From positions 62,001 through 126,000 of the forward strand of contig NZ_FNAT01000004.1 in the NCBI RefSeq assembly GCF_900102015.1: a stretch of 64,000 bases of DNA. The letters run 5' to 3'. This DNA is from Limimaricola pyoseonensis (lineage in GTDB: Bacteria > Pseudomonadota > Alphaproteobacteria > Rhodobacterales > Rhodobacteraceae). Shown one piece after another: positions 1-64,000 of this stretch. The position numbers and the translations under genes are program-made. Positions within the stretch are counted from its first letter, which is position 1, and each line of letters starts with the position of its first letter. A model generated the notes under the pieces. That model worked only from the letters and a program-made list of their open reading frames with translations. It did not search any database and was not told the DNA's origin.

Positions 1-647
1 TCGCGGCGAAACGCATGGAGTTCGAGGGCACCGAGATCCAGTCCCTGCCCGAGCGCAGGATGCGCGACCTGCGCGGCGCGCGGATCTCGATGATCATGCA
101 GGACCCGAAATTCTCGCTGAACCCGGTGATGACCGTGGGCCGCCAGATCGCCGAGGCGCTACAGGCGCATGAGCGGCTCGGCCGCCGCGCCACCCGCGAG
201 CGGGTGCTCGAGATGCTCGAGGCGGTGCGCATCAACGACCCCGAGCGGGTGGCGTCGATGTACCCGCACGAGATCTCGGGCGGCATGGGCCAGCGGGTGA
301 TGATCGCGATGATGCTGATCCCGCGCCCGAGCCTGCTGATCGCCGACGAGCCGACCTCGGCGCTCGATGTCAGCGTGCAGGCGCAGGTGCTCGACCTGAT
401 CGACGAGCTGGTGCGCGATCACGGCATGGGGCTGATCCTGATCAGCCACGACCTCAACCTCGTCTCGCGCTACTGCGACCGGATCATGGTGATGAACGCG
501 GGCCGCGTGGTCGAAAGCTGCGCCGCGTCAGAGCTGCACCGCGCGCAGCACCCCTACACGCAGGGGCTGCTCGCCGCCGTGCCGCGCATGCACGAGACGC
601 GGCCCACCCTCCCGGTCCTCGACCGCAGCCAGTGGAGCGGCACATGA
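1..647 (+). CDS. ABC transporter ATP-binding protein, DppD/OppD type (5' end missing)
   Basis: C-terminal part of an ATPase of the oligopeptide/dipeptide/nickel ABC family, which would power import on the inner face of the cytoplasmic membrane. The frame is open from base 3, so the start and the Walker A motif lie before the window; the ATG at 15 is internal. Visible are a Q-loop (MQDP, near 102), the signature SGGMGQR (276-296), Walker B LLIADEP (333-353) with the D-loop SALD, and the switch His in LISHDL. The end pairs with the next ATPase through an ATGA overlap, the usual DppD-DppF arrangement. The substrate cannot be told. The 'GMGQR' variant of the signature is common in this subfamily. 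Confidence 0.9.
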   Translation, partial: AAKRMEFEGTEIQSLPERRMRDLRGARISMIMQDPKFSLNPVMTVGRQIAEALQAHERLGRRATRERVLEMLEAVRINDPERVASMYPHEISGGMGQRVMIAMMLIPRPSLLIADEPTSALDVSVQAQVLDLIDELVRDHGMGLILISHDLNLVSRYCDRIMVMNAGRVVESCAASELHRAQHPYTQGLLAAVPRMHETRPTLPVLDRSQWSGT

Positions 648-1387
648 GCGCGATCTCCCTGCAGGATCTCGACATCTCCTACGGCACCGCGAAGGTGGTC
701 GAGGGGGTGAGCTTCGACGTGGCCGAGGGCGAGAGCTTCGCGCTGGTGGGCGAAAGCGGCTCGGGCAAGTCGACCGTGCTGAAGGCGATCGCCGGCCTCG
801 CACCGGACTGGACCGGCGGCATCTCGGTGCTGGGCCAGCCGCGCGGCCACCGGCCCGACCGCGGCTTCGCCCGGCGCTGCCAGATGGTGTTCCAGGACCC
901 CTACGGCTCGCTGCACCCGCGCAAGACGGTCGACACCGTGCTGAGCGAGCCCCTGCAGGTGCACGGGCTCGGCAACCGCGACGCGCGGGTCGAGGAGATG
1001 CTCGGCGCCGTCGGTCTCGACCGGCGGTTCCGCTTCCGCTACCCGCACCAGCTCTCGGGCGGGCAGCGCCAGCGCGTCGCCATCGCGCGGGCGCTGATGC
1101 TCGAGCCCAAGGTGATGCTGCTCGACGAGCCGACCTCGGCGCTCGATGTCAGCGTGCAGGCCGAGATCCTGAACCTTCTGAAGCGGCTGCGCGCCGAGCA
1201 GGGGCTGACCTACCTGATGGTGACGCACAACCTGCCGGTGGTGGGCTTCATGTGCGACCGCATGGCCGTGATGAACCGCGGCCGCGTGGTCGAGATCGCC
1301 CCGGCCGCGGCGCTGCATGACGGCAGCTTTTCTGACCCCTATTCCCGCGCGCTCTACGCCGCCTCCGGCGGCACCGCGCATGACTGA
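644..1387 (+). CDS. ABC transporter ATP-binding protein, DppF/OppF type
   Basis: Second ATPase of a peptide/nickel-type importer, 247 residues. Walker A GESGSGKST is at residues 36-44, the Q-loop FQDPYGS near 89, signature LSGGQRQR near 137 and Walker [12 protein letters not shown] near 160. I use the ATG at 644 because it overlaps the upstream stop as ATGA; the in-frame GTG at 632 lies inside the previous gene. The protein is short for OppF (usually over 300 residues) and ends soon after the D-loop/H-loop region, so it lacks most of the C-terminal oligo_HPY extension. Permease and binding-protein genes would be upstream, outside the window. Confidence 0.9.
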   Translation: MSAISLQDLDISYGTAKVVEGVSFDVAEGESFALVGESGSGKSTVLKAIAGLAPDWTGGISVLGQPRGHRPDRGFARRCQMVFQDPYGSLHPRKTVDTVLSEPLQVHGLGNRDARVEEMLGAVGLDRRFRFRYPHQLSGGQRQRVAIARALMLEPKVMLLDEPTSALDVSVQAEILNLLKRLRAEQGLTYLMVTHNLPVVGFMCDRMAVMNRGRVVEIAPAAALHDGSFSDPYSRALYAASGGTAHD

Positions 1388-1397
1388 AGGACCAGAC

Positions 1398-1913
1398 ATG
1401 ACGACGATTTCCGCGGCGCAGGCCGATTTCCGCGCCGCGCTCGCCGCCGCCCGCGCGCCGGGCGAAGGCTACGCCGCGCTGCAGGCGCTGGCGCAGGCGC
1501 TGCTCGAGGTGCGGCTCTTCACCGTGATGACGGTCGACATGGAGGCGATGCTGGCGCGGCGCGCCTATACCAGCCACCCGGTCGACTACCCCGCCTCCGG
1601 CACCAAGCCGATCGAGATGAACGCCTGGTTCGAGATCGTGCATGGCCGCCACGAGAGCTTCGTCGCCAACCGCCTCGAAGAGATCGACCAGGTGTTTCCC
1701 GACGCCGAGCTGATCGGTCGGCTGGGCTGCGGCTCGGTCATGAACCTGCCGGTGCTGCTGGGCGGCGCGCTGGCCGCGACGGTCAACATGCTCGATGCCG
1801 AGGCACATTTCACGCCAGAGCGCGTGGCGCTGGCCGAGGCCGAGCTGACCCTGCCCGCGATGGCGGCCCTGACGGTGGAAGACCGGCTGGCGGCATCCGC
1901 GCCGCGCGGCTGA
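1398..1913 (+). CDS. GAF-domain-like protein
   Basis: 171-residue protein that reads as a lone GAF domain. It has an N-terminal amphipathic helix, a core strand LFTVMTVD, a central 'F..NRLEEI' segment and the late 'GCGSVMNLPVLLGG.LAATVNML' type strand pair typical of GAF folds. No output domain is attached, so it may bind a small molecule or be a stand-alone enzyme or sensor. It follows the transporter ATPase by 10 bp and is probably in its operon. I chose the ATG at 1398 because GAAGGA sits 6-7 bases upstream; an ATG at 1380 overlapping the previous stop is also possible. Role unknown. Confidence 0.72.
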   Translation: MTTISAAQADFRAALAAARAPGEGYAALQALAQALLEVRLFTVMTVDMEAMLARRAYTSHPVDYPASGTKPIEMNAWFEIVHGRHESFVANRLEEIDQVFPDAELIGRLGCGSVMNLPVLLGGALAATVNMLDAEAHFTPERVALAEAELTLPAMAALTVEDRLAASAPRG

Positions 1914-1930
1914 CGGCCCGATAAGATGAC

Positions 1931-1956
1931 GCCCGCCCGGCTTGGCCCGGGCGGGC
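1931..1956. terminator. Bidirectional terminator hairpin
   Basis: Perfect 10-bp stem GCCCGCCCGG (1931-1940) / CCGGGCGGGC (1947-1956) with a 6-base loop, in the gap between two convergent genes (stops at 1913 and 2001). There is no T-run, so intrinsic termination is inferred from position and stem strength. Confidence 0.6.
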
Positions 1957-2000
1957 GACGGCCCCCGCGCGGGGGGCCGCTTCGGCGGAACGCGCCGGCC

Positions 2001-2828
2001 TCAGTCATCCCAGTCGGGCGCGAGGCTGTCGGGCGACACGATCCGCCCGTCGGGCCGCGCCAGCCCGTCGATCCGGGCGATCTCGTCAGCCGAGAGCTGC
2101 AGCTCCGCCGCCGCGAGGTTCGAGCCGAGGCGCTTTTCCTTCGCGGTCTTCGGGATCGCCACCGCGCCGGGCTTGGACAGGATCCAGGCCACCGTCACCT
2201 CGGCCTCGCTCACGCCATGCGCCTCGGCGATTTCCGACAGCACAGGCTCGTCCATGATCTTGCCCTGCGCCAGCGGCGAATAGGCCTCGAAGGGCATGTC
2301 GCGCTGCTGCATGAAGCCCAACAGCTTCGACTGGTCGATGAAGGGATGGAACTCGATCTGGTTCGCGGCCACCGGCGCCTGCAGGATCTCCTGCGCCTCG
2401 GTCAGCTGCGCGATGGTGAAGTTCGACACGCCGCCATTGCGCACCTTGCCCTCCTCGATCAGCCGGTCGAGCACCGGCAGCGTCTCCGACAGCGGCACCT
2501 CGCGCGAGGGCCAGTGCAGGAGCAGCAGGTCGACATAGTCGGTGCCCAGATCGCGCAGCGACTGCTCGGCGGCGCGGCGGAAGTCGTCTGCGGCGAAGTC
2601 CTTCGGCAGGATCTTGGTGGTCAGGAACACCTGGTCACGCGGCACGCCCGCATCACGGATGCCCTGGCCCACCTCGGCCTCGTTCTCGTAGGCCTGCGCG
2701 GTGTCGATGTGGCGGTAGCCCTCGGCCAGCGCGGCCGAGACGATGCGGCGCGGCGTGTCGCCGTCCATCTTGAAGGTGCCGAGGCCGAGATTGGGGATGC
2801 CGGCGGGGCCGATCTTTCGGATGGTCAT
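2001..2828 (-). CDS. Aldo/keto reductase
   Basis: 275-residue cytoplasmic NADPH-dependent aldo/keto reductase, close to 2,5-diketo-gluconate reductase B/DkgB-like enzymes in length. The catalytic tetrad is visible: Asp42 and Tyr47 in HIDTAQAYENE, Lys72 in TTKI and His105 in LLLLHWP. The late cofactor segment IPKTAKEKRL is near residue 226. The start ATG has GGAGGAGAC-like sequence upstream. It lies 67 bp downstream of the MFS gene on the same strand and may be its operon partner. The physiological aldehyde or ketone cannot be told. Confidence 0.93.
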   Translation of the reverse strand: MTIRKIGPAGIPNLGLGTFKMDGDTPRRIVSAALAEGYRHIDTAQAYENEAEVGQGIRDAGVPRDQVFLTTKILPKDFAADDFRRAAEQSLRDLGTDYVDLLLLHWPSREVPLSETLPVLDRLIEEGKVRNGGVSNFTIAQLTEAQEILQAPVAANQIEFHPFIDQSKLLGFMQQRDMPFEAYSPLAQGKIMDEPVLSEIAEAHGVSEAEVTVAWILSKPGAVAIPKTAKEKRLGSNLAAAELQLSADEIARIDGLARPDGRIVSPDSLAPDWDD

Positions 2829-2895
2829 GGGATGTCTCCTCTTGGGGGTCGGGGGTCAACGCGGCGCGCCCCGGTGCGGTCCGCGCCGCGTGGCG

Positions 2896-4074
2896 TCATT
2901 CGGCGGGCTGCAACGCGGCCCGGCCCGACAGGCGGCCGCTCAGCCGGGTCAGGACGAGGCCCGCGAGCACCACGCCCGCGCCGATCAACGGCGTCGCACC
3001 CAGCCCCGCCGCCTCGACCGTCAGGCCGCCGGCCCAGGCACCGAAGGCGATGCCGAGGTTGAAGGCGCCGATGTTGAGGCCCGAGGCCACGTCGACGGCC
3101 TCGGGCGCCACCTGCCGCGCGATCTGCACGACATAGACCTGCAGCGGCGGCACGTTGGCGAAGGCGAAGCCGCCCCAGAACGCCACAACGGCGACGGCCA
3201 GCACGGGCGAGGTCAGCACCGTGCCCAGCAGCGCCAAGAGCACGGCGAGCCCGCCGAAGATCCAGCTCAGCGCCGCCACCGGGCCGCTGCGGTCGGCGAG
3301 CTTGCCGCCGAGGATGTTGCCCACCGCGACAGAGGCGCCGTAGAGCAGGATCACGAGGCTCACCGCGCCTTCGCCGAGGCCGGTCACGTCGGTCAGCATC
3401 GGGGCGAGATAGGTGAAGGCGATGAAGTTGCCGCCATAGCCCACGGCGGTGATCAGGTAGACCAGCAGCAGCCGGCCCGAGGTCAGCACGCCGAGCTGCT
3501 GGCGCAGGCTCGGCGCCTCGGCCTGGCGCAGCTTCGCGGGCACCAGAGCGGCGCTGGCGACGAAGCCGACCAGGCCGAGCGCGACCACGCCAAGGAAGGT
3601 CGACTGCCAGCCGAAGCTCTGGCCGATCCAGGTGCCGAGCGGCACGCCGGTCACCAGCGCCACGGTCAGCCCCATGAACACGGTGGCGATGGCGCTCGAT
3701 TCCTTCTCGCGCGGGACGAGGTCGGTGGCGATGGTCGAGGCGATGGCGAAGAACACGCCATGCGCGAGACCGGTGGCGAAGCGCGCGGCGATCAGCGCCT
3801 CGTAGCTCGGCGCCACCGAGGCGAAGGCGTTGCCGGCGATGAACAGCGCCATCAGCGCCAGAAGCAGCCGCTTGCGCGGCATCTTCCCGGCCAGCGCGGT
3901 CAGGACCGGCGCGCCGATGGTGACGCCGAGCGCGTAGAGGCTGACCAGAAGCCCGGCCGAGGGCAGCGACACGCCGAGATCGGCGGCGATGGTGGGGATG
4001 AGGCCGACGATCACGAACTCGGTCGTGCCGACGGCGAAGGCGCTGATGGTCAGCGCCCAGAGGGCAAGAGGCAT
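2896..4074 (-). CDS. MFS transporter, AraJ/YdhP-type DHA1 family
   Basis: 392-residue major facilitator with about 12 hydrophobic segments. The opening 'FAVGTTEFVIVGLIPTIAAD' is the typical start of the AraJ/YdhP/SotB-like drug and sugar exporters. The loop 2-3 motif appears as ALAGKMPRKRLL (residues about 60-72), and a second-half loop has GGKLADRSG. It should act as a proton-driven exporter in the inner membrane. It diverges from a LysR gene across 90 bp, so that regulator probably controls it. Substrate unknown. Confidence 0.9.
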   Translation of the reverse strand: MPLALWALTISAFAVGTTEFVIVGLIPTIAADLGVSLPSAGLLVSLYALGVTIGAPVLTALAGKMPRKRLLLALMALFIAGNAFASVAPSYEALIAARFATGLAHGVFFAIASTIATDLVPREKESSAIATVFMGLTVALVTGVPLGTWIGQSFGWQSTFLGVVALGLVGFVASAALVPAKLRQAEAPSLRQQLGVLTSGRLLLVYLITAVGYGGNFIAFTYLAPMLTDVTGLGEGAVSLVILLYGASVAVGNILGGKLADRSGPVAALSWIFGGLAVLLALLGTVLTSPVLAVAVVAFWGGFAFANVPPLQVYVVQIARQVAPEAVDVASGLNIGAFNLGIAFGAWAGGLTVEAAGLGATPLIGAGVVLAGLVLTRLSGRLSGRAALQPAE

Positions 4075-4164
4075 GGGAGGACTCCTTGGGGTCTGCGTCT
4101 CGACCCGGAGCTATCCGCGCCCTAGTCTTCGAAAAACCGCACGGAACCGAACGGAGCATTGCGC

Positions 4165-5055
4165 ATGGCGCAGGAATACCCCGAGCTGCGCGAGATCGCG
4201 GCCTTCGTCGCCGTGGCCGAGGATGGCGGCTTTGCCGAAGCGGCGCGCCGGCTCGACCTCGCGCCCTCCTCGCTCAGCCGCGCCGTGGCCGGGCTCGAGG
4301 CGCGGCTCGGCGTGACGCTGATCCGGCGCACCACGAGGCGCATGGCGCTCACGCCCGAGGGGCAGGAGCTTCTGGCGCGCGGGCGGCGGCTTCTGGAACA
4401 GGCCGGGGAGCTGGCCGAGATCGGCCAAGCGGCGCGCGTGCCGAAGGGGCCGCTCCGGGTCAACGCGGCGGTGCCCTTCATGCTGCATGTCGTGATCCCC
4501 CGCCTGCCCGCCTTCCGCGCCCGCTATCCCGAGATCGAGCTGACGCTGTCGATGACCGACAGCGTCGTCGACCTGATCGGCGCGCATGCCGACGTGGCGA
4601 TCCGGCTCGGCCGGCTGCCGGATTCGGAGCTGCTGCACCGCCGTCTCGGCACCTCGGACTGGCGGCTGGTCGCGGCCCCCGCCTATCTCGACCGGGTCGG
4701 GCGGCCCGAAACGGCGGAGGATCTCGCGCGACTCGAGCAGGTGCGCTTCGTGCAGCCCGCAAGGTTGAACGACTGGCATGTCGCGGGCCGTGACGCGCCG
4801 ATCCGCCCCGTGGCAGCGGCCGGCGCCGACAATGGCGAGGCGGTGCGCCACATGGTGCTGGCGGGGCTCGGGGCGGCGCGCTTCTCGGACTTCATGATCG
4901 ACGCCGACATCGCCGCCGGCCGGGTGGAGGAGCTGTGCCCCGGCCAGCTCGACGAGCCGCCGCTTGCGATCAGCGCGGTCTATGCCGAGCGCGCCAGCGG
5001 CTCGCGCCGGCTGCAGGTCTTCCTCGACTTCCTGGCCGAGGCGCTCGCCGCATAG
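4165..5055 (+). CDS. LysR-family transcriptional regulator
   Basis: 296-residue LysR regulator. The winged HTH covers residues 1-62 (FVAVAEDGGFAEAARRLDLAPSSLSRAVAGLE as hallmark, seen as separate conserved blocks), followed by a periplasmic-binding-like effector domain with the 'LRVNAAVPF' and 'DVAIRLG' blocks found in the CrgA/DmlR-like branch. I chose the ATG at 4165 (ACGGAG 8 bases upstream) over a TTG at 4159. It diverges from the MFS exporter, the classic layout for control of the neighbouring gene. The effector is unknown. Confidence 0.93.
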   Translation: MAQEYPELREIAAFVAVAEDGGFAEAARRLDLAPSSLSRAVAGLEARLGVTLIRRTTRRMALTPEGQELLARGRRLLEQAGELAEIGQAARVPKGPLRVNAAVPFMLHVVIPRLPAFRARYPEIELTLSMTDSVVDLIGAHADVAIRLGRLPDSELLHRRLGTSDWRLVAAPAYLDRVGRPETAEDLARLEQVRFVQPARLNDWHVAGRDAPIRPVAAAGADNGEAVRHMVLAGLGAARFSDFMIDADIAAGRVEELCPGQLDEPPLAISAVYAERASGSRRLQVFLDFLAEALAA

Positions 5056-5061
5056 GCCGCC

Positions 5062-6120
5062 TCAGGCCCGCATCGCGCGGGCCGTCTCGGCGATCAGTTC
5101 GAGGTCGTGCAAGGAATCCTCGAGCCCGGTTCGCACGGGCGCGCCTTCCGTCACCGCCGCGTGGAAGGCGTCGAGCTCGACCCGGAAGGGGTCCTCGTAG
5201 AACGGGCCGATCGTTTCGCTGCGGGCGCCGTTCGGGCCCTGCCCGGTGATCGTGAGCCTTGTCGGCAGGTTGCGGATATAGGGCGTGTCGGTGGTCAGCG
5301 CGTAGCGGCTGTCGTTGGTCAGGATCTCGATCCCGGCATCGAAGACCGGGATGTCGGTGATCACCGCCTCGTAGCTGCAGACGAAATGGCCGTAATCGTA
5401 GATCACGCTGACGCTTTCGCCGCCGGCGCGCTGGCAGGCCGCGACGATGCCGCGCGGGGGGCCGAGCAGGTCGCGCATCGCCGAAAGGCTGTGCGAGGCG
5501 AGGCCCGTGAGCACCCTGTAGGCGCGGATCTCCTCCCGCGAGGCCTCCGCGCCGATCGCGGCGCGCACCAGCCGTTCGGGCAGCGCCCGCGCCTCCGGCG
5601 ACGGGTCGGGCAGGTCGCGTGGGCGCAGCACCGGCCGGGTCTGGGCGGTGAAGAACGGCGCCTCGCAGATCAGGTCGCGGATGCGCACGTGGCGGATCGT
5701 CTCGGCGGCCGGCATCCTGTCGCGCAGCGCGAGGAATGGCCGGGCATAGCGGCGCATGTAGCCCACGAAGACCACACCGCGCGCCGGCCGGCCCAGCAGC
5801 GGGCGCAGCTCGCCTTCGGTCAGGCAGGCGGGCTTCTCGACGAAGACATGCTTGCCCGCCGCGATCGCCGCCTCGAGCTGCGGCGCGTGGAACTGGTCGG
5901 GGGTGAGCAGGAAGACCGCGTCGAGATCCGGGTCTTCGAGCAGCCGGTTCGGATCGGTGCTGCGCAGCCCCGCCCCGTAGCGCCGCCCGATCGTCTCGGT
6001 CAGCTCGGCCGAGAGGTCGGAGACGGCGGCGATCTCGTAGCGCGGATCGTCGGCCAGAAGCGGCAGGTGCATGAGCTGGGCCACCTCGCCCAGGCCGATC
6101 AGGCCGACGCGCAGGGTCAT
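5062..6120 (-). CDS. Gfo/Idh/MocA-family oxidoreductase (island A)
   Basis: 352-residue NAD(P)-dependent dehydrogenase of the Gfo/Idh/MocA family. An N-terminal Rossmann fold starts with VGLIGLGEVAQ (residues 5-15); the conserved EKP is at residues 95-97 in FVEKPACLTEGE; a C-terminal alpha/beta dimerisation domain follows. It is the last gene of a seven-gene minus-strand operon and overlaps the isomerase upstream by 4 bp (ATGA). In such operons these enzymes oxidise a sugar, sugar acid or cyclitol at one hydroxyl. It would act on the product of the nearby hydrolases; the exact substrate is not readable. Confidence 0.88.
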   Translation of the reverse strand: MTLRVGLIGLGEVAQLMHLPLLADDPRYEIAAVSDLSAELTETIGRRYGAGLRSTDPNRLLEDPDLDAVFLLTPDQFHAPQLEAAIAAGKHVFVEKPACLTEGELRPLLGRPARGVVFVGYMRRYARPFLALRDRMPAAETIRHVRIRDLICEAPFFTAQTRPVLRPRDLPDPSPEARALPERLVRAAIGAEASREEIRAYRVLTGLASHSLSAMRDLLGPPRGIVAACQRAGGESVSVIYDYGHFVCSYEAVITDIPVFDAGIEILTNDSRYALTTDTPYIRNLPTRLTITGQGPNGARSETIGPFYEDPFRVELDAFHAAVTEGAPVRTGLEDSLHDLELIAETARAMRA

Positions 6121-6959
6121 TCGAGCGTTCCTTTCAGGTAGTCGAGGTTGCGCCGGGCCAGCGCGGCGGGCGGCTCGGTCGCGGTCTCGGTCCAGTCCTG
6201 CTCGACCACCACCGGCCCGGCGAAGCCGGTGCCGGCGAGGCGCTGCAACAGGCCGGGGATGTCGACCGCGCCCTCCGCGAGCGGGCAGAAGATGCCGCGA
6301 TCCATCGCCCCGCGCGGGTCGATCCGCCCGGCCTGCAGATCGGCCGCGAGGCCGGGATCGACGTTCTTGAGATGCAGGTAGGCCAGCCGGTCGCCCGCCT
6401 CTTCCAGAAACGCCGCCGGATCGTCGCCCCAAGCGGCGTGGTGCCCGGTGTCGAGGCAGAGCGAAAGGCCGGTCTCGTCGAGCAGGCGCCGCACCTCGCG
6501 CGGCCGCTCGATCGCGGTGGCCAGATGCGGATGCACCGACAGCGTCAGGCCGAGCGCGCGGGCGCTGTCATCGGCCGCGCGCAGCTGCTCGAGAATGGCT
6601 TGCCAGGCCTCGGGTTCGGGCCCCCCGGGCCGGTAGCCCGCCCCGCCATCCATCACCACGACATGCGACGCCCCGCAGGCCGCGAGCAGCGCGCCGGTGC
6701 GGCGCAGCGCCGCGCACAGCGCCTCCGCGCCGCCCGGGCCGAGGAAGTCGTGCACATGCACCGCGCCTTCGAGGCCGAGCCGATGCCGCGCCAGCGCCGC
6801 GGCGAGCCGGTCGGGCTCCTCCGGCATGAAGCCGTAGGGGCCAAGCTCGGTCCCGGCATAGCCGGCTCCTGCCAGCTCGGCGAGGTAGCTCTCCCAGCCC
6901 AGCGGCGCGGTCTCGGCGTGAAAGACCCCCCATGACACCGGGGCGTTCGACAGGCGCAT
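6117..6959 (-). CDS. Sugar phosphate isomerase/epimerase family TIM barrel (island A)
   Basis: 280-residue xylose-isomerase-like TIM barrel of the IolE/IolH/UxaE-like superfamily. Likely metal-ligand regions are the Glu in GTELGPYG (near residue 38), the His in LSVHPH (near 162), Asp/His in CLDTGHH (near 190) and the final Glu in VVVEQDW near 255. It is translationally coupled to the dehydrogenase below (ATGA) and 3 bp from the PHP hydrolase above, so the three act in one pathway. An epimerase, isomerase or dehydratase step on a keto-sugar or cyclitol is plausible; the precise reaction is unknown. Confidence 0.83.
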   Translation of the reverse strand: MRLSNAPVSWGVFHAETAPLGWESYLAELAGAGYAGTELGPYGFMPEEPDRLAAALARHRLGLEGAVHVHDFLGPGGAEALCAALRRTGALLAACGASHVVVMDGGAGYRPGGPEPEAWQAILEQLRAADDSARALGLTLSVHPHLATAIERPREVRRLLDETGLSLCLDTGHHAAWGDDPAAFLEEAGDRLAYLHLKNVDPGLAADLQAGRIDPRGAMDRGIFCPLAEGAVDIPGLLQRLAGTGFAGPVVVEQDWTETATEPPAALARRNLDYLKGTLE

Positions 6960-6962
6960 GGC

Positions 6963-8356
6963 TCAGTCCTTCATCCAGATCGGGTTCGACAGGGCGCGCC
7001 GCAGCGGCTGGCGCGCGATCTCGGCCTCGCTCAGCCCCCAAGGCAGCCCGCCACGGCAATCCGCGAAGAACCGCTCCAGCAGCCGCTCGCGCGCGGCGAC
7101 GGCGTGGATCTCGGCCCGCAGGAAGCCGCGCGGCGACACGTCGGGGCGCAGCTCCGCACCCTCGCCGGAGATCGGCAGCCGCGCGATCTCGCCCGTGGCG
7201 TCCCACAGGCTCAGGAGGTCGCCCGCCGCGCCATCGGTCTCGATCGCGACGGTGGCGTCCGGCGTCGCGGTGCCGCCCATCTCCGCCCCGCCCATGCGCA
7301 GCGCCAGATGCGGGCCGTCCGGCGCCTCGGTGACGTAGCCCCGCCCGGCCCGCATCGCGGCCAGCAGCGCCGGCTCGCTCAGCTCCTCGGCCCAGAGCAC
7401 GGTGCAGGGCCGCGCCAGCTCGAACATCGTCTCGGGGCCGAGCCCCTCGGGCTGGTGGCGGTCGCTGCCGCCCAGCAGCGGCAGCCGCATCCCGGCGGCG
7501 AGCCGGTCCTGCCAGCGGCCGAGCGAGATCCAGTTCCGGGCCAGCCAGTGCTGCTGCCAGACCTCCATCGCGTCGGCCTCAGGCCAGTCGTGGCGCCACG
7601 GGATGTCGGGCTTGTCGTGGTTGATCGACAGCATGCCCCCCCGCGCATGCACCTCGCGCGCCAGGGCCTGCGCGTCGCCAGGCGCCCGCAGCCGGAAATC
7701 GACCCAGCCGTCGAGACCGAAGACATTGGCGTGGCCATGCTCTGTCGTCACCTCCATGCCGCGCAGGAACACCAGATCGGGCGAGGAGGCCGGCCCGAAA
7801 TGGTCCCATTGCGTCACCGTGTTGTGGTCGGTGACGGCAAGGAAATCGAGCCCGGCGCGGCGGGCGTTCGCATGCAGCGTCTCGGGCGCGCCCTTGGCGT
7901 CGGAGTGATGCGTGTGGCAGTGCAGGTCGCCGCGGTACCACCCGGCCCCCTCGCGCACGGCGCGGGCCGGGGCCGGCCTCGGCGCCGGATCGCGCGGCGC
8001 GTCGTCGAGGCCGATCTCGACCTCGATCTCCGTGCCGCCGGGCGGCAGCCGGTAGAGCCCGAGGATCACCCGCCAGCGCCCGGCCGGGATCGGCCCCGCG
8101 ACATAGCCCGGCGTCGCGGCGTCGGTCGCCACGAAGACCGCCTCGCGCGCGCCGCCGCTCCAGCCGCGAAAGCCCTCGCGTGCCGGGAATTCCCCGAGCC
8201 GCGGGTCGGCGCAGCCGAGATCGATCACGCAGTCGGGCGCCTTGGGGTAGCGCAGCGCGATGTCGATGCGGGTGGTGCCTTCCGGCACCTCGAAGGGCAC
8301 CTCGAGATAGGGGTCGCGCGCCTTGTCCTCGGGCGTCGCCCGCAGCCGGATCGCGG

Positions 8357-8360
<4 letters not shown>
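6963..8360 (-). CDS. CehA/McbA-type PHP-domain metallohydrolase (island A)
   Basis: 465-residue protein with an N-terminal beta-rich region (residues 1-140) and a PHP phosphoesterase-like domain. Metal-binding motifs are GDLHCHTHHSD (144-154), AVTDHNT (175-181), the EHGHANVFG block (around 208-215) and the late GGSDRHQ. CehA/McbA proteins are named after carbaryl hydrolases, but most relatives are thought to hydrolyse phospho- or carboxyl-esters. No signal peptide is visible, so it should act in the cytoplasm after import. It overlaps the transporter ATPase by 4 bp. A PHP hydrolase inside a sugar-import operon suggests that the imported compound carries an ester- or phosphate-linked group. 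Confidence 0.85.
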
Positions 8361-9457
<1,097 letters not shown>

Positions 9458-9461
9458 GGTT

Positions 9462-10355
9462 TTACGCCTTGATGCCGCCGAAGAACCGGAAGCCGAACTT
9501 CCAGCTGACGAAGAGATAGAGAAGCACGACCGGCAGCGAGTAGAGCAGCGCATAGGCCGCGAGCAGCGTGACGATCGGCGTGCCGGCCTCGGAGTAAAAC
9601 GAGTAGATCGCCACGGAGGCGGGCATCTTCTCGGCCGAGCGCAGCAGGATGAAGGGGATGAGGAACGAGCCCCAGATGTTGACGAAGGCCCAGACCACCA
9701 CCACCACGACGCCGGGCCGGATCACCGGCAGCGCCACGTCGAAGAAGGCTTGCACCGGCGAGGCGCCCGCGACCATCGCGCTTTCCTCGTAGCTGCGCGG
9801 GATGCCGTCGATGAAGTCGCGCAGGATGAACATCGCGGTGGGCAGGAGGCCACCCGCGAAGACCAGGATCACCGACAGGTGGGTGTCGATGATGCCGGCG
9901 CGGGTGATCATCAAAAAGATCGGCACCATCGCTGCCGAGCCCGACACCACCGAGGAGAAGAGCAGCAGCACGTAGGTGACCGCGCGCTTGCCCGGCAGGG
10001 GCGAGCGCGACAGCGCGTAGGAGGCGAGCGTCGCGGCCAGCGCCACCAGAAGCGTGCCGCCGACGCTCTGGATCAGCGAATTGCCGAGCGCGCGGATCGC
10101 GAAGGAGTTCTCCAGCACCTGCCGGAAGTTCGACAGGCTGAACGGCTCGGGGATGGCGAGGCCCAGCTCGGCGCGCGAGTTGAACGGCGCGAACAGGAAC
10201 CACACCAGCGGCAGCGCGAAGATCGCACCGATCAGCGCCGTGAAGAAGGCGAAGCCCGCCCGTCCGAGGAACTGCCGCAGATGGTCGGTCATGCCGTGCT
10301 CCTTGCGCCGGGCGGGCGCGCCCGCACCCATGGCCTGCTGCGACGACGCGCTCAT
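9462..10355 (-). CDS. Carbohydrate ABC transporter permease, MalG/UgpE type (island A)
   Basis: 297-residue inner-membrane permease with six main hydrophobic segments. The EAA loop that docks the ATPase reads EESAMVAGASPVQAF (near residue 200). The C-terminal FGFRFFGGIKA resembles the GG-containing tail of MalG-like subunits. The ATG at 10355 overlaps the upstream permease stop as ATGA; an internal ATG at the MTDHLRQ segment is an alternative. It forms a heterodimer with the preceding permease. Confidence 0.92.
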   Translation of the reverse strand: MSASSQQAMGAGAPARRKEHGMTDHLRQFLGRAGFAFFTALIGAIFALPLVWFLFAPFNSRAELGLAIPEPFSLSNFRQVLENSFAIRALGNSLIQSVGGTLLVALAATLASYALSRSPLPGKRAVTYVLLLFSSVVSGSAAMVPIFLMITRAGIIDTHLSVILVFAGGLLPTAMFILRDFIDGIPRSYEESAMVAGASPVQAFFDVALPVIRPGVVVVVVWAFVNIWGSFLIPFILLRSAEKMPASVAIYSFYSEAGTPIVTLLAAYALLYSLPVVLLYLFVSWKFGFRFFGGIKA

Positions 10356-11263
10356 GCCGCACCCCCCGGCGTGCGCTTGCGCGCCACCCACAGGTAGAAC
10401 AGCGCGAAGGCGAGGTTGATCAGCATCACCACCACGCCGACCGCGGCCCCCTTGCCGAAGTCGAAGTCGCGGAAGGCGACGCGGTAGGTGTAGATCGACA
10501 GCACCTCGGTCTGGTTGCCCGGCCCACCCTTGGTCAGCAGGAAGGGGGTGAAGACGTTGAAGGTCCACATGGTGATCAGGATCAGGTCGGTGACGACATG
10601 GCCGCGGATCAGCGGCAGGCCGATGTCGCGGAACTTCTGCCAGCTCGAGGCGCCGGCCACGTCGGCGGCCTGGAAGTAGCTCGGCGGGATCGAGGCGAAG
10701 GCCGAGTTGAACAGCATCATCGAGAAGGCAGTGCCGCGCCAGGTGTTGAACACCACGATCACCCAGAACGGGTAGTCGAGCAGCCAGTCGCCGCGCGGCA
10801 GCCCGACCGCGTCGAGCATGCCGTTCAGCGTGCCGCCGTCATAGTCGAGAAAGGCGAACCAGGCGAAGCCGATCACCACCTCGGGCAGGATCCAGGCGCC
10901 GATCACCACGGTCTCGGTCATGGCCTTCACCGGCTTCGGCACCTGTTGCAGCAGCCAGGCCAGCGCCATGCCGAGCGCTGCCTGCCCCAGCAGCGCCGAG
11001 AACAGCACGAACTGGATCGTCAGCACGAGGCTGAAGCCGAACTGGCCCGGATCGAGGAAGCGGTGCGGCGAGAACAGCTCGAGATAGTTGGCGAGCCCGA
11101 CGAATTCGGGGTTCAGCGCGGTCCGGCCCAGCAGGGTGCGGTTGGTGAAGGAGACGTAGATCACCCAGAAGAAGGGCACGATCACGAAGGCGCCGACCAG
11201 CAGGCCGGCAGGCGTTATGAAGGCCGCGCCGGCGCGCGGCGAGAGCAGGGAGAACCGCTTCAT
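10352..11263 (-). CDS. Carbohydrate ABC transporter permease, MalF/UgpA type (island A)
   Basis: 303-residue permease with six hydrophobic segments. The EAA motif reads QAADVAGASSWQKF (near residue 205) with the following LPLIRG. The start at 11263 (MKRFSLL) is the first Met after the intergenic gap. It lies 53 bp downstream of the binding-protein gene and overlaps the second permease by 4 bp. It lacks the large periplasmic P2 loop of enterobacterial MalF, as is normal for short CUT1 permeases. Confidence 0.92.
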   Translation of the reverse strand: MKRFSLLSPRAGAAFITPAGLLVGAFVIVPFFWVIYVSFTNRTLLGRTALNPEFVGLANYLELFSPHRFLDPGQFGFSLVLTIQFVLFSALLGQAALGMALAWLLQQVPKPVKAMTETVVIGAWILPEVVIGFAWFAFLDYDGGTLNGMLDAVGLPRGDWLLDYPFWVIVVFNTWRGTAFSMMLFNSAFASIPPSYFQAADVAGASSWQKFRDIGLPLIRGHVVTDLILITMWTFNVFTPFLLTKGGPGNQTEVLSIYTYRVAFRDFDFGKGAAVGVVVMLINLAFALFYLWVARKRTPGGAA

Positions 11264-11316
11264 CGGAAAATCTCGTCTGTCGGGGCGGCGGGGGCCGGGA
11301 CGGCCCCCGCCGGGGC

Positions 11317-12651
11317 TCACATCAGGCTGGCGGTGTTGTCTTCGCCGACGATCTCGGTGACCGCGTCCTTGTAGCGCGCCATCGCCTCCTCGGGCGTCAT
11401 GGAGCCGGAGACCACGGCCTCGGTCATGCGCTGGATCTCGGCCGAGACGGCGTTGTAGTTCGGGTCGTTCGGCCGCGCGGTGGTGAGCGGCAGGAGCACC
11501 GAGGAGGTCTCGGTCAGGAAGGCGTCGGTCGGCACCGGCACGTCGTCGCGGATGCGGATGCGCGGCTGGAACTCCTGGAAGGCGTCGAGCTGCTCCTTGG
11601 AGTTCATGTAGGCCAGAAGCTCCCAGGCCAGCTGCGGCGCGTCGGTGTTGGGGTTCATCACCCAGCCGGTGCCGCCGGAGATCGTGACGAAGTCCTGCCC
11701 GTTCCAGCCGGCGCCCGGCTCCTTGGCCGGCATCTTGGCCCAGGTCATCTTGGCGTCGCGCTCGGCCACCTCGAACTCCGATCCCGGCGCGGTGACCGAG
11801 CGGTAGAACCAGTCGCCCTCGACCAGCATCGCGGTCTTGGCGTCGCGGAAATTGGCGAAGGTGCGGTTGCGGCCGTCGCCCAGCTGCTGCGCCCGCGCGT
11901 CGCCCAGCTCCTCGTCGACATAGATCGTCTTGTAGAGGTTGAGCACGTCGAGGATGCCCTGGCTCTCGACGATGTAGCGGCCCTCCTCGTCGGTGATGCT
12001 CTCGCCGGTGCCGAGGATCGCCATCCAGTAGCCCTGCATGGTCGTCGCCTCGCCCATCGGCACCCCGGCGTTGAGCTGCAGCGGGAAGCTGTCGGGATGC
12101 GCCTGCTTCACCTGCCGCGCCGCCTCCAGAAGCTCCTCCCAGGAGGTCGGCTGGAAGCTTGCGGGGTCGATGCCCGAGCTTTCCAGCAGGTCGGCGCGGG
12201 CGAAGATCATCCGCACGTCGGTGCCCATGGCGATGCCGTAGGGCTGGCCGTCATAGGACATCAGCGCCTTGCTGCCGTCCGAGATGTGGCTCCAGCCTTC
12301 CCATTCCATCGCCTCGGGGCCGACCAGCTCCGCGATCGGCTTCAGCAGCCCCGCCTCGACGAAGTTCGGGATCAGGAAGCCGTCGAAGCCGGCGATGTCG
12401 GCCCCGGCGCCGGTCGAGAAGTCGAGCGCGAGCTGCTGGGTCAGCTGTTCGTCGCCGCCGGCGAACTCGTTCAGCGTCACCGTGACGCCGTCATGCGCCG
12501 CCTCGAAGCCGGGGATCACGCTGTCCTTGATCCAGTCGGCCAGCTCGCCATTCGCCCCGCCCGAGACGCAGCGGCAGGAGATCGACAGGTCCTGCGCCGC
12601 CGCCGGCGTCGCGACCACCAGCGCCAGCAGGGCGCCTTTCCACTTTAACAT
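11317..12651 (-). CDS. Extracellular solute-binding protein of the CUT1 family (island A)
   Basis: 444-residue periplasmic substrate-binding protein, first gene of the seven-gene operon. The signal peptide (residues 1-20, ending ATPAAAQ) gives export; the mature protein opens with SISCRC, two close Cys residues that may form a disulfide. The family-1 sugar-binding fold is suggested by GADIAGFDG, a central WEELLEAARQVK block and a late SKEQLDAFQEF block. I chose the ATG at 12651 because GGGGAGGA stands 6-9 bases upstream. Binding specificity is the key unknown of island A. Confidence 0.92.
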   Translation of the reverse strand: MLKWKGALLALVVATPAAAQDLSISCRCVSGGANGELADWIKDSVIPGFEAAHDGVTVTLNEFAGGDEQLTQQLALDFSTGAGADIAGFDGFLIPNFVEAGLLKPIAELVGPEAMEWEGWSHISDGSKALMSYDGQPYGIAMGTDVRMIFARADLLESSGIDPASFQPTSWEELLEAARQVKQAHPDSFPLQLNAGVPMGEATTMQGYWMAILGTGESITDEEGRYIVESQGILDVLNLYKTIYVDEELGDARAQQLGDGRNRTFANFRDAKTAMLVEGDWFYRSVTAPGSEFEVAERDAKMTWAKMPAKEPGAGWNGQDFVTISGGTGWVMNPNTDAPQLAWELLAYMNSKEQLDAFQEFQPRIRIRDDVPVPTDAFLTETSSVLLPLTTARPNDPNYNAVSAEIQRMTEAVVSGSMTPEEAMARYKDAVTEIVGEDNTASLM

Positions 12652-12716
12652 CAAACCATCCTCCCCATGGGTCGGCCCGGGGCGCCGTCGCGGTGGCCCG
12701 GCCTACGGCGCCCAGA

Positions 12717-12741
12717 GTGAACACGTTTTCAAACCAGTCAA
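12717..12741 (-). promoter_or_regulatory. LacI-type operator 1 with overlapping -35 (binding-protein promoter)
   Basis: On the minus strand TTGACT (12741-12736) is a good -35 for the island A operon. Immediately downstream, in the spacer, is the near-palindrome TGAAAACGTGTTCA (12731-12718), centred on CG as LacI-family operators are; 12 of 14 bases are symmetric. Its 18-bp context matches operator 2 in 16 positions. The -10 is weak by eye. Binding by the adjacent LacI protein is inferred. Confidence 0.65.
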
Positions 12742-12875
12742 GAAAAAATCATGCCGCAGGGGCAATCATTGCCGCACGAACCGCGATCCGGGGGCTTGGC
12801 AGCGGCGATTTCCACGCCATTATGGCGACATGGCGCTGGAGTCCGGCCAAATCCGGGCGACCGCGCAGCACCGTG

Positions 12876-12893
12876 TTTTGAAATCGTGTTCAC
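12876..12893 (+). promoter_or_regulatory. LacI-type operator 2 (upstream of lacI and DUF5054 gene)
   Basis: TTTTGAAATCGTGTTCAC lies just upstream of the regulator start. It matches the reverse complement of operator 1 in 16 of 18 positions and has the same central CG. The two sites are about 160 bp apart, one by each divergent gene, so one regulator could control both and itself, possibly with looping. Confidence 0.65.
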
Positions 12894-12908
12894 GAAAGGC
12901 GCCCTGCA

Positions 12909-13943
12909 GTGACGACACCGACCCGCCGCGCCACCGCCGGCATGGTCGCCGAGGCCGCCGGGGTCAGCCGGGTCGCGGTCTCGCGCGCCTTCAACCCCGA
13001 AGCCTCGCTCGACGCCGAAAAGCGCGCCCGCATCCTCGAGATCGCGCGCCGCATGAACTACGCGCCCGACCGCGCCGCCCGCGCGCTGAAGATGCGCCGC
13101 TCGCACCTCGTCGGCGTCATCGTCCCCGATGTCTGCAGCCCCTGGGAAAGCCAGGAGATCGACGCGCTCACCACCGCGCTGCAGGAGCGCGGGCTCGGCA
13201 CGCTGCTGTTCAAGACCCGCGCCGACCTGACGCTGGCGGATGCCACGCTGCGCAACCTGCGCAGCTTCAACCTCGACTCGGTGATCGCCTTCGCCGAATC
13301 CGTGGGCCCCGACCGGCTGCGCCCCTATCTCGACCGGGCGGTGCCGATCTATGTCGACTATCTCGGCGCCGGCACCCCGGCCACCGCGCTGGCCGATGTC
13401 GACCGGCTCGAGATCGACCTCGTACCCGGCATGACGCAGGCGGTGGCGCTGCTCGCCGGCCACGGCGCGCGCCGCGTCGCCTATCTCTCGGGCCGCCCCG
13501 GCAGCCAGGCCGAGCGCTCGCGCCGCGCCACGCTGGAGGCGCTCCTGTCGGCGCGGGGCCTGCCGCCGCCGCGCGTGGCGGCGGGCGACTTCACCTACGC
13601 CACCGCGCGGCAGGCGACGCTCGACCTCTTTCGTCTCGACGGCGGCGCCGACGCGATCTTCGCGGCCAACGACGAGAGCGCCTTCGGCGCCATGGACGCG
13701 CTGCGCCACGGGCTGGGCCTCGCGGTGCCGGGCGACGTCCACGTCGTCGGCTTCGACGACATCGCCCAGTCGGGCTGGGACAGCTACGCGCTGACCACGG
13801 TGAAGATCGATCTCGCCGCCCGGGTGCAGGCGCTGGTGCGGCTGATCCTGCGCCGCACCGGCCAGCCCGAGGCCCCGCCGCTGCGCGAGGCGCTGCCGAC
13901 CAGCCTCGTGGTGCGCAACACGGTCGGCGGAGGCGCGCCATGA
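12909..13943 (+). CDS. LacI-family transcriptional regulator (island A)
   Basis: 344-residue LacI/GalR regulator. The HTH reads MVAEAAGVSRVAVSRAFNP near residues 12-30, followed by the hinge 'ARALKMRRSHLVGVIVPD' and a sugar-binding periplasmic-type core with the late FDDIAQSGWDSYALTTV segment. The start is a GTG with AAAGG about 9 bases upstream. It overlaps the DUF5054 gene by ATGA and diverges from the importer operon. Two matching operators in the gap support autoregulation and control of island A, with a sugar or breakdown product as likely inducer. Confidence 0.93.
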   Translation: MTTPTRRATAGMVAEAAGVSRVAVSRAFNPEASLDAEKRARILEIARRMNYAPDRAARALKMRRSHLVGVIVPDVCSPWESQEIDALTTALQERGLGTLLFKTRADLTLADATLRNLRSFNLDSVIAFAESVGPDRLRPYLDRAVPIYVDYLGAGTPATALADVDRLEIDLVPGMTQAVALLAGHGARRVAYLSGRPGSQAERSRRATLEALLSARGLPPPRVAAGDFTYATARQATLDLFRLDGGADAIFAANDESAFGAMDALRHGLGLAVPGDVHVVGFDDIAQSGWDSYALTTVKIDLAARVQALVRLILRRTGQPEAPPLREALPTSLVVRNTVGGGAP

Positions 13944-15850
13944 CGCCCGAGACCATCCACCTCGTCTTTAAGACCCATCTCGACATCGGCTTCACCGACC
14001 ATGCCGAGGCGGTGCGCCGGCTCTACCACGACCGCTTCATCCCGCAGGCGCTGACCACGGCCGAGCATTTCCACCGCGAGAACCCCGACGCGCCGGCCTT
14101 CGTCTGGACCACCGGCGCCTGGCTGATCCACGACCACCTCGCCACCGGCACGCCCGACCAGGTCGCCCGGCTCGAGGCGGCGATCCGCGCCGGGTTGATC
14201 CGCTGGCACGCCCTGCCCTTCACCACCCATACCGAGCTGATGAGCCCGGCGCTGATCCGGGCCGGGCTGTCCTACTCGGCCGAGCTCGACGCCCGCTTCG
14301 GCCTGACCACCCGCGCCGCCAAGATGACCGACGTGCCGGGCCACACCATCGGGCTGGTGCCCGAGCTCGCCGCCGCCGGGGTGCGCTTCCTACATCTGGG
14401 CGTGAACGAGGCGAGCCCGGTGCCCGACCTGCCGGAGATCTTCCTGTGGCGCGCGCCTGACGGCGCGGAGGTGGTGGTGATGTACGACGCCTCCTATGGC
14501 GGCACGCATCTGCCCGAGGGCATGACCGACGCGCTGAGCTTCGCCCACACCGCCGACAATCTCGGGCCGCAATCCGTCGCGCAGACCGTGGTCGTGCACC
14601 GCGAGTTGCAGAAGCGCTTCCCCACGGCCCGCATCCGCGCCGCGACGCTCGAGGAGTACGGCGCGCTGCTCTGGGAGCGGCGCGACAGCCTGCCGGTCGT
14701 CACCTGCGAGATCGGCGACAGCTGGATCCACGGCGCGGGCAGCGACCCGGCGAAGCTCGCACGCTTCCGCGCGCTGCAGCGGCTCTACGACGGCTTCGAG
14801 GCCGAGGGTCTCGACCCCGGCAGGCTCGAATTCGGCCGCCGGCTCTGCATGGTGGCCGAGCACACCTGGGGCGTCGACATCAAGACCTTCCTGCGCGACG
14901 AGACCGCCTGGGACCGCGCCGATTTCGAGACCGCCCGCGCCACCGATCCGCGCTTCGCCTTCTGCGAGGCGTCCTGGGCCGAGCAGCGCGGCTATCTCGA
15001 CGCGGCCGTCGCAGCACTCGGCCCGCAAGACCGGGCCCGGGCCGAGGCGGCGCAGGCCCCTGCCCCGCCCGCCGCGGCGGGCGGCGACTGGCAGGTCTCG
15101 CACGACCCGGCCACCGGCGACATCCTCGCCCTGACCGCCCCCGACGGACGGGTGATCGCGGGCGCTTCGGGCGGGCCGCTGCTGGCGTTCCGCCACCAGA
15201 GCTTCGATGCCGCCGATATCGGCCGCCATCTCGACAGCTACCTGACCACCCGCCCGGACTGGGCGATCCTCGATCACGACAAGCCCGGCCTCGCCACGGC
15301 CAGGAGCGCCCGGTCGGTCGAGTGCATGCCGCGCGGGACCGACAAAGAGGCCGACGAGAGCGGCGTCTCGATCCTCGCGGTCCATGAGGGCCGCGACCAT
15401 GCCGAGACCGGCGCGCCGGCGCGGCTGCGCTGGCACGTCGCGCCCGGCCCAACCGCCAGCCGCGCCACGATCAGCCTCCGGATCGAGGGCAAGCCGGCCA
15501 ATCGCATGCCCGAGGCGGGCTTCGTGCATGTCGCGCCCGAGGGCGCGGGGCACTGGGAGGCGCTGAAGAGCGGCACCTGGACCGACCCCTCGCGCTCGGC
15601 CGAACGGGGCGGCGGCGCGCTGGCCGCGATCTTCGCGGCGCGCACGGCGACCGCGGCGGGGCCCCTGCGGATCACCCCGCTCGACGCCGCGCTGGCCGGA
15701 CCGCCGGTCGACCTGATGCGCTTCACCGCGAAGCCGCCGGCCTGGGAGGGCGCGCTGCGCTTCACGCTCTACACCAACAAGTGGGGCACCAACTTCCCGA
15801 TGTGGTGGGAGGGCGCGCTGCTGTCGCGCTTCGAGATCGAGCTGGGCTGA
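13940..15850 (+). CDS. DUF5054-family glycosidase (GH38-like)
   Basis: 636-residue protein. The N-terminal KTHLDIGFTD (residues 11-20) is the hallmark of DUF5054 proteins, which resemble the (beta/alpha)7 catalytic domain of GH38 alpha-mannosidases, where the HLD carries metal ligands. A second likely metal/nucleophile block is KMTDVPGHT (near residue 130), and a later conserved block is VAEHTWGVDIKTF (near 305). The C-terminal half is beta-rich. No signal peptide is seen, so it acts on an imported compound in the cytoplasm. It is cotranscribed with lacI (ATGA overlap). No DUF5054 activity is known to me; exo-glycosidase is inferred from fold and context. Confidence 0.85.
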   Translation: MTPETIHLVFKTHLDIGFTDHAEAVRRLYHDRFIPQALTTAEHFHRENPDAPAFVWTTGAWLIHDHLATGTPDQVARLEAAIRAGLIRWHALPFTTHTELMSPALIRAGLSYSAELDARFGLTTRAAKMTDVPGHTIGLVPELAAAGVRFLHLGVNEASPVPDLPEIFLWRAPDGAEVVVMYDASYGGTHLPEGMTDALSFAHTADNLGPQSVAQTVVVHRELQKRFPTARIRAATLEEYGALLWERRDSLPVVTCEIGDSWIHGAGSDPAKLARFRALQRLYDGFEAEGLDPGRLEFGRRLCMVAEHTWGVDIKTFLRDETAWDRADFETARATDPRFAFCEASWAEQRGYLDAAVAALGPQDRARAEAAQAPAPPAAAGGDWQVSHDPATGDILALTAPDGRVIAGASGGPLLAFRHQSFDAADIGRHLDSYLTTRPDWAILDHDKPGLATARSARSVECMPRGTDKEADESGVSILAVHEGRDHAETGAPARLRWHVAPGPTASRATISLRIEGKPANRMPEAGFVHVAPEGAGHWEALKSGTWTDPSRSAERGGGALAAIFAARTATAAGPLRITPLDAALAGPPVDLMRFTAKPPAWEGALRFTLYTNKWGTNFPMWWEGALLSRFEIELG

Positions 15851-15877
15851 GCCGCCTGGACGACCAGCCCGACCAGC

Positions 15878-16936
15878 TCAGGCCGCTCGGGTCGCCGCCC
15901 CGCCGGCATCGAAGAAATGCAGCTTGTCGGGCGCGAAGCCCAGCCCGACCCGCTCACCCGGCCGCAGCGCCGTGCCGCCGATCACCCGTACCGTCACCTT
16001 GCCGATCTCGCCGCCGCAATCGACGATCACGTTGGTGTCGGCGCCTAGGTATTCGAGCAGGTCGACCGTGCCGTCGCAGGCGCCGCTTCCCTCCGGCAGA
16101 AGCTCGATATGCTCGGGCCGGATGCCCAGCGTCACCGCATCGGCGCCGCCGGTGTAGGCGCCGCCGCGCCCGCCCTCGACCTGCCATTCACCGCGCCCGG
16201 TCCGGCAGGGAAGGACGTTCATTTTCGGGCTGCCGATGAACTGCGCCACGAACAGGTTGGCAGGGTGCTCGTAGAGCTCCTTGGGCGTGCCGACCTGCGC
16301 GATGCGCCCGGCCTCCAGCACCACGATCCGGTCGGCCAGCGTCATCGCCTCGACCTGGTCATGGGTGACGTAGATCATCGTCGAGGCCAGCGACTGGTGC
16401 AGTTTGGCGATCTCGTAGCGCATCTCGACCCGAAGCGCGGCGTCGAGGTTCGAAAGCGGCTCGTCGAACAAAAAGGCGGTCGGGTCGCGCACGATCGAGC
16501 GGCCGATCGCGACACGCTGGCGCTGCCCGCCGGACAGGTCGCGCGGCCGCCGCTCGAGATACTCCTCGAGCCGCAGCACCCGCGCCGCCTCGGCCACCTG
16601 CCGCGCCCGCTCCTCGGGTTTCACCCCCGCGGCCTTGAGCGAGAAGCCCATGTTCTCGGCCACGGTCATGTGCGGGTAGAGCGCGTAGGACTGGAACACC
16701 ATCGCCAGGCCGCGCTTCGAGGGCGGCTCGGCGGTGGCGTCGCGCCCGCCGATCAGGATCTGCCCGCGCGAGGTGCCCTCGAGCCCGGCGATCATCCGCA
16801 GAAGCGTGGACTTGCCGCAGCCCGAGGGGCCGACGAAGATCACGAACTCGCCCTCCTCGATGGCGAGGTCGACGCCCTTGATCACCTGCGCATTGCCGAA
16901 CCACTTCTCGACGCCGGCCAGTTCGATCGAAGCCAT
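15878..16936 (-). CDS. Carbohydrate ABC transporter ATP-binding protein, AglK/UgpC type (island B)
   Basis: 352-residue CUT1 ATPase. Walker [10 protein letters not shown] is at residues 36-44, Q-loop [11 protein letters not shown] near 81, signature LSGGQRQR near 135 and Walker [12 protein letters not shown] near 154. The C-terminal TOBE region has [14 protein letters not shown] near 270. It is the last gene of island B; its ATG shares one base with the glycosidase stop (TGATG). The position after the glycosidase matches aglK in rhizobial agl operons. Confidence 0.93.
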
Positions 16937-18210
16937 CAGGTCTCTCCTTCCGTGTCGGTCGCGCCGGCGCCGGCCCAGGTGAGCCAGATCGCCGCGGTCC
17001 AGGTGAAGGCGTCGCCGCCGCAGGGCGTGCCGTCGATCGGGTCGAAATACTCGAAGAAGCCGTGCTTCTTGATCACCTCGGCGGTCTCGCGGCGCAGCCG
17101 CTCGGCGGCCTCGGCGTGGCCGCGCTCCTGCAGGCCGAGCGCGATCAGCGAGTTGACCACCGGCCAGGACGGCCCGCGCCAGTAGCGGCGCGGATCGAAG
17201 CCTTCGGCCGCCGGGTCGGCCGAGGGGAAGCCGTAGCTCACCCGGTTCCAGATCTCGTCCATCCGCTTGTCGAGCGCCGGCGTCGCCGCGTCGGCGAGAT
17301 AGGCGAGGAAGGCGGCCGAGCCGACCCGGCCGGCAAAACCGTCGCCGCGCAGGTCGCGCGCGTCGTAGCCCTGCACCTGAGGGTTCCACAGCTGCGGCAC
17401 CCCGGCGCGCAGCTCGGCCGCCCAGCCCTCCAGCTCGGACACGTCGTGGCCCAGCTCGCGGCCGATCGCGGCGAGATCCTCATGCGCGCGCAGCAGGATG
17501 AAGGTGATGCCCGGATCCTCCATCAGGAACGGGCCGTTGCGGATGATCTCGCGCTGGTCCCAGCCGCAGTCGCGGCCGAAGAACAGGATCGCGAGGTAGC
17601 GGTCGTAATCCTCCTTGCGCGGCCGCATAGAGGCGTCGACATGGCCGGTGTCGCGGCGCTGGTACTCGCCGACATTCGAGCCGTCGACCTTGGCCATGCC
17701 GATGTCCCAGTCGGGGCAGTTGTCGCGCCCCGATTCCCAGGGGTGGGTGACGGCGGCGACGCCGGAGCCGCAGCGGTCGCGCTTCCACCAGCGGTGCCAG
17801 GCCAGGAGCTTGGGGTAGAGCGCCGCGATCCGGTCGCGCCCGGCCTCCGGGTCTCGCGCCCAGATCAGTCGCGCCAGGATCGCCGCGACGGGGGGCTGGC
17901 TGATGCCCGAGGTCGGCGGCGTGCGGCCCGAGCCCCAGACCTCCGGTCCCGGGAAGTAGCCCGGATCGTCCTTGTGAAAGACGATATGCGGCACCATGCC
18001 GTCCTCCCACTGGCCCGAGAACAGCGTCTCGAGCTCGGTCCAGGCGCGGTCGATGTCGAAGGTCGAGAAGCCCCAGGCCGCGAAGGCGCTGTCCCAGTTC
18101 CACTGGTAGGGGTAGAGCCCGTCGGTCGGCACGGTGTAGCCGCCCCGGTCGTTGCCGCGCAGGATCTCGCGGGCCTGTTCGTCGAGGTCGGGGGAGAGGC
18201 GGTCGGTCAT
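16936..18210 (-). CDS. GH63/MGH1-like glycoside hydrolase (island B)
   Basis: 424-residue (alpha/alpha)6-barrel hydrolase. The N-terminal YQWNWDSAF (residues 35-43) and the C-terminal FFEYFDP (Glu near 387) followed by [11 protein letters not shown] are hallmark blocks of GH63 and of mannosylglycerate-hydrolase (MGH1)-like enzymes. There is no signal peptide, so the substrate is hydrolysed after import. I chose the ATG at 18210, which has AAGGG about 9 bases upstream; an ATG at 18219 overlaps the permease stop but has no room for a ribosome site. It sits where rhizobial agl operons carry the GH13 alpha-glucosidase. Mannosyl- or glucosyl-glycerate is a reasonable but unproven substrate. Confidence 0.82.
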
Positions 18211-18215
18211 GTCTG

Positions 18216-19424
18216 TCATCCCTTGACGGACCCCGCGGTCAGTCCGCGGGTCATGAAGCGTTCGAGCCCGAGGAACAGCGCCATGATCGGCACCGTCGCG
18301 ATGACGGAGCCGGCCATCAGGTGCTGGCGCGGGATCTCGGAGGAGTTGAGCGAGGCGATGCCCCGGGTGAGCGTGAACTTCGACGGGTCGTCGAGCAGCA
18401 TGAAGGCCAGCAGGAACTCGTTCCACGCGATCATGAAGACGTAGAGCGAGACGCTCGCCATCGCCGGCATCGAGAGCGGCAGGGTGATGGTCCAGATCAC
18501 CTTGAGGCGGCTGAGCCCGTCCATCAGCCCGGCCTCCTCGATCTCGGCCGGCAGGCCGCGGAAATAGCCCTGCAGCATGTAGAGCGCGACCGGGATCGTC
18601 GTGACCGGGTAGATCAGCACGATGCCGAAGATCGAGTTGCGCAAGCCCGCCATCGAGAAGGCGATGTAGATCGGCAGCGCCAGAACGATCATCGGCACCA
18701 TGTAGATCAAGAGGATCGAGCGCGAGATCGCCGCCCGCCCGGTGAAGCGCAGCCGCGCCACCGCGTAGGCGCCCGGCACCGCGAACAGCAGCGTGATGAT
18801 CACGGTCAGCACCGAGACCAGGAACGAGGTCCACAGATAGCCGCCGAAGCCGAACTGGCCGAACAGCTCCGAATAGCTGCGGAACAGGTCCCAGCCCTTC
18901 GACAGGTCGACCGAGAAGTCGAGCGGGTTGCGGATCAGCTCGGACTGGTTCTTCAACGAGGTCATCACCATCACGTAGAAGGGGATGAGCACGATCGCGG
19001 TGAAGAAGACGTAGCCGAAGCCGGTGAGGAAGCGGATCACCGCGTGCTCGAACTCGTGCCGGGTGAGCGCGCCGGCCGGGCAGCCCGCCATCATCGCCGC
19101 GACCGGCCAGCCGGTGGCGGCGCCGGCGGCACCGCCCGCGAGCAGCGCGGCCCAGCCGCTGACCTCCGCACCGGTGACGACGGGCGATAGCGGCGTGATC
19201 GACAGCGCCGCGCCCAGGCACAGGCCGGCCGGCCCCGCGAGGCGCGGCGAGGTCACCGCCAGCGCGCCCAGCCCCGCCCCGAGCAGCGCCGCGAAGAGCC
19301 CGCCGGGCCGGTAGGCGCCGCCGGTGGCGAAGGAGAAGGCGACCGCGACGCTGGTGGCGACGACCAGCGCCCAGAACAGGCCGATCAGCGGCCCCGCGAC
19401 ATATCCGTGACGGATCATGCTCAT
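18216..19424 (-). CDS. Carbohydrate ABC permease, MalG/AglG type, with extra N-terminal membrane region (island B)
   Basis: 402-residue permease, about 120 residues longer than usual. Residues 1-125 are an additional Gly/Ala-rich stretch with three or four hydrophobic segments (about 12-32, 40-58, 62-80, 90-112). The normal six-helix permease starts near residue 130, and its EAA loop reads EEAGLMDGLSRLKVIW (near 285). A short typical tail TRGLTAGSVKG ends the protein. It overlaps the upstream permease by ATGA, which fixes the ATG at 19424 and so makes the extension a real part of the reading frame. The extension's role is unknown. Confidence 0.9.
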   Translation of the reverse strand: MSMIRHGYVAGPLIGLFWALVVATSVAVAFSFATGGAYRPGGLFAALLGAGLGALAVTSPRLAGPAGLCLGAALSITPLSPVVTGAEVSGWAALLAGGAAGAATGWPVAAMMAGCPAGALTRHEFEHAVIRFLTGFGYVFFTAIVLIPFYVMVMTSLKNQSELIRNPLDFSVDLSKGWDLFRSYSELFGQFGFGGYLWTSFLVSVLTVIITLLFAVPGAYAVARLRFTGRAAISRSILLIYMVPMIVLALPIYIAFSMAGLRNSIFGIVLIYPVTTIPVALYMLQGYFRGLPAEIEEAGLMDGLSRLKVIWTITLPLSMPAMASVSLYVFMIAWNEFLLAFMLLDDPSKFTLTRGIASLNSSEIPRQHLMAGSVIATVPIMALFLGLERFMTRGLTAGSVKG

Positions 19425-20725
19425 AGTCCCTCCTCCTGGCTGAGGAAGCGGAAGAAGAAGTAGCTGAAGGCGAGCAGGCAGCCGAAGATCACCACGGCCA
19501 CCGCCGCGCCCGCGCCGATGTTGGAGACGGCGAAGGCCTGCTCGTAGACGTTGACGGTGAGGGTGCGCGTGCCGGCATTGCCGCCGGTCAGCAGGAAGAT
19601 GTCGTCGAACTTGTTGAAGGTCCAGATGAAGCGCAGCAGGAACAGCACCGACAGGATGCCCAGAAGCTGCGGCATCGACAGGTACCAGAACTGCTGGAAC
19701 GGGCTCGCGCCGTCCATGTCGGCGGCCTCGTACATGTCGGTGTCGATCGACTGCATCCGCGCCAGGATGAACAGGAAGGACAGCGGGAAATAGCGCCAGA
19801 CCTCGAACAGGATCACCATGATCAGCGCCAGTGGCCGCTGCCCGAAGAAGTTGATCGCCTCGTTGGTGACGCCCATCTGGATCAGAAGCGCGTTGGCCGA
19901 GCCCGAGAACGGGTCGAACAGGATGATCCAGGTGAAGGCCACGGCGATCACCGGCGCCACGTAGGGAAAGAGGAACAGCCCCCTCAGCACCCCCTGCCCG
20001 CGGAACGAGCGGTCCAGCAGCAGCGCGGCGAAGAGCCCGAAGACCAGCGCGCCGATCGTGCCGAAGACGGTGTAGACCAGCGTCACCCAGAGCACGCCCC
20101 AGAACTCGCCGCCGTCGAAGATCCGGGCGAAGTTCTCGAAGGTGAAATTGCCCGAGGTCAGCACGTTGGCCGAACGCCCCGTGAGGCCGGGCGGGCTGTC
20201 GGGCAGCTCCATCCCCGCATCGGCGAAGGCCTGGCCGATGGTGACCGGGATCTCCAGCGTCTCGCGGTGGCCGCCGGCGAAGTCGCCCAGCTCGCAGCGG
20301 AGCGCCAGCTCCTCGAGAGTGCAGCGCGGGTCGAGCGCGCCGATCTCCAGCCCCTCGGGCAGGAGGTCGGTCAGCACCACGTTCGCGACCGGCTGGTCGG
20401 GGCTCGAATTGCGCAGCCGGTAGCGCAGCGTCGCCTCGTCGCCCACGGCCTCGGGCCGGCCGCGCAGGTCTTCGCTGACCACCGGCTCGGGCGGGCGCAG
20501 ATCGGCGAGGCCCACGGGCTTCACGCTGATCCAGAAGATCGCCAGCAGCGGCAGGATCACCACCAGCGCCACCGCCGTCACCGTGGGCAGCAGCAGGCCC
20601 CAGGCCAGCCGCGCCTCGCGGCGCTCGAGCGGGTTGCGGCCCTGCGGCGGGGCCGGCTCGGCCCGTTCAGCGCCGCCGTGGCGACCGATCGGGCCGGTGG
20701 CGGTCTCGGGGGGGCGTGCGGTCAT
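19421..20725 (-). CDS. Carbohydrate ABC permease, MalF/AglF type, with DUF11-like periplasmic insert (island B)
   Basis: 434-residue permease. After a charged N-terminus (1-38) and the first membrane helix (about 41-66) comes a roughly 120-residue insert before the next helix near 208. Residues about 84-162 look like a DUF11/Ig-like repeat: 'LRYRLRNSSPDQP', 'VVLTDLLPEGLEI', two Cys (135 and 144) and 'ETLEIPV'. The remaining helices and the EAA loop (YEAADMDGASPFQQF) are ordinary. The insert should face the periplasm, like the P2 loop of MalF that contacts the binding protein. It lies 94 bp downstream of the binding-protein gene. Confidence 0.9.
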   Translation of the reverse strand: MTARPPETATGPIGRHGGAERAEPAPPQGRNPLERREARLAWGLLLPTVTAVALVVILPLLAIFWISVKPVGLADLRPPEPVVSEDLRGRPEAVGDEATLRYRLRNSSPDQPVANVVLTDLLPEGLEIGALDPRCTLEELALRCELGDFAGGHRETLEIPVTIGQAFADAGMELPDSPPGLTGRSANVLTSGNFTFENFARIFDGGEFWGVLWVTLVYTVFGTIGALVFGLFAALLLDRSFRGQGVLRGLFLFPYVAPVIAVAFTWIILFDPFSGSANALLIQMGVTNEAINFFGQRPLALIMVILFEVWRYFPLSFLFILARMQSIDTDMYEAADMDGASPFQQFWYLSMPQLLGILSVLFLLRFIWTFNKFDDIFLLTGGNAGTRTLTVNVYEQAFAVSNIGAGAAVAVVIFGCLLAFSYFFFRFLSQEEGL

Positions 20726-20819
20726 GTCGTGGTCCTCGCGCCTGGCGAAAAGAAGGGTCTGACGATGGGGACGGCCGCCTCCCGGGGAGGGTCGGGGCGG
20801 CGGCCGTCCGGCCGCGGGC

Positions 20820-22172
20820 CTACTGGATCGCGGCCAACTCGTCGTTCATCGCCTGCACGGCCGCGGCCGCCTCGACCTCGCCGTCGATGAAGCGGCGGAC
20901 GATGCGGTTGACGGCCTGGCTGTTGATCATCTTCGAGGCCAGCGCCAGCTGGCCGTCGGCCACGCCCCAGCGCTGCGCCACGTCGAGACCGCCGACGATC
21001 TCGTCGACCATCGCCTGGTCGTAGAGCTCGCCCAGAGGCGCCTTGCGATCGACGCCGACCGGCAGCTCGGCCCAGGCGGCCGAGAACTGCCCGGGGTCCT
21101 CCATGGTGCCGCGCCGCACCGGGAACTTGCCCTCGGGCGCGATCGACAGCGTCTTGGTGTAGCCGTCGCTCATCGAGAACTCGACGAACTCCATCGCCGC
21201 GTCGGTCGCCGCGTCGTTGGTGATGCCGAAGTAGCGGATGTCGGCCCAGGCCGCGCCGTCGGGGTTGGACGGCCCCGAGAAGTTGGTGACGATGCCGGTC
21301 TTCGAGGCCAGCTCGGTCGAGGTCGGGTCGTCGTTGATGGTCGGCGGGTTGCTGTCGCGCAGGCCCGCCAGCTCGTCGAGGATGAAGGGCGACCAGATGA
21401 TCATCGCCGCGTCGCCCGCGAAGTAGAGGCTGCGCGACTGGTCCCAGTAAAGCTCGCCCGGCGGGCTGGCCTCGGCGATCGCCTTGTAGAACTCGAGCAC
21501 CTCGACCGTCTTCGACTCGTCGAGCGGCTGGAACCCGTCGGGCCCGACCGGCGAGACGCCGTTGGCGAGGAAGACGTGCTCGAGCACCTGGCTCATGAAG
21601 TTCTCGTCCACCTTGGTCGCGGCGACGAAGCCGTACATCTCGGGCGGGTTGTGCAGCGCCTCAATCGCCGCGCGCACCGCGTCGAAGGAGGTCGGCGCCT
21701 CGAGCCCGGCCTCGTCGAACAGGTCCTTGCGGTAGACGATCATCTGGGTCCAGCCATCGACCGGCACGCTGGCATAGCCGCCGCCTTCCACCGCCGCCAT
21801 CTCGAGCGCGCCGGGGGCGAAGGTGTCCTCGCCGAGCAGCTCGATCACGTCGGTCGCGGCGTCGATGTCGAGGATGCCCGCCTCGGCCCAGGGCAGCGCG
21901 TATTGCAGCGTGTGGTAGATCACGTCCGGCAGGTCGCCCGCGGCATAGGCGGCGGTGGCGCGGGTGCCCAGATCGCTCTCGGTCACCGGGATCACCTCGA
22001 CCGAATGGCCGGTGGCGGCCTCGAACTCGGCGGCGAGCTCCTGCTGCGCGGCCAGCCGCTCGGGCTGCTCCTCGGTGGTCCAGAAGCGCAGGTTCTCGGC
22101 CTGCGCCGCTCCCGCGACGAGCGCGAGGCCCGCCGCCCCGGCCAGAAGCCGTGTCTTGCTGGTGATGGTCAT
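20820..22172 (-). CDS. Extracellular solute-binding protein (island B)
   Basis: 450-residue periplasmic sugar-binding protein. The signal peptide ends AGAAQA near residue 26. The mature chain begins with NLRFWTTEEQPE and shows the family-1 blocks AAYAAGDLPDVIYH (near 75), GWTQMIVYRKDLFDEAG (near 128) and a late GKFPVRRGTMEDP. The ATG at 22172 has GGAGGAG about 6 bases upstream. It follows the LacI gene by 26 bp, so regulator and importer are one transcript. The ligand is unknown; context points to a sugar glycoside. Confidence 0.92.
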   Translation of the reverse strand: MTITSKTRLLAGAAGLALVAGAAQAENLRFWTTEEQPERLAAQQELAAEFEAATGHSVEVIPVTESDLGTRATAAYAAGDLPDVIYHTLQYALPWAEAGILDIDAATDVIELLGEDTFAPGALEMAAVEGGGYASVPVDGWTQMIVYRKDLFDEAGLEAPTSFDAVRAAIEALHNPPEMYGFVAATKVDENFMSQVLEHVFLANGVSPVGPDGFQPLDESKTVEVLEFYKAIAEASPPGELYWDQSRSLYFAGDAAMIIWSPFILDELAGLRDSNPPTINDDPTSTELASKTGIVTNFSGPSNPDGAAWADIRYFGITNDAATDAAMEFVEFSMSDGYTKTLSIAPEGKFPVRRGTMEDPGQFSAAWAELPVGVDRKAPLGELYDQAMVDEIVGGLDVAQRWGVADGQLALASKMINSQAVNRIVRRFIDGEVEAAAAVQAMNDELAAIQ

Positions 22173-22198
22173 CGGTTCTCCTCCCTTGGTCATTCCTG

Positions 22199-23299
22199 TC
22201 AGTCCTCGGCCAGCCGCGCGGCCAGCGCCTCGGAACTCAGCCGGGGCGGCCCGGCCGAGCCGCGATCGACGAGCACGGCGCGCGCCGTCTCGCGCAGAAG
22301 CTCCGGGTCCTCCCCCCGGATGCGCCGGATCAGAAGCTCCGCCAGCCGCTGCCCCGCCGCCCGCCGGTCCACCGCGAAGGAGGACAGCGGCGGCGCGGCA
22401 TGCAGCCCGTCGGGCACCCCGTCATAGCCCAGCACCGAGACGTCGCGCCCGACCGCGAGCCCGCGCTCGGCGCAGGCGCGGTAGAGGCCGAGCGCGGCCT
22501 GATCGACCGCGAAGACCACCGCAGTGGGCGGCGCCCCGAGCGCCAAGAGCGCGCGCGTCTCGCGCGCGCCGTCCTCGACCTGCAGCGCCTCGCCGCGGAT
22601 CAGATCCGGGTCGGCAGCGAGCCCCGCCGCGGCAAGCCCCGCGCGGTAGCCCTCGAGCCGGAGCCGGCTGAAATTGTAGCGCGTGCCGCCGTTGACGAAA
22701 CCGATCCGGCGATGGCCGAGCCCGGCGAGATGCAGCACCGCGTCGCGCATCGCCTCCTCACCCAGTATGTCGAACCAGGCGCAGCCCTCGGGCCGGGCGG
22801 TGCGCCCGAACATCACGAAGGGCACGCCGCGCTCGCGCAGAAGCGTCACGCGCGGGTCCTCGGACAGGGTCCGCGGCAGGATGAAGCCGTCGGCCTTCCG
22901 GTCCTCGATCAGCTGCGCCATGGTCTGCAGGATCCCGGCCTCGCTCTCGGCGGTGGCGACGGTCAGGGTCCAGCCCTCGGCGCTGGCGGCCATGGTGATG
23001 CCGGCGAGAAAATCCGCGAGGAAGGGCCGCTGCGAGTCGTGGTCGCCGATCTGCAGCACCAGCCCCAGCGCCCGCACCCGCCCGGTCTTGATCGCCTGGG
23101 CGTGGCTCAGCGGCCGGTAGCCCATCGCCTCGGCCTGACGCCGCACCCTGAGCCGCGTCGCCTCGGCGATGTCGGGATAGCCGTTCAGCGCCCGGCTCAC
23201 CGTGCCCTTGCTCAGCCCCAGCGCCTCGGACAGCCGGGTGATCGTCACCCGCCCTGCCATGGCGCCGCGCGGCCCGGCGATGTCGCTCGACTGCACCAT
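22199..23299 (-). CDS. LacI-family transcriptional regulator (island B)
   Basis: 366-residue LacI/GalR regulator. The HTH reads ITRLSEALGLSKGTVSRAL near residues 20-38, then the hinge region and a ligand-binding core containing VLGYDGVPDGLHAAPPLSSF near the C-terminal third. The start has GGGGAGGA 6-7 bases upstream. It is first in the island B operon and diverges from the sugar isomerase. A perfect palindrome 31 bp upstream is its probable operator. The position corresponds to aglR in rhizobia. Confidence 0.93.
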   Translation of the reverse strand: MVQSSDIAGPRGAMAGRVTITRLSEALGLSKGTVSRALNGYPDIAEATRLRVRRQAEAMGYRPLSHAQAIKTGRVRALGLVLQIGDHDSQRPFLADFLAGITMAASAEGWTLTVATAESEAGILQTMAQLIEDRKADGFILPRTLSEDPRVTLLRERGVPFVMFGRTARPEGCAWFDILGEEAMRDAVLHLAGLGHRRIGFVNGGTRYNFSRLRLEGYRAGLAAAGLAADPDLIRGEALQVEDGARETRALLALGAPPTAVVFAVDQAALGLYRACAERGLAVGRDVSVLGYDGVPDGLHAAPPLSSFAVDRRAAGQRLAELLIRRIRGEDPELLRETARAVLVDRGSAGPPRLSSEALAARLAED

Positions 23300-23329
23300 C
23301 CGAATCCTCCCCGCGACTCATGGTCGGTT

Positions 23330-23345
23330 CCGAAACCGGTTTCGG
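23330..23345. promoter_or_regulatory. Perfect LacI-family operator between island B and the sugar isomerase
   Basis: CCGAAACCGGTTTCGG is a perfect 16-bp palindrome with the central CG and AAACCGGTTT core common among LacI/GalR operators. It sits 31 bp before the LacI start and 129 bp before the isomerase start, so one bound dimer could control both directions. Confidence 0.75.
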
Positions 23346-23473
23346 CAACAGTAAATGTCGCCCCGCCCGAATCGGGGGACATATCCCGCCGCGCGCCTTG
23401 CCGTTGCGGCAGAGCGGCGCTATCGCCGGAACGGGGCCGCGCCCGTGGCGGCCGAGATCAGGGAGGATCCGCC

Positions 23474-24694
23474 ATGACATCGACCGCAGGGGACCGCTGG
23501 ACCGCCCGGCCCGACCATCGCCGCTGGCTCGCGCGCGAGGCCGACGACCTCCTGCGGCTGTTCGAGACCGAGAGCCTCGACCCGGCGGGCGGCTTCTTCG
23601 CGCTCGACGCGCAGGGCCGCGCCATCCGCGACGACGATCTGCGCGAGATCCACGTCACCACCCGCATGGTGCATTGCTACGCCGTCGCCGCGCTGATGGG
23701 CCGACCCGGCGCGATGGAGATCGTCGATCACGGTCTGCGCTTCCTGCGCGAGCATCACCGCCGGCCCGAGGGCGGCTACGCCTGGGGCGTGACGGCCACG
23801 GCCGCCCCCGAGCCGCGCTTCACCGGCTACGGCCACGCCTTCGTGCTGCTCGCCGCCGCCAGCGCCAAGCTCGCCGGCCACCCGCGCGCGCAGGAGACGC
23901 TCGACGACGTCACCGCGATCCTGCGCGAACGGTTCTGGGAGGAGGAGCCCGGCGCGATCCGCGAGGCCTTCGACGCCGAATGGCGCGAGATCGACGCCTA
24001 TCGCGGCCAGAACTGCAACATGCACCTGACCGAGGCGCTGATGGCCGCCTTCGAGGCCACGGGCGACGCCCGCCACCTCGAGATGGCCGAGCGCATCGCC
24101 GAGCTCATCGTCAACCGCCGCGCCCGCGAGAACGGCTGGCGGCTGGCCGAGCATTTCCACGCCGACTGGCGCGTCGACCGCAACTATGCGGGCGACCCGA
24201 TGTTCCGCCCCGCCGGCCTCACGCCCGGCCATTCGCTCGAATGGGCGCGGCTGCTGGTGCAGCTTTGGGAGACCGGCGGCCGCCGGCTCGACTGGGCGCC
24301 CGAGGCCGCGCGCGCGCTGTTCGACCGCGCCGTCGCCGACGGCTGGGACGCCGACAAGGGCGGGCTCTACTACACGCTGGGCTGGGACGACCGCCCCGAC
24401 GTGGCGGAGCGCTACTGGTGGCCGGTCTGCGAAGGCATCGGCGCGGCGCACGCGCTGTCGGAGATCGAGGGCGACCCGCGCCACGAGGACTGGTACCGCC
24501 GCTTCTGGGACTTCGCCGCGCGGCGGCTGATCGACCGCGATCATGGCGGCTGGCACCCGCAGATCGACGCCGCGGGCCGGCCCTCCTCCGACCCGTTCTT
24601 CGGCAAGCCCGATCTCTACCACGCGCTGCAAGCCTGCCTGATCCCGCTCCACCCGGTGACCGGCAGCCTCGCCCATCTCCTCGCCCAGCCCTGA
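23474..24694 (+). CDS. AGE-family sugar isomerase/epimerase, YihS/mannose isomerase-like
   Basis: 406-residue (alpha/alpha)6-barrel enzyme of the N-acylglucosamine 2-epimerase superfamily. Family landmarks include HVTTRMVHCYAVA (near residue 58), GYGHAFVLLA (near 118), the central QNCNMHLTEALMAAFEAT (near 180), GHSLEWARLL (near 255) and the late KPDLYHALQACL. Relatives such as YihS interconvert mannose, fructose and glucose. Start: ATG at 23474 with GGGAGGA 6 bases upstream. It diverges from island B and shares its operator. It would turn mannose freed by the island B glycosidase into fructose for central metabolism. Confidence 0.86.
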   Translation: MTSTAGDRWTARPDHRRWLAREADDLLRLFETESLDPAGGFFALDAQGRAIRDDDLREIHVTTRMVHCYAVAALMGRPGAMEIVDHGLRFLREHHRRPEGGYAWGVTATAAPEPRFTGYGHAFVLLAAASAKLAGHPRAQETLDDVTAILRERFWEEEPGAIREAFDAEWREIDAYRGQNCNMHLTEALMAAFEATGDARHLEMAERIAELIVNRRARENGWRLAEHFHADWRVDRNYAGDPMFRPAGLTPGHSLEWARLLVQLWETGGRRLDWAPEAARALFDRAVADGWDADKGGLYYTLGWDDRPDVAERYWWPVCEGIGAAHALSEIEGDPRHEDWYRRFWDFAARRLIDRDHGGWHPQIDAAGRPSSDPFFGKPDLYHALQACLIPLHPVTGSLAHLLAQP

Positions 24695-24712
24695 CCGGTC
24701 CTGACAGGCCCC

Positions 24713-24739
24713 GCCCGGCGCCCCGGGCGGGCGCCGGGC
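24713..24739. terminator. Bidirectional terminator hairpin
   Basis: Perfect 10-bp stem GCCCGGCGCC (24713-24722) / GGCGCCGGGC (24730-24739) with a 7-base loop, exactly between convergent stops at 24694 and 24741. There is no T-run; function is inferred from position. Confidence 0.6.
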
Positions 24740-24740
24740 T

Positions 24741-25550
24741 TCAGCCGTCCCGCTCCATGATCCACTCGACCTCCGGCGCCGGCACGAAACGCCAGTTGCG
24801 GCGGGGGCCCGCCATGACGTTGAGGTAGTACATCTCGAAGCCGTAGGGCGCGCCGCAGGGGTGATGCCCGCGCGGCACCAGCACCACGTCGTGGTCCTTC
24901 ACCGCCATGGTCTCGTCGAGCGAGCCGTCATCGGTGTAGACCCGCTGCACGCCGAAGCCCGAGGCCGGGTTCAGCCGGTGGTAGTAGGTCTCCTCGAGAT
25001 AGGTGATGCGCGGGAAATCGTCCTCGTCGTGGCGATGGCTGGGAAAGGACGACCAGTGCCCGGCCGGGGTGAAGACCTCCGTGACCAGCAGGCTGTCGGC
25101 GTAATCCTCGTTCTCCATCGCGATGTTGTTGATGTGCCGCGTGTTCGTGCCCTTGCCGCGCTCGGTGAGCGCGATGCCTTCGGGGCCGATGCGCCGCGCC
25201 TCGTGGCCGCCCTTCCCGGGCGCCGAGCAGACCGCGATGGTGCAGTCGGTCGCGGCCTCCGCAGCCCATTCGCTGCCGTTCGGCAGGTAGAGGCAATGCG
25301 GCGGCGTCTTCTCGAACACGTTCATCCGCTCGCCCAGCTCGCCCCAGTCGCGGCCCGCCCCCTCGACCCGGGCCCGGCCCTCGACCATGACGAGGATGAC
25401 CTCGCGGTCGCCGGTGACGTCGGCCACCCGGTCGCCCGCCCGCAGCCTGTGCAGCGCGAAACCGACATAGCGCCAGCCGGCGGTCTCGGGCGTGATCCGG
25501 TGCACCTCGCCGCGGGTGCCGAAGGGGCGGCGCAAAAGCGGGCCGGTCAT
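24741..25550 (-). CDS. iolB: 5-deoxy-glucuronate isomerase
   Basis: 269-residue cupin of the KduI/IolB family. It converts 5-deoxy-D-glucuronate into 5-dehydro-2-deoxy-D-gluconate in myo-inositol breakdown. Metal-binding residues lie in SSFPSHRHDEDDF (His-x-His around residue 172), then Glu in ITYLEETYYHR and His in VPRGHHPCGAPYG. Start: ATG at 25550 with GGAGGACGAGAC-like sequence upstream. It is the last gene of the minus-strand iol operon, 63 bp after iolE, and faces the AGE isomerase. Confidence 0.96.
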   Translation of the reverse strand: MTGPLLRRPFGTRGEVHRITPETAGWRYVGFALHRLRAGDRVADVTGDREVILVMVEGRARVEGAGRDWGELGERMNVFEKTPPHCLYLPNGSEWAAEAATDCTIAVCSAPGKGGHEARRIGPEGIALTERGKGTNTRHINNIAMENEDYADSLLVTEVFTPAGHWSSFPSHRHDEDDFPRITYLEETYYHRLNPASGFGVQRVYTDDGSLDETMAVKDHDVVLVPRGHHPCGAPYGFEMYYLNVMAGPRRNWRFVPAPEVEWIMERDG

Positions 25551-25613
25551 GTCTCGTCCTCCTTGTCGTTCTGTCCTGCGGCACCCGGCCAGCCGGGCCG
25601 GGCCCGCCATGCG

Positions 25614-26540
25614 TCAGCCCTGCGGCACCGGCGTCCGGTCGTCGACCGCGAGCCCGGCCCGCGCGCAGAGGTCGCGTATCGTCTCGTAGCCGAGCTTGGA
25701 GGCGTCGTAAGGCGCGACCTTGGCCGGGTCCTGCTCGGCCTCGACCACGATCCAGCCCTCGTATCCCATCGCCGCCAGCCGGTCGGTGACGGCGGCGAAG
25801 TCGATCGCGCCCTCCGGATCGCCCGGCACGGTGAAGGCGCCCGCCACCACCGCGTCGAGGAAGGACCAGCCCTCGGCCCGCGCGCGACGCGCCACGTCGG
25901 CGCGCAGATCCTTGTAATGCACGTGGCCGATCCGGTCGCCCCAGCGGTCGAGCACGGCCATCGGGTCGCCGCCGCCGAACACGAGGTGGCCGGTGTCGTA
26001 GAGCAACCCGACCTCCGCGCCCGAGCCCTCCATCAGCCAGTCGATGTCGTCCCCGTCCTCGACGATCGCGCCCATGTGGTGGTGGTAGGTCAGCGGCAGC
26101 CCCTCGCCCGCCATCCACTTGGCCAGCTCGGTGAGCTTGCGCGCATAGCCCGTCACCTCGTCGCGCGAGAGCTTGGGCCGGGCGTTGACCGGCACGGCGC
26201 GGTCGCCCTGCACGGTGTTCGAGCACTCGGCATAGACGAGGCAGGGCGCGCCGAGCGCGGCGAACTGCGCCACCTGCCCGGCGATCGCGGCCTTCTCGGT
26301 CTCGACGTCGTTGACCAGAAGGTTGCCCGAGCACCAGCCGCCGCAAAGCGCGAGCCCGTGGCCGTCGAGGTAGCGGCGCAGCTCCTCGGTGCCCGAGGGC
26401 ATGCGGCGGCCGCGCTCGATACCGGTATAGCCGATCTCGCGCGCCTCGCGCAGCGCCTGCTCCATGGTGAAAGCGGCGGTGAGGTCGGGCAGGTCGTCGT
26501 TCTGCCAGGCGATGGGGGAAATGCCGATCCGGACGCTCAT
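25614..26540 (-). CDS. iolE: Myo-inosose-2 dehydratase
   Basis: 308-residue TIM-barrel dehydratase that removes water from 2-keto-myo-inositol. Recognisable IolE blocks are GISPIAWQNDDLPDL (near residue 5), GIERGRRMP, GGWCSGNLL (near 66), LTYHHHMGAIVED (near 150) and LLYDTGHLVFGGGDP (near 180). Start: ATG at 26540, beside AGACCCCCCT on the plus strand, that is AGGGGGGTCT upstream in the gene's sense. It lies 83 bp downstream of iolD. Confidence 0.96.
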   Translation of the reverse strand: MSVRIGISPIAWQNDDLPDLTAAFTMEQALREAREIGYTGIERGRRMPSGTEELRRYLDGHGLALCGGWCSGNLLVNDVETEKAAIAGQVAQFAALGAPCLVYAECSNTVQGDRAVPVNARPKLSRDEVTGYARKLTELAKWMAGEGLPLTYHHHMGAIVEDGDDIDWLMEGSGAEVGLLYDTGHLVFGGGDPMAVLDRWGDRIGHVHYKDLRADVARRARAEGWSFLDAVVAGAFTVPGDPEGAIDFAAVTDRLAAMGYEGWIVVEAEQDPAKVAPYDASKLGYETIRDLCARAGLAVDDRTPVPQG

Positions 26541-26623
26541 AGGGGGGTCTTTCGGTTGAGAAAATGACAAGAACGGGCCGCGCGCGGCGGGAGGCATCCG
26601 CGCGCGGCCCTCGCGCTCCGGGC

Positions 26624-28453
26624 TCAGTTCAGCGCCCGGGCCCGGATCTGCGCCTCGTAGGCTTCGCGCTTCTCGCGCACCTGCGAGCGCTCCGAGACCT
26701 CCGGCACGGCCACGTCCCACCAATGCCCGCCATCGGGCGTCGAGGGGTAGGGGTCGGTGTCGATCACCACCACGAAGGGGCCGCTGGCCTGCCGGGCGCG
26801 TGCCAGCGCCTCCTCCAGCTCATTGATCGAGCCGACATGCACCGCCGCCGCGCCCATCGCCGCCGCATGGGCGGCGAAGTCGATGTTCGAGGCGTTCACG
26901 TGGTGGGAATGGTCGAGCAGGTTGTTGAACTCCGCCCCGCCGGTGCCGATCTGCAGCCGGTTGATGCAGCCGTAGCCGCGGTTGTCGGTGATCACCACGG
27001 TCAGGTCGAGGCCCAGCATCGCCGCCGTCGCCAGCTCGGAATTGGCCATCATGTAGGAGCCGTCGCCGAGCATGCAGACCACGTCGCGCCCGGGTTCGGC
27101 CATCTTGATGCCGATCGCGCCCGCGATCTCGTAGCCCATGCAGGAATAGCCGTATTCCATGTGATAGGCCCCCGGGCGCGGCGCCTTCCACAGCTTGTGC
27201 AGCTCGCCCGGCATGGTGCCGGCGGCGCACATCACCACCGTGTCCGGCCCCGAGGCGCGCTGCACCGCGCCGATCACCTGCTGGTCGGTCGGCAGGGCAT
27301 CATTGCCCTCCGGCGCGTCGGTGAGCGGATCGACGGCGGCGAACCACTCGGCCTTGAGCCTGGCGTCGGGCCGCGCGAAGCCATGATCGCCGAGCGCGTC
27401 CGAAAGTGCCTCGAGCCCGGCCAGCGCGTCGCAGCACAGGGGCTCCGCCCCGTGCTTCATTGCGTCATAGGCCGCGACGTTGAGCGAGACGAGCCGCCGT
27501 GCCGGGTTCCGGAACACCGTCCAAGAGCCGGTGGTGAAGTCCTGGAACCGCGTGCCGACGCCGAGCACGAGATCGGCTTCGGCGCAGACCGCGTTGGCCG
27601 AGGCCGCGCCGGTCACACCGACGGGGCCGAAGTTCAGCGCGTGGTCCCATGGCAGCGCCGACTTGCCGGCCTGGCTTTCGACCACGGGGATGCGGTGCGC
27701 CTCGGCGAAATGCCGCAAAGCCTCCGTCGCGCCGGCGTAATGCACGCCGCCGCCGGCGACGATCACCGGCCGCTTGGCCGCCTTCAGCATCTCCGTCACC
27801 GCGTCGAGTTCGACCGGGTCGGGCTGCGGGCGGCGGGTGCGCCAGACCTTCGGCGCAAAGAAGCGCTCGGGCCAGTCGAACGCCTCGGCCTGCACGTCCT
27901 GGCAGAAGGACAGGCAGACCGGCCCGCATTCGGCCGGGTCGGTCATCACCCGGAAGGCGCGCGGCAGCGCGGTCAGGAGCTGCTCGGGCCGGGTGATGCG
28001 GTCGAAATAGCGCGTCACCGGGCGGAAGCAGTCGTTCACCGACACGGTGCCGTCGCCCCAATCCTCGACCTGCTGCAGAACCGGGTCGGGGCCGCGGTTG
28101 GCGAAGACGTCGCCGGGGATCATCAAAAGCGGCAGCCTGTTCACATGCGCCAGCGCCGCGGCGGTGACCATATTCGTCGCCCCCGGCCCGATCGAGGAGG
28201 TCACGGCCATCGCCCGCCTGCGCCCCGACTGCTTGGCATAGGCGATGGCGGCGTGGCACATCGTCTGCTCGTTGTGGCCGCGCCAGGTGCGGAAGCGGTC
28301 GCGCTCGGCATGCAGCGCCTCGCCGATCCCGGCGACGTTGCCATGGCCGAAGATCGCCCAGATCCCGGCAAGGAAGGGCTCGCCATCCTCGTTGAGCTGC
28401 GCCGCGAGGTACTTCACCATCGCCTGCGCCGCGGTCAGCCGGATCGTCGTCAT
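26624..28453 (-). CDS. iolD: 3D-(3,5/4)-trihydroxycyclohexane-1,2-dione hydrolase
   Basis: 609-residue thiamine-diphosphate enzyme that opens the cyclitol ring in inositol breakdown. It has the N-terminal Pyr domain with the Glu of RGHNEQTMCHAAIAYAK (near residue 60), the central domain, and the C-terminal PP domain with GDGSYMMANSELATA (near 458) and the metal-binding continuation TDNRGYGC. The length is right for the family. Its ATG overlaps the iolC stop (ATGA). Confidence 0.96.
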   Translation of the reverse strand: MTTIRLTAAQAMVKYLAAQLNEDGEPFLAGIWAIFGHGNVAGIGEALHAERDRFRTWRGHNEQTMCHAAIAYAKQSGRRRAMAVTSSIGPGATNMVTAAALAHVNRLPLLMIPGDVFANRGPDPVLQQVEDWGDGTVSVNDCFRPVTRYFDRITRPEQLLTALPRAFRVMTDPAECGPVCLSFCQDVQAEAFDWPERFFAPKVWRTRRPQPDPVELDAVTEMLKAAKRPVIVAGGGVHYAGATEALRHFAEAHRIPVVESQAGKSALPWDHALNFGPVGVTGAASANAVCAEADLVLGVGTRFQDFTTGSWTVFRNPARRLVSLNVAAYDAMKHGAEPLCCDALAGLEALSDALGDHGFARPDARLKAEWFAAVDPLTDAPEGNDALPTDQQVIGAVQRASGPDTVVMCAAGTMPGELHKLWKAPRPGAYHMEYGYSCMGYEIAGAIGIKMAEPGRDVVCMLGDGSYMMANSELATAAMLGLDLTVVITDNRGYGCINRLQIGTGGAEFNNLLDHSHHVNASNIDFAAHAAAMGAAAVHVGSINELEEALARARQASGPFVVVIDTDPYPSTPDGGHWWDVAVPEVSERSQVREKREAYEAQIRARALN

Positions 28454-30357
28454 GCGGCATCCTCCCTCTGGGCCCGGGCCGCGTCCCACAGGGCGCAGAG
28501 CCGGGCATATCCGTCCTTCATCTCCTGCACCGCCCCGGCATCGTCGATGCGGCCGGCCATCCAAGCCTCGGCCGCCGCGCCGAAGATCGTGCGCCCCACG
28601 GCAAAGCCCCTGACCAGCGGGAACCGCGCCGCGGCGCGGAAGCTCTCGGCCAGCGCGTCCTCGCCCGAGGCGAGGCCCAGCACGACGATGCCGCGGGTGT
28701 GCGGGTCGTTCTCCTCGATCGCGTCGCAGGCCGCCTGCCAGCCCGCGTCCGAGGTCATCGGCTCGAGCTTCCACCAGTCCGGGTAGACGCCGATCTCGTA
28801 GAAGCGGCGGATGATCCGGGCGGTTGTGTCGTCGCCCACCGGCGCGACCTTCGACGGGATCACCTCGAGCAGGAATTCCAGCCGGTTGCGCCGCGCCGCG
28901 TGGAACAGCCGCGTCACCGTCGCCTCCTGCGCGGCGCGCGTCTCGGCGTCGTCGTCGGGGTGATAGAAGCACAGGCACTTCACCACATGCTCGGCCGGCC
29001 ATTCCGCGAGGCCGCCGAAATCGGGGCCGAGCTCGGGCTCGAGTTCCAGTGGCCGCGAGCCGGGCCATTCGACCGGCCGGCCGATCCACAGCCCCTGCCC
29101 CGCCGCGCGGTGCAGCGCGGCCTTGCCCAGCCGGTTGTCGCACAGCAGCCCGTAGCCCGGCCGCCCCTGCGCCACGGCCTCGCAGGCCTCGAGGCACAGC
29201 TCCTTGAACCGGCCGATCTTCGCGGCCGTCGCGCCCGCCAGCTCCTCGAGCTGCATCCGGTGGTCGAAGGCGAAGACCCGCATCTCGGGCCATGCCCCGT
29301 GCCGGTTGGTCGACCAGTGGATCTGCTCGAGCTCCGCATCCTTGCGCAGCGCCTTGTCCCGCACGCCGCGCGCGAGGAAGAACTCCAGCTCCGCCAGCGA
29401 CGGATAGGCCGGGGTGCAGCCGTGCCGGCTCACCGCGAAGGCGCCGCAGGCATTGGCGTATTCGAGCGCGCGCGGCCACGCCTCGCCGTCGAGCCAGCCC
29501 TTCAAGAGCCCCGACATGAAGCCGTCGCCCGCGCCCAGCACGTTGAACACCTCGATCGGAAAGCCCGGCCCCGTCTGCCCGTCATCGAGGCTGTCGGGGA
29601 TCTCGCCCTCGAAGGCCACCGCGCCATCCGCGCCGCGCTTGCAGACCAGCGTCGCGTCCGAGACGGCGCGCACCGCGCGCAGCGCCCGAACGGTGTCGGT
29701 CGTGCCGCCGGCGATGTGGAATTCCTCCTCGGTGCCGACGATCAGGTCGAACAGATGCAGCGTCGATTGCAGCTTGGCGGTGACGGTCTCGCTCTCGACG
29801 AAGCGGCTCTCGCCGTCGCCATGGCCGGCCACGCCCCACAGGTTCGGGCGGTAGTCGATGTCGAGCGCGGTCTGCGCGCCGTGCTTGCGGGCCAGCTCCA
29901 GCGCCTTGAGCACCGCCCGTTCCGTGCGCGGGTGGCTCAGATGCGTGCCGGTGGCGACGACGGCGCGGGCACGGGCGACGAAACCCTCCTCGACGTCGTC
30001 CTCGCTCAGCGCCATGTCGGCGCAGTTCTCGCGGTAGAAGATCAGCGGAAAGCTCTCCTCGTCGCGGATGCCCAGCAGCACCAGCGCCGTCAGCCGCTCG
30101 GGGTCGGTGAGGACACCGGCGGTGTCCACCCCCTCGCGCTTCAGCTCCTCGCGGATGAAGCGGCCCATGTGCTCGTCGCCCACCTTGGTCAGCAGCGCCG
30201 AGCGCAGACCCAGCCGCGCGGTGCCGGCGGCCATATTGGTGGGCGAGCCGCCGAGATACTTCTCGAAGGAGCGCATGTCCTCCAGCCGGCCGCCCACCTG
30301 CGCGCCGTAGAGATCGACCGAGGAGCGGCCGATGGTGATGAGATCGAGATCCTTCAT
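28450..30357 (-). CDS. iolC: 5-dehydro-2-deoxygluconokinase fused to DUF2090 domain
   Basis: 635-residue bifunctional IolC. Residues 1-320 are a PfkB-type kinase that phosphorylates 5-dehydro-2-deoxygluconate; the anion hole and catalytic Asp are in NVLGAGDGFMSGLL (near 280). Residues 330-620 are a DUF2090 domain (FAFDHRMQLEEL near 352), related to class I aldolases and proposed to act as the IolJ-type 5-dehydro-2-deoxyphosphogluconate aldolase. This fusion is usual in proteobacterial iol operons. I use the ATG at 30357, which shares a base with the ATPase stop (TGATG); a GTG sits directly before it. Confidence 0.95.
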   Translation of the reverse strand: MKDLDLITIGRSSVDLYGAQVGGRLEDMRSFEKYLGGSPTNMAAGTARLGLRSALLTKVGDEHMGRFIREELKREGVDTAGVLTDPERLTALVLLGIRDEESFPLIFYRENCADMALSEDDVEEGFVARARAVVATGTHLSHPRTERAVLKALELARKHGAQTALDIDYRPNLWGVAGHGDGESRFVESETVTAKLQSTLHLFDLIVGTEEEFHIAGGTTDTVRALRAVRAVSDATLVCKRGADGAVAFEGEIPDSLDDGQTGPGFPIEVFNVLGAGDGFMSGLLKGWLDGEAWPRALEYANACGAFAVSRHGCTPAYPSLAELEFFLARGVRDKALRKDAELEQIHWSTNRHGAWPEMRVFAFDHRMQLEELAGATAAKIGRFKELCLEACEAVAQGRPGYGLLCDNRLGKAALHRAAGQGLWIGRPVEWPGSRPLELEPELGPDFGGLAEWPAEHVVKCLCFYHPDDDAETRAAQEATVTRLFHAARRNRLEFLLEVIPSKVAPVGDDTTARIIRRFYEIGVYPDWWKLEPMTSDAGWQAACDAIEENDPHTRGIVVLGLASGEDALAESFRAAARFPLVRGFAVGRTIFGAAAEAWMAGRIDDAGAVQEMKDGYARLCALWDAARAQREDAA

Positions 30358-31178
30358 CACACCGTCCCCTCGAGCGAACCCTCGAGCTGCGCCAGCTCCT
30401 GCCCGCCGGCCATCAGGTCCTGCAGCTGCTCGGGCGTGATCTCACCGCGCCGCGCCGTGCCGAGCGTCTTGCCGCGGTTGAGCACGGTGAAGCGGTCGCC
30501 CACCGCCAGCGCGTGGCGCACGTTGTGGCTGATGAAGACCACGCCCACGCCCTGCTTGCGCACCCGGTCGATGGTGGCCAGCACGTTCGAGGTCTGGCGC
30601 ACGCCCAAGGCCGAGGTCGGCTCGTCGAGGATCAGCACGCGGGCGCCGAAATAGACCGCGCGGGCGATGGCGACGGTCTGGCGCTCGCCGCCCGAGAGCG
30701 TGCCGACCGCCTGGTCGGGGCCGCGCAGGTTGATGCCCATCTTGCGCATCTCCTCCACCGCCGTCTCGTTCATCTTCTGCACGTCCATCCGCTTGGTCGG
30801 GCCGCGGCCGATGGTGGGCTCGCGCCCCATGAAGAAGTTGCGCGTGACCGACATCAGCGGGATCATCGCCAGATCCTGGAACACCGTGGCGATGCCCGCC
30901 TCCATCGCGTCGCGCGGGCTGGAGAAGTTCATCGGCTTGCCGTCGATGGTGATCGTGCCGTGGGTCGGCTTGTGCACGCCCGACATGGTCTTGATGAAGG
31001 TCGACTTGCCGGCGCCGTTGTCGCCCAGAAGACAGTGGCACTCGCCGGGCCTCACGTCGAAGCTGACGCCGGCCAGCGCGATGATGTTGCCGAAGTGCTT
31101 CTCGATGTCGGTCATCTCGATGATCGGCCGGACATCGGTCGAGACGTCGCCGTGGTGAAAGGTCGTGTCCTGGGTCAT
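30357..31178 (-). CDS. Inositol/ribose-type ABC transporter ATP-binding protein (single domain)
   Basis: 273-residue ATPase of the CUT2 family with one ABC domain. Walker [10 protein letters not shown] is at residues 52-60, signature TLSGGERQ near 160 and Walker [13 protein letters not shown] near 180. CUT2 ATPases such as RbsA normally have two ABC halves; single-domain forms like FrcA are known in alphaproteobacteria and would work as homodimers. The operon (binding protein, permease, this gene, iolC) points to myo-inositol uptake, possibly also other cyclitols. Confidence 0.92.
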
Positions 31179-31179
31179 C

Positions 31180-32298
31180 TCAACGCTCCCCCGTCACGCG
31201 CTTGCGGATGTAGTTGTTGAAGAGCACGGCGATCAGCAGCATCCCGCCCAGGAAGATCTGGAACCAGTCCTGGTCGAAATCGGTGTAGGTCAGGCCGATC
31301 GTCACCATGCCGAAGATGATGGCGCCGAAGAAGGCCCCGATCGCCGAGCCGTAGCCGCCGGTCAGCAGGCAGCCGCCGATCACCGCGGCGATGATCGCCT
31401 CGAATTCCTTCATGAAGCCGCGCCGGGCGTCGGTCGAGCCCGAGTCCATCACCGTGATGATCGCCACCAGCGCGCCGCACATCGCGGTCAGCATGAAGAG
31501 CGCGATCTTCACCTTGCGCACCGGCACGCCGGAATTGGAGGCGGCATTGCGGTCGCCGCCGGCGGCGAAGATCCAGTTGCCCTGCGGCGTGCGCAGCAGC
31601 ACGTAGGTCGCCACCAGCGCCAGGAAGATGAACCACAGGATCTCGACCGGGATGCCGGGCACCTTGGGCGCGCCGTTCTTGAAGGTCTCGATCGCGCCAA
31701 TCTGCGCCAGCCAGGCGAAGATCGGGCCGAAGGCGTCGCCCGAGAACAGCGGCGCGAGCCAGTCGTCCTCGACCGCGTCGCGCACGCCGCGCAGCTGGGT
31801 CGAACCGCCCGAGGCGATCTTCAGCCCCACCAGCGAGGCGCCGCGCAGCACGAAGAGGAAGGCCAGCGTCACGATGAAGGAGGGCAGTCCGGTCTTCAGC
31901 ACGATGGTGCCGTTGACGGCGCCGATGCCGGCCGCGACCGCCAGCGTCAGCGGGATGGCGAGGATCAGCGGCAGGCCCAGCGTCACCGTGCAGGCGCCGA
32001 AGATCAGCCCGGCGAAGGCCACCATCGAGCCGATCGAGAGGTCGAACTCGCCGCCGATCATCAGCATCGCCGCGCCGATGGCGAGGATCCCGAGCTGGGC
32101 CGCCGGGGTCATGAAGTTCATGATGCCCGACAGCGTGAACATCGCGCCGTCGGCGGTGATCAGGAAGAACGTCGTCACCAGGATGACGCCGGCGATGGCG
32201 CCGAGCTCCGGCCGCTTCATCAGGCGCGACCCGATCCCTTCCTTCTTGAGACGTTCATCCTTCGCGGCTTGGATCGCCGGCTGAATGGTTTCGGCCAT
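31180..32298 (-). CDS. Inositol/ribose-type ABC transporter permease
   Basis: 372-residue CUT2 permease with about 8-10 hydrophobic segments. The family signature [11 protein letters not shown] is near residue 85, [18 protein letters not shown] near 130 and the late [20 protein letters not shown] near 310. Start: ATG at 32298 with GAGG just upstream. The gene ends 1 bp before the ATPase start and begins 89 bp downstream of the binding protein. One permease gene would supply both membrane subunits as a homodimer. Confidence 0.93.
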
Positions 32299-32387
32299 GG
32301 CCTCATCCTCCCGATGAATAAAGAAGGGCCGTGGCGCGGCGATGTGCGCCACGGCCCGATGCGTCCGGCATCACGCTGGTCTGGGGG

Positions 32388-33314
32388 TCAGCGAATGCCC
32401 TGCGCGGACAGCTCGACCACCTGGGCCGCCTTGTCCTGCGTCACGAGGTTCGGGCCCGAGGGCACGTCCCCGCCCGGCACCAGGCCGTACTGCGCGTTGA
32501 GCGCGAGGAAGGCGACCGGCAGGTAGCCCTGCAGGAACTGCTGCTGGTCGATCGCGAAGGCGGCCTCGCCGTTGGCGACCGCCTCGAGGAAGCTCGCCGA
32601 CAGGTCGAAGGTCGCGACATTGACCTCGCCGGTGCGGCCCACCGCCTCGACGGCGGCGATCGCCGGCTCGCCCACGAGCGAGGCGCCGAGCCCCATCACC
32701 GTGTCGATGTCGGGGTTCGATTCCAGCGCCGCCTGCACCTTGGACTGCACCTCGGCCGGGTCGTTCTGGGTGGGGATCACCTCGACCGAGCCGCCGAAGC
32801 CCTCCGCGAAGCCCTCGCAGCGCAGGTCGAGCGCGACGTTGCCGACCTCCTGGTTGACGCAGATGCCGGTGGTGCCGCCCATCTCGGCGAGCTTCTCGCC
32901 CGCCACCTTGCCGGCGGTGAACTCGTCCTGGCCGACATGCAGCAGCGCGCCGAGCTCCTTGGCGACGTCGGAGCCCGAGTTCATCGAGATGACCGGGATG
33001 CCGGCCTGCACCGCGCGCTCGATCGACGGCCCGAGCGCGTCGGCATCGGGGATCGAGACCACCAGCCCGTCGGGCTCCTGGTTCACGGCGGCGTCGATCA
33101 GCTGGCTCATCTGCACCATGTCGAAGGTCTCGGGCGAGCGGAAATCGACATTGGCGCCGGTGTCCTCGGCGGCCTTGTCGGCGCCGTTCTTGACCACAGA
33201 CCAGAACGGGTCGTTGGCCTGGCCATGCGCCACCACGATGATGTCCTGCGCCAGCGCGGGCGCGGCGACGCCCATGGCCGCCAGCAATACGGCGGTTTTC
33301 GCGATCTTGGTCAT
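32388..33314 (-). CDS. Sugar/cyclitol ABC transporter substrate-binding protein (probable inositol)
   Basis: 308-residue periplasmic-binding protein type 1 (RbsB-like). The signal peptide ends APALAQ near residue 23. Fold markers are VVAHGQANDPFW (near 27), the VSIPDADALGPSI block (near 85) and VISMNSGSD (near 107). It is the first gene of the importer-iolC-D-E-B operon. A promoter (TTGACA / CTTTAT) and an IolR-type site lie directly upstream. Inositol specificity is inferred from context. Confidence 0.92.
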   Translation of the reverse strand: MTKIAKTAVLLAAMGVAAPALAQDIIVVAHGQANDPFWSVVKNGADKAAEDTGANVDFRSPETFDMVQMSQLIDAAVNQEPDGLVVSIPDADALGPSIERAVQAGIPVISMNSGSDVAKELGALLHVGQDEFTAGKVAGEKLAEMGGTTGICVNQEVGNVALDLRCEGFAEGFGGSVEVIPTQNDPAEVQSKVQAALESNPDIDTVMGLGASLVGEPAIAAVEAVGRTGEVNVATFDLSASFLEAVANGEAAFAIDQQQFLQGYLPVAFLALNAQYGLVPGGDVPSGPNLVTQDKAAQVVELSAQGIR

Positions 33315-33406
33315 ATGTCCTCCCTGGTTGACCATGCGGGGCCTCCACCCCGCTGCGACGAGACCGGGCCTCCGGGCCCGGCCGGCCCCGATCCTCCCCG
33401 GAGCCA

Positions 33407-33452
33407 TATGGAACGTTTATTCCATAAAGGGGCGAATCACCCGCCCTGTCAA
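33407..33452 (-). promoter_or_regulatory. Inositol operon promoter with IolR-type operator over the -10
   Basis: On the minus strand TTGACA (33452-33447) and CTTTAT (33429-33424) are separated by 17 bp and form a good sigma-70 promoter. TATGGAA-N6-TTCCATA (33407-33426) is a perfect 7-bp inverted repeat that overlaps the -10. GGAA-N6-TTCC is the motif reported for the RpiR-type IolR of Sinorhizobium meliloti. Repression by blocking polymerase is the direct reading. Confidence 0.78.
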
Positions 33453-34279
33453 TCTTGATCTCGCAGCGCCGCCACCGCGACGACCAGCGTGGTGGCCAGC
33501 GTCATGGAGGCGTTGAGCGACCGGAAGCCCGCCACCTCGCCCTCATGCGCGACGAGCAGCCCATCGACCAGCTCGGTGAGCGGGCCGTCGGGGGCGTCGC
33601 TCAGCCCGTAGACCCGCGCGCCGCGCGCCCGCGCCGCCTGCGCGAAGTCCAGCGTCTCCTGCGAATAGGAGGCGTAGGTGACGGCGAAGACCGCGTGGCC
33701 CGGCGCCACGGCGGCGGCCCCGCCCAGCCGGCCCGGGTCGCTGTGCAGCACCGCCGGCACCTCGAGCTTGCCCAGCATGTAGGACATGTTGCTGACCACC
33801 GCATAGGCGCGGCGCATCCCCACCAGATGCAGAAGCGGCGCCTCCGCCAGCGCCTGCGCGATCGCCTCCAGCCCGCCGGACGTCACAGTATTGGCGAGCG
33901 ATATCAGGGATTTGTGCCCCGCTTCCGCGAACTCGGCCAGCAGCCTACCGGTGCCGCCTGCCATCTCTGGCCGCAGCGTCGCCAGCCGCTCGTCATAGGC
34001 CGGGCGGAAGCCGGTGTACTGCGCCCGAAACAGCGCCTGCATCTCGGAGTAGCCCGAAAATCCGAGCGCCTGGCAGAAGCGCATGTAGACCGATGGCGCC
34101 ACCTCGGCGGCGCGGGCCATGTCCGACACGGTCGAGACCGCGATCAGGTGCAGGTGCCGACGGGTGAAGGTCGCGCATTGATTCAGGCGCTTGGGCAGGG
34201 TGTCGATCAGCTCGTCGAGCCGCTCGATCGTCTGGGTGACATTGTTCGGGGCGTCGGGCTGGTCTGCGCTGGCGGTCAT
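33449..34279 (-). CDS. iolR: MurR/RpiR-family regulator, probable IolR
   Basis: 276-residue RpiR regulator: N-terminal HTH_6 domain (residues 12-85, with TVSDMARAAEVAPSVYMRFCQALGF) and a C-terminal SIS sugar-phosphate-binding domain (from about 120, with LHLVGMRRAYAVVSNMSYML). In rhizobia IolR represses iol genes and responds to an inositol-derived intermediate. The gene stands between the two halves of the iol cluster with a GGAA-N6-TTCC site on each side. I chose the ATG at 34279; an in-frame ATG at 34309 is possible, but a -10-like GATAAT overlaps it. Confidence 0.85.
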   Translation of the reverse strand: MTASADQPDAPNNVTQTIERLDELIDTLPKRLNQCATFTRRHLHLIAVSTVSDMARAAEVAPSVYMRFCQALGFSGYSEMQALFRAQYTGFRPAYDERLATLRPEMAGGTGRLLAEFAEAGHKSLISLANTVTSGGLEAIAQALAEAPLLHLVGMRRAYAVVSNMSYMLGKLEVPAVLHSDPGRLGGAAAVAPGHAVFAVTYASYSQETLDFAQAARARGARVYGLSDAPDGPLTELVDGLLVAHEGEVAGFRSLNASMTLATTLVVAVAALRDQD

Positions 34280-34328
34280 CTCGGTCTCTCGTCTTGACAG
34301 CTCCACCATTATCACCCCATGAGTACGA

Positions 34329-34346
34329 ATGGAATGAATATTCCGT
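34329..34346. promoter_or_regulatory. IolR-type operator between iolR and the plus-strand iol genes
   Basis: ATGGAA-TGAATA-TTCCGT contains GGAA-N6-TTCC and lies 14 bp before the plus-strand Gfo/Idh start and about 50 bp before the regulator. It matches the site at 33407-33426 in both half-sites and spacing. A TTGACA at 34294-34299 could be the -35 of the plus-strand genes, with a poor -10. Confidence 0.7.
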
Positions 34347-34359
34347 ATGGGAGGGAATC

Positions 34360-35475
34360 ATGGTGATCGGACTGGGCCTCATCGGCACCGGATTCATGGG
34401 CAAGGCGCATGCGCTCGCCTATCGCAACGCCCGCGCCGTCTTCGGCGACCTGCCGGAGACCCGGCTCGCCCGCCTGTGCGACATGCCGGACGAGCGGGCG
34501 CAGGCGATGGCCGATCAGCTCGGCTTCGCGTCCGCCACCGGCGACTGGCGCGCGCTGGTCGCCGACCCGGCCGTCGACATCGTCTCGATCACCACCCCGA
34601 ACGGGCTGCACCGCGAGATGGCGCTGGCCGCCATCGCCGCCGGCAAGCACGTGCATTGCGAAAAGCCGCTCGCGCTCCGCCTCGAGGACGCGCGCGAGAT
34701 GGAGGCCGCGGCGCGAGAGGCCGGCGTGCGGACCATGGTCGGCTACAACTACATCCACAACCCGGCCATCGCCCATGCCCGAAAGCTCGTGGCCGAGGGC
34801 GCGATCGGCCGGCCCGTGCATTTCCGCGGCTGGGTCGACGAGGACTACCAGGCCGACCCCGACCTGCCCTGGAGCTGGCGCGCCACCCGCGCCGAGGCCG
34901 GGCTCGGCACGCTCGGCGACCTCGGCTGCCACCTCGTCTCGATGAGCCAGATCCTGATGGGCCCGATCGAGAGCCTGATCGCTGACACCCAGATCATCCA
35001 TGCCGACCGCCCCCTGCCCGACGGCAGCGGCCGCGCCGCCGTCGAGAACGAGGACGCGGCCTCCGCCATCATCCGCTACGGCTCGGGCGCGCAGGGCACG
35101 CTGTGCAGCTCGCGCTCGGCCTGGGGCCGCAAGAACCGGCTCGACTGGGAGCTGCACGGCACCAAGGGCATGATCGCCTTCGGCCAGGAGCGGCTGAACG
35201 AGCTGCAGCTCTACACCAACGAGGGCCCCGCCGGGCGGCAGGGCTTCCGCACCATCCTGACCGGCCCCGAACACCCGCCCTACGGCGCCTTCTGCCCCGC
35301 GCCGGGCCACCAGCTCGGCTTCGGCGACCTCAAGACCATCGAGGCCGCCGCCTTCCTGCGCGCCATCGCCAGCGGCGCGCCGGTCTTTCCAGACTTCACC
35401 GACGCCCTCGCCATCGAGGCGGTGATCCACGCCATCGACGTCTCGGCCCGCGAAGGCCGCCGCGTCACCCTCTGA
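34360..35475 (+). CDS. Gfo/Idh/MocA-family oxidoreductase, probable cyclitol/inositol dehydrogenase
   Basis: 371-residue NAD(P)-dependent dehydrogenase. Rossmann motif GLGLIGTGFMGKAHA is at residues 4-18, CEKPLALRLEDA near 103, and the C-terminal dimerisation domain includes GDLGCHLVSM near 187. GGGAGGG lies 5 bases before the ATG. It is first in the plus-strand unit with iolG, under an IolR-type site. A second dehydrogenase beside iolG is often a scyllo- or chiro-inositol dehydrogenase (IolX/IolW-like); that role is inferred. Confidence 0.87.
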   Translation: MVIGLGLIGTGFMGKAHALAYRNARAVFGDLPETRLARLCDMPDERAQAMADQLGFASATGDWRALVADPAVDIVSITTPNGLHREMALAAIAAGKHVHCEKPLALRLEDAREMEAAAREAGVRTMVGYNYIHNPAIAHARKLVAEGAIGRPVHFRGWVDEDYQADPDLPWSWRATRAEAGLGTLGDLGCHLVSMSQILMGPIESLIADTQIIHADRPLPDGSGRAAVENEDAASAIIRYGSGAQGTLCSSRSAWGRKNRLDWELHGTKGMIAFGQERLNELQLYTNEGPAGRQGFRTILTGPEHPPYGAFCPAPGHQLGFGDLKTIEAAAFLRAIASGAPVFPDFTDALAIEAVIHAIDVSAREGRRVTL

Positions 35476-35498
35476 ACGCCAACCGAAAGGCTCCCCCC

Positions 35499-36500
35499 AT
35501 GAAAGTCGCTCTCTTCGGCGCCGGCCGCATCGGCAAGGTCCACGCCGCCTCGATCAAGACCGACCCCCGCTCCGAGCTCGCGGCCGTCACCGACGTGATG
35601 CCCGAGGCCGCGCAGGCGCTCGCCCGCGAGCACGGCATCGCCGTGCGCAGCCCCGACGAGATCCTCGCCGACCCGGCCATCGACGCGATCCTGATCGCGT
35701 CCTCGACCAACACCCATGCCGACCTGATCGAGGCCGGGGTGAAGGCCGGCAAGGCGATCTTCTGCGAAAAGCCGATCGATCTCGACCTCGCGCGCGCGCT
35801 CGAGATCGGCCGCCTCGCGAAGACCCACGACAAGCCGATGATGATGGGCTTCAACCGCCGCTTCGATCCGAACTTCGCCGCCGTGAAGGCCGCGCTCGAG
35901 GCCGGCGAGGTCGGCAAGGGCGAGATGCTCGCCGTCACCTCCTACGACCCGGCGCCGCCGCCGGTCAGCTACATCAAGGTCTCCGGCGGGCTCTACCGCG
36001 ACATGATGATCCACGACTTCGACATGTGCGCCTTCCTGTTCGGCATGCCGAAGACGGTGACGGCGCACGGCTCCTGCCTCGTCGATCCCGAGATCGGCGC
36101 CGCCGGCGACATCGACACCGCCGTGGTGGTGCTCACCTACGCAGACGGCCGCATCGCGACGATCCGCAACTCGCGCCGCGCACCCTATGGCTACGACCAG
36201 CGGGTCGAGCTTCTGGGCTCCGAGGGCACGCTCGAGGCGCGCAACGAGATCGAGAACACGGTGGTGAAGTCGACCGCCGCCGGCACCGTCTCCGCCAAGC
36301 CGGTCTTCTTCTTCCTCGAGCGCTACATGCGCGCCTACGCGATCGAATGGTCCGCCTTCGTCGATGCCTGCGTCGAGGGCAAGCCGGTCCCCGCCACCGT
36401 GCAGGACGGGGTGAACGCGCTGGCGCTGGCCGAGGCCGCGAACCTCTCGTTCCGCGAGGGCCGGCCGGTCGAGGTCACCCCGGCGATGACGGGGGCCTGA
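35499..36500 (+). CDS. iolG: Inositol 2-dehydrogenase
   Basis: 333-residue Gfo/Idh/MocA enzyme that oxidises myo-inositol to 2-keto-myo-inositol with NAD+. Landmarks: FGAGRIGKVHAASI (residues 5-18), IFCEKPIDLDL near 89, GFNRRFDPNF near 122 and the catalytic region GGLYRDMMIHDFDM (Asp and His near 170). It reads closer to known IolG than the dehydrogenase just upstream. The start is 24 bp after the previous stop. Confidence 0.92.
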   Translation: MKVALFGAGRIGKVHAASIKTDPRSELAAVTDVMPEAAQALAREHGIAVRSPDEILADPAIDAILIASSTNTHADLIEAGVKAGKAIFCEKPIDLDLARALEIGRLAKTHDKPMMMGFNRRFDPNFAAVKAALEAGEVGKGEMLAVTSYDPAPPPVSYIKVSGGLYRDMMIHDFDMCAFLFGMPKTVTAHGSCLVDPEIGAAGDIDTAVVVLTYADGRIATIRNSRRAPYGYDQRVELLGSEGTLEARNEIENTVVKSTAAGTVSAKPVFFFLERYMRAYAIEWSAFVDACVEGKPVPATVQDGVNALALAEAANLSFREGRPVEVTPAMTGA

Positions 36501-36503
36501 GCC

Positions 36504-37283
36504 ATGGGCTTCACCCTCGCCGCCTGCGCCGAGATGCTCTGGCGCGACCGCCCGATCGAGTGGCGCTGCGCGCGGCTGCACGAGATGGGCTTCGAGGTCG
36601 GGCTGTGGAACTGGCCCGATCACGACCTCGACGCGCTGAAACGCTCGGGCGCGACCTTCTCGATCATGAACGGCTATCTCGAGGGGCGGCTCGCCGATGA
36701 CGAGGGCGCCGAGCAGCTGCTCGCCTCGGCGCGCGAGACGGCGCAGATCGGCCGGCGCCTCGGCGTGGCGCGCCTCAACCTCCACGGCACCGGGCTCGGC
36801 GAGGGCGGCCGCCCGAAGCTGGCCGAGACCGCGACGCCGCTGAAATGGGTCAAGGCGCGCGACACGCTGAACCGGATCTGCGACCTCGCGGAGGAGCTCG
36901 ACGTGACCTTCACGCTCGAGAACCTGAACCAGCCCGTCGATCACGCCGGCGTGCCCTTCGCGCGGGCCGAGGAGTGCCTCGCGCTGGTCGCCGCCGTCGA
37001 CCGGCCGCGGCTGCGGCTGAACCTTGATCTCTACCACGCCCAGATCGGCGAGGGGAACCTGATCGAACTGTGCCGCGCCTGCCTGCCCTGGATCGGCGAG
37101 ATCCAGGTCGCCGACGTCCCCGGCCGCTGCGAGCCCGGCACCGGCGAGATCAACTATGCCGGCGTCGCCCGCGCGCTGCGCGCCATGGGCTATGACGGCC
37201 CGGTCGGGCTCGAGGCCTTCGCCGCGGGCGACGAGGAGGCCGCGCTCGAGGCCTTCCGCGCGGCCTTCACCACCCCGGCCTGA
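36504..37283 (+). CDS. Hydroxypyruvate isomerase-like TIM-barrel protein
   Basis: 259-residue protein of the Hyi branch of the xylose-isomerase-like superfamily. Recognisable blocks are FTLAACAEMLW (residue 3), FSIMNGYLEG, FTLENLNQPVDHAG (near 133), LNLDLYHAQIGEGNLIELC (near 170), IGEIQVADVPGRCEPGTGEI (near 195) and the final VGLEAF. The Glu, Asp, His, Glu metal ligands of the family are present in these blocks. It starts 3 bp after iolG and ends the plus-strand iol unit. It could act as a 2-keto-inositol isomerase (IolI-like) or on hydroxypyruvate; context favours a cyclitol step. Confidence 0.85.
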   Translation: MGFTLAACAEMLWRDRPIEWRCARLHEMGFEVGLWNWPDHDLDALKRSGATFSIMNGYLEGRLADDEGAEQLLASARETAQIGRRLGVARLNLHGTGLGEGGRPKLAETATPLKWVKARDTLNRICDLAEELDVTFTLENLNQPVDHAGVPFARAEECLALVAAVDRPRLRLNLDLYHAQIGEGNLIELCRACLPWIGEIQVADVPGRCEPGTGEINYAGVARALRAMGYDGPVGLEAFAAGDEEAALEAFRAAFTTPA

Positions 37284-37297
37284 GCCGGGCCCGGTCC

Positions 37298-37323
37298 GGC
37301 CCGCCGCCGCGCATCGGCGGGCC
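37298..37323 (+). terminator. Probable terminator after the plus-strand iol genes
   Basis: Perfect 9-bp stem GGCCCGCCG (37298-37306) / CGGCGGGCC (37315-37323) with an 8-base loop, 14 bp after the stop of the isomerase-like gene. No T-run follows. Confidence 0.55.
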
Positions 37324-37329
37324 GCGACC

Positions 37330-37377
37330 TTGTCGCGAATTGTCCCCCCGCGGGGGCCGCGCTACACTTTGCGACAA
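37330..37377 (+). promoter_or_regulatory. RND operon promoter with a palindrome in the spacer
   Basis: TTGTCC (37340-37345) and TACACT (37363-37368) are 17 bp apart and form a good sigma-70 promoter. The spacer holds the perfect 12-bp palindrome CCCCCGCGGGGG (37345-37356). The promoter is flanked by a 7-bp inverted repeat TTGTCGC (37330-37336) / GCGACAA (37371-37377). Either could be an operator. No repressor gene is adjacent. Confidence 0.6.
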
Positions 37378-37514
37378 TTTCGCCTTGGTCTTGAGAGACG
37401 CGCTGCCCTAGGTCGGCAGGCAGCGACCCTCTCGACGGCCGGGGCGATCGCGATCCCGCAGACCCCATGCCGCCGGTCGGGCAGGCCGTACCGTCCGACC
37501 GCGGAGGCCCCGCC

Positions 37515-39014
37515 ATGCGCACCGTTCTTCGCAGCCTCGTCGTCCTTGCCGTGCTGGCGGCCTCCTCGGGGTTCGCCGCCTGGCAGGCGACCCGGTTCCA
37601 CGCCGCGCTCGCGCCAGACGCCGCCTCCGAAACCGGCGGCCCGCCCGCCCGCCGGCCGGGCGGGCCCCGCGGCGGCGGCGGCGGCGGCGGCGCGTCCGCC
37701 CCAGAGGTCGCCCTCGCTAGGGCCGAAACGGCGCAGGTCGCGCCTGTCACCACCGCCTATGGCCGGGTCACGGCGCCGCGCAGCGTCGCGCTCGCCCCGG
37801 CGGTGGCGGGCCGCGTGGCCTTCGTCGCGCCCGACCTGCGTGACGGCGCGCAGGTCGCCGCGGGCCAGACCCTGCTCCGGATCGACGACACCGAGGCCCG
37901 CCTCGCCCTGGGCGAGGCGCAGGCCGGCCGCGCCACGGCGCAGGCCGGGCGCGACGACGCGCGCCGCCGCATCGCCGAGCTTCAGGCCGAGCGCGCCCTG
38001 CTCGACGAGGTCGCGGCGCTGCGCGAGGCCAATCTCGAACGCATCGCCGCGCTCGCCGCCGGCGGCGGCGCCGCGGCCGCCACCCGCGACGAGGCCGAGG
38101 CCGCCGCCATCGGCGCACGGCAGGCGCTGGCCACTCAGGACGCCGAAATCGCCGCCGCCGAAAGCCAGCTCCGGCAGGCCGGCATCAGCGTCGAGCAGGC
38201 CGATCTCGCGGTCGCCCGGGCCGAGCGACACCTCGCCGACCACGAGCTGGTCGCGCCGATCGCCGGGCTCTACGCCGGCACCGTGCCGGTCGAAGGCCAG
38301 GATCTCGCCGCCACCGCCATCGGCCGGATCACCGATCTCGACCGGCTGGAGGTGCGGCTCGACCTCACCCGCGCCATGCTGGGCCGCGTCACCGACGCGA
38401 CCGGCGCGGCACTGCCGCTCGAGGCCGCGATCCACCCGCCCGGCGGCGGCCCCGGCGCGACCGCCCGGCTCGACCGGCTGACCCTCGAGGCCGCCGGCGA
38501 GGCGGGCGAGCGCAGCGTCGCGGTGCTGCGGATCACCGATCAGCCCTGCGCCTGCCTGCGCCCCGGCGATTTCGTCGAGGCGCGCATCTCCGAGCCCGAG
38601 ATCACGGGCGTGCCGGTGCCGCACGAAGCGCTCACCGCCGACGGCGCGCTGCTGGTGCCCGACCCGGAGGGCGTGCTGCAGAAGATCGCGGTCGACCTCC
38701 TGCGCCGCACCGCAGACACGGCGATCCTCGGCCCCGGCGCGGCCGGGCTGCGCTACGTCGCCGATCCGGGGCCCGAGCTGTTCGAGGGCGCCCGCATCGC
38801 CCTGCCCGCCGCCGAGCACGACGCCGAGCCGGCCGCCGACGCCACGCCCGAGATGGTCGAGATCGACGCCGAGACCCGCGCCCGCCTCGTGGCGCGGCTC
38901 GAATCCGGCGCCGAGCTGCCGGCGCCGCTGCGCGCCCGGATCGAAAGCGCGCTCGAGACCGGCACCGCCCCGGCCGCGCTCCTGCAGCGCCTCGCCGGCC
39001 GGGCGGGAGAGTGA
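37515..39014 (+). CDS. RND efflux periplasmic adaptor (membrane fusion protein)
   Basis: 499-residue HlyD/AcrA-like adaptor linking an inner-membrane RND pump to an outer-membrane channel. It has an N-terminal anchor or signal (residues 5-26), a Gly-rich linker with a run of seven Gly near 55-61, a barrel-sandwich/lipoyl half (VALAPAVAGRVAFVAPDLRDGAQVAAGQ near 90-118), an Ala-rich coiled-coil hairpin (about 130-225), the second lipoyl half (HELVAPIAGLYAG near 243) and beta-barrel domains. About 70 residues at the C terminus are extra for an adaptor. Start: ATG at 37515 with GCGGAGG upstream. It overlaps or abuts the pump gene. Confidence 0.9.
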   Translation: MRTVLRSLVVLAVLAASSGFAAWQATRFHAALAPDAASETGGPPARRPGGPRGGGGGGGASAPEVALARAETAQVAPVTTAYGRVTAPRSVALAPAVAGRVAFVAPDLRDGAQVAAGQTLLRIDDTEARLALGEAQAGRATAQAGRDDARRRIAELQAERALLDEVAALREANLERIAALAAGGGAAAATRDEAEAAAIGARQALATQDAEIAAAESQLRQAGISVEQADLAVARAERHLADHELVAPIAGLYAGTVPVEGQDLAATAIGRITDLDRLEVRLDLTRAMLGRVTDATGAALPLEAAIHPPGGGPGATARLDRLTLEAAGEAGERSVAVLRITDQPCACLRPGDFVEARISEPEITGVPVPHEALTADGALLVPDPEGVLQKIAVDLLRRTADTAILGPGAAGLRYVADPGPELFEGARIALPAAEHDAEPAADATPEMVEIDAETRARLVARLESGAELPAPLRARIESALETGTAPAALLQRLAGRAGE

Positions 39015-39016
39015 GC

Positions 39017-42000
39017 ATGCGGCTCGTCGCCTTCTTCACCCGCCACCCCACCGCCGCGAACCTGCTGATGGTGCTGATCACCGTCTTCGGCGTCTACGCC
39101 GCGACCCAGATCCGCGCGCAATACCTGCCCGACGTGGTGTTCGAACGGGTCGACGTCTCGATCCCGTGGGACGACGCCTCGGCCGAGGACGTGCAGGACG
39201 GCATCGTCGCGGTGGCGAGCCCGTCGCTGCTGGCGGTCGAGGGGCTGTCCGAGCTGTCGGCGGTGGCGCGCGAAGGCGGCGCGCGCTTCTCGCTCGAATT
39301 CGAGCCCGGCTGGGACATCGGCCGCGCGATGGAGGATGTCGAGGCCGCCCTGCCCTCGGCCGCCTCGCTGCCCGAGGCGGCCGAGACGCCGGCCGTCAGC
39401 CGCGCCGCATGGCGCGACCGGGTCTTCGACCTCGTGCTCGCGGGCGATCTGCCCCGCGACCGGCTCGAAGAGCTGGGCGAGGCGCTGCAGCAGGAGCTGC
39501 TGCGCGCCGGGCTGACTAGGGTGAGCCTGCGCGGCACCACCGCGCCCGAGCTGTCGGTCACGCTCTCGGCCGCGCGGCTGGCCGAGCACGGGCTGAGCCT
39601 GCAGCAGGTGGCCGACGCCATCGCGCAGGGCGCCCGCGACAGCGCCGCCGGCGAAACCGCCACGGGCGGCGTGCCGGTCCGGGTCGGGCAGGACCGGCTG
39701 TCGGACGACGCTCTGGCCGGCCTGTCGCTCGCCACCGCAACGGGCCGCGTCACGCTGGGCGAGATCGCCGCCTTCGAGAGGGTCGAGGCCGGCTCCGGCC
39801 GGGCCTATTTCCTCGAAGGCGTGCCGGCGGTGGTGATCGGGGTCGAACGCGGCGAGGGCGGCGACGCGCTGAAGATCCGCGAGGCCGCGCTCGACACCGC
39901 GCGCGCCTTCGCCGCCCGCCAGTCCGAGCCGCTCGAGGTCGCGCCGATGCGCGACAACGCCTCCCGCATCGCCGACCGGCTGGCGATCCTCGCCGACAAC
40001 GCGGCCTTCGGCCTGCTGCTGGTGCTGGCGCTGCTGTTCGTCTTCCTCTCCCCCTCGGCGGCGATCTGGGTGGCCGGCGGCATCCCGGTCGCGCTGGCCG
40101 CCGGGCTCGGCCTGCTCTGGCTCACCGGCCAGTCGCTCAACATGATCTCGATCTTCGCGCTGCTGATCTGCCTAGGCATCATCGTCGACGACGCCATCGT
40201 CGTGGCCGAAAGCGCCGAGGCAAGGCACCGCCAGAACGGCGAAAGCCGCGCGCGCGCCGCCGAGCGCGCGGCGCGGCGGATGCTCGGGCCGATCCTCGCC
40301 TCGACCGCGACCACGGTGGTGGCCTTCATGTCGCTGATGGCCGTGGGCGGCCGCTTCGGCGACTTCATGGCCGCCATCCCCTTCACCGTCGCGGCGGTGC
40401 TGCTGGCCTCTCTGGCCGAGTGCTTCCTCGTGCTGCCGCACCATCTGGGCCACGGCTTCGCCCGGCTCGACCGAAGCTGGCTCGCCTGGCCGGCCCGCGC
40501 GGTCAATCGCGGCTTCGACCGGATGCGCGCCCAGCTCGTCGCGCCGCTCCTGCGCGGGCTGATGTCGCTGCGCTATGCGGTGCTGCTGGTGGCCGTTGGC
40601 GCGACGCTGCAGGCGCTCCTGATGGTGATCGAGCGCGACGTCGCCTGGCGCTTCTTCGTCGCGCCGCAGCAGCCGATGATCACCGCCAACATCGCGATGC
40701 GCGACGACGCCACCCGCGCCGACACCGAGGCGATGCTGGACGAGCTGCTGCGCGCCTCGAACGAGGTGCGCGCCGACTTCGCCGAACGCCACGGCGCCGA
40801 CCCGGTGGTGACGGTGCTGACCGAGATCGGCGGCGGCGCCGGGCGCGGCCTCGCCTCCGCCGAGGACAAGGACGCCGACCTGCTCGGCGCGGTCACGATC
40901 GAGCTGATCGAGGCCGACGACCGCCCCTACGCCACCGACGCCTTCGTCACCGCCTTCGAGGCCGCGCTCGACCGGCCGCCGCTGCTCGAGACCTTCAGCT
41001 TCCGCGCCGGGCGGTTCGGACCGGGCGGCGACGGGCTCGACATCGCGCTCTACGGCGACGACCCCGCCCGGCTCGACGCCGCCGCCGCCGCGCTGCAGGC
41101 GGTGCTCTCGCAGATCCCCGAGATCACCGGCCTCGAGGACGACCTGACGCTCGCGGGCACCGCGCAGTCGCTGCGGCTCAACGGCTATGGCGAGGCGCTC
41201 GGCTTCACCGAGGCCGCGATCGCGGCCGAGCTGCGGGCGCGGCTGCAGGGCGTCGAGGCCACGACGTGGCAGGAGGGCGCGCAGACCGGCCGGATCGAGG
41301 TGCGGCTGCCCGAGGGCGCGCTCGGCGCCGCCTATCTCGACGAGATCCTGCTGCCCTCGCCCGAGGGGCGCTGGGTGACTCTGGCCGAGATCGTCACGCT
41401 AGAGCCCAGCCCCGCCCTCGGCACGATCCGCAGCACCGCCGGGCAGGCCGTGGTCCGCGTCACCGGCGAGATCTCGACCGAGGATCCCGATCTGGCCGAG
41501 ACGCTCCTCGAGCGGATCGAGACGGTCGAACTGCCGCGCATCGCCGCCGCCTTCGGCACCGGCTACGCACTGCAGGGGCTGGCCGCGCAGGAGGCGCAGT
41601 TCCTCTCCGACGCGGCGATCGGCTTCGGCGTCTGCCTGCTCATGATCTACATGGTGCTGGCGCTGGTGCTCGGCCACTGGGTGCGGCCGCTGTCGATCAT
41701 GGCGGTGATCCCGGTCGGCGTGACAGGCGTGGTCTGGGGCCATTACTGGTGGGACATGCCGCTGTCGATCTTCTCGGCGGTGGGCTTCATCGGGCTGAGC
41801 GGCATCATCGTCAACGACTCGATCGTGCTGATCACCGCCATCGACGAGCGGATGCGCCGGGTCGAGCCGCGCGCCGCCATCATCGGCGCGGTGTCCGAAC
41901 GGCTGCGCCCGGTGCTGCTGACGACGCTGACCACCGTGCTCGGCCTCGCGCCGCTCCTGTTCGAGACCAGCACGCAGGCCGAGTTCCTCAAGCCGATGGT

Positions 42001-42142
42001 GCTGACGCTCTGCTCCGGCCTGGTCTTCGGCTTCGCCATCGTGCTTCTGGTGGTGCCGGCGCTGGTGGCGATCCAGCTCGATCTCGCCGCCGCATGGCGG
42101 CGGGTCGCGGGCCGGCGGCCGGCCCGCGACCGCATGGCCTAG
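39017..42142 (+). CDS. RND-family efflux transporter permease
   Basis: 1041-residue RND pump of the AcrB/MexF-like fold: 12 membrane helices in two halves, each with a large periplasmic loop. The proton-relay Asp pair is in LGIIVDDAIVVAES (near residue 394), and the second-half equivalent is FIGLSGIIVNDSIVL (near 925). The divergent loop sequences leave open drug, lipid or metal export. I use the ATG at 39017 (GGAG 7 bases upstream); a GTG at 39011 overlaps the adaptor stop. No outer-membrane factor is encoded here. Its stop codon overlaps the convergent DUF1127 stop. Confidence 0.93.
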   Translation: MRLVAFFTRHPTAANLLMVLITVFGVYAATQIRAQYLPDVVFERVDVSIPWDDASAEDVQDGIVAVASPSLLAVEGLSELSAVAREGGARFSLEFEPGWDIGRAMEDVEAALPSAASLPEAAETPAVSRAAWRDRVFDLVLAGDLPRDRLEELGEALQQELLRAGLTRVSLRGTTAPELSVTLSAARLAEHGLSLQQVADAIAQGARDSAAGETATGGVPVRVGQDRLSDDALAGLSLATATGRVTLGEIAAFERVEAGSGRAYFLEGVPAVVIGVERGEGGDALKIREAALDTARAFAARQSEPLEVAPMRDNASRIADRLAILADNAAFGLLLVLALLFVFLSPSAAIWVAGGIPVALAAGLGLLWLTGQSLNMISIFALLICLGIIVDDAIVVAESAEARHRQNGESRARAAERAARRMLGPILASTATTVVAFMSLMAVGGRFGDFMAAIPFTVAAVLLASLAECFLVLPHHLGHGFARLDRSWLAWPARAVNRGFDRMRAQLVAPLLRGLMSLRYAVLLVAVGATLQALLMVIERDVAWRFFVAPQQPMITANIAMRDDATRADTEAMLDELLRASNEVRADFAERHGADPVVTVLTEIGGGAGRGLASAEDKDADLLGAVTIELIEADDRPYATDAFVTAFEAALDRPPLLETFSFRAGRFGPGGDGLDIALYGDDPARLDAAAAALQAVLSQIPEITGLEDDLTLAGTAQSLRLNGYGEALGFTEAAIAAELRARLQGVEATTWQEGAQTGRIEVRLPEGALGAAYLDEILLPSPEGRWVTLAEIVTLEPSPALGTIRSTAGQAVVRVTGEISTEDPDLAETLLERIETVELPRIAAAFGTGYALQGLAAQEAQFLSDAAIGFGVCLLMIYMVLALVLGHWVRPLSIMAVIPVGVTGVVWGHYWWDMPLSIFSAVGFIGLSGIIVNDSIVLITAIDERMRRVEPRAAIIGAVSERLRPVLLTTLTTVLGLAPLLFETSTQAEFLKPMVLTLCSGLVFGFAIVLLVVPALVAIQLDLAAAWRRVAGRRPARDRMA

Positions 42143-42360
42143 CGCGGCACCGCGCGCCGCGCCGCGTCGCGCGCCATCTGCACGATCCCCTCGCGCTCGC
42201 AGCCGAGATCGGCGAGGTCGCGGTCCGACAGCCGCGACAGCTCGGCCACGGTACGCCGGTAGATCCGCCGGCGCTCGGTCGACAGCGCGAGGTCGCCGCG
42301 CAGCGCGGCCAGCCGGCCATAGAGGGTGGCGGGGATGGAGTCGTCTTGAGTACGGGTCAT
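42139..42360 (-). CDS. DUF1127-domain small protein
   Basis: 73-residue protein with the Arg-rich DUF1127 signature in its second half: RRIYRRTVAELSRLSDRDLADLGCEREGI (the Leu-Ser-x-Arg-x-Leu-x-Asp-Leu-Gly core). Short DUF1127 proteins in alphaproteobacteria have been tied to RNA turnover and to phosphate and carbon metabolism, but this paralogue's job is unknown. GGAGAG stands 5 bases before the ATG. It is convergent with the RND gene and shares its last bases. Confidence 0.85.
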   Translation of the reverse strand: MTRTQDDSIPATLYGRLAALRGDLALSTERRRIYRRTVAELSRLSDRDLADLGCEREGIVQMARDAARRAVPR

Positions 42361-43150
42361 GTCGCTCTCCGGGGTTTCGCCGCAACGCGGCATCGTCTGC
42401 CCCCGATGCTGGGGCCGACCCCGCCGCCCGACCAGCCCCGCGGATGCGGGTCCGCCATTCCACCGCAGCAAGGCTCTGCGCGGCTCCTTGCCGAGGCCGG
42501 TTTCAGGTCCGCCCAAGCGCCGGGCACAGGGGTCGGATCGGCCCACGAACCGGGCAGAACAGCCCGCATGGCCCGATCACGTGCGATTTCCGCGGTCGTC
42601 CGCGGAACCTTTCCGCCGCGGCGTCACCGGCAGACCGCGTTGCCTAAGCCGGACCGCCCGAAAGAATTTGGCCGAAACAACCCGCCGACCGTCCCCGGCC
42701 TCGCGCCAATTGCCTCCAGCCCGCGTCGTAGAGCCATCTTGCACAATAATATCAGACTCATGCGTCGGTTATCTAAGGTGTTCTCTTAGCATTCAACGAC
42801 AACCCACCGGCTGGATCATGCCACCTCCGGCGAACCCTGAAGGCAAAATCTCTAGACCGGTGGCCCGTCTTGCAGAGCCCCGCCGCGCTGCCTGTCACCA
42901 GATCCATCGATGAGATTCAGATCGTCATCCGGCACGCAGTAGCGTGCCTCACAGCTCACCGGATCGAAAGCCGGCGGCGGTGTCCCACGCCCATGGCGAC
43001 CAGCGCAGCACGGATAAACGCGCTAGCCCGCAACTAACGCGACACAAGAGGTATGTCACTTAGAGCGCTGATATATCTATCATGTTCACTCGACCACCGC
43101 GCCGCCAGCCCCAGAACCGCAACCGCAATTCCCACCTAAGCGCGCCGCTC
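42361..43150. other. Gene-free stretch, partly lower GC
   Basis: About 790 bp with no credible gene on either strand. Open frames here are Arg/Pro/Ser-rich and lack ribosome sites. The part around 42730-43090 is visibly richer in A+T than its neighbours (for example ATAATATC near 42745 and GATATATC near 43070), which suggests foreign or relict DNA. A short minus-strand frame near 42945 reads CEARYCVPDDDLNLID, which I do not recognise. The promoter of the DUF1127 gene must lie in the first part. No tRNA or known RNA fold was recognised. Confidence 0.55.
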
Positions 43151-43699
43151 TCAGAGCCCCGCCGCGATCTCCGCCTGTCCGATCTCCAGCAGCGCCCGCA
43201 CATGAGGCGCGAAGCTGCGCCAGACGTCGAGGCGGAAGGCGTCGTCGGCCTCGCGCCACAGCACCACCTGCGCGGTGTCGAACACCGTTCGGGTCGCGCC
43301 GCCCACCGCCAGCCGGTCGAGGTCGCGCGGGCAGTTGGTCGCCAGGAGATCCGCCGCCGCCGGGCCGCTGACCCGGAAGCTCACCTCGCGGTCGCTGATC
43401 TCGACCAACGCGTGCGGCGCCTCCGCATAGGCGTCCGCCCCGGCCCGCGCGATCGCGTCGGCCTCGTCCTCCCCGGCCTGGATCAGCCACTCGTCCGGCC
43501 CGAGGCACAGCGCGACGCGGCCGCCCGCGCGCGCCGTCTCGCCCACCCGGTCCGGCAGGTCGCAGCCGAGCGCCCGGCCCAGCACCGGCCGGCCCGCCGC
43601 CCGCACCCTGAGCGAGAAGCGCGCCACCGGCGCCAGCGCCTCGATCCGCACCCGCGCGCCGGCATCGGCGGTGAAATCATGTGTCTGGCTGGTCATCAT
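43151..43699 (-). CDS. soxG: Sarcosine oxidase gamma subunit
   Basis: 182-residue gamma subunit of heterotetrameric sarcosine oxidase, which converts sarcosine to glycine with tetrahydrofolate as formaldehyde acceptor. It looks like the half of a GCV_T fold typical of SoxG: LCLGPDEWLI near residue 65, VEISDREVSFRVSGP near 95 and a C-terminal VWRSFAPHVRALLEIG. GGAGGG lies upstream of two adjacent ATGs (43699, 43696); either could start. Last gene of the operon, 11 bp after soxA. Confidence 0.92.
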   Translation of the reverse strand: MMTSQTHDFTADAGARVRIEALAPVARFSLRVRAAGRPVLGRALGCDLPDRVGETARAGGRVALCLGPDEWLIQAGEDEADAIARAGADAYAEAPHALVEISDREVSFRVSGPAAADLLATNCPRDLDRLAVGGATRTVFDTAQVVLWREADDAFRLDVWRSFAPHVRALLEIGQAEIAAGL

Positions 43700-43710
43700 C
43701 GCGCCCTCCT

Positions 43711-46704
43711 TCAGAGCTTCAGCCTCTCGCCGTCCGGGTCGTAGAACATGGTCGAGGTCACCTTCGCCCGCACCACGCCGTCGGGCATCGGCACATGCAC
43801 CGTCTCGCCCTCGCGCGCGCGCCCGTCCTCGATCAGCGCCATGGCGATCGAGCGGCCGAGCGTGGCGCTGCGGTAGGACGACGTCACGTGCCCGACCATC
43901 TTCATCGGCTTCGGCTGGTCGGGGTCGAGCACGATCTGCGCGCCCTCCTCCAGCTTCACCGCCCCGTCCTCGGTCATCAGGCCGACGAGCTGCTTGCGCC
44001 CCCCGGCCACGAGGTCGGGCCGCGCCAGCGACCGCTTGCCGACGAAGTCGGGCTTCTTCTTGCCGATCGCCCAGCCGAGCCCCGCGTCGTCCGGCGTCAC
44101 CGTGCCGTCGGTGTCCTGTCCGACGATGATGAAGCCCTTCTCGGCGCGCAGCACGTGCATGGTCTCGGTGCCGTAGGGCGTGATGCCATGCGGTTTTCCG
44201 GCTTCCATCAGCGCCTCCCACAGCGCCAGCCCGTGCCGCGCCGGCACGTTGACCTCGAAGCCCAGCTCGCCGGTGAAGCTCAGCCGGAACAGCCGCGCCC
44301 TGAAGCCGGCGACGCGGCATTCGGCCACCGACATGTGCGGCATCGCCTCGGCCGAGATGTCGACGCCCTCGACCAGCCCGTCCAGCACCTCGCGCGCCTT
44401 CGGGCCGTTCAGCGCCACGGTCGCCCATTGCTCGGTGGTCGAGGTGAGCCAGACGTCGAGATCCGGCCACTCGGTCTGGAGATAATCCTCCATCATGTTC
44501 AGCACCCGCGCCGCACCCCCGGTCGTGGTGGTGACGTGGAACAGGTCGTCCGACAGCCGCCCGATGACGCCGTCGTCGCGGATGTAGCCGTCCTCGCCCA
44601 GAAGCACGCCGTAGCGGCAGCGCCCCGGCGCCAGCTTGGTCCAGGGGTTGGTGTACATGCGGTTCATGAACTCGACCGCGTCGGGCCCCGCCACCTCGAT
44701 CTTGCCCAGCGTCGAGGCGTCGAAGATGCCGACGCCGCCGCGCGTGGCAAGGCACTCGCGCGCCACCGCCGCCTCCATGTCCTCGCCGCCCTGCGGGAAG
44801 TACCACGCGCGGCGCCACAGCGAGACCGGCTCGAACACCGCGCCGTTGGCCTCGGCGAAGGCGTCGATCGGCGTGGCCCTCGTCACCTCGAAGGTCGCGC
44901 CGCGCTTGTAGCCCGCGAAGGCGCCGAAGCTCGTCGGCGTGTAGGGCGGGCGGAAGGTGGTCAGCCCCACCTCGGGCGGCGCCTTGCCCACCGCGTCCGA
45001 GGCGATCATCAGCCCGTTGATGTTCGACATCTTGCCCTGATCGGTCGCCATGCCGTTGGTGGTGTAGCGCTTGACGTGCTCGATCGAGCGCATCCCCTCG
45101 CGCACCGCCAGCCGCAGGTCCTTGGCGGTGACGTCGTTCTGGAAATCGACGAAGGCGCGCACCCGGTGCGACCTGCGGTCCGTGGGCAGCTCCTTGTGGC
45201 TCTCGCCCGTGCCCGGCCGGTCATGCGCCACGGCAAAGCCCGTGGGCTCGACCGCGTGGCCGAGCGCCCGCGCCGCCGCCGCACCGGCCTCGGCCCCGTC
45301 CGAGAGCGCGTCGAGATAGCCCCAGAGCCCGCGCCCGGCGCCGGCGATGTGGCAGTCCTCGGTCATCCGCCCCGGCAGGAAGGTCCGGCTCGCCTCGTCC
45401 CACTGCAGGCTGCCCTTGGTGTGCGAGAAGAGATGCAGCGACGGCGTCCAGCCGCCCGACATCAGCAGGCAGTCGCAATGCAGCATGCGCGGATCGCCGA
45501 CCCGGCCGTTCTCGACCGGGTTCACCGTGACCGAGGCGACGCGCAGCCGCCCGCGCGTGCCGGTCACCGTGTGCCCGGCCAGCACCTCGATCCCCCGCAC
45601 CCGCGCCTCGGCCCGCAGCTCATCGGCCAGTGCCGCCCGCGTGTCGACGATGGCGACGATCTTGGTGCCGGCCTCGGCGAGGTCGAAGGCCGCGTGCCAG
45701 GCGCTGTCATGCGAGGTGACGATCACCGCCCGCTCGCCGACCTTCACGCCCCAGCGGTGCAGATAGCTCTGCGCCGCGCCCGCCAGCATCACGCCGGGCC
45801 GGTCGTTGCCGTGGAACACGAGCGGCTTTTCCAGCGCGCCCTGCGCCAGCACCACGCGCGTCGCCCGCACCCGCCACATCCGCTCGCGCGGGGCGTTCTC
45901 GGGCAGCGTGTCGAGATGGTCGGTGAGCTTCTCGCACAGCCCGATCATGTTCTGGTGGTAGTAGCCGATCGCCGTGGTGCGGGTCATCAGCCGCACGCCG
46001 CGCGCCCGCAGCTCGTCGAGCGCGGCCGCAAGCCAGTCCCACGCCGCCTGCCCGTCGATCTCCACCTCCGGGTCCGACAGGAGCGACCCGCCCATCTCCG
46101 GGGTCTCGTCCACCAGCGTCACCCGCACGCCCGCCCGCGCCGCCTCCAGCGCGGCCGCGATCCCGGCCGGCCCGCCGCCGACGACGAGCAGGTCGGTGTG
46201 CAGGTAGCGCGAGGCGTAGCGGTCCGGGTCGACCTCCGAAGGCGCGCGGCCCAAACCAGCGGCGCGGCGGATCACCGGCTCGTAGAGCCGGTCCCAGAAG
46301 CTGCGGGGCCACATGAAGGTCTTGTAGTAGAACCCGGCCGGAAACAGCGGGTGCAGCGCGTCGTTCACCGCGCCGAGGTCGAAGGACAGCGCGCCGAGCC
46401 GGTTCTGGCTCTCACACATCAAGCCCTCGCGCAGTTCCTGCACCGTGGCCCGCGTGTTGGGCTCGAACCGTCCCGCCCCGCGCGAGGTGCCGATCAGCGC
46501 GTTGGGCTCGGCCGAGTCGGCCGTCACCGGCCCGCGCGGGCGGTGATACTTGAACGACCGCCCCATCAGGTGGATGCCATGCGCCAGCAGCGCCGAGGCC
46601 ACCGTGTCGCCGCGCAGCCCCTCGTAGCGCCTGCCGTCGAAGGAGAAGGTGACTTTCTCGTCGTGCTTCACCCGGCCCTTGCCGGGAATGCGGAACTGGC
46701 TCAC
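43711..46704 (-). CDS. soxA: Sarcosine oxidase alpha subunit
   Basis: 997-residue alpha subunit. An N-terminal 2Fe-2S-like/SoxA_A3 region (FSFDGRRYEGLRGDTVASALLAHG as blocks, near 18-42) is followed by a NAD-binding Rossmann domain (VVGGGPAGIAAALEAARAG, near 172) and a C-terminal aminomethyltransferase (GCV_T) domain from about 600 (GVGIFDASTLGKIEVAGPDA) that uses folate. The start is GTG at 46704, overlapping the soxD stop as GTGA. The length is right for the family. Confidence 0.96.
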   Translation of the reverse strand: MSQFRIPGKGRVKHDEKVTFSFDGRRYEGLRGDTVASALLAHGIHLMGRSFKYHRPRGPVTADSAEPNALIGTSRGAGRFEPNTRATVQELREGLMCESQNRLGALSFDLGAVNDALHPLFPAGFYYKTFMWPRSFWDRLYEPVIRRAAGLGRAPSEVDPDRYASRYLHTDLLVVGGGPAGIAAALEAARAGVRVTLVDETPEMGGSLLSDPEVEIDGQAAWDWLAAALDELRARGVRLMTRTTAIGYYHQNMIGLCEKLTDHLDTLPENAPRERMWRVRATRVVLAQGALEKPLVFHGNDRPGVMLAGAAQSYLHRWGVKVGERAVIVTSHDSAWHAAFDLAEAGTKIVAIVDTRAALADELRAEARVRGIEVLAGHTVTGTRGRLRVASVTVNPVENGRVGDPRMLHCDCLLMSGGWTPSLHLFSHTKGSLQWDEASRTFLPGRMTEDCHIAGAGRGLWGYLDALSDGAEAGAAAARALGHAVEPTGFAVAHDRPGTGESHKELPTDRRSHRVRAFVDFQNDVTAKDLRLAVREGMRSIEHVKRYTTNGMATDQGKMSNINGLMIASDAVGKAPPEVGLTTFRPPYTPTSFGAFAGYKRGATFEVTRATPIDAFAEANGAVFEPVSLWRRAWYFPQGGEDMEAAVARECLATRGGVGIFDASTLGKIEVAGPDAVEFMNRMYTNPWTKLAPGRCRYGVLLGEDGYIRDDGVIGRLSDDLFHVTTTTGGAARVLNMMEDYLQTEWPDLDVWLTSTTEQWATVALNGPKAREVLDGLVEGVDISAEAMPHMSVAECRVAGFRARLFRLSFTGELGFEVNVPARHGLALWEALMEAGKPHGITPYGTETMHVLRAEKGFIIVGQDTDGTVTPDDAGLGWAIGKKKPDFVGKRSLARPDLVAGGRKQLVGLMTEDGAVKLEEGAQIVLDPDQPKPMKMVGHVTSSYRSATLGRSIAMALIEDGRAREGETVHVPMPDGVVRAKVTSTMFYDPDGERLKL

Positions 46705-47000
46705 TGCGCGGCCTCCGGCGTCGAGAGGTCGGGGCGCGGCTCGCCGGCCCTGTAGGTCAGAAGGAAGCGGTCGCTCACCGTGTCGCGCACCGCGTTGAAG
46801 AAGCGCGCGCAGCCATGCACGTGGCGCCAGCGCTCGAAATGCGGCCCCTTGAGATTGGAGCGGATGAACAGGAAGTCGCGCCATTCCTCGTCGGACAGCT
46901 GCGACGGGTCTTCCGGCCGCGCGATATGCGCCTCGCCGGCATAGGCGAACTCCGCCTCGGGCAGGGTCTGGTCGCAATAGGGGCAATGGATCAGCAGCAT
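46701..47000 (-). CDS. soxD: Sarcosine oxidase delta subunit
   Basis: 99-residue zinc-binding delta subunit. IHCPYCDQ (residues 4-11) gives two of the Zn ligands, and a His and Cys in HVHGCARFF (near 62) give the others; the block GPHFERWRH is typical of SoxD. It lies between soxB (9 bp upstream) and soxA (4-bp overlap). Confidence 0.96.
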   Translation of the reverse strand: MLLIHCPYCDQTLPEAEFAYAGEAHIARPEDPSQLSDEEWRDFLFIRSNLKGPHFERWRHVHGCARFFNAVRDTVSDRFLLTYRAGEPRPDLSTPEAAQ

Positions 47001-47009
47001 GGTCTTACC

Positions 47010-48263
47010 TCAATGCGCGACGGCGGCGGCGGCCGCCTCGTCGATCAGCCGCCCCGTGCGGAAGCGGTCCAGCGTGAAGGGGGCGTTGATCGGGTGCGGC
47101 TCGCCGGTCGCGACCGTGTGCGCCAGAGTGTGCGCCGCGCCGGGCGTCGCCTTGAAGCCGCCCGTGCCCCAGCCGCAATTGACGAAGAGGTTCTTCACCG
47201 GCGTCTTGCCGATGATCGCCGAGCGGTCCGGCGTCACGTCGACGATGCCGCCCCATTTCCTGAGCATCCGCATCCGGTTGAAGATCGGGAAGACCTCGCA
47301 GATCGCCGCCACCGTGTGCTCGATCAGCGGCAGGCCGCCGCGCTGCGAATAGGAGGTGTACTGGTCTGTGCCCGAGCCGATCACCAGCTCGCCCTTGTCG
47401 GACTGGCTGATATAGGCGTGCACCGTGTTCGACATCACCACGCAGGGGAAGACCGGCTTCACCGGCTCCGAGACCAGCGCCTGCAGCGGAAAGCTCTCGA
47501 GCGGCATCCGCACGCCCGCGCTCTGCATCACGACGCTGGTGTGCCCGGCCGCCGACACCGCCACCTTCTTCGCGCCGATGAAGCCCTTGGCGGTATCGAC
47601 CCCCGTCACCGCGCCGTCGGGCCCCCGCCGGATCGCGATCACCGGGCAGTTCTGGATGATGTCGACCCCGCGTGCCGCCGCCGCCCGCGCGTAGCCCCAG
47701 GCCACCGCGTCGTGCCGCGCGGTGCCCGCCCGCATCTGCAGCGCCGCGCCCATCACCGGGTAGCGCGCGTCCTTCGAGATGTTGAGCGGCGGGCAGAACG
47801 CCTTCGCCTCCTCAGGGCTGAGCCAGCGGTTGTCGACGCCGTTCAGCCGGTTGGAGTGGACGTGGCGCTGGAAGCTCTGCACGTCGTGGACGTTGTGCGC
47901 CAGCATCATCACGCCGCGCCGCGAGAACATGACGTTGTAGTTCAGCTCCTGTGACAGCCCGTCCCACAGGTCGAGCGCGTGGTCGTAGAGCTTCGCACTC
48001 TCGTCATAGAGATAGTTCGAGCGGATGATCGTGGTGTTGCGCCCGGTGTTGCCACCCCCCAGCCAGCCCTTGTCGATCACGGCCACGTTGGTGATGCCGT
48101 GCTCGCGGGCGAGGTAGTAGGCCGCACCGAGGCCATGGCCGCCGGCGCCGACGATGATCACGTCGTATTCCTTCTTCGGCTCGGCATCGGGCCACTGCTC
48201 GCGCCAGCCCTTGTGGCCGGTCAGCGCGTTCTTGACGACGGCGAAGGCGGAATAGCGGGTCAT
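47010..48263 (-). CDS. soxB: Sarcosine oxidase beta subunit
   Basis: 417-residue flavoprotein that oxidises sarcosine. The FAD-binding motif [18 protein letters not shown] is at residues 31-48; [20 protein letters not shown] (near 76) and [17 protein letters not shown] (near 370) are SoxB blocks. Family members also bind FMN covalently through a His. Start: ATG at 48263. First gene of the soxBDAG operon, divergent from a GlxA-type regulator. Sarcosine here would come from betaine or creatine breakdown. Confidence 0.96.
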
Positions 48264-48330
48264 GGCACGCTCCATCGGCGGACGGGATCGCCCCCCTACT
48301 GCCACGGCCCGGCGGCGCGGGGCTGGATGC

Positions 48331-48360
48331 ATGCGACGCATCGGCATTATGTTTGCGACA
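48331..48360. promoter_or_regulatory. Repeated TGCGAC sites in the sox/glxA divergent region
   Basis: TGCGAC occurs at 48332-48337 and again at 48354-48359, 22 bp apart, about two helical turns, as AraC-family activators often bind. The first copy lies in a palindrome ATGCG-A-CGCAT (48331-48341). The second overlaps the start codon used for the regulator. Function is inferred. Confidence 0.4.
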
Positions 48361-49391
48361 TGACCGCCGCTTTTTCATCCGCCTCGCGCCCGGCCCCCGC
48401 GCCGCGCCCGGCCGCCGCCGAGCCCCGCCTGCGCGTGGGCTTCCTGCTGGCGCGCCGCTTCACCCTCTCGGCCTTCGCCAATTTCGTCGACGTGCTGCGC
48501 CTCGCCGCCGACGAGGGCGACCGCTCGCGTCCGATCCTGTGCCGCTGGCGGGTGATCGCGGAAAAGCTCGAGCCGATCCGCTCGAGCTGCGGCGTCACCG
48601 TCGGCCCCGAGGAGAAGCTCGGCGATCCGGCGCGCTTCGACTACGTCGTGGTGATCGGCGGGCTGATGGATTCGGGCGGGCTCACCCCCGCCGAGACCGC
48701 CTTCCTGCGCCGCGCCGCCGCGCTCAAGGTGCCGCTGGTCGGCGTCTGCACCGGCGCCTTCATCCTGCACGAGGCCGGGCTGATGGCCGGCCACCGCTGC
48801 TGCGTCAGCTGGTTCCACCACGACGATTTCCTCGAACGTTTCGACGGGCTGGTGCCGGTCTCCGACCGGGTCTTCGTCGAGGATCGCGGCCGGCTGACCT
48901 GCTCGGGCGGGGCCGGCTCGGCGCATCTCGCAGCCCACCTGGTCGAGCGCCATATCGGCCGCGCGGCGGCGCGCAAGAGCTTGCACATCATGATGATCGA
49001 CGAGCCGATGGCCCCCGACGACCCGCAGCCCGGCCTGCCCCTCGACCTCAAGACCCGCGACCCGCTGGTGCGCCGGGCCTTGCGCGTCATGCAGCAGAAC
49101 CTCGACGCCGCCCCCGGCGTCGAGGAGATCGCCGCCCGTCTCGGCGTCAGCCGCCGCAAGCTCGAACGCCACATGCGCGCCGCATTGGGGCTGGGCCCGG
49201 CCGAGGCCTTCACGCGGGTCCGCCTCGCCCATGCCCGCTTCCTGCTGGCCCGGCCCGGGGCCAGCGTCACCCGCATCGCCGCCGAGGCCGGCTTCTGCGA
49301 CGCCTCGCACCTGATCCGGGTGTTCCGCCGCCACGAGGGCACGACGCCCGAGGCCTGGCGCCGCGCCATGGCCGGCCGGATCGACGCCTGA
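48360..49391 (+). CDS. GlxA-family AraC-type regulator (GbdR-like)
   Basis: 343-residue regulator. A DJ-1/PfpI amidase-like sensor domain (residues about 23-195, with [11 protein letters not shown] and [16 protein letters not shown]) precedes a C-terminal AraC DNA-binding domain (about 235-335, with [17 protein letters not shown] and [22 protein letters not shown]-like blocks). This is the architecture of GbdR and SouR, which switch on betaine and sarcosine genes in Pseudomonas. Divergence from soxB supports that role. The start is uncertain: ATG at 48360 has no clear ribosome site, and an in-frame ATG lies at 48327. Confidence 0.9.
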
Positions 49392-49497
49392 AACGGGGCT
49401 TCAGACAGGGTCCGGGCCGGCGCGCTTGACGTCGCGACCGAACCATTGCCGCGCGCGCGGCGTTGGCTGTGATACATCAAATGACATGGAGTTCACG

Positions 49498-49701
49498 ATG
49501 CCCCGTTACAGCCTGATCCCCGCCGCCGCCGCCGCGACGCTGCTGCTCGCCGCCTGCCAGCCCCAGACGGCCAGCGTGCCCACCCTGCCCGTCGCCGACG
49601 AGCAGTCCGACGAGGCCGACTACCGCCCCGGCGGCGACCCGGCGATCGGCACCGGCGGCATCGACGACCAGGGCTTCGGCGACACCGCCGGCGAAAGCTG
49701 A
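49498..49701 (+). CDS. Small lipoprotein
   Basis: 67-residue protein with a signal sequence ending in the lipobox LLAAC (Cys near residue 20), so it should be lipid-anchored in the membrane. The rest is polar and Gly/Asp-rich (PGGDPAIGTGGIDDQGFGD) without a known domain. TGGAG lies 6-7 bases before the ATG at 49498, which favours it over the ATG at 49486. It ends 4 bp from the convergent PhoD-like gene. Function unknown. Confidence 0.72.
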   Translation: MPRYSLIPAAAAATLLLAACQPQTASVPTLPVADEQSDEADYRPGGDPAIGTGGIDDQGFGDTAGES

Positions 49702-49705
49702 CGCC

Positions 49706-51118
49706 TCAGATCGGCAGCGGCGGCGTCGGGCCGCTCTCCTCGAGATGCCAGACGGCCTGCCAGTCGTCGCCGCGCCGCTCCAGCACCAGGAAGTTGCGCT
49801 CCGCCACGTAGCGCCGGCGCATTCCCGGCAGCGGCAGGATGCGGATCGGGTGCTCGGGCAGCGGCGCCTCGCCCAGCGTGCCGAGCCAGCCGAGCCCGCG
49901 GGCATAGCCCTTGGGCGGCGGCCGATGCGCGATGCCAGAGGCCACCAGCTGGTGCACCGGCCCCTGCGCCGCCGCCATCTCGGCCCGCGTGGCGAGGTGG
50001 ATCTCGCCCGACAGCACCGTGACCGGGCCGCCCTCGCGCCAGCGCAGCACTTCGCGCAGCGCCCGTTTCCACGACTCGCGATGCGCCCGGCTCTGCCACT
50101 GGTCGCGCAGGTCGTCCTCGTAATCGTCGAGCTTCGGCACCCAGCCGATGAACCGCTCGATCAACGACAGCCGCGGCCCCAGCAGCGGCACGCTCGACAC
50201 CATCAGCGTCCGCTCGCCCTCGGGCCGGTGCGCCTCCATCAGCTCCCAGCCGCGCGCCATCACCTGCTGGCGCCCGCGCTCCGAACGCAGGTCCGGCGCG
50301 ATCAGCGTCAGGCCGGGCAGCTCCCGCCGCCAGCCGAGGCTTTGGCCCGACGGGTCGGCGAAGACCTCGGCGATGTCGGCCTCGGCCGCGCCGTGCTGCA
50401 ACAGCAGGTAGGCCTCGCGCGCCGCCTTGAACAGCACCTGCCCCACCGCCGTCTCCATCGGCTCGCCGGGCAGCGAGCCCCAGCCGTCGCAGATGTCGTG
50501 GTCGTCCCAGATCGCCAGCGTCGGCACCCGCGCCGCCATCTCGCGGAACCCCGTGCAGCCGAACACCGCGAGGTAGCGCTCGAGAAAGGCCCGACGCAGA
50601 TGCGCGCCGAGATCCTCGAGATCGGCGGCCGAGGGCCGCGCCGGCAGCTCCTCGGGCCAGCCCGCGCTCAGGGGGTGGCCGCGCGTCACCTCGTCGGCAT
50701 AGATCTGGTCGCCGCCCTGCAGCAAAAGCGCGAAGGGCCGCGCCGCGTGCTCGGCGGCGAGCCGGTCCCACATGGCGTTGCGCTCGCCCGCCTCGCGGTC
50801 GAGATCGCCGTTTTCCTCGCCGTTGCAGGAGGTGAAGGCGATCCGCAGATCAGCCTTATCCGGCGCGCTCACCTCGAAGCGCTCGCCCTCGAAGACGTAG
50901 GCCGCCTGCCCCGGCGCCAGCACGAAGTCGAAGCGCCAGACCGCGTGACCGGCGAAGAGCGCGATGCGCCGCGGCGCGATCTCGGCGCCTTCGACGTCGA
51001 GCGTGCCGACCTCGGCCCCTTCTGGCCGCACCACCACCGCCGCCAACCGCAGCCCCGCCGCGTCATGGCCGCGGAAATGCAGGATCGGGCCGAGGCCCGG
51101 CGCGTCGGACGAGCTCAC
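49706..51118 (-). CDS. PhoD-like metallophosphatase
   Basis: 470-residue protein with an N-terminal beta-sandwich (about 1-90) and a PhoD-like calcineurin-type phosphoesterase domain. Metal-binding blocks are FTSCNGE (near 95), LLQGGDQIYADE (near 132), IWDDHDICDGWGS (near 203) and LSGEIHLATR (near 365). No signal peptide is visible, so unlike secreted PhoD it should be cytoplasmic. The start is GTG at 51118, 9 bp after the antiporter G-subunit stop, so it is probably cotranscribed. The substrate may be a phosphodiester or phosphomonoester. Confidence 0.88.
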   Translation of the reverse strand: MSSSDAPGLGPILHFRGHDAAGLRLAAVVVRPEGAEVGTLDVEGAEIAPRRIALFAGHAVWRFDFVLAPGQAAYVFEGERFEVSAPDKADLRIAFTSCNGEENGDLDREAGERNAMWDRLAAEHAARPFALLLQGGDQIYADEVTRGHPLSAGWPEELPARPSAADLEDLGAHLRRAFLERYLAVFGCTGFREMAARVPTLAIWDDHDICDGWGSLPGEPMETAVGQVLFKAAREAYLLLQHGAAEADIAEVFADPSGQSLGWRRELPGLTLIAPDLRSERGRQQVMARGWELMEAHRPEGERTLMVSSVPLLGPRLSLIERFIGWVPKLDDYEDDLRDQWQSRAHRESWKRALREVLRWREGGPVTVLSGEIHLATRAEMAAAQGPVHQLVASGIAHRPPPKGYARGLGWLGTLGEAPLPEHPIRILPLPGMRRRYVAERNFLVLERRGDDWQAVWHLEESGPTPPLPI

Positions 51119-51127
51119 GGCCGCGCC

Positions 51128-51472
51128 CTATTTCTCGGCATAGGTCGCCCAGTCGCGGCTCTCGGGCGGCGGCGGCAGCTCGGGCCGGCCACGCAGCCGG
51201 TGCAGGTTCACCTTGGCGATGAAATTGGCCGAGATCGGCGCGGTGACGAACAGGAACGCCATCACCAGCACCTCGTGCATCGAGCCCTCGCCGGAGGCGA
51301 AGGCATGCAGGATCGAGCCCAGCAGCAGCGAGCCCACCCCCAGCGTCGAGGCCTTGGTCGGCGCGTGCAAACGCGACATCGGGCCGGTCAGCTTCAGCAG
51401 GCCGTAGGAGCCCACCAGAGTGAAGACGGCGCCGTTCAGGATCACCAGGGCGATCAGGATCTCGATCAGCAT
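51128..51472 (-). CDS. mnhG: Multisubunit Na+(K+)/H+ antiporter subunit G
   Basis: 114-residue MnhG/PhaG subunit with three hydrophobic segments. The block GSYGLLKLTGPMSRLHAPTK-like region (residues 21-40) is the family signature: a short loop with RLHAPTKA. A Pro-rich C-terminal tail follows. It is the last antiporter subunit, 7 bp after mnhF. Confidence 0.94.
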   Translation of the reverse strand: MLIEILIALVILNGAVFTLVGSYGLLKLTGPMSRLHAPTKASTLGVGSLLLGSILHAFASGEGSMHEVLVMAFLFVTAPISANFIAKVNLHRLRGRPELPPPPESRDWATYAEK

Positions 51473-51479
51473 GGGGCCC

Positions 51480-51749
51480 TCACTCGATGATGTCGCCGCG
51501 CAGCACGAAGCGCGCGATCGCGACGGTGGAGACGAAGCCGAGCATGGCGAAGATCATCGCGCTCTCGAAGTAGATCTGGGTGCCCCAGATCGCCCCGCCC
51601 AGGATGATAAGGCCGATGGCGTTGATGACCATGGTGTCGAGCGCCAGGATCCGGTCGCCGGTGTCGGGGCCGATCACCAGCCGCACCATCGCCATCAGCT
51701 GCGCCAGGCCCACCATGCCGAGCGCGACGTAGAGAGACAGATCGATCAT
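51480..51749 (-). CDS. mnhF: Multisubunit Na+(K+)/H+ antiporter subunit F
   Basis: 89-residue MnhF/PhaF subunit with three membrane helices. RLVIGPDTGDRILALDT (near residue 23) is the family signature. It overlaps mnhE by ATGA and is followed by mnhG. These small subunits assemble with the large A and D subunits in the inner membrane. Confidence 0.95.
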   Translation of the reverse strand: MIDLSLYVALGMVGLAQLMAMVRLVIGPDTGDRILALDTMVINAIGLIILGGAIWGTQIYFESAMIFAMLGFVSTVAIARFVLRGDIIE

Positions 51750-52243
51750 TCGAAGATCTCCTTCAGGCGGCGCTCGTAGCGGTTCTTGATCTCGTCGCGC
51801 ACCGCGTCGGGGTCGGGCGCGTCGAGCGCGTGCACCAGAAGCGCGTGGCCGTCGCAGGACAGGTCTGCGCTGACCGTGCCGGGGGTCAGCGTGATCGTGC
51901 CCGCCAGCATGGTGATCGCCTCGGGCGTGCGCAGCTCCAGCGGCACCACCACCCAGTTCGGCGCCATGTCGGCGTTGCGCTTGAACAGCACGATCCGCGC
52001 CACCTGCAGGTTGGCCACGAGGATGTCCCACAGCACCACCCCGATATAGGACAGCAGCAGCCACGGCCGGGGCGAGCGCGGCCGGTCCGGCCAGTAGGCG
52101 GCGGTCAGGATCGGGATCAGCACGCCGAGGATCGCGCCGAACACCACCGTGCCGAGGCTGAGGTGGTTCACCAGCAGCACCCAGACCAGCAGCAGCAGCA
52201 CGCTCAGCGTCGGGTGCGGAAAGATCTTGCGGGTCAGACCCAT
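51746..52243 (-). CDS. mnhE: Multisubunit Na+(K+)/H+ antiporter subunit E
   Basis: 165-residue MnhE/PhaE subunit. Two hydrophobic helices in the first 60 residues are followed by a cytoplasmic part with the family blocks WDILVANLQVARIVL and ITLTPGTVSADLS (near 120). The start at 52243 lies 1 bp after the mnhD stop. Confidence 0.95.
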   Translation of the reverse strand: MGLTRKIFPHPTLSVLLLLVWVLLVNHLSLGTVVFGAILGVLIPILTAAYWPDRPRSPRPWLLLSYIGVVLWDILVANLQVARIVLFKRNADMAPNWVVVPLELRTPEAITMLAGTITLTPGTVSADLSCDGHALLVHALDAPDPDAVRDEIKNRYERRLKEIFE

Positions 52244-52244
52244 C

Positions 52245-53894
52245 TCAGTGCTCCCCCTCGTCGGCATGCTCGTCGCCGGCGTGGTCTTCATCGCCATGCG
52301 CGTCGTCCTTGATCACCTTGCCCTCGGTCGCGAGCACCTCCTCGAGATAGGGCGCGGGCGAAAAGAGCTGCTCGGCCGTGGCCGCGAGCGCGCGGTTCAC
52401 CGGCCCCGCGCCGATGGTCAGCGCCACCAGCATCGCGACGAGGCCGCCCACCGCCACCATCGGCAGCACCGGGCGCGGCACGGCCGGCTCGTCCGAGCCG
52501 TTCTGCGCGGTCTCGTCCTCGACCGGCGGCGCGCTGGTCGGGTCGGTCTCCTCGGGCTCGGGCCCCTGCTGATGCGCCTTCCAGAAGACGATCGAGCCCG
52601 CGCGCGCGAAGCCCACCACCGCCACCAGCGAGGCCGAGAGCACCACCGCCCAGACCCACCAGACCAGCGGGTCGGCGAAGGCCGCGTCGAGGATCAGGAG
52701 CTTGCCGACGAAGCCCGAGAGCGGCGGCAGGCCGGTCATGGCGATCGCCGCGACGAAGAACATCCCCGCCACCAGAGGTGCGCCCTCGAAGGGCCGCGCC
52801 CGCACCAGCCGGCCGGCGGTCTCGCCGCGCCGGCTCTGGATCACGTCGACCAGCAGGAACAGCGCCGCGGTCGCGAAGGTCGAATGGATCGCGTAGTAGA
52901 GCGCGGCGGCGATGCCGTCGGGCGTGAACACCGCGACCGAGGCCAGCAAGAGGCCCATCGAGCCGATCACCGCGAAGGCCACCAGCCGCTCGATCCGCAC
53001 CGCCCCCAGCACGCCGATCATGCCGAGCGCCAGCGTCAGGAGCGCGGCCGGCATCAGCCATGTGTCGAACAGCCCCTGGGTGATCGCCAGCTCCGGCGGG
53101 AAGACCAGCGTGTAGACGCGGATGATGCCGTAGGCGCCCACCTTGGTCATGATCGCGAAGAGCGCGGCTACCGGCGCCGGCGCCAGCGCGTAGCTCGCCG
53201 GCAGCCAGAAATGCAGCGGCAGGAGCGCCGCCTTGATCGCGAAGACCATCAGGAGCAGCACCGCCGCCACCCGGATGCCGGCGTTCGCCCCGGCGTCGAG
53301 CTCGGCCACCCGCAGCGCGAGGTCGGCCATGTTGAGCGTGCCGGTCTGCGCGTAGATCGTGCCGAGCGCGAACAGAAACAGCGTCGAGCCCAAGAGGTTG
53401 AACAGCACGTATTGCGTGCCCGCGCGCAGCCGCTCGGCGCCGCCCGCGTGGATCATCAACCCGTAGGAGGCGATCAGCAGCACCTCGAAGAAGACGAAGA
53501 GGTTGAACAGGTCGCCGGTCAGGAAGGCGCCGATGATGCCCATCAGCTGGAACTGGAACAGCGGGTGGAAATGCCGCCCGCGCGTGTCCCAGCCCGAGCC
53601 GATCGCGTAGAGCAGCACCAGCGGCGCCAGCAGCGTCGTGACCAGCACCATCAGCGTCGAGAGCCGGTCGGCCACCAGCACGATGCCGAAGGGCGCGGGC
53701 CAGTGGCCGAGCTGGTAGATCGTGACATCGCCGCCCGCGGCCTGCCAGAACTGGCCGATGGCGATGCCCAGAAGCGCGACGCAGCCCGCCATCGACAGCA
53801 CCCGCTGCGGCAGCAGGTGGCGGCGCACCATCAGCACGAGGATCGCGGCCAGCATCGCCGGCAGCACGATCGGTGAGACGATCCAGTGGCTCAT
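52245..53894 (-). CDS. mnhD: Multisubunit Na+(K+)/H+ antiporter subunit D
   Basis: 549-residue proton-pumping-like subunit homologous to NuoM/NuoN. It has about 14 helices, with the conserved Glu of FFEVLLIASYGLM (near residue 137) and Lys residues in IKAALLPLHFWLP (near 222) and MTKVGAYGIIR (near 251). Two features are unusual: an acidic Pro-rich insert near 455-488 (EPEETDPTSAPPVEDE) and a C-terminal tail rich in His, Asp and Glu (HGDEDHAGDEHADEGEH). It overlaps mnhC by ATGA. Confidence 0.95.
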   Translation of the reverse strand: MSHWIVSPIVLPAMLAAILVLMVRRHLLPQRVLSMAGCVALLGIAIGQFWQAAGGDVTIYQLGHWPAPFGIVLVADRLSTLMVLVTTLLAPLVLLYAIGSGWDTRGRHFHPLFQFQLMGIIGAFLTGDLFNLFVFFEVLLIASYGLMIHAGGAERLRAGTQYVLFNLLGSTLFLFALGTIYAQTGTLNMADLALRVAELDAGANAGIRVAAVLLLMVFAIKAALLPLHFWLPASYALAPAPVAALFAIMTKVGAYGIIRVYTLVFPPELAITQGLFDTWLMPAALLTLALGMIGVLGAVRIERLVAFAVIGSMGLLLASVAVFTPDGIAAALYYAIHSTFATAALFLLVDVIQSRRGETAGRLVRARPFEGAPLVAGMFFVAAIAMTGLPPLSGFVGKLLILDAAFADPLVWWVWAVVLSASLVAVVGFARAGSIVFWKAHQQGPEPEETDPTSAPPVEDETAQNGSDEPAVPRPVLPMVAVGGLVAMLVALTIGAGPVNRALAATAEQLFSPAPYLEEVLATEGKVIKDDAHGDEDHAGDEHADEGEH

Positions 53895-54277
53895 TGCGCG
53901 GCCTCCTGTCGCTGCTCGCGCGGCAGCGCGGGCTCTGCGGCGTCGCCGTCCGAGACGGCGGGCACGTCGACGAGGTCGTCATCCGAGGACAGCCACGAGC
54001 CGAGCGCGATGATCACCACCACGGCGGTCATGCCGAAGGAGATCACGATCGCGGTCAGCACCAGCGCCTGCGGCAGCGGGTCGGTGTAGGTCTCGACCCC
54101 GTCGCGCAGCACCGGCGGCGCGTTCAGCGCCAGCCGCCCCGAGGCGAAGAGAAACACGTTGACGGCATAGCTCAGAAGCGAGGTGCCGATGATCACCGGG
54201 AAGGTGCGCAGTCTGAGCACCATGTAGATCCCGGCGGCGGTCAGCGCGCCGACGGCCGTGGCGATCAGAAGTTCCAT
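53891..54277 (-). CDS. mnhC: Multisubunit Na+(K+)/H+ antiporter subunit C
   Basis: 128-residue MnhC/PhaC subunit, homologous to NuoK. Three helices; the blocks GIYMVLRLRTFPVIIGTSLLS and DPLPQALVLTAIVISFGMTA are the family hallmarks. An acidic C-terminal tail (SSDDDLVDVPAVSDGD) follows. Its ATG shares one base with the stop of the fused AB subunit (TGATG). Confidence 0.95.
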   Translation of the reverse strand: MELLIATAVGALTAAGIYMVLRLRTFPVIIGTSLLSYAVNVFLFASGRLALNAPPVLRDGVETYTDPLPQALVLTAIVISFGMTAVVVIIALGSWLSSDDDLVDVPAVSDGDAAEPALPREQRQEAAQ

Positions 54278-57150
54278 CAGTTCTCCTCCTTGGCGCGGCC
54301 CGGCACCAGCTCGGCGCCGCGAGAGGGATCGATATCCATGGCGTATTCGCTGTCCTCGGTGTCCTGCCGCCGCGCCAGCCGCGAGAAGCTCTCGAGCGAG
54401 AGCATCACCGCGCCGACCACGGCGAGGAAGACGCCGAGATCGAAGCCCATGGCGGTGGCCAGCTCGAACTCCTGCATCGGCGGGATGCGGAAATAGCCGA
54501 AGGCCGAGGTCAGGAAGGGCACGCCCGCGAACCACGAGCCGATGCCGGTCAGGCCCGCCACCAGCACGCCCGCGCCGATGATGCCGTGATAGGGGTAGCG
54601 CTGGCGCCGCGCCGCCCAGGCGAAGCCCGAGGCCATGTACTGCATCACCACCGCGATCGCGACGACGAGGCCGGCGACGAAGCCGCCGCCCGGCTCGTTG
54701 TGGCCGCGCAGGAAGATGTAGACCCCGACCATCAGCACGACCGGCATCATCACCCGGGTCAGCACCACCATCATCAGCGGATGCGCGTCGCCGGCCTGCT
54801 CGGTCTCGTAGCCGCGGTTCAGCAGCCGCGCCCGCACCTTGCTCGACAGCAGCGTCTCGGTCAGCGCGTAGATCACCAGCGCGGCGATGCCGAGCACGAT
54901 GATCTCGCCGAAGGTGTCGAAGCCGCGGAAGTCGACGAGGATGACGTTGACGACGTTGTCGCCGCCGCCGCCCTTGTAGGAGTTGGCGAGGTGGTAGTCC
55001 GAGATCGTGCCGAGCGGGAAGTCCGACATCAGGATCGTGTAGATCAGCCCGGCCGCCGCCGCCCCGCCTGACAGCGCGATCACGCCGTCGCGGATACGCC
55101 GCGGCGCGCCCGATTCCGCCGGCGTGCGGTTGGGCAGGAAGTTCAGCGCCAGCAGCAGCAGGATGATCGTCACCACCTCGACCGAGATCTGCGTCAGCGC
55201 GAGGTCCGGCGCCGAGAAGTGGTTGAAGCCGACCGAGACCATCAGGCCGATGATCCCCATCAGGATCAGCACGGCGAGCCGGTTGCGATGCGCCGCCACG
55301 AGGAAGGCCGCCGCCGCGATCAGCATCGCCCAGGCCACCACCGCGATCGGCGTCATCGGCAGCATCTCGCGCGTCGGCAGGCCGGCCGTGCCGGTGAACC
55401 AGGCATGCGCGCCGATCGCCACCACCGTGACCACCATGATCGCGGCGTAGCGGGTGAAGGCGCCGTCATGCAGCCGCTGCGTCAGCCCGCGCGACAGCGC
55501 GACGCTGCCGGCGATCACGTCGTCGAAGATCGCCTTGGCCTCGGGCCGCGGCGCGGCCTCCCAAGCCTTCGAGAGCGGCCGGAACGCCATCAGCAGCAGC
55601 GCGCCGCCGATCACCGCGATCACCGACATCCACAGCGCCGGCACCAGGCCGTGCCAGATCTTCAGATGCGCGTCGGGCAGCTCGGCGGCGTTGCCGATCA
55701 CCGCGCCGGTCACCAGCTTGACGAAAGGCTCGGCCAGCGCCGGGAAGAGGCCGATCACCACGACCGGGATGATCAGCAGGCCGGGCGGCAGCCACATGCC
55801 CGCGCCCGGGTCGTGCGGGTGCGACGGGTAGTCGTCGCGCTCGGGCCCGAAATAGGTGTGGGCGATCAGCCGGAACGAGTAGGCCGCCGAGAACAGCGCG
55901 CCCACGGTCGCGGCCACCGTCACCAGCATCGGCGAGCCGAAGAGCGTGGTGTGCGTCGCCTCCTCGAGCATCATCTCCTTCGACAGGAAGCCGTTGAGAA
56001 GCGGGATGCCCGCCATCGACAGGCCCGCGAGAAGCGCGATCGAGAAGGTGATCGGCATCAGCTTCCGCAAGCCCCCGAGCCTGCGCATGTCGCGGGTATG
56101 CGCCTCGTGGTCGACGATGCCCGCGCTCATGAAGAGCGCGGCCTTGAAGCTCGCATGGTTGAGGATGTGGAACACCGCCGCCATCGCGCCGAAGGCGGTG
56201 CCGGTGCCCAGAAGGAAGGTGATCAGGCCCAGATGCGAGACGGTCGAGAAGGCCAGGAGCGCCTTCAGGTCGTGCTTGAAGATCGCGATCAGCGCGCCGA
56301 GCACCATGGTCAGAAGGCCTGCGCCCGCGACCAGCGCCGTCCATTCCGGCGTGCCCGACAGCACCGGCCAGAGCCGCGCCATCAAAAACAGCCCCGCCTT
56401 CACCATGGTGGCCGAGTGCAGGTAGGCCGAAACCGGCGTCGGCGCCGCCATGGCGTGCGGCAGCCAGAAGTGGAACGGGAACTGCGCCGACTTGGTGAAG
56501 CAGCCCAGCAGGATCAGCAGGAGCGCCGGCAAGTAGAGCGGCGAGTCCTGGATCTGGCCGCGCCGCTCGAGGATCACGGTCAGGTCGTAGCTGCCCGCGA
56601 TCTGACCCAGAAGCAGCATGCCGCCGATCAGCGCCAGCCCGCCCATGCCGGTCACGGCCAGCGCCATGCGCGCGCCCTGCCGGCCTTCGGGCAGGTGCTT
56701 CCAGTAGCCGATCAAGAGGAAGGACGAGAGCGACGTCAGCTCCCAGAAGATCAGCAGCAGCAGGATGTTGTCCGACAGCACGATGCCCACCATCGCGCCC
56801 TGAAACAGCAGCAGGTAGACGTAGAACTCGCCCATGTTGTCCTCGCGCGACAGGTAGTAGCGCGCATAGGCGACGATCAGCAGGCCGATCCCGAGGATCA
56901 GCGCCGCGAACATGAAGCCCAACGGGTCGAGGAACAGGTTGGCGTTCAGCCCCAGCCCCGGCAGCCAGTCGAGCTTGGCCGTCACCGTCTCGCCGCGCAG
57001 GATCGCGGGGGCGTGTGTGGCCAGCCCGATCGCGGCGGCGCCGGTGACGAGCATCGTGGTGGTATAGCAGACCTGCCGGCCGGCGCGGATCATCAGGCCG
57101 GGCAGCAGGGCGCCGAGGAAGGGCAGCAGGACGATTATGAACAGCGACAT
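54277..57150 (-). CDS. mnhA: Fused A/B subunit of the multisubunit Na+(K+)/H+ antiporter (PhaAB type)
   Basis: 957-residue protein. The N-terminal two thirds match MnhA/NuoL: FFWELTSLSSFLLIG-like helix near 150, FTKSAQFPFHFWLP near 227 and HILNHASFKAALFM near 315. The C-terminal third carries the MbhE-like and MnhB parts, seen as GVNHFSAPDLALTQI-like block near 650, LVDFRGFDTFGEI near 750 and GHNEPGGGFVAGL near 828. Fused AB subunits are typical of rhizobial and rhodobacterial Pha systems. The ATG at 57150 has no clear ribosome site. First gene of the operon; the complex exports Na+ or K+ in exchange for H+. Confidence 0.95.
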   Translation of the reverse strand: MSLFIIVLLPFLGALLPGLMIRAGRQVCYTTTMLVTGAAAIGLATHAPAILRGETVTAKLDWLPGLGLNANLFLDPLGFMFAALILGIGLLIVAYARYYLSREDNMGEFYVYLLLFQGAMVGIVLSDNILLLLIFWELTSLSSFLLIGYWKHLPEGRQGARMALAVTGMGGLALIGGMLLLGQIAGSYDLTVILERRGQIQDSPLYLPALLLILLGCFTKSAQFPFHFWLPHAMAAPTPVSAYLHSATMVKAGLFLMARLWPVLSGTPEWTALVAGAGLLTMVLGALIAIFKHDLKALLAFSTVSHLGLITFLLGTGTAFGAMAAVFHILNHASFKAALFMSAGIVDHEAHTRDMRRLGGLRKLMPITFSIALLAGLSMAGIPLLNGFLSKEMMLEEATHTTLFGSPMLVTVAATVGALFSAAYSFRLIAHTYFGPERDDYPSHPHDPGAGMWLPPGLLIIPVVVIGLFPALAEPFVKLVTGAVIGNAAELPDAHLKIWHGLVPALWMSVIAVIGGALLLMAFRPLSKAWEAAPRPEAKAIFDDVIAGSVALSRGLTQRLHDGAFTRYAAIMVVTVVAIGAHAWFTGTAGLPTREMLPMTPIAVVAWAMLIAAAAFLVAAHRNRLAVLILMGIIGLMVSVGFNHFSAPDLALTQISVEVVTIILLLLALNFLPNRTPAESGAPRRIRDGVIALSGGAAAAGLIYTILMSDFPLGTISDYHLANSYKGGGGDNVVNVILVDFRGFDTFGEIIVLGIAALVIYALTETLLSSKVRARLLNRGYETEQAGDAHPLMMVVLTRVMMPVVLMVGVYIFLRGHNEPGGGFVAGLVVAIAVVMQYMASGFAWAARRQRYPYHGIIGAGVLVAGLTGIGSWFAGVPFLTSAFGYFRIPPMQEFELATAMGFDLGVFLAVVGAVMLSLESFSRLARRQDTEDSEYAMDIDPSRGAELVPGRAKEEN

Positions 57151-57390
57151 GGACAGACTATCTAATTCGTTGCCGCTGCCTACCAGTCCTTCTCGGGAGA
57201 TTGCAGGGGCAAAACGTGATTTCTCGCCCCCTTGGCCCCCGAAAAATTTCGCCCCCCGCCGCGCCGCCGGGTCCGGGGGTGCGACCATTCGCCCCGGTCG
57301 CGGCGACGCTCGACAGCGCGGCGCGGGCCGTGCCATGGTGCCGGGCGCCCCTTCCGCGCCCGCATCCACCCTGCCGCCAAGACGCCCCGC

Positions 57391-58080
57391 ATGACATCGC
57401 TCCGCCGCCTCGACCTCCGCGCCGCCCTGCTGCTTCTGGCGGCCGATGCCCTGCTGCTCGCGGTCGGCGTCTCCTACGGTCTCGCGCAGGCGCGCGACCC
57501 GGCCGCGCCCTGGCCCGAGCTGTGGCAGTTCGACCATGACTGGGGGCTGGCCGAGATGCTGAACTACGGCAAGTGGCTGCTCGCCGCCGGGGTGCTCCTG
57601 GCCGGCTGGCGGCGCGGCCGGGCGCCGGTGCTCTTGGCGGCGGCCTTCGTGATGGCGCTGGCCTGCGCCGACGACGCGCTGCAGCTGCACGAGCGCGGCG
57701 GCGTGGCGCTGGCGCTGGCCACCGGCCTGCACGAACGTCTCGGCGGGCTGGCCTTCCAGCTGGGCGAGATCGCGGTCTGGGCGGCGCTGGGTCTGGCCTG
57801 CCTGCTGCCTCTGGTCATGGGCTGGCGCCGCGCCGACGCGGCGCTGCGCCGAAGGCTGCGGCCGCTCGGCGCGCTGTTTCTCGGCGTCGCGCTCTTCGCG
57901 ATGGGGGTCGACACGCTGCACACGCTGGCGGGGCTGGCGCTGCCGGGCCGGCCGCTGGTCGGCGGCGCCTTCATGGTGATCGAGGGGGCGGGCGAGAACA
58001 TGCTTCTGAGCCTGCTCGCCGCCTACGCGCTCGGCGCCTTCCGCCCCGCCGCCCTGCCCGACCCGGTCCCCGCCCGATAG
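57391..58080 (+). CDS. Hypothetical membrane protein
   Basis: 229-residue protein with about six hydrophobic segments (residues about 10-28, 58-72, 77-92, 120-140, 155-175, 188-212). It has no domain that I recognise. A conserved-looking pattern is CADDALQLHER (near 95), DTLHTLAG (near 173) and EGAGENMLLS (near 203), that is, acidic and His residues inside membrane segments. It is divergent from the antiporter operon across 240 bp and convergent with the BKACE gene, 6 bp away. Codon use matches neighbours. Confidence 0.75.
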   Translation: MTSLRRLDLRAALLLLAADALLLAVGVSYGLAQARDPAAPWPELWQFDHDWGLAEMLNYGKWLLAAGVLLAGWRRGRAPVLLAAAFVMALACADDALQLHERGGVALALATGLHERLGGLAFQLGEIAVWAALGLACLLPLVMGWRRADAALRRRLRPLGALFLGVALFAMGVDTLHTLAGLALPGRPLVGGAFMVIEGAGENMLLSLLAAYALGAFRPAALPDPVPAR

Positions 58081-58086
58081 GGCCCG

Positions 58087-58998
58087 CTAGAGCGGCGCGC
58101 GCTTGACGAGCCCGAGCCGCGCGCGCACCGCCTCCGGCCCGATCACCCGCGCCCCCATCCGCTCGATCAGCCCGACCGCGCGCTCGACCAGCTGCGCGTT
58201 GGTGGCCAGCACGCCGCGGTCGAGCATCAGGTTGTCCTCGAGCCCGACCCGCACATGCCCGCCCGCCAGCACCGCCGCCGCCACGTAGGCCATCTGGTCG
58301 CGCCCGAGGCTGAAGGCCGACCAGTGCCAGTCCCGCGGCACCGCCTGCACCATCGCGAGGAAGGTGTGCAGGTCGTTGGGCGCGCCCCACGGCACACCCA
58401 TGCACAGCTGCACCAGCGCCGGCCCCTCCAGCACGCCCTCCTCGACCAGCCGCTTGGCCAGCCACAGATGGCCGGTGTCGAAGGCCTCGATCTCGGGGCG
58501 CACGCCCATCCCGGTCATCATCCGCCCCATGGCGCGCAGCATGCCGGGCGTGTTGGTCATCACGTAATCGGCCTCGGCGAAGTTCATCGTGCCGCAGTCG
58601 AGCGTGCAGATCTCGGGCCGGCATTGCGCGACATGCGCCACCCGCTCGGCCGCGCCGGCCATGTCGGTGCCGGCCGGGTCGGGCGGCAGCGGCGCCTCGA
58701 CCGAACCGAAGGTGAGGTCGCCGCCCATCCCGGCGGTCAGGTTCAGAACCACGTCGGTGCCGCTGTCGCGGATCCGCTCGGTCAGCTCGCGAAACAGCGC
58801 CGGATCGCGCGAGGGCGCGCCGGTCTCGGGGTCGCGCACGTGGCAATGCACGATCGCCGCGCCGGCCTTCGCGGCCTCGATCGCGGCGGCGGCGATCTCG
58901 GCGGGGCTGCGCGGCACGTGCGGGCTGCGGTCCTGCGTCGCGCCCGAGCCGGTCACGGCGCAGGTGACGAAGACCTCGCGATTCATCTGCAGCGGCAT
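58087..58998 (-). CDS. BKACE-family beta-keto acid cleavage enzyme (dehydrocarnitine type)
   Basis: 303-residue zinc-dependent enzyme of the beta-keto acid cleavage (formerly DUF849) family, which splits a beta-keto acid with acetyl-CoA. Zn ligands are the two His of VHCHVRDPETG (residues 51 and 53) with the family's later Glu in VRVGLEDNLMLDRG (near 252). Opening VFVTCAVTGSGATQ is close to the dehydrocarnitine-cleaving branch used in carnitine degradation to betaine. It diverges from a betaine-type importer, which supports that role. GGAGGATCC stands before the ATG at 58998. Confidence 0.85.
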   Translation of the reverse strand: MPLQMNREVFVTCAVTGSGATQDRSPHVPRSPAEIAAAAIEAAKAGAAIVHCHVRDPETGAPSRDPALFRELTERIRDSGTDVVLNLTAGMGGDLTFGSVEAPLPPDPAGTDMAGAAERVAHVAQCRPEICTLDCGTMNFAEADYVMTNTPGMLRAMGRMMTGMGVRPEIEAFDTGHLWLAKRLVEEGVLEGPALVQLCMGVPWGAPNDLHTFLAMVQAVPRDWHWSAFSLGRDQMAYVAAAVLAGGHVRVGLEDNLMLDRGVLATNAQLVERAVGLIERMGARVIGPEAVRARLGLVKRAPL

Positions 58999-59314
58999 GG
59001 ATCCTCCCTTCCTGTGTCAGGCCGGACCGGCCCGGTCGCGGGGCGTGGCCGGATGCCTCCCGATGCCCCCCCGATACCCTTTCGTGCCATGCTTCGCCCC
59101 GCCCCGGAAAGCCGCGCGGCCGCCACGACAGGACAGAAAGACTGTCCTAACACTTGCACTCCGGGCCATACGCGCTAGGCTCTGCCCCGCAATCGAAGCA
59201 TATCACCCGGGATCCCGGCGACCGCGCGGCGGCCGCTGCGGATCATGTCGTGCCTCCTGCGGGGCGATCAGCGCGCCATGGCGCGCCCGGGGCCAAACAA
59301 CAGAGGAGAGGTAC
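58999..59314. promoter_or_regulatory. Divergent promoter region with inverted repeat upstream of the betaine importer
   Basis: 316 bp without a gene. On the plus strand TTGCAC (59154-59159), a 16-bp spacer and TAGGCT (59176-59181) form a plausible sigma-70 promoter for the importer. Just upstream is a perfect 7-bp inverted repeat AGGACAG-N5-CTGTCCT (59130-59148), a likely operator placed 5 bp before the -35, where an activator or repressor could act. About 130 bp of leader follow before the binding-protein start. The promoter of the BKACE gene is probably near 59000-59100; none is clear. Confidence 0.6.
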
Positions 59315-60280
59315 ATGAAGAAGAAGCTGATCGGTGCCGCCGTCGCGGCCATCGCCCTGCCCGGCGCCGCCGCCGCGGAATGCGGCGAGGTCTCGATCAC
59401 CCAGATGAACTGGGCCTCGTCCGAGATCGTCACCGCGGTCTCCAAGTTCCTGATGGAGCAGGGCTATGGCTGCGAGGTCACCGTGGTGCCCTCCGACACC
59501 GTGCCGGCCGTCACCTCGCTGGCCGAGAACGGCGAGCCCGACATCGTCACCGAGCTGTGGCTGAACGGCGTCGGCGACGTCTACCGCGAGCTGCGCGACG
59601 CCGGCCGGGTGATCGAGCTGGGCCGGGTTCTGAACCCGGGCGGCATCGAGGGCTGGTGGATTCCGACCTACCTCGCCGAGGCGCATCCCGAGCTGACCAC
59701 CATCGAGGGGGTGCTGGCCAACCCCGAGCTGGTCGGCGGCCAGTTCAACAACTGCCCCGTCGGCTGGGGCTGCCGGGTGGCCAACGACAACCTGATCCGC
59801 GCGCTCGACCTGCGCGACAGCGGCATGGAGGTGTTCGACCACGGCTCGGGCGAGACGCTGGCCACCTCGATGGCCTCGGCCGTGCAGAGCGAGGAGCCGT
59901 GGTTCGGCTACTACTGGGCCCCGACCGTGCCGCTCGGCAAGTTCGACATGACCCGCGTCGAGCTGGGCGAGTACAACCAGGAGGCCCACGAGGCCAACCA
60001 GAACCCCGACAACCCGAACCCGCAGGTCACCGGCTACCCGGCCGCCGAGGTGATCACCGCGATCGTCGCCGACTTCCAGGAGCGCGAGCCCGAGATCGCC
60101 GAGCTGATGAGCAAGGTGACCTTCGACACCGACACCATGAGCGGCCTGCTCGCCTGGGCCGACGAGAACGGCGCCTCGAACGAGGAAGCCGCGGTCTACT
60201 TCCTGCAAAGCAACCCCGACGTCTGGTCGGGCTGGCTCAACGACGCCGCGCGCGAGAACCTCTCGGCGCTGCTGAAATAA
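59315..60280 (+). CDS. Quaternary-amine (glycine betaine/choline type) ABC transporter substrate-binding protein
   Basis: 321-residue periplasmic binding protein of the OpuAC family. The signal peptide ends GAAAA near residue 20. Blocks ITQMNWASSEIVT (near 28), DIVTELWLNGVGD (near 70), EGWWIPTYLAE and EPWFGYYWAPT (near 195) supply the aromatic residues that usually cage the trimethylammonium group. AGGAGAG lies 5-6 bases before the ATG. First gene of the importer operon. The ligand may be betaine, choline or carnitine. Confidence 0.9.
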   Translation: MKKKLIGAAVAAIALPGAAAAECGEVSITQMNWASSEIVTAVSKFLMEQGYGCEVTVVPSDTVPAVTSLAENGEPDIVTELWLNGVGDVYRELRDAGRVIELGRVLNPGGIEGWWIPTYLAEAHPELTTIEGVLANPELVGGQFNNCPVGWGCRVANDNLIRALDLRDSGMEVFDHGSGETLATSMASAVQSEEPWFGYYWAPTVPLGKFDMTRVELGEYNQEAHEANQNPDNPNPQVTGYPAAEVITAIVADFQEREPEIAELMSKVTFDTDTMSGLLAWADENGASNEEAAVYFLQSNPDVWSGWLNDAARENLSALLK

Positions 60281-60365
60281 GATCCGACGCGGAGGGGCGG
60301 CACCGCCGCCCCTCCGGCAACCGGACAGTCAGGGACAAGGCCGCCACGGCCGGGAAAGGACCTTC

Positions 60366-61406
60366 ATGGCGACATACGACTTCGTGTTCGACGGGCTCGG
60401 CCTGCGAGAATGGTGCGGCGGCAGCGACGGCGGGGCGGGCGGCAACGCCCCGCTCTCGATGGACGCCCTGATGAGCCAGGCGCGCGGCGAGGAGGCCGAG
60501 GTCTCGCTCTGGGAGACCCCCTTCCCCTCGCTCGACGCGCTGCACGAGGCCTGCGATGCGATGCCGCAATCGCGCGACCTCACCTCCGGGCTCGAGGACG
60601 GCTTCCTCGCCATCAAGGACGGGCTGCAGGTGGTGGTCGACCCGCTGACCCAGCCGCTGAGCTGGGCGCTGCGCAACGCGCTGTGGCTGATGCAGGCGGT
60701 GCCGTGGTGGATCATGATCCCGCTGCTGATGGTCGTGGCCTTCGCGGTCGGCCGCTCGCTCAGGCTGGTCGGGCTGGTCGGCCTCTCCTTCGCCCTGCTC
60801 GCCTTCATCGACTACTACGACTACACCATGCAGACGCTGGCGATCATCTTCGTCTGCGCCTTCATATGCGTGCTGTTCGGCGTGCCGATCGGCATCGCCA
60901 TGGCCCGCAACGACCGGGTGCAGCGCACCATGATCCCGGTCTTGGACATGCTGCAGACGCTGCCGCCCTTCGTCTACCTGATCCCGCTCATCTTCCTGTT
61001 CTCGGTGACCGAGCCCAAGCTCTACGGCATCGCGATCATCCTCTACGCCATCGTGCCGGTGGTGCGTCTCACCGATCTCGGCATCCGCATGGTCGACAAG
61101 GAGGTGATCGAGGCCGCCGACGCCTTCGGCATGACCGACCGGCAGAAGCTGTTCGGCGTGCAGATCCCGCTGGCGCTGCCCAACATCATGGCCGGCGTGA
61201 ACCAGACCATCATGATGAGCCTCGCCATGGTCGTCATCGCCTCGCTGGTCTCCGCACCGGGCCTCGGCGTGCTGGTGCTGCGCGGCATCCGCAGCCTCGA
61301 GCTGGGCGTGGGCCTGGTCTCGGGCCTGGGCATCGTGCTCTTGGCGATCATCCTCGACCGGGTGACCAAGGCCGCGCTCGCCCGCATCAACGCGTCGCAA
61401 AACTGA
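60366..61406 (+). CDS. Quaternary-amine ABC transporter permease, ProW type
   Basis: 346-residue permease. A hydrophilic N-terminal part (about residues 1-95) precedes the membrane domain with helices from about 113; the EAA loop reads EAADAFGMTDRQKLFGVQIP (near 255). The long soluble N terminus resembles that of ProW. It starts 85 bp after the binding-protein stop and ends 10 bp before the ATPase. Confidence 0.93.
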   Translation: MATYDFVFDGLGLREWCGGSDGGAGGNAPLSMDALMSQARGEEAEVSLWETPFPSLDALHEACDAMPQSRDLTSGLEDGFLAIKDGLQVVVDPLTQPLSWALRNALWLMQAVPWWIMIPLLMVVAFAVGRSLRLVGLVGLSFALLAFIDYYDYTMQTLAIIFVCAFICVLFGVPIGIAMARNDRVQRTMIPVLDMLQTLPPFVYLIPLIFLFSVTEPKLYGIAIILYAIVPVVRLTDLGIRMVDKEVIEAADAFGMTDRQKLFGVQIPLALPNIMAGVNQTIMMSLAMVVIASLVSAPGLGVLVLRGIRSLELGVGLVSGLGIVLLAIILDRVTKAALARINASQN

Positions 61407-61416
61407 GGAGGCCGAG

Positions 61417-62472
<1,056 letters not shown>

Positions 62473-62479
62473 CCGGGCC

Positions 62480-62505
62480 GGGGGGCGGGCCCCTGCCCGC
62501 CCCCC
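62480..62505. terminator. Bidirectional terminator hairpin
   Basis: Perfect 11-bp stem GGGGGGCGGGC (62480-62490) / GCCCGCCCCCC (62495-62505) with a 4-base loop, between convergent stops at 62472 and 62508. Confidence 0.65.
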
Positions 62506-62507
62506 GA

Positions 62508-62942
62508 TCAGTCCAGATCCGCCAGCCGGCGCAGCATCCGCCTCAGGTCGCGCGCCTCTTCGGCCCCGAGCCGCGCCTCCAGCCGCGCCTCGAACGCCGC
62601 CGCCGCCGTGCCGAGATCGGCATAGGCCGCCCGCCCCGGCGCCCGCAGCGCCAGCCGCTCGCTGCGCCTGTCCTCCTCCAGCGTCTCGCGCGAGACGAAG
62701 CGCTTCAGCTCCAGCGCCCGCACCGCCCGGCTGATCTTGGTCTTGTGCAGCCGCGCCCGCGCGCCGATCTCGGTCGCCGTCATCGGGCCGTAGCGGCCGA
62801 GATGGAACAGCACCCGCCACTCGGAACGGGTCATGCCGTAGCGCGCCTTGTAGACGGCGGCGAACTCGAGGCTCGCCACCTCTCCGGCCACCGCCAGCAG
62901 GTAGGGGGTGAAATCCCTCAGGTCGAAATCGGGCTGCGCCAT
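62508..62942 (-). CDS. MarR-family transcriptional regulator
   Basis: 144-residue winged-helix regulator. The core is TRSEWRVLFHLGRYGPMTATEIGARARLHKTKISRAV as separate blocks (residues about 38-75), the wing LVSRE-like part reads VSRETLEEDRRSERLAL (near 82-98), and dimerisation helices lie at both ends. I chose the ATG at 62942. It follows urocanate hydratase by 50 bp on the same strand, and a perfect 20-bp palindrome lies in that gap, so autoregulation is likely. Such MarR proteins near histidine genes may sense urocanate or an aromatic acid; this is only inference. Confidence 0.92.
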   Translation of the reverse strand: MAQPDFDLRDFTPYLLAVAGEVASLEFAAVYKARYGMTRSEWRVLFHLGRYGPMTATEIGARARLHKTKISRAVRALELKRFVSRETLEEDRRSERLALRAPGRAAYADLGTAAAAFEARLEARLGAEEARDLRRMLRRLADLD

Positions 62943-62962
62943 GCGCCCGACCCTGACCGCGA

Positions 62963-62982
62963 ATGGTTGCGCGCGCAACCAT
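62963..62982. promoter_or_regulatory. Perfect 20-bp palindrome, probable MarR operator
   Basis: ATGGTTGCGCGCGCAACCAT is a perfect palindrome centred 30 bp before the MarR start and 11 bp after the urocanate hydratase stop. GTTGC/GCAAC half-sites are common in MarR-family operators. Confidence 0.7.
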
Positions 62983-62992
62983 CCGCGCGCCG

Positions 62993-64000
62993 TCAGTTGC
63001 CCAGGATTCCCGGCAGCCGCAGCCCGTGCTCCCTCGCGCAGTCGAGCGCCTCGTCATAGCCCGCATCCGCGTGCCGCCACACGCCCGAGGCCGGGTCGTT
63101 CCACAGCACCCGCTCCAGCCGCTTCGCCGCGGCCTCCGTGCCGTCGGCGACGATCACCACGCCCGCATGCTGCGAGAACCCCATGCCGACGCCGCCGCCG
63201 TGATGCAGCGACACCCAAGTCGCGCCGCTCGCCGTGTTCATCAGCGCGTTCAGAAGCGGCCAGTCCGACACCGCGTCCGAGCCGTCCTTCATCGCCTCGG
63301 TCTCGCGGTTGGGGCTGGCGACCGATCCCGCGTCGAGATGGTCCCGCCCGATCACGATCGGGGCCGAGAGCTCGCCCGAGGCCACCATCTCGTTGAACAT
63401 CAGCCCCGCCTTGTGCCGCTCGCCCAGACCCAGCCAGCAGATCCGCGCCGGCAGGCCCTGGAAGGCGATCCGCTCGCCCGCCATGTCGAGCCAGCGATGC
63501 AGATGCGCGTGGTCGGGAAACAGCCGCTTCAGCGCCGCGTCGGTTTTCCGGATGTCCTCCGGGTCGCCCGACAGCGCCACCCAGCGGAACGGCCCGACGC
63601 CCCGGCAGAAGAGCGGCCGGATGCAGGCCGGCACGAAGCCCGGGAAGGCGAAGGCGTTCTCCAGCCCCTCCTCATGCGCGACCTGCCGGATGTTGTTGCC
63701 GTAATCGAGCGTCGGCACGCCGGCCTCGTGGAACCCCACCATCGCCGCGACATGGCGCGTCATGCTGGCCCGCGCCGCGCGCTCGACCTCCGCGGGCGCG
63801 CTCTCCTGCTTGGCGCGCCATTCGCCCACGCCCCAGCCTTCCGGCAGGTAGCCGTGCAGCGGGTCATGCGCCGAGGTCTGGTCGGTGACGATGTCGGGGC
63901 GCGGCCCGCCGCCCTGCATCCGCCGCAGAAGCTCGGGAAACACCTCCGCCGCGTTGCCCAGAAGGCCCACCGACTTCGCCTCGCCCTTGGTGGTCCAGTC
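62993..64000 (-). CDS. hutU: Urocanate hydratase (5' end missing)
   Basis: C-terminal 335 residues of urocanate hydratase (urocanase), the second step of histidine degradation (urocanate to imidazolone propionate, with tightly bound NAD+). The frame is open to the window edge, where it reads [19 protein letters not shown]. Clear family blocks are [44 protein letters not shown] and [24 protein letters not shown]. The full protein is about 557 residues, so roughly 220 are missing upstream. The rest of the hut genes would be outside the window. Confidence 0.97.

What the first reader, a model, noticed from the sequence alone, without database searches (positions are those of the whole stretch)
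5062..15850. Island A: sugar importer joined to DUF5054 glycosidase and PHP hydrolase, an unassigned pathway
Seen: nine linked genes, with a CUT1 importer, CehA/McbA-type PHP hydrolase, TIM-barrel isomerase and Gfo/Idh dehydrogenase in one coupled operon (overlaps of 4 bp or gaps of 3-4 bp in most joints), divergent from LacI and a GH38-like DUF5054 protein. Known: none of these families alone fixes a substrate, and I know of no DUF5054 activity. Inference: an imported glycoside carrying an ester or phosphate group is cut by the two hydrolases, then isomerised and oxidised. All hydrolases lack signal peptides, so breakdown is intracellular.
Basis: partly seen in the sequence, partly recalled or inferred. 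Interest (0 to 1): 0.72.

Follow-up and report, generated by a model that had tools for sequence, protein, structure and literature searches.

The report
Probable glycosyl-inositol uptake and breakdown operon
A rare bacterial gene cluster probably imports a sugar-bearing inositol compound, perhaps a lipid head group from plants, algae or fungi, removes the sugar and any phosphate, and passes the inositol to a known pathway; the sugar and the phosphate are not yet proven.

Summary
In detail: nine tightly coupled genes in two divergent operons. The cluster recurs in scattered bacteria and has its own conserved LacI-type operator. DUF5054 has a GH38-like fold, a GH38-like profile and invariant metal and nucleophile residues, although Pfam does not call it GH38.

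The new result is a link to inositol. In this window a complete iol pathway starts 9 kb away. In Oceanicola the operon runs on the same strand towards iolG-C-D-E-B. In Rudaea and one other genome it abuts iolG/C/D/B, and the cluster's own TIM barrel is the only strong IolE-like protein. In Silicimonas DUF5054, IolE, an IolG-like enzyme and two PHP hydrolases share one strand. Phosphodiester enzymes also recur: a phosphoinositide phospholipase C beside a PHP hydrolase in Rudaea, and GDPD plus an inositol-monophosphatase-family enzyme near eight loci.

Best reading: import and cleavage of a glycosylated, probably phosphorylated inositol. The sugar and the phosphate are inferred. Against it: most loci show no iol genes nearby, and distant DUF5054 relatives sit in other contexts. 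New variant of a known kind.

The parts
5062..6120 (-). Gfo/Idh/MocA dehydrogenase; a second dehydrogenase beside the canonical IolG at 35103-36500
   Evidence: PF01408 65 bits; best NCBIfam match IolG TIGR04380 86.5 bits over the N-terminal domain, cut-off 355; >=50% identical in 27 of 80 loci
6117..6959 (-). TIM-barrel protein, IolE-like (inosose dehydratase-like)
   Evidence: PF01261 101 bits; TIGR04379 IolE 110.9 bits, cut-off 290; phmmer to IolE structures 3cny and 9zmu, E about 1e-13; homologue is the only strong IolE-like protein of two genomes with iolB/C/D
6963..8360 (-). CehA/McbA-family PHP metallohydrolase with N-terminal beta domain; proposed phosphoesterase
   Evidence: NF038032 248.7 bits, cut-off 80; A2 alignment of 20; AF2 model pLDDT 85, best Foldseek hit 3e38, E 1.2e-10 with TMq 0.35
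8357..9457 (-). ABC ATPase (UgpC/MalK type)
   Evidence: PF00005 and TOBE_2; NF008653 387 bits, cut-off 432
9462..10355 (-). CUT1-type permease 2 (start 10355 or 10292)
   Evidence: PF00528; start read
10352..11320 (-). CUT1-type permease 1 (start 11320 or 11263)
   Evidence: PF00528; start read
11317..12654 (-). Extracellular solute-binding protein
   Evidence: PF01547 91 bits; nearest solved sequence 5ci5, E 3e-20
12718..12731 (-). Putative LacI operator TGAACACGTTTTCA, exact copy
   Evidence: motif search over 48 intergenic regions; at <=1 mismatch in 63 of 80 loci, 0 in one mononucleotide shuffle of the same loci
12879..12892 (+). Second putative operator copy, 1 mismatch, just upstream of lacI
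12909..13943 (+). LacI-family regulator
   Evidence: PF00356 and PF13377
13940..15850 (+). DUF5054 protein, GH38-like retaining glycosidase (predicted)
   Evidence: PF16477 118.7 bits; AF2 pLDDT 89; Foldseek rows 1-19 all GH38, best E 2.7e-22; hhalign to GH38 proteins prob 99.3, E 3.6e-20; H13, D15, D131, D206, H308 in 36 of 36
24741..36500 (.). Neighbouring inositol pathway that would receive the product: iolB 24741-25610(-), iolE 25614-26723(-), iolD inside 26624-29479(-), iolC 28450-30360(-), CUT2 importer 30357-33407(-), RpiR-like regulator 33449-34315(-), extra Gfo/Idh 34294-35475(+), iolG inside 35103-36500(+)
   Evidence: IolB 346.7, IolE 373.6, IolD 910.9, IolC 409.7 and IolG 417.0 bits, all over their cut-offs; the label RpiR-like for 33449-34315 rests on an NCBIfam match of 38.6 bits, far below its cut-off

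Best explanation
The cluster is a substrate-inducible uptake and breakdown unit for a glycosylated inositol, most likely one that carries a phosphate, such as the head group left when a glycosyl-phosphoinositol lipid is cut by phospholipases. Proposed steps: (1) the SBP and CUT1-type importer bring it into the cell; (2) the CehA/McbA PHP enzyme removes a phosphate ester; (3) DUF5054, a zinc-dependent GH38-fold retaining glycosidase, cuts the sugar from the inositol; (4) Gfo/Idh oxidises the inositol unit (or an isomer) and the IolE-like TIM barrel dehydrates the keto-inositol; (5) IolD, IolB and IolC, nearby or elsewhere in the genome, finish the job. LacI represses both divergent operons from two operator copies. 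Shown: gene order, conservation, fold, residues, operator, and linkage to iol and phosphodiester genes. Inferred: every reaction, the inositol moiety, the phosphate and the sugar; an alpha-mannosyl link is a guess from the GH38 fold.
For: Inositol: complete iol set in the window; Oceanicola L008+L095 has PHP-TIM-Gfo, a LacI-family gene, then iolG-iolC-iolD-iolE-iolB on one strand; Rudaea (L050/L096) and L084/L097 have iolG, iolC, iolD, iolB beside Gfo-TIM-importer, with the cluster TIM at 140.8 and 132.2 bits and the next IolE match at 63 and 67; Silicimonas L151 has DUF5054, IolE over cut-off, IolG-like, and two PHP proteins on one strand. DUF5054 was found in only 1 of 250 genomes of Rudaea's order, namely Rudaea itself, so the cluster was probably acquired beside inositol genes. 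Phosphate: Rudaea order DUF5054, TonB receptor, PI-PLC-C1 397 bits, CehA/McbA 285.6 bits; receptor-PI-PLC-CehA/McbA triad at 7 of 16 PI-PLC sites examined, one inside an iol cluster; GDPD plus IMPase-family genes near eight loci in several arrangements. PHP link: 6 of 80 loci keep DUF5054 with PHP but another importer. GH38. Regulation.
Against: TIM and Gfo are far below the IolE and IolG cut-offs, and canonical IolE occurs in 45 of 50 genomes searched, so TIM is redundant in most of them. iol genes lie within about 20 kb of DUF5054 in only 5 of 51 genomes (own plus 50); many drafts are fragmented, so other distances could not be measured. TIM is present in 28 of the 52 loci with this importer. 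Full-length PI-PLC occurs in 2 of 50 genomes, two more have short partial matches, and in L084's genome it is on another contig. GDPD and IMPase families are broad; the IMPase-like protein of L076 matches HisN best, below cut-off. 22 of 80 loci lack the LacI, SBP and PHP at the thresholds used. Distant relatives sit elsewhere: Phocaeicola L090 beside GH35, GH2, GH3 and SusD-type genes, Chloroflexi L086 beside a GH38-like gene. The Asp that follows the zinc His in GH38 is Thr309 in DUF5054 in 36 of 36. Two of 20 PHP proteins have Gln for His147.
Confidence: 0.5

Rival explanations
1. The substrate is an uncharged glycosyl cyclitol such as galactinol or another galactosyl- or mannosyl-inositol; the PHP enzyme removes an acyl or other ester rather than a phosphate. 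The inositol still goes to the iol pathway.
For: Same inositol linkage; many hosts are rhizobia and other plant-associated genera; CehA/McbA is named after carbamate (carbaryl) hydrolases (recalled; one search saw listings only).
Against: PI-PLC next to CehA/McbA and GDPD/IMPase neighbours point to phosphodiesters. No galactose-specific gene was noticed in the neighbourhoods, but none was searched for.
Confidence: 0.2
2. Gfo and TIM cleave by oxidation and beta-elimination: Gfo makes a keto-inositol while the glycosyl or phosphate group is still attached, and the IolE-like TIM expels that group instead of water, giving the IolD substrate directly.
For: Gfo and TIM occur as a pair (27 of 28 loci with TIM also have Gfo; the other, L051, has TIM alone) although canonical IolG is also present; two genomes have no other strong IolE-like protein. 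Oxidation-elimination chemistry by Gfo/Idh with AP_endonuc_2 partners is recalled from 3-keto-glycoside and C-glycoside pathways.
Against: Makes DUF5054 or PHP redundant for that bond, yet both are kept in more loci than the pair. No direct evidence on the reaction.
Confidence: 0.12
3. The substrate is an unrelated glycoside, for example a compatible solute like that of the neighbouring MGH1-like operon, and nearness to iol genes is coincidence or general clustering of sugar genes.
For: The next operon (15878-23299) encodes an MGH1-like hydrolase (406 bits; glucosylglycerate hydrolase model 345.6, cut-off 550). Most loci show no iol genes close by.
Against: Linkage in at least three different arrangements (Oceanicola, Rudaea/L084, Silicimonas) plus this window; TIM as the only strong IolE-like protein in two genomes.
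Confidence: 0.15

Closest known systems
myo-Inositol catabolism (iolG, iolE, iolD, iolB, iolC)
   Same: Gfo/Idh plus IolE-like TIM barrel; linked to iol genes in this window, Oceanicola, Rudaea, L084 and (iolE and iolG-like only) Silicimonas
   Different: Extra importer, GH38-like DUF5054 and PHP hydrolase; the Gfo is additional to canonical IolG; TIM is below the IolE cut-off
GH38 alpha-mannosidases (for example SpGH38, Bl_Man38A/B/C)
   Same: Predicted fold, invariant H13, D15, D131, H308 matching the zinc site and nucleophile of SpGH38 (H13, D15, D125, H351; passages of PMC2815779), D206 near the acid/base position
   Different: 636 aa instead of about 830-1180 for the matched structures; no Pfam GH38 match at E<=0.01; the Asp after the zinc His is Thr
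CehA/McbA-family metallohydrolases (NF038032)
   Same: 248.7 bits over a cut-off of 80
   Different: Found with DUF5054, and a 33-37% identical relative found with PI-PLC; the substrate of this branch is unknown
CUT1 sugar import operons with LacI (for example UgpC/MalK type)
   Same: SBP, two permeases, UgpC-like ATPase, divergent LacI with its own operator
   Different: The hydrolytic genes carried

Membership tests
GH38 | GH38 fold | tested here: met
   AF2 model pLDDT 89; Foldseek rows 1-19 all GH38, TMq 0.55-0.66, best E 2.7e-22
GH38 | Pfam Glyco_hydro_38N / 38C profile match | tested here: not met
   only PF16477 at E<=0.01
GH38 | Zinc ligands and nucleophile Asp | tested here: met
   H13, D15, D131, H308 in 36 of 36; equivalents from passages of PMC2815779 and alignment. 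MAFFT did not place H308 on the canonical HD motif column; that match is by eye
GH38 | General acid/base Asp | tested here: inconclusive
   D206 invariant; hhalign and MAFFT place it at DNG/DGGGGP, off by one column against the Martelella GH38
GH38 | Asp directly after the zinc His (substrate contact) | tested here: not met
   Thr309 in 36 of 36
GH38 | alpha-Mannosidase activity | not testable with these tools
   needs assay
IolE (TIGR04379) | Score over the curated cut-off of 290 bits | tested here: not met
   110.9 bits; 140.8 and 132.2 in Rudaea and L084
IolE (TIGR04379) | Fills the IolE gap in an otherwise complete iol set | tested here: met
   two genomes; one of them, L084, is a MAG. Not so in this window, where a canonical IolE is present
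IolG (TIGR04380) | Score over the cut-off of 355 bits | tested here: not met
   86.5 bits; canonical IolG is separate
CehA/McbA metallohydrolase (NF038032) | Score over the cut-off of 80 bits | tested here: met
   248.7 bits
CehA/McbA metallohydrolase (NF038032) | PHP motif residues conserved (motif assignment recalled) | tested here: met
   H149, D154, D178, H179, E203, H210, H248, D300, H302 in 20 of 20; H147 in 18 of 20, Gln in L075 and L076
DUF5054 (PF16477) | Score over the cut-off of 37.6 bits | tested here: met
   118.7 bits
LacI regulator with local operator | Conserved palindrome in the divergent intergenic region | tested here: met
   two copies in the window; 63 of 80 loci; in the own genome one further near-match at <=1 mismatch

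The most novel reading that the evidence does not exclude
A dedicated bacterial pathway for the head groups of glycosyl-phosphoinositol lipids (such as mannosyl- or glycosyl-inositol phosphorylceramides of fungi, plants and algae, or phosphatidylinositol mannosides), in which DUF5054 is the first glycosidase known to act on the sugar-inositol bond and the CehA/McbA PHP branch is an inositol-phosphate or cyclic-phosphate hydrolase.
Probability: 0.3. Interest if true: 0.75.

Novelty: new variant of a known kind. Interest (0 to 1): 0.6.

Why it matters
If true, it assigns a role to an unnamed GH38-like family (no paper in the held library contains the word DUF5054) and to a branch of a widespread PHP hydrolase family. 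It would also show how soil, root and marine bacteria recover carbon and perhaps phosphorus from glycosylated inositol lipids, and it gives a concrete ligand list for an orphan importer.

Tried and rejected
Considered and set aside: TIM as a generic sugar isomerase (best matches are IolE). Gfo as the canonical IolG (IolG is separate in this window and in the four other genomes searched). alpha-Mannoside from the Martelella neighbour GH38: no locus of the 80 matched that GH38 at E<=1e-10, so this rests on one record. General PI-PLC link: full-length in 2 of 50 genomes, so it cannot be a universal partner. The iol operon as part of the same LacI regulon: no operator copy at <=3 mismatches of the 16-mer elsewhere in the window. 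Solved-structure search with the DUF5054 profile gave 0 hits at E<=0.01, and phmmer with the single sequence gave one chance-level hit; the GH38 link comes from fold and profile comparison, and from tblastn to two annotated GH38 proteins (E 2e-12 and 3e-6; the first compared again). No paper describing a bacterial pathway for glycosyl-inositol head groups was noticed in the listings (held open-access library only; listings are capped; one search found 0). Papers: PMC2815779, PMC4174763 and PMC12482443 were seen as passages; others as listings only. A rough chance estimate for iol linkage (40 kb of about 5 Mb, so about 0.4 expected of 51 against 5 seen in at least three arrangements) is mine, without a formal test, and the genomes are not independent.


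Full report
What is there. Window 5062-15850 holds two divergent operons. Minus strand: SBP, two CUT1-type permeases, ATPase, CehA/McbA PHP protein, TIM barrel, Gfo/Idh. Plus strand: LacI and DUF5054, overlapping by 4 bp. No tRNA and no Rfam match was found in the window.

Conservation and spread. DUF5054 is sporadic: 5 of 295 genomes of the window's family, 2 of 398 of its phylum (both in the same family), 1 of 250 of Rudaea's order, 33 of 72,556 plasmid records (24 with at least 80% of the query). At the thresholds: SBP 52 of 80, each permease and the ATPase 50, LacI 53, PHP 49, TIM 28, Gfo 27. Gfo occurs only with TIM; one locus (L051) has TIM alone. Six loci keep PHP with DUF5054 but lack this importer (L007, L030, L066, L075, L076, L082). 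Nine have the SBP without a PHP at >=45%; some of these are cut by contig ends. Twenty-two have none of LacI, SBP and PHP at those thresholds.

Regulation. The palindrome TGAACACGTTTTCA recurs in the SBP-lacI spacer. A 16-mer version occurs within 3 mismatches in 40 of 48 intergenic regions; the 14-mer occurs with at most 1 mismatch in 63 of 80 loci and 0 times in one mononucleotide shuffle. The window has two copies, 12718-12731 and 12879-12892; in the own genome only one other near-match exists at that threshold. Twelve loci without the LacI at >=45% keep an operator; in ten or more of these, Rhizobium-type loci, it lies roughly 230-290 bp upstream of a DUF5054 gene.

DUF5054 is GH38-like. 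A 36-sequence alignment gave a model with pLDDT 89. Foldseek rows 1-19 against the PDB are all GH38 (best E 2.7e-22); GH57 enzymes follow. Profile comparison with three GH38 proteins gives probability 99.3, E 3.6e-20 over 605 columns. H13, D15, D131, D206 and H308 are the same in 36 of 36. SpGH38 uses H13, D15, D125 and H351 for zinc and D125 as nucleophile (passages of PMC2815779). Differences: no Pfam GH38 match, no PDB hit by sequence profile, shorter length, and Thr in place of the Asp after the zinc His. So it works like a GH38 enzyme; membership is not established.

The PHP enzyme. It scores 248.7 bits to CehA/McbA. Nine of ten motif residues are invariant in 20 sequences; His147 is Gln in two. 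The model (pLDDT 85) is nearest to 3e38, a two-domain PHP-like protein, with modest TM-score 0.35. In 12 genomes chosen by me, 10 have a match over the cut-off, and in 8 of these the best match lies in or within about 16 kb of the DUF5054 cluster; the choice favoured genomes with the cluster. In 14 control genomes the family rings in 12, over the cut-off in 4, so it is not rare in itself.

The inositol link. (a) The window holds IolB, IolE, IolD, IolC and IolG over their cut-offs at 24741-36500, with an MGH1-like CUT1 operon in between. (b) In Oceanicola granulosus (L008+L095) the operon PHP-TIM-Gfo is followed by a LacI-family gene and iolG-iolC-iolD-iolE-iolB on the same strand. (c) In Rudaea (L050/L096) and L084/L097, iolG, a regulator-like gene, iolC, iolD and iolB adjoin Gfo-TIM-importer-DUF5054; their only strong IolE-like protein is the cluster TIM, 140.8 and 132.2 bits against 63 and 67 for the next. 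(d) In Silicimonas (L071/L151) DUF5054, IolE (312.7 bits, over cut-off), an IolG-like protein (268.8, below cut-off), LacI, a peptide-type importer, two PHP proteins and an endonuclease/exonuclease/phosphatase-family protein lie on one strand. Counting iol genes within about 20 kb of DUF5054: 5 of 51 genomes (own plus 50), the next same-contig distance I noted being about 52 kb in L055's genome. Canonical IolE itself is common (45 of 50), so only adjacency counts; many drafts are fragmented.

The phosphate link. In Rudaea the gene order after DUF5054 is TonB receptor, PI-PLC-C1 (397 bits), CehA/McbA (285.6 bits). I fetched 16 of 23 PI-PLC sites known; 7 of 16 carry the receptor-PI-PLC-CehA/McbA triad, one of them inside an iol cluster (L118), and 9 of 16 do not. 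PI-PLC occurs full-length in only 2 of 50 DUF5054 genomes, with two further partial matches. GDPD plus an IMPase-family gene lie near DUF5054 in L007, L073, L076, L078, L081 and L085, and downstream of Gfo in 2 of 12 extended loci (L022 as L155, L042 as L158); L032 has the IMPase-type gene alone. The arrangements differ: divergent, convergent, codirectional, some kb apart, or behind Gfo.

Reading. The simplest account of all links is a glycosylated inositol, probably phosphorylated, imported intact and stripped inside the cell. Fungal lipids of the type Man-alpha-2-inositol-phosphoceramide exist (abstract and passages of PMC4174763), so such head groups are available in nature; that they are the substrate is a guess. 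Every enzymatic step is inferred.

What speaks against it is listed in the evidence fields: weak IolE and IolG scores, iol linkage in a minority, rhizobial loci with DUF5054 but no LacI, SBP or PHP of this type, the Phocaeicola relative (35% identical) beside GH35, GH2, GH3 and SusD-type genes, and the Chloroflexi relative next to a GH38-like gene with no iol gene found in its locus. DUF5054 as a family is therefore unlikely to be inositol-specific throughout.

Noticed in passing
window 15878-23299: A second CUT1 operon with an MGH1-like glycoside hydrolase (PF22422 406 bits; glucosylglycerate hydrolase model 345.6 of 550) and LacI lies between island A and the iol genes.
   Followed up: partly
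window 30357-33407: CUT2-type importer beside the iol genes whose binding protein matches the rhizopine SBP model at 338.8 bits (cut-off 420).
   Followed up: no
window 34294-35475 and 36504-37283: Extra Gfo/Idh protein resembling levoglucosan dehydrogenase (335.9 of 650 bits) and a hydroxypyruvate-isomerase-like TIM barrel next to iolG.
   Followed up: no
L114, L117, L118, L119, L120, L122, L123: TonB receptor, PI-PLC-C1 and CehA/McbA hydrolase as a recurring triad at 7 of 16 PI-PLC sites examined, one within an iol cluster: a possible phosphatidylinositol utilisation locus.
   Followed up: partly
L087:1723-4818: Canonical GH38 alpha-mannosidase gene directly after the PHP gene in Martelella mediterranea plasmid pMM170.
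   Followed up: partly
L089 and L020-type Rhizobium loci: Solitary DUF5054 gene with an operator copy upstream (in the L020-type loci) but no cluster LacI, beside genes annotated in L089 as an acyl-homoserine-lactone synthase and a LuxR regulator.
   Followed up: no
L007:7716-8228 and L085:12020-12523: Small nucleotidyltransferase-like gene beside DUF5054 or PHP; the L007 one resembles lincosamide nucleotidyltransferases far below the cut-off (99.5 of 325 bits), L085 is in the same cluster by similarity.
   Followed up: no
L086:5249-8086: A second, longer GH38-like gene close to DUF5054 in a Chloroflexi MAG.
   Followed up: no
L151:18263-19033: Endonuclease/exonuclease/phosphatase-family gene at the end of the Silicimonas DUF5054-IolE-PHP run.
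   Followed up: no
L126:18706-21805: Genes annotated hxsB, hxsC, hxsA (His-Xaa-Ser system) a few kb from the DUF5054 cluster on an Agrobacterium plasmid.
   Followed up: no
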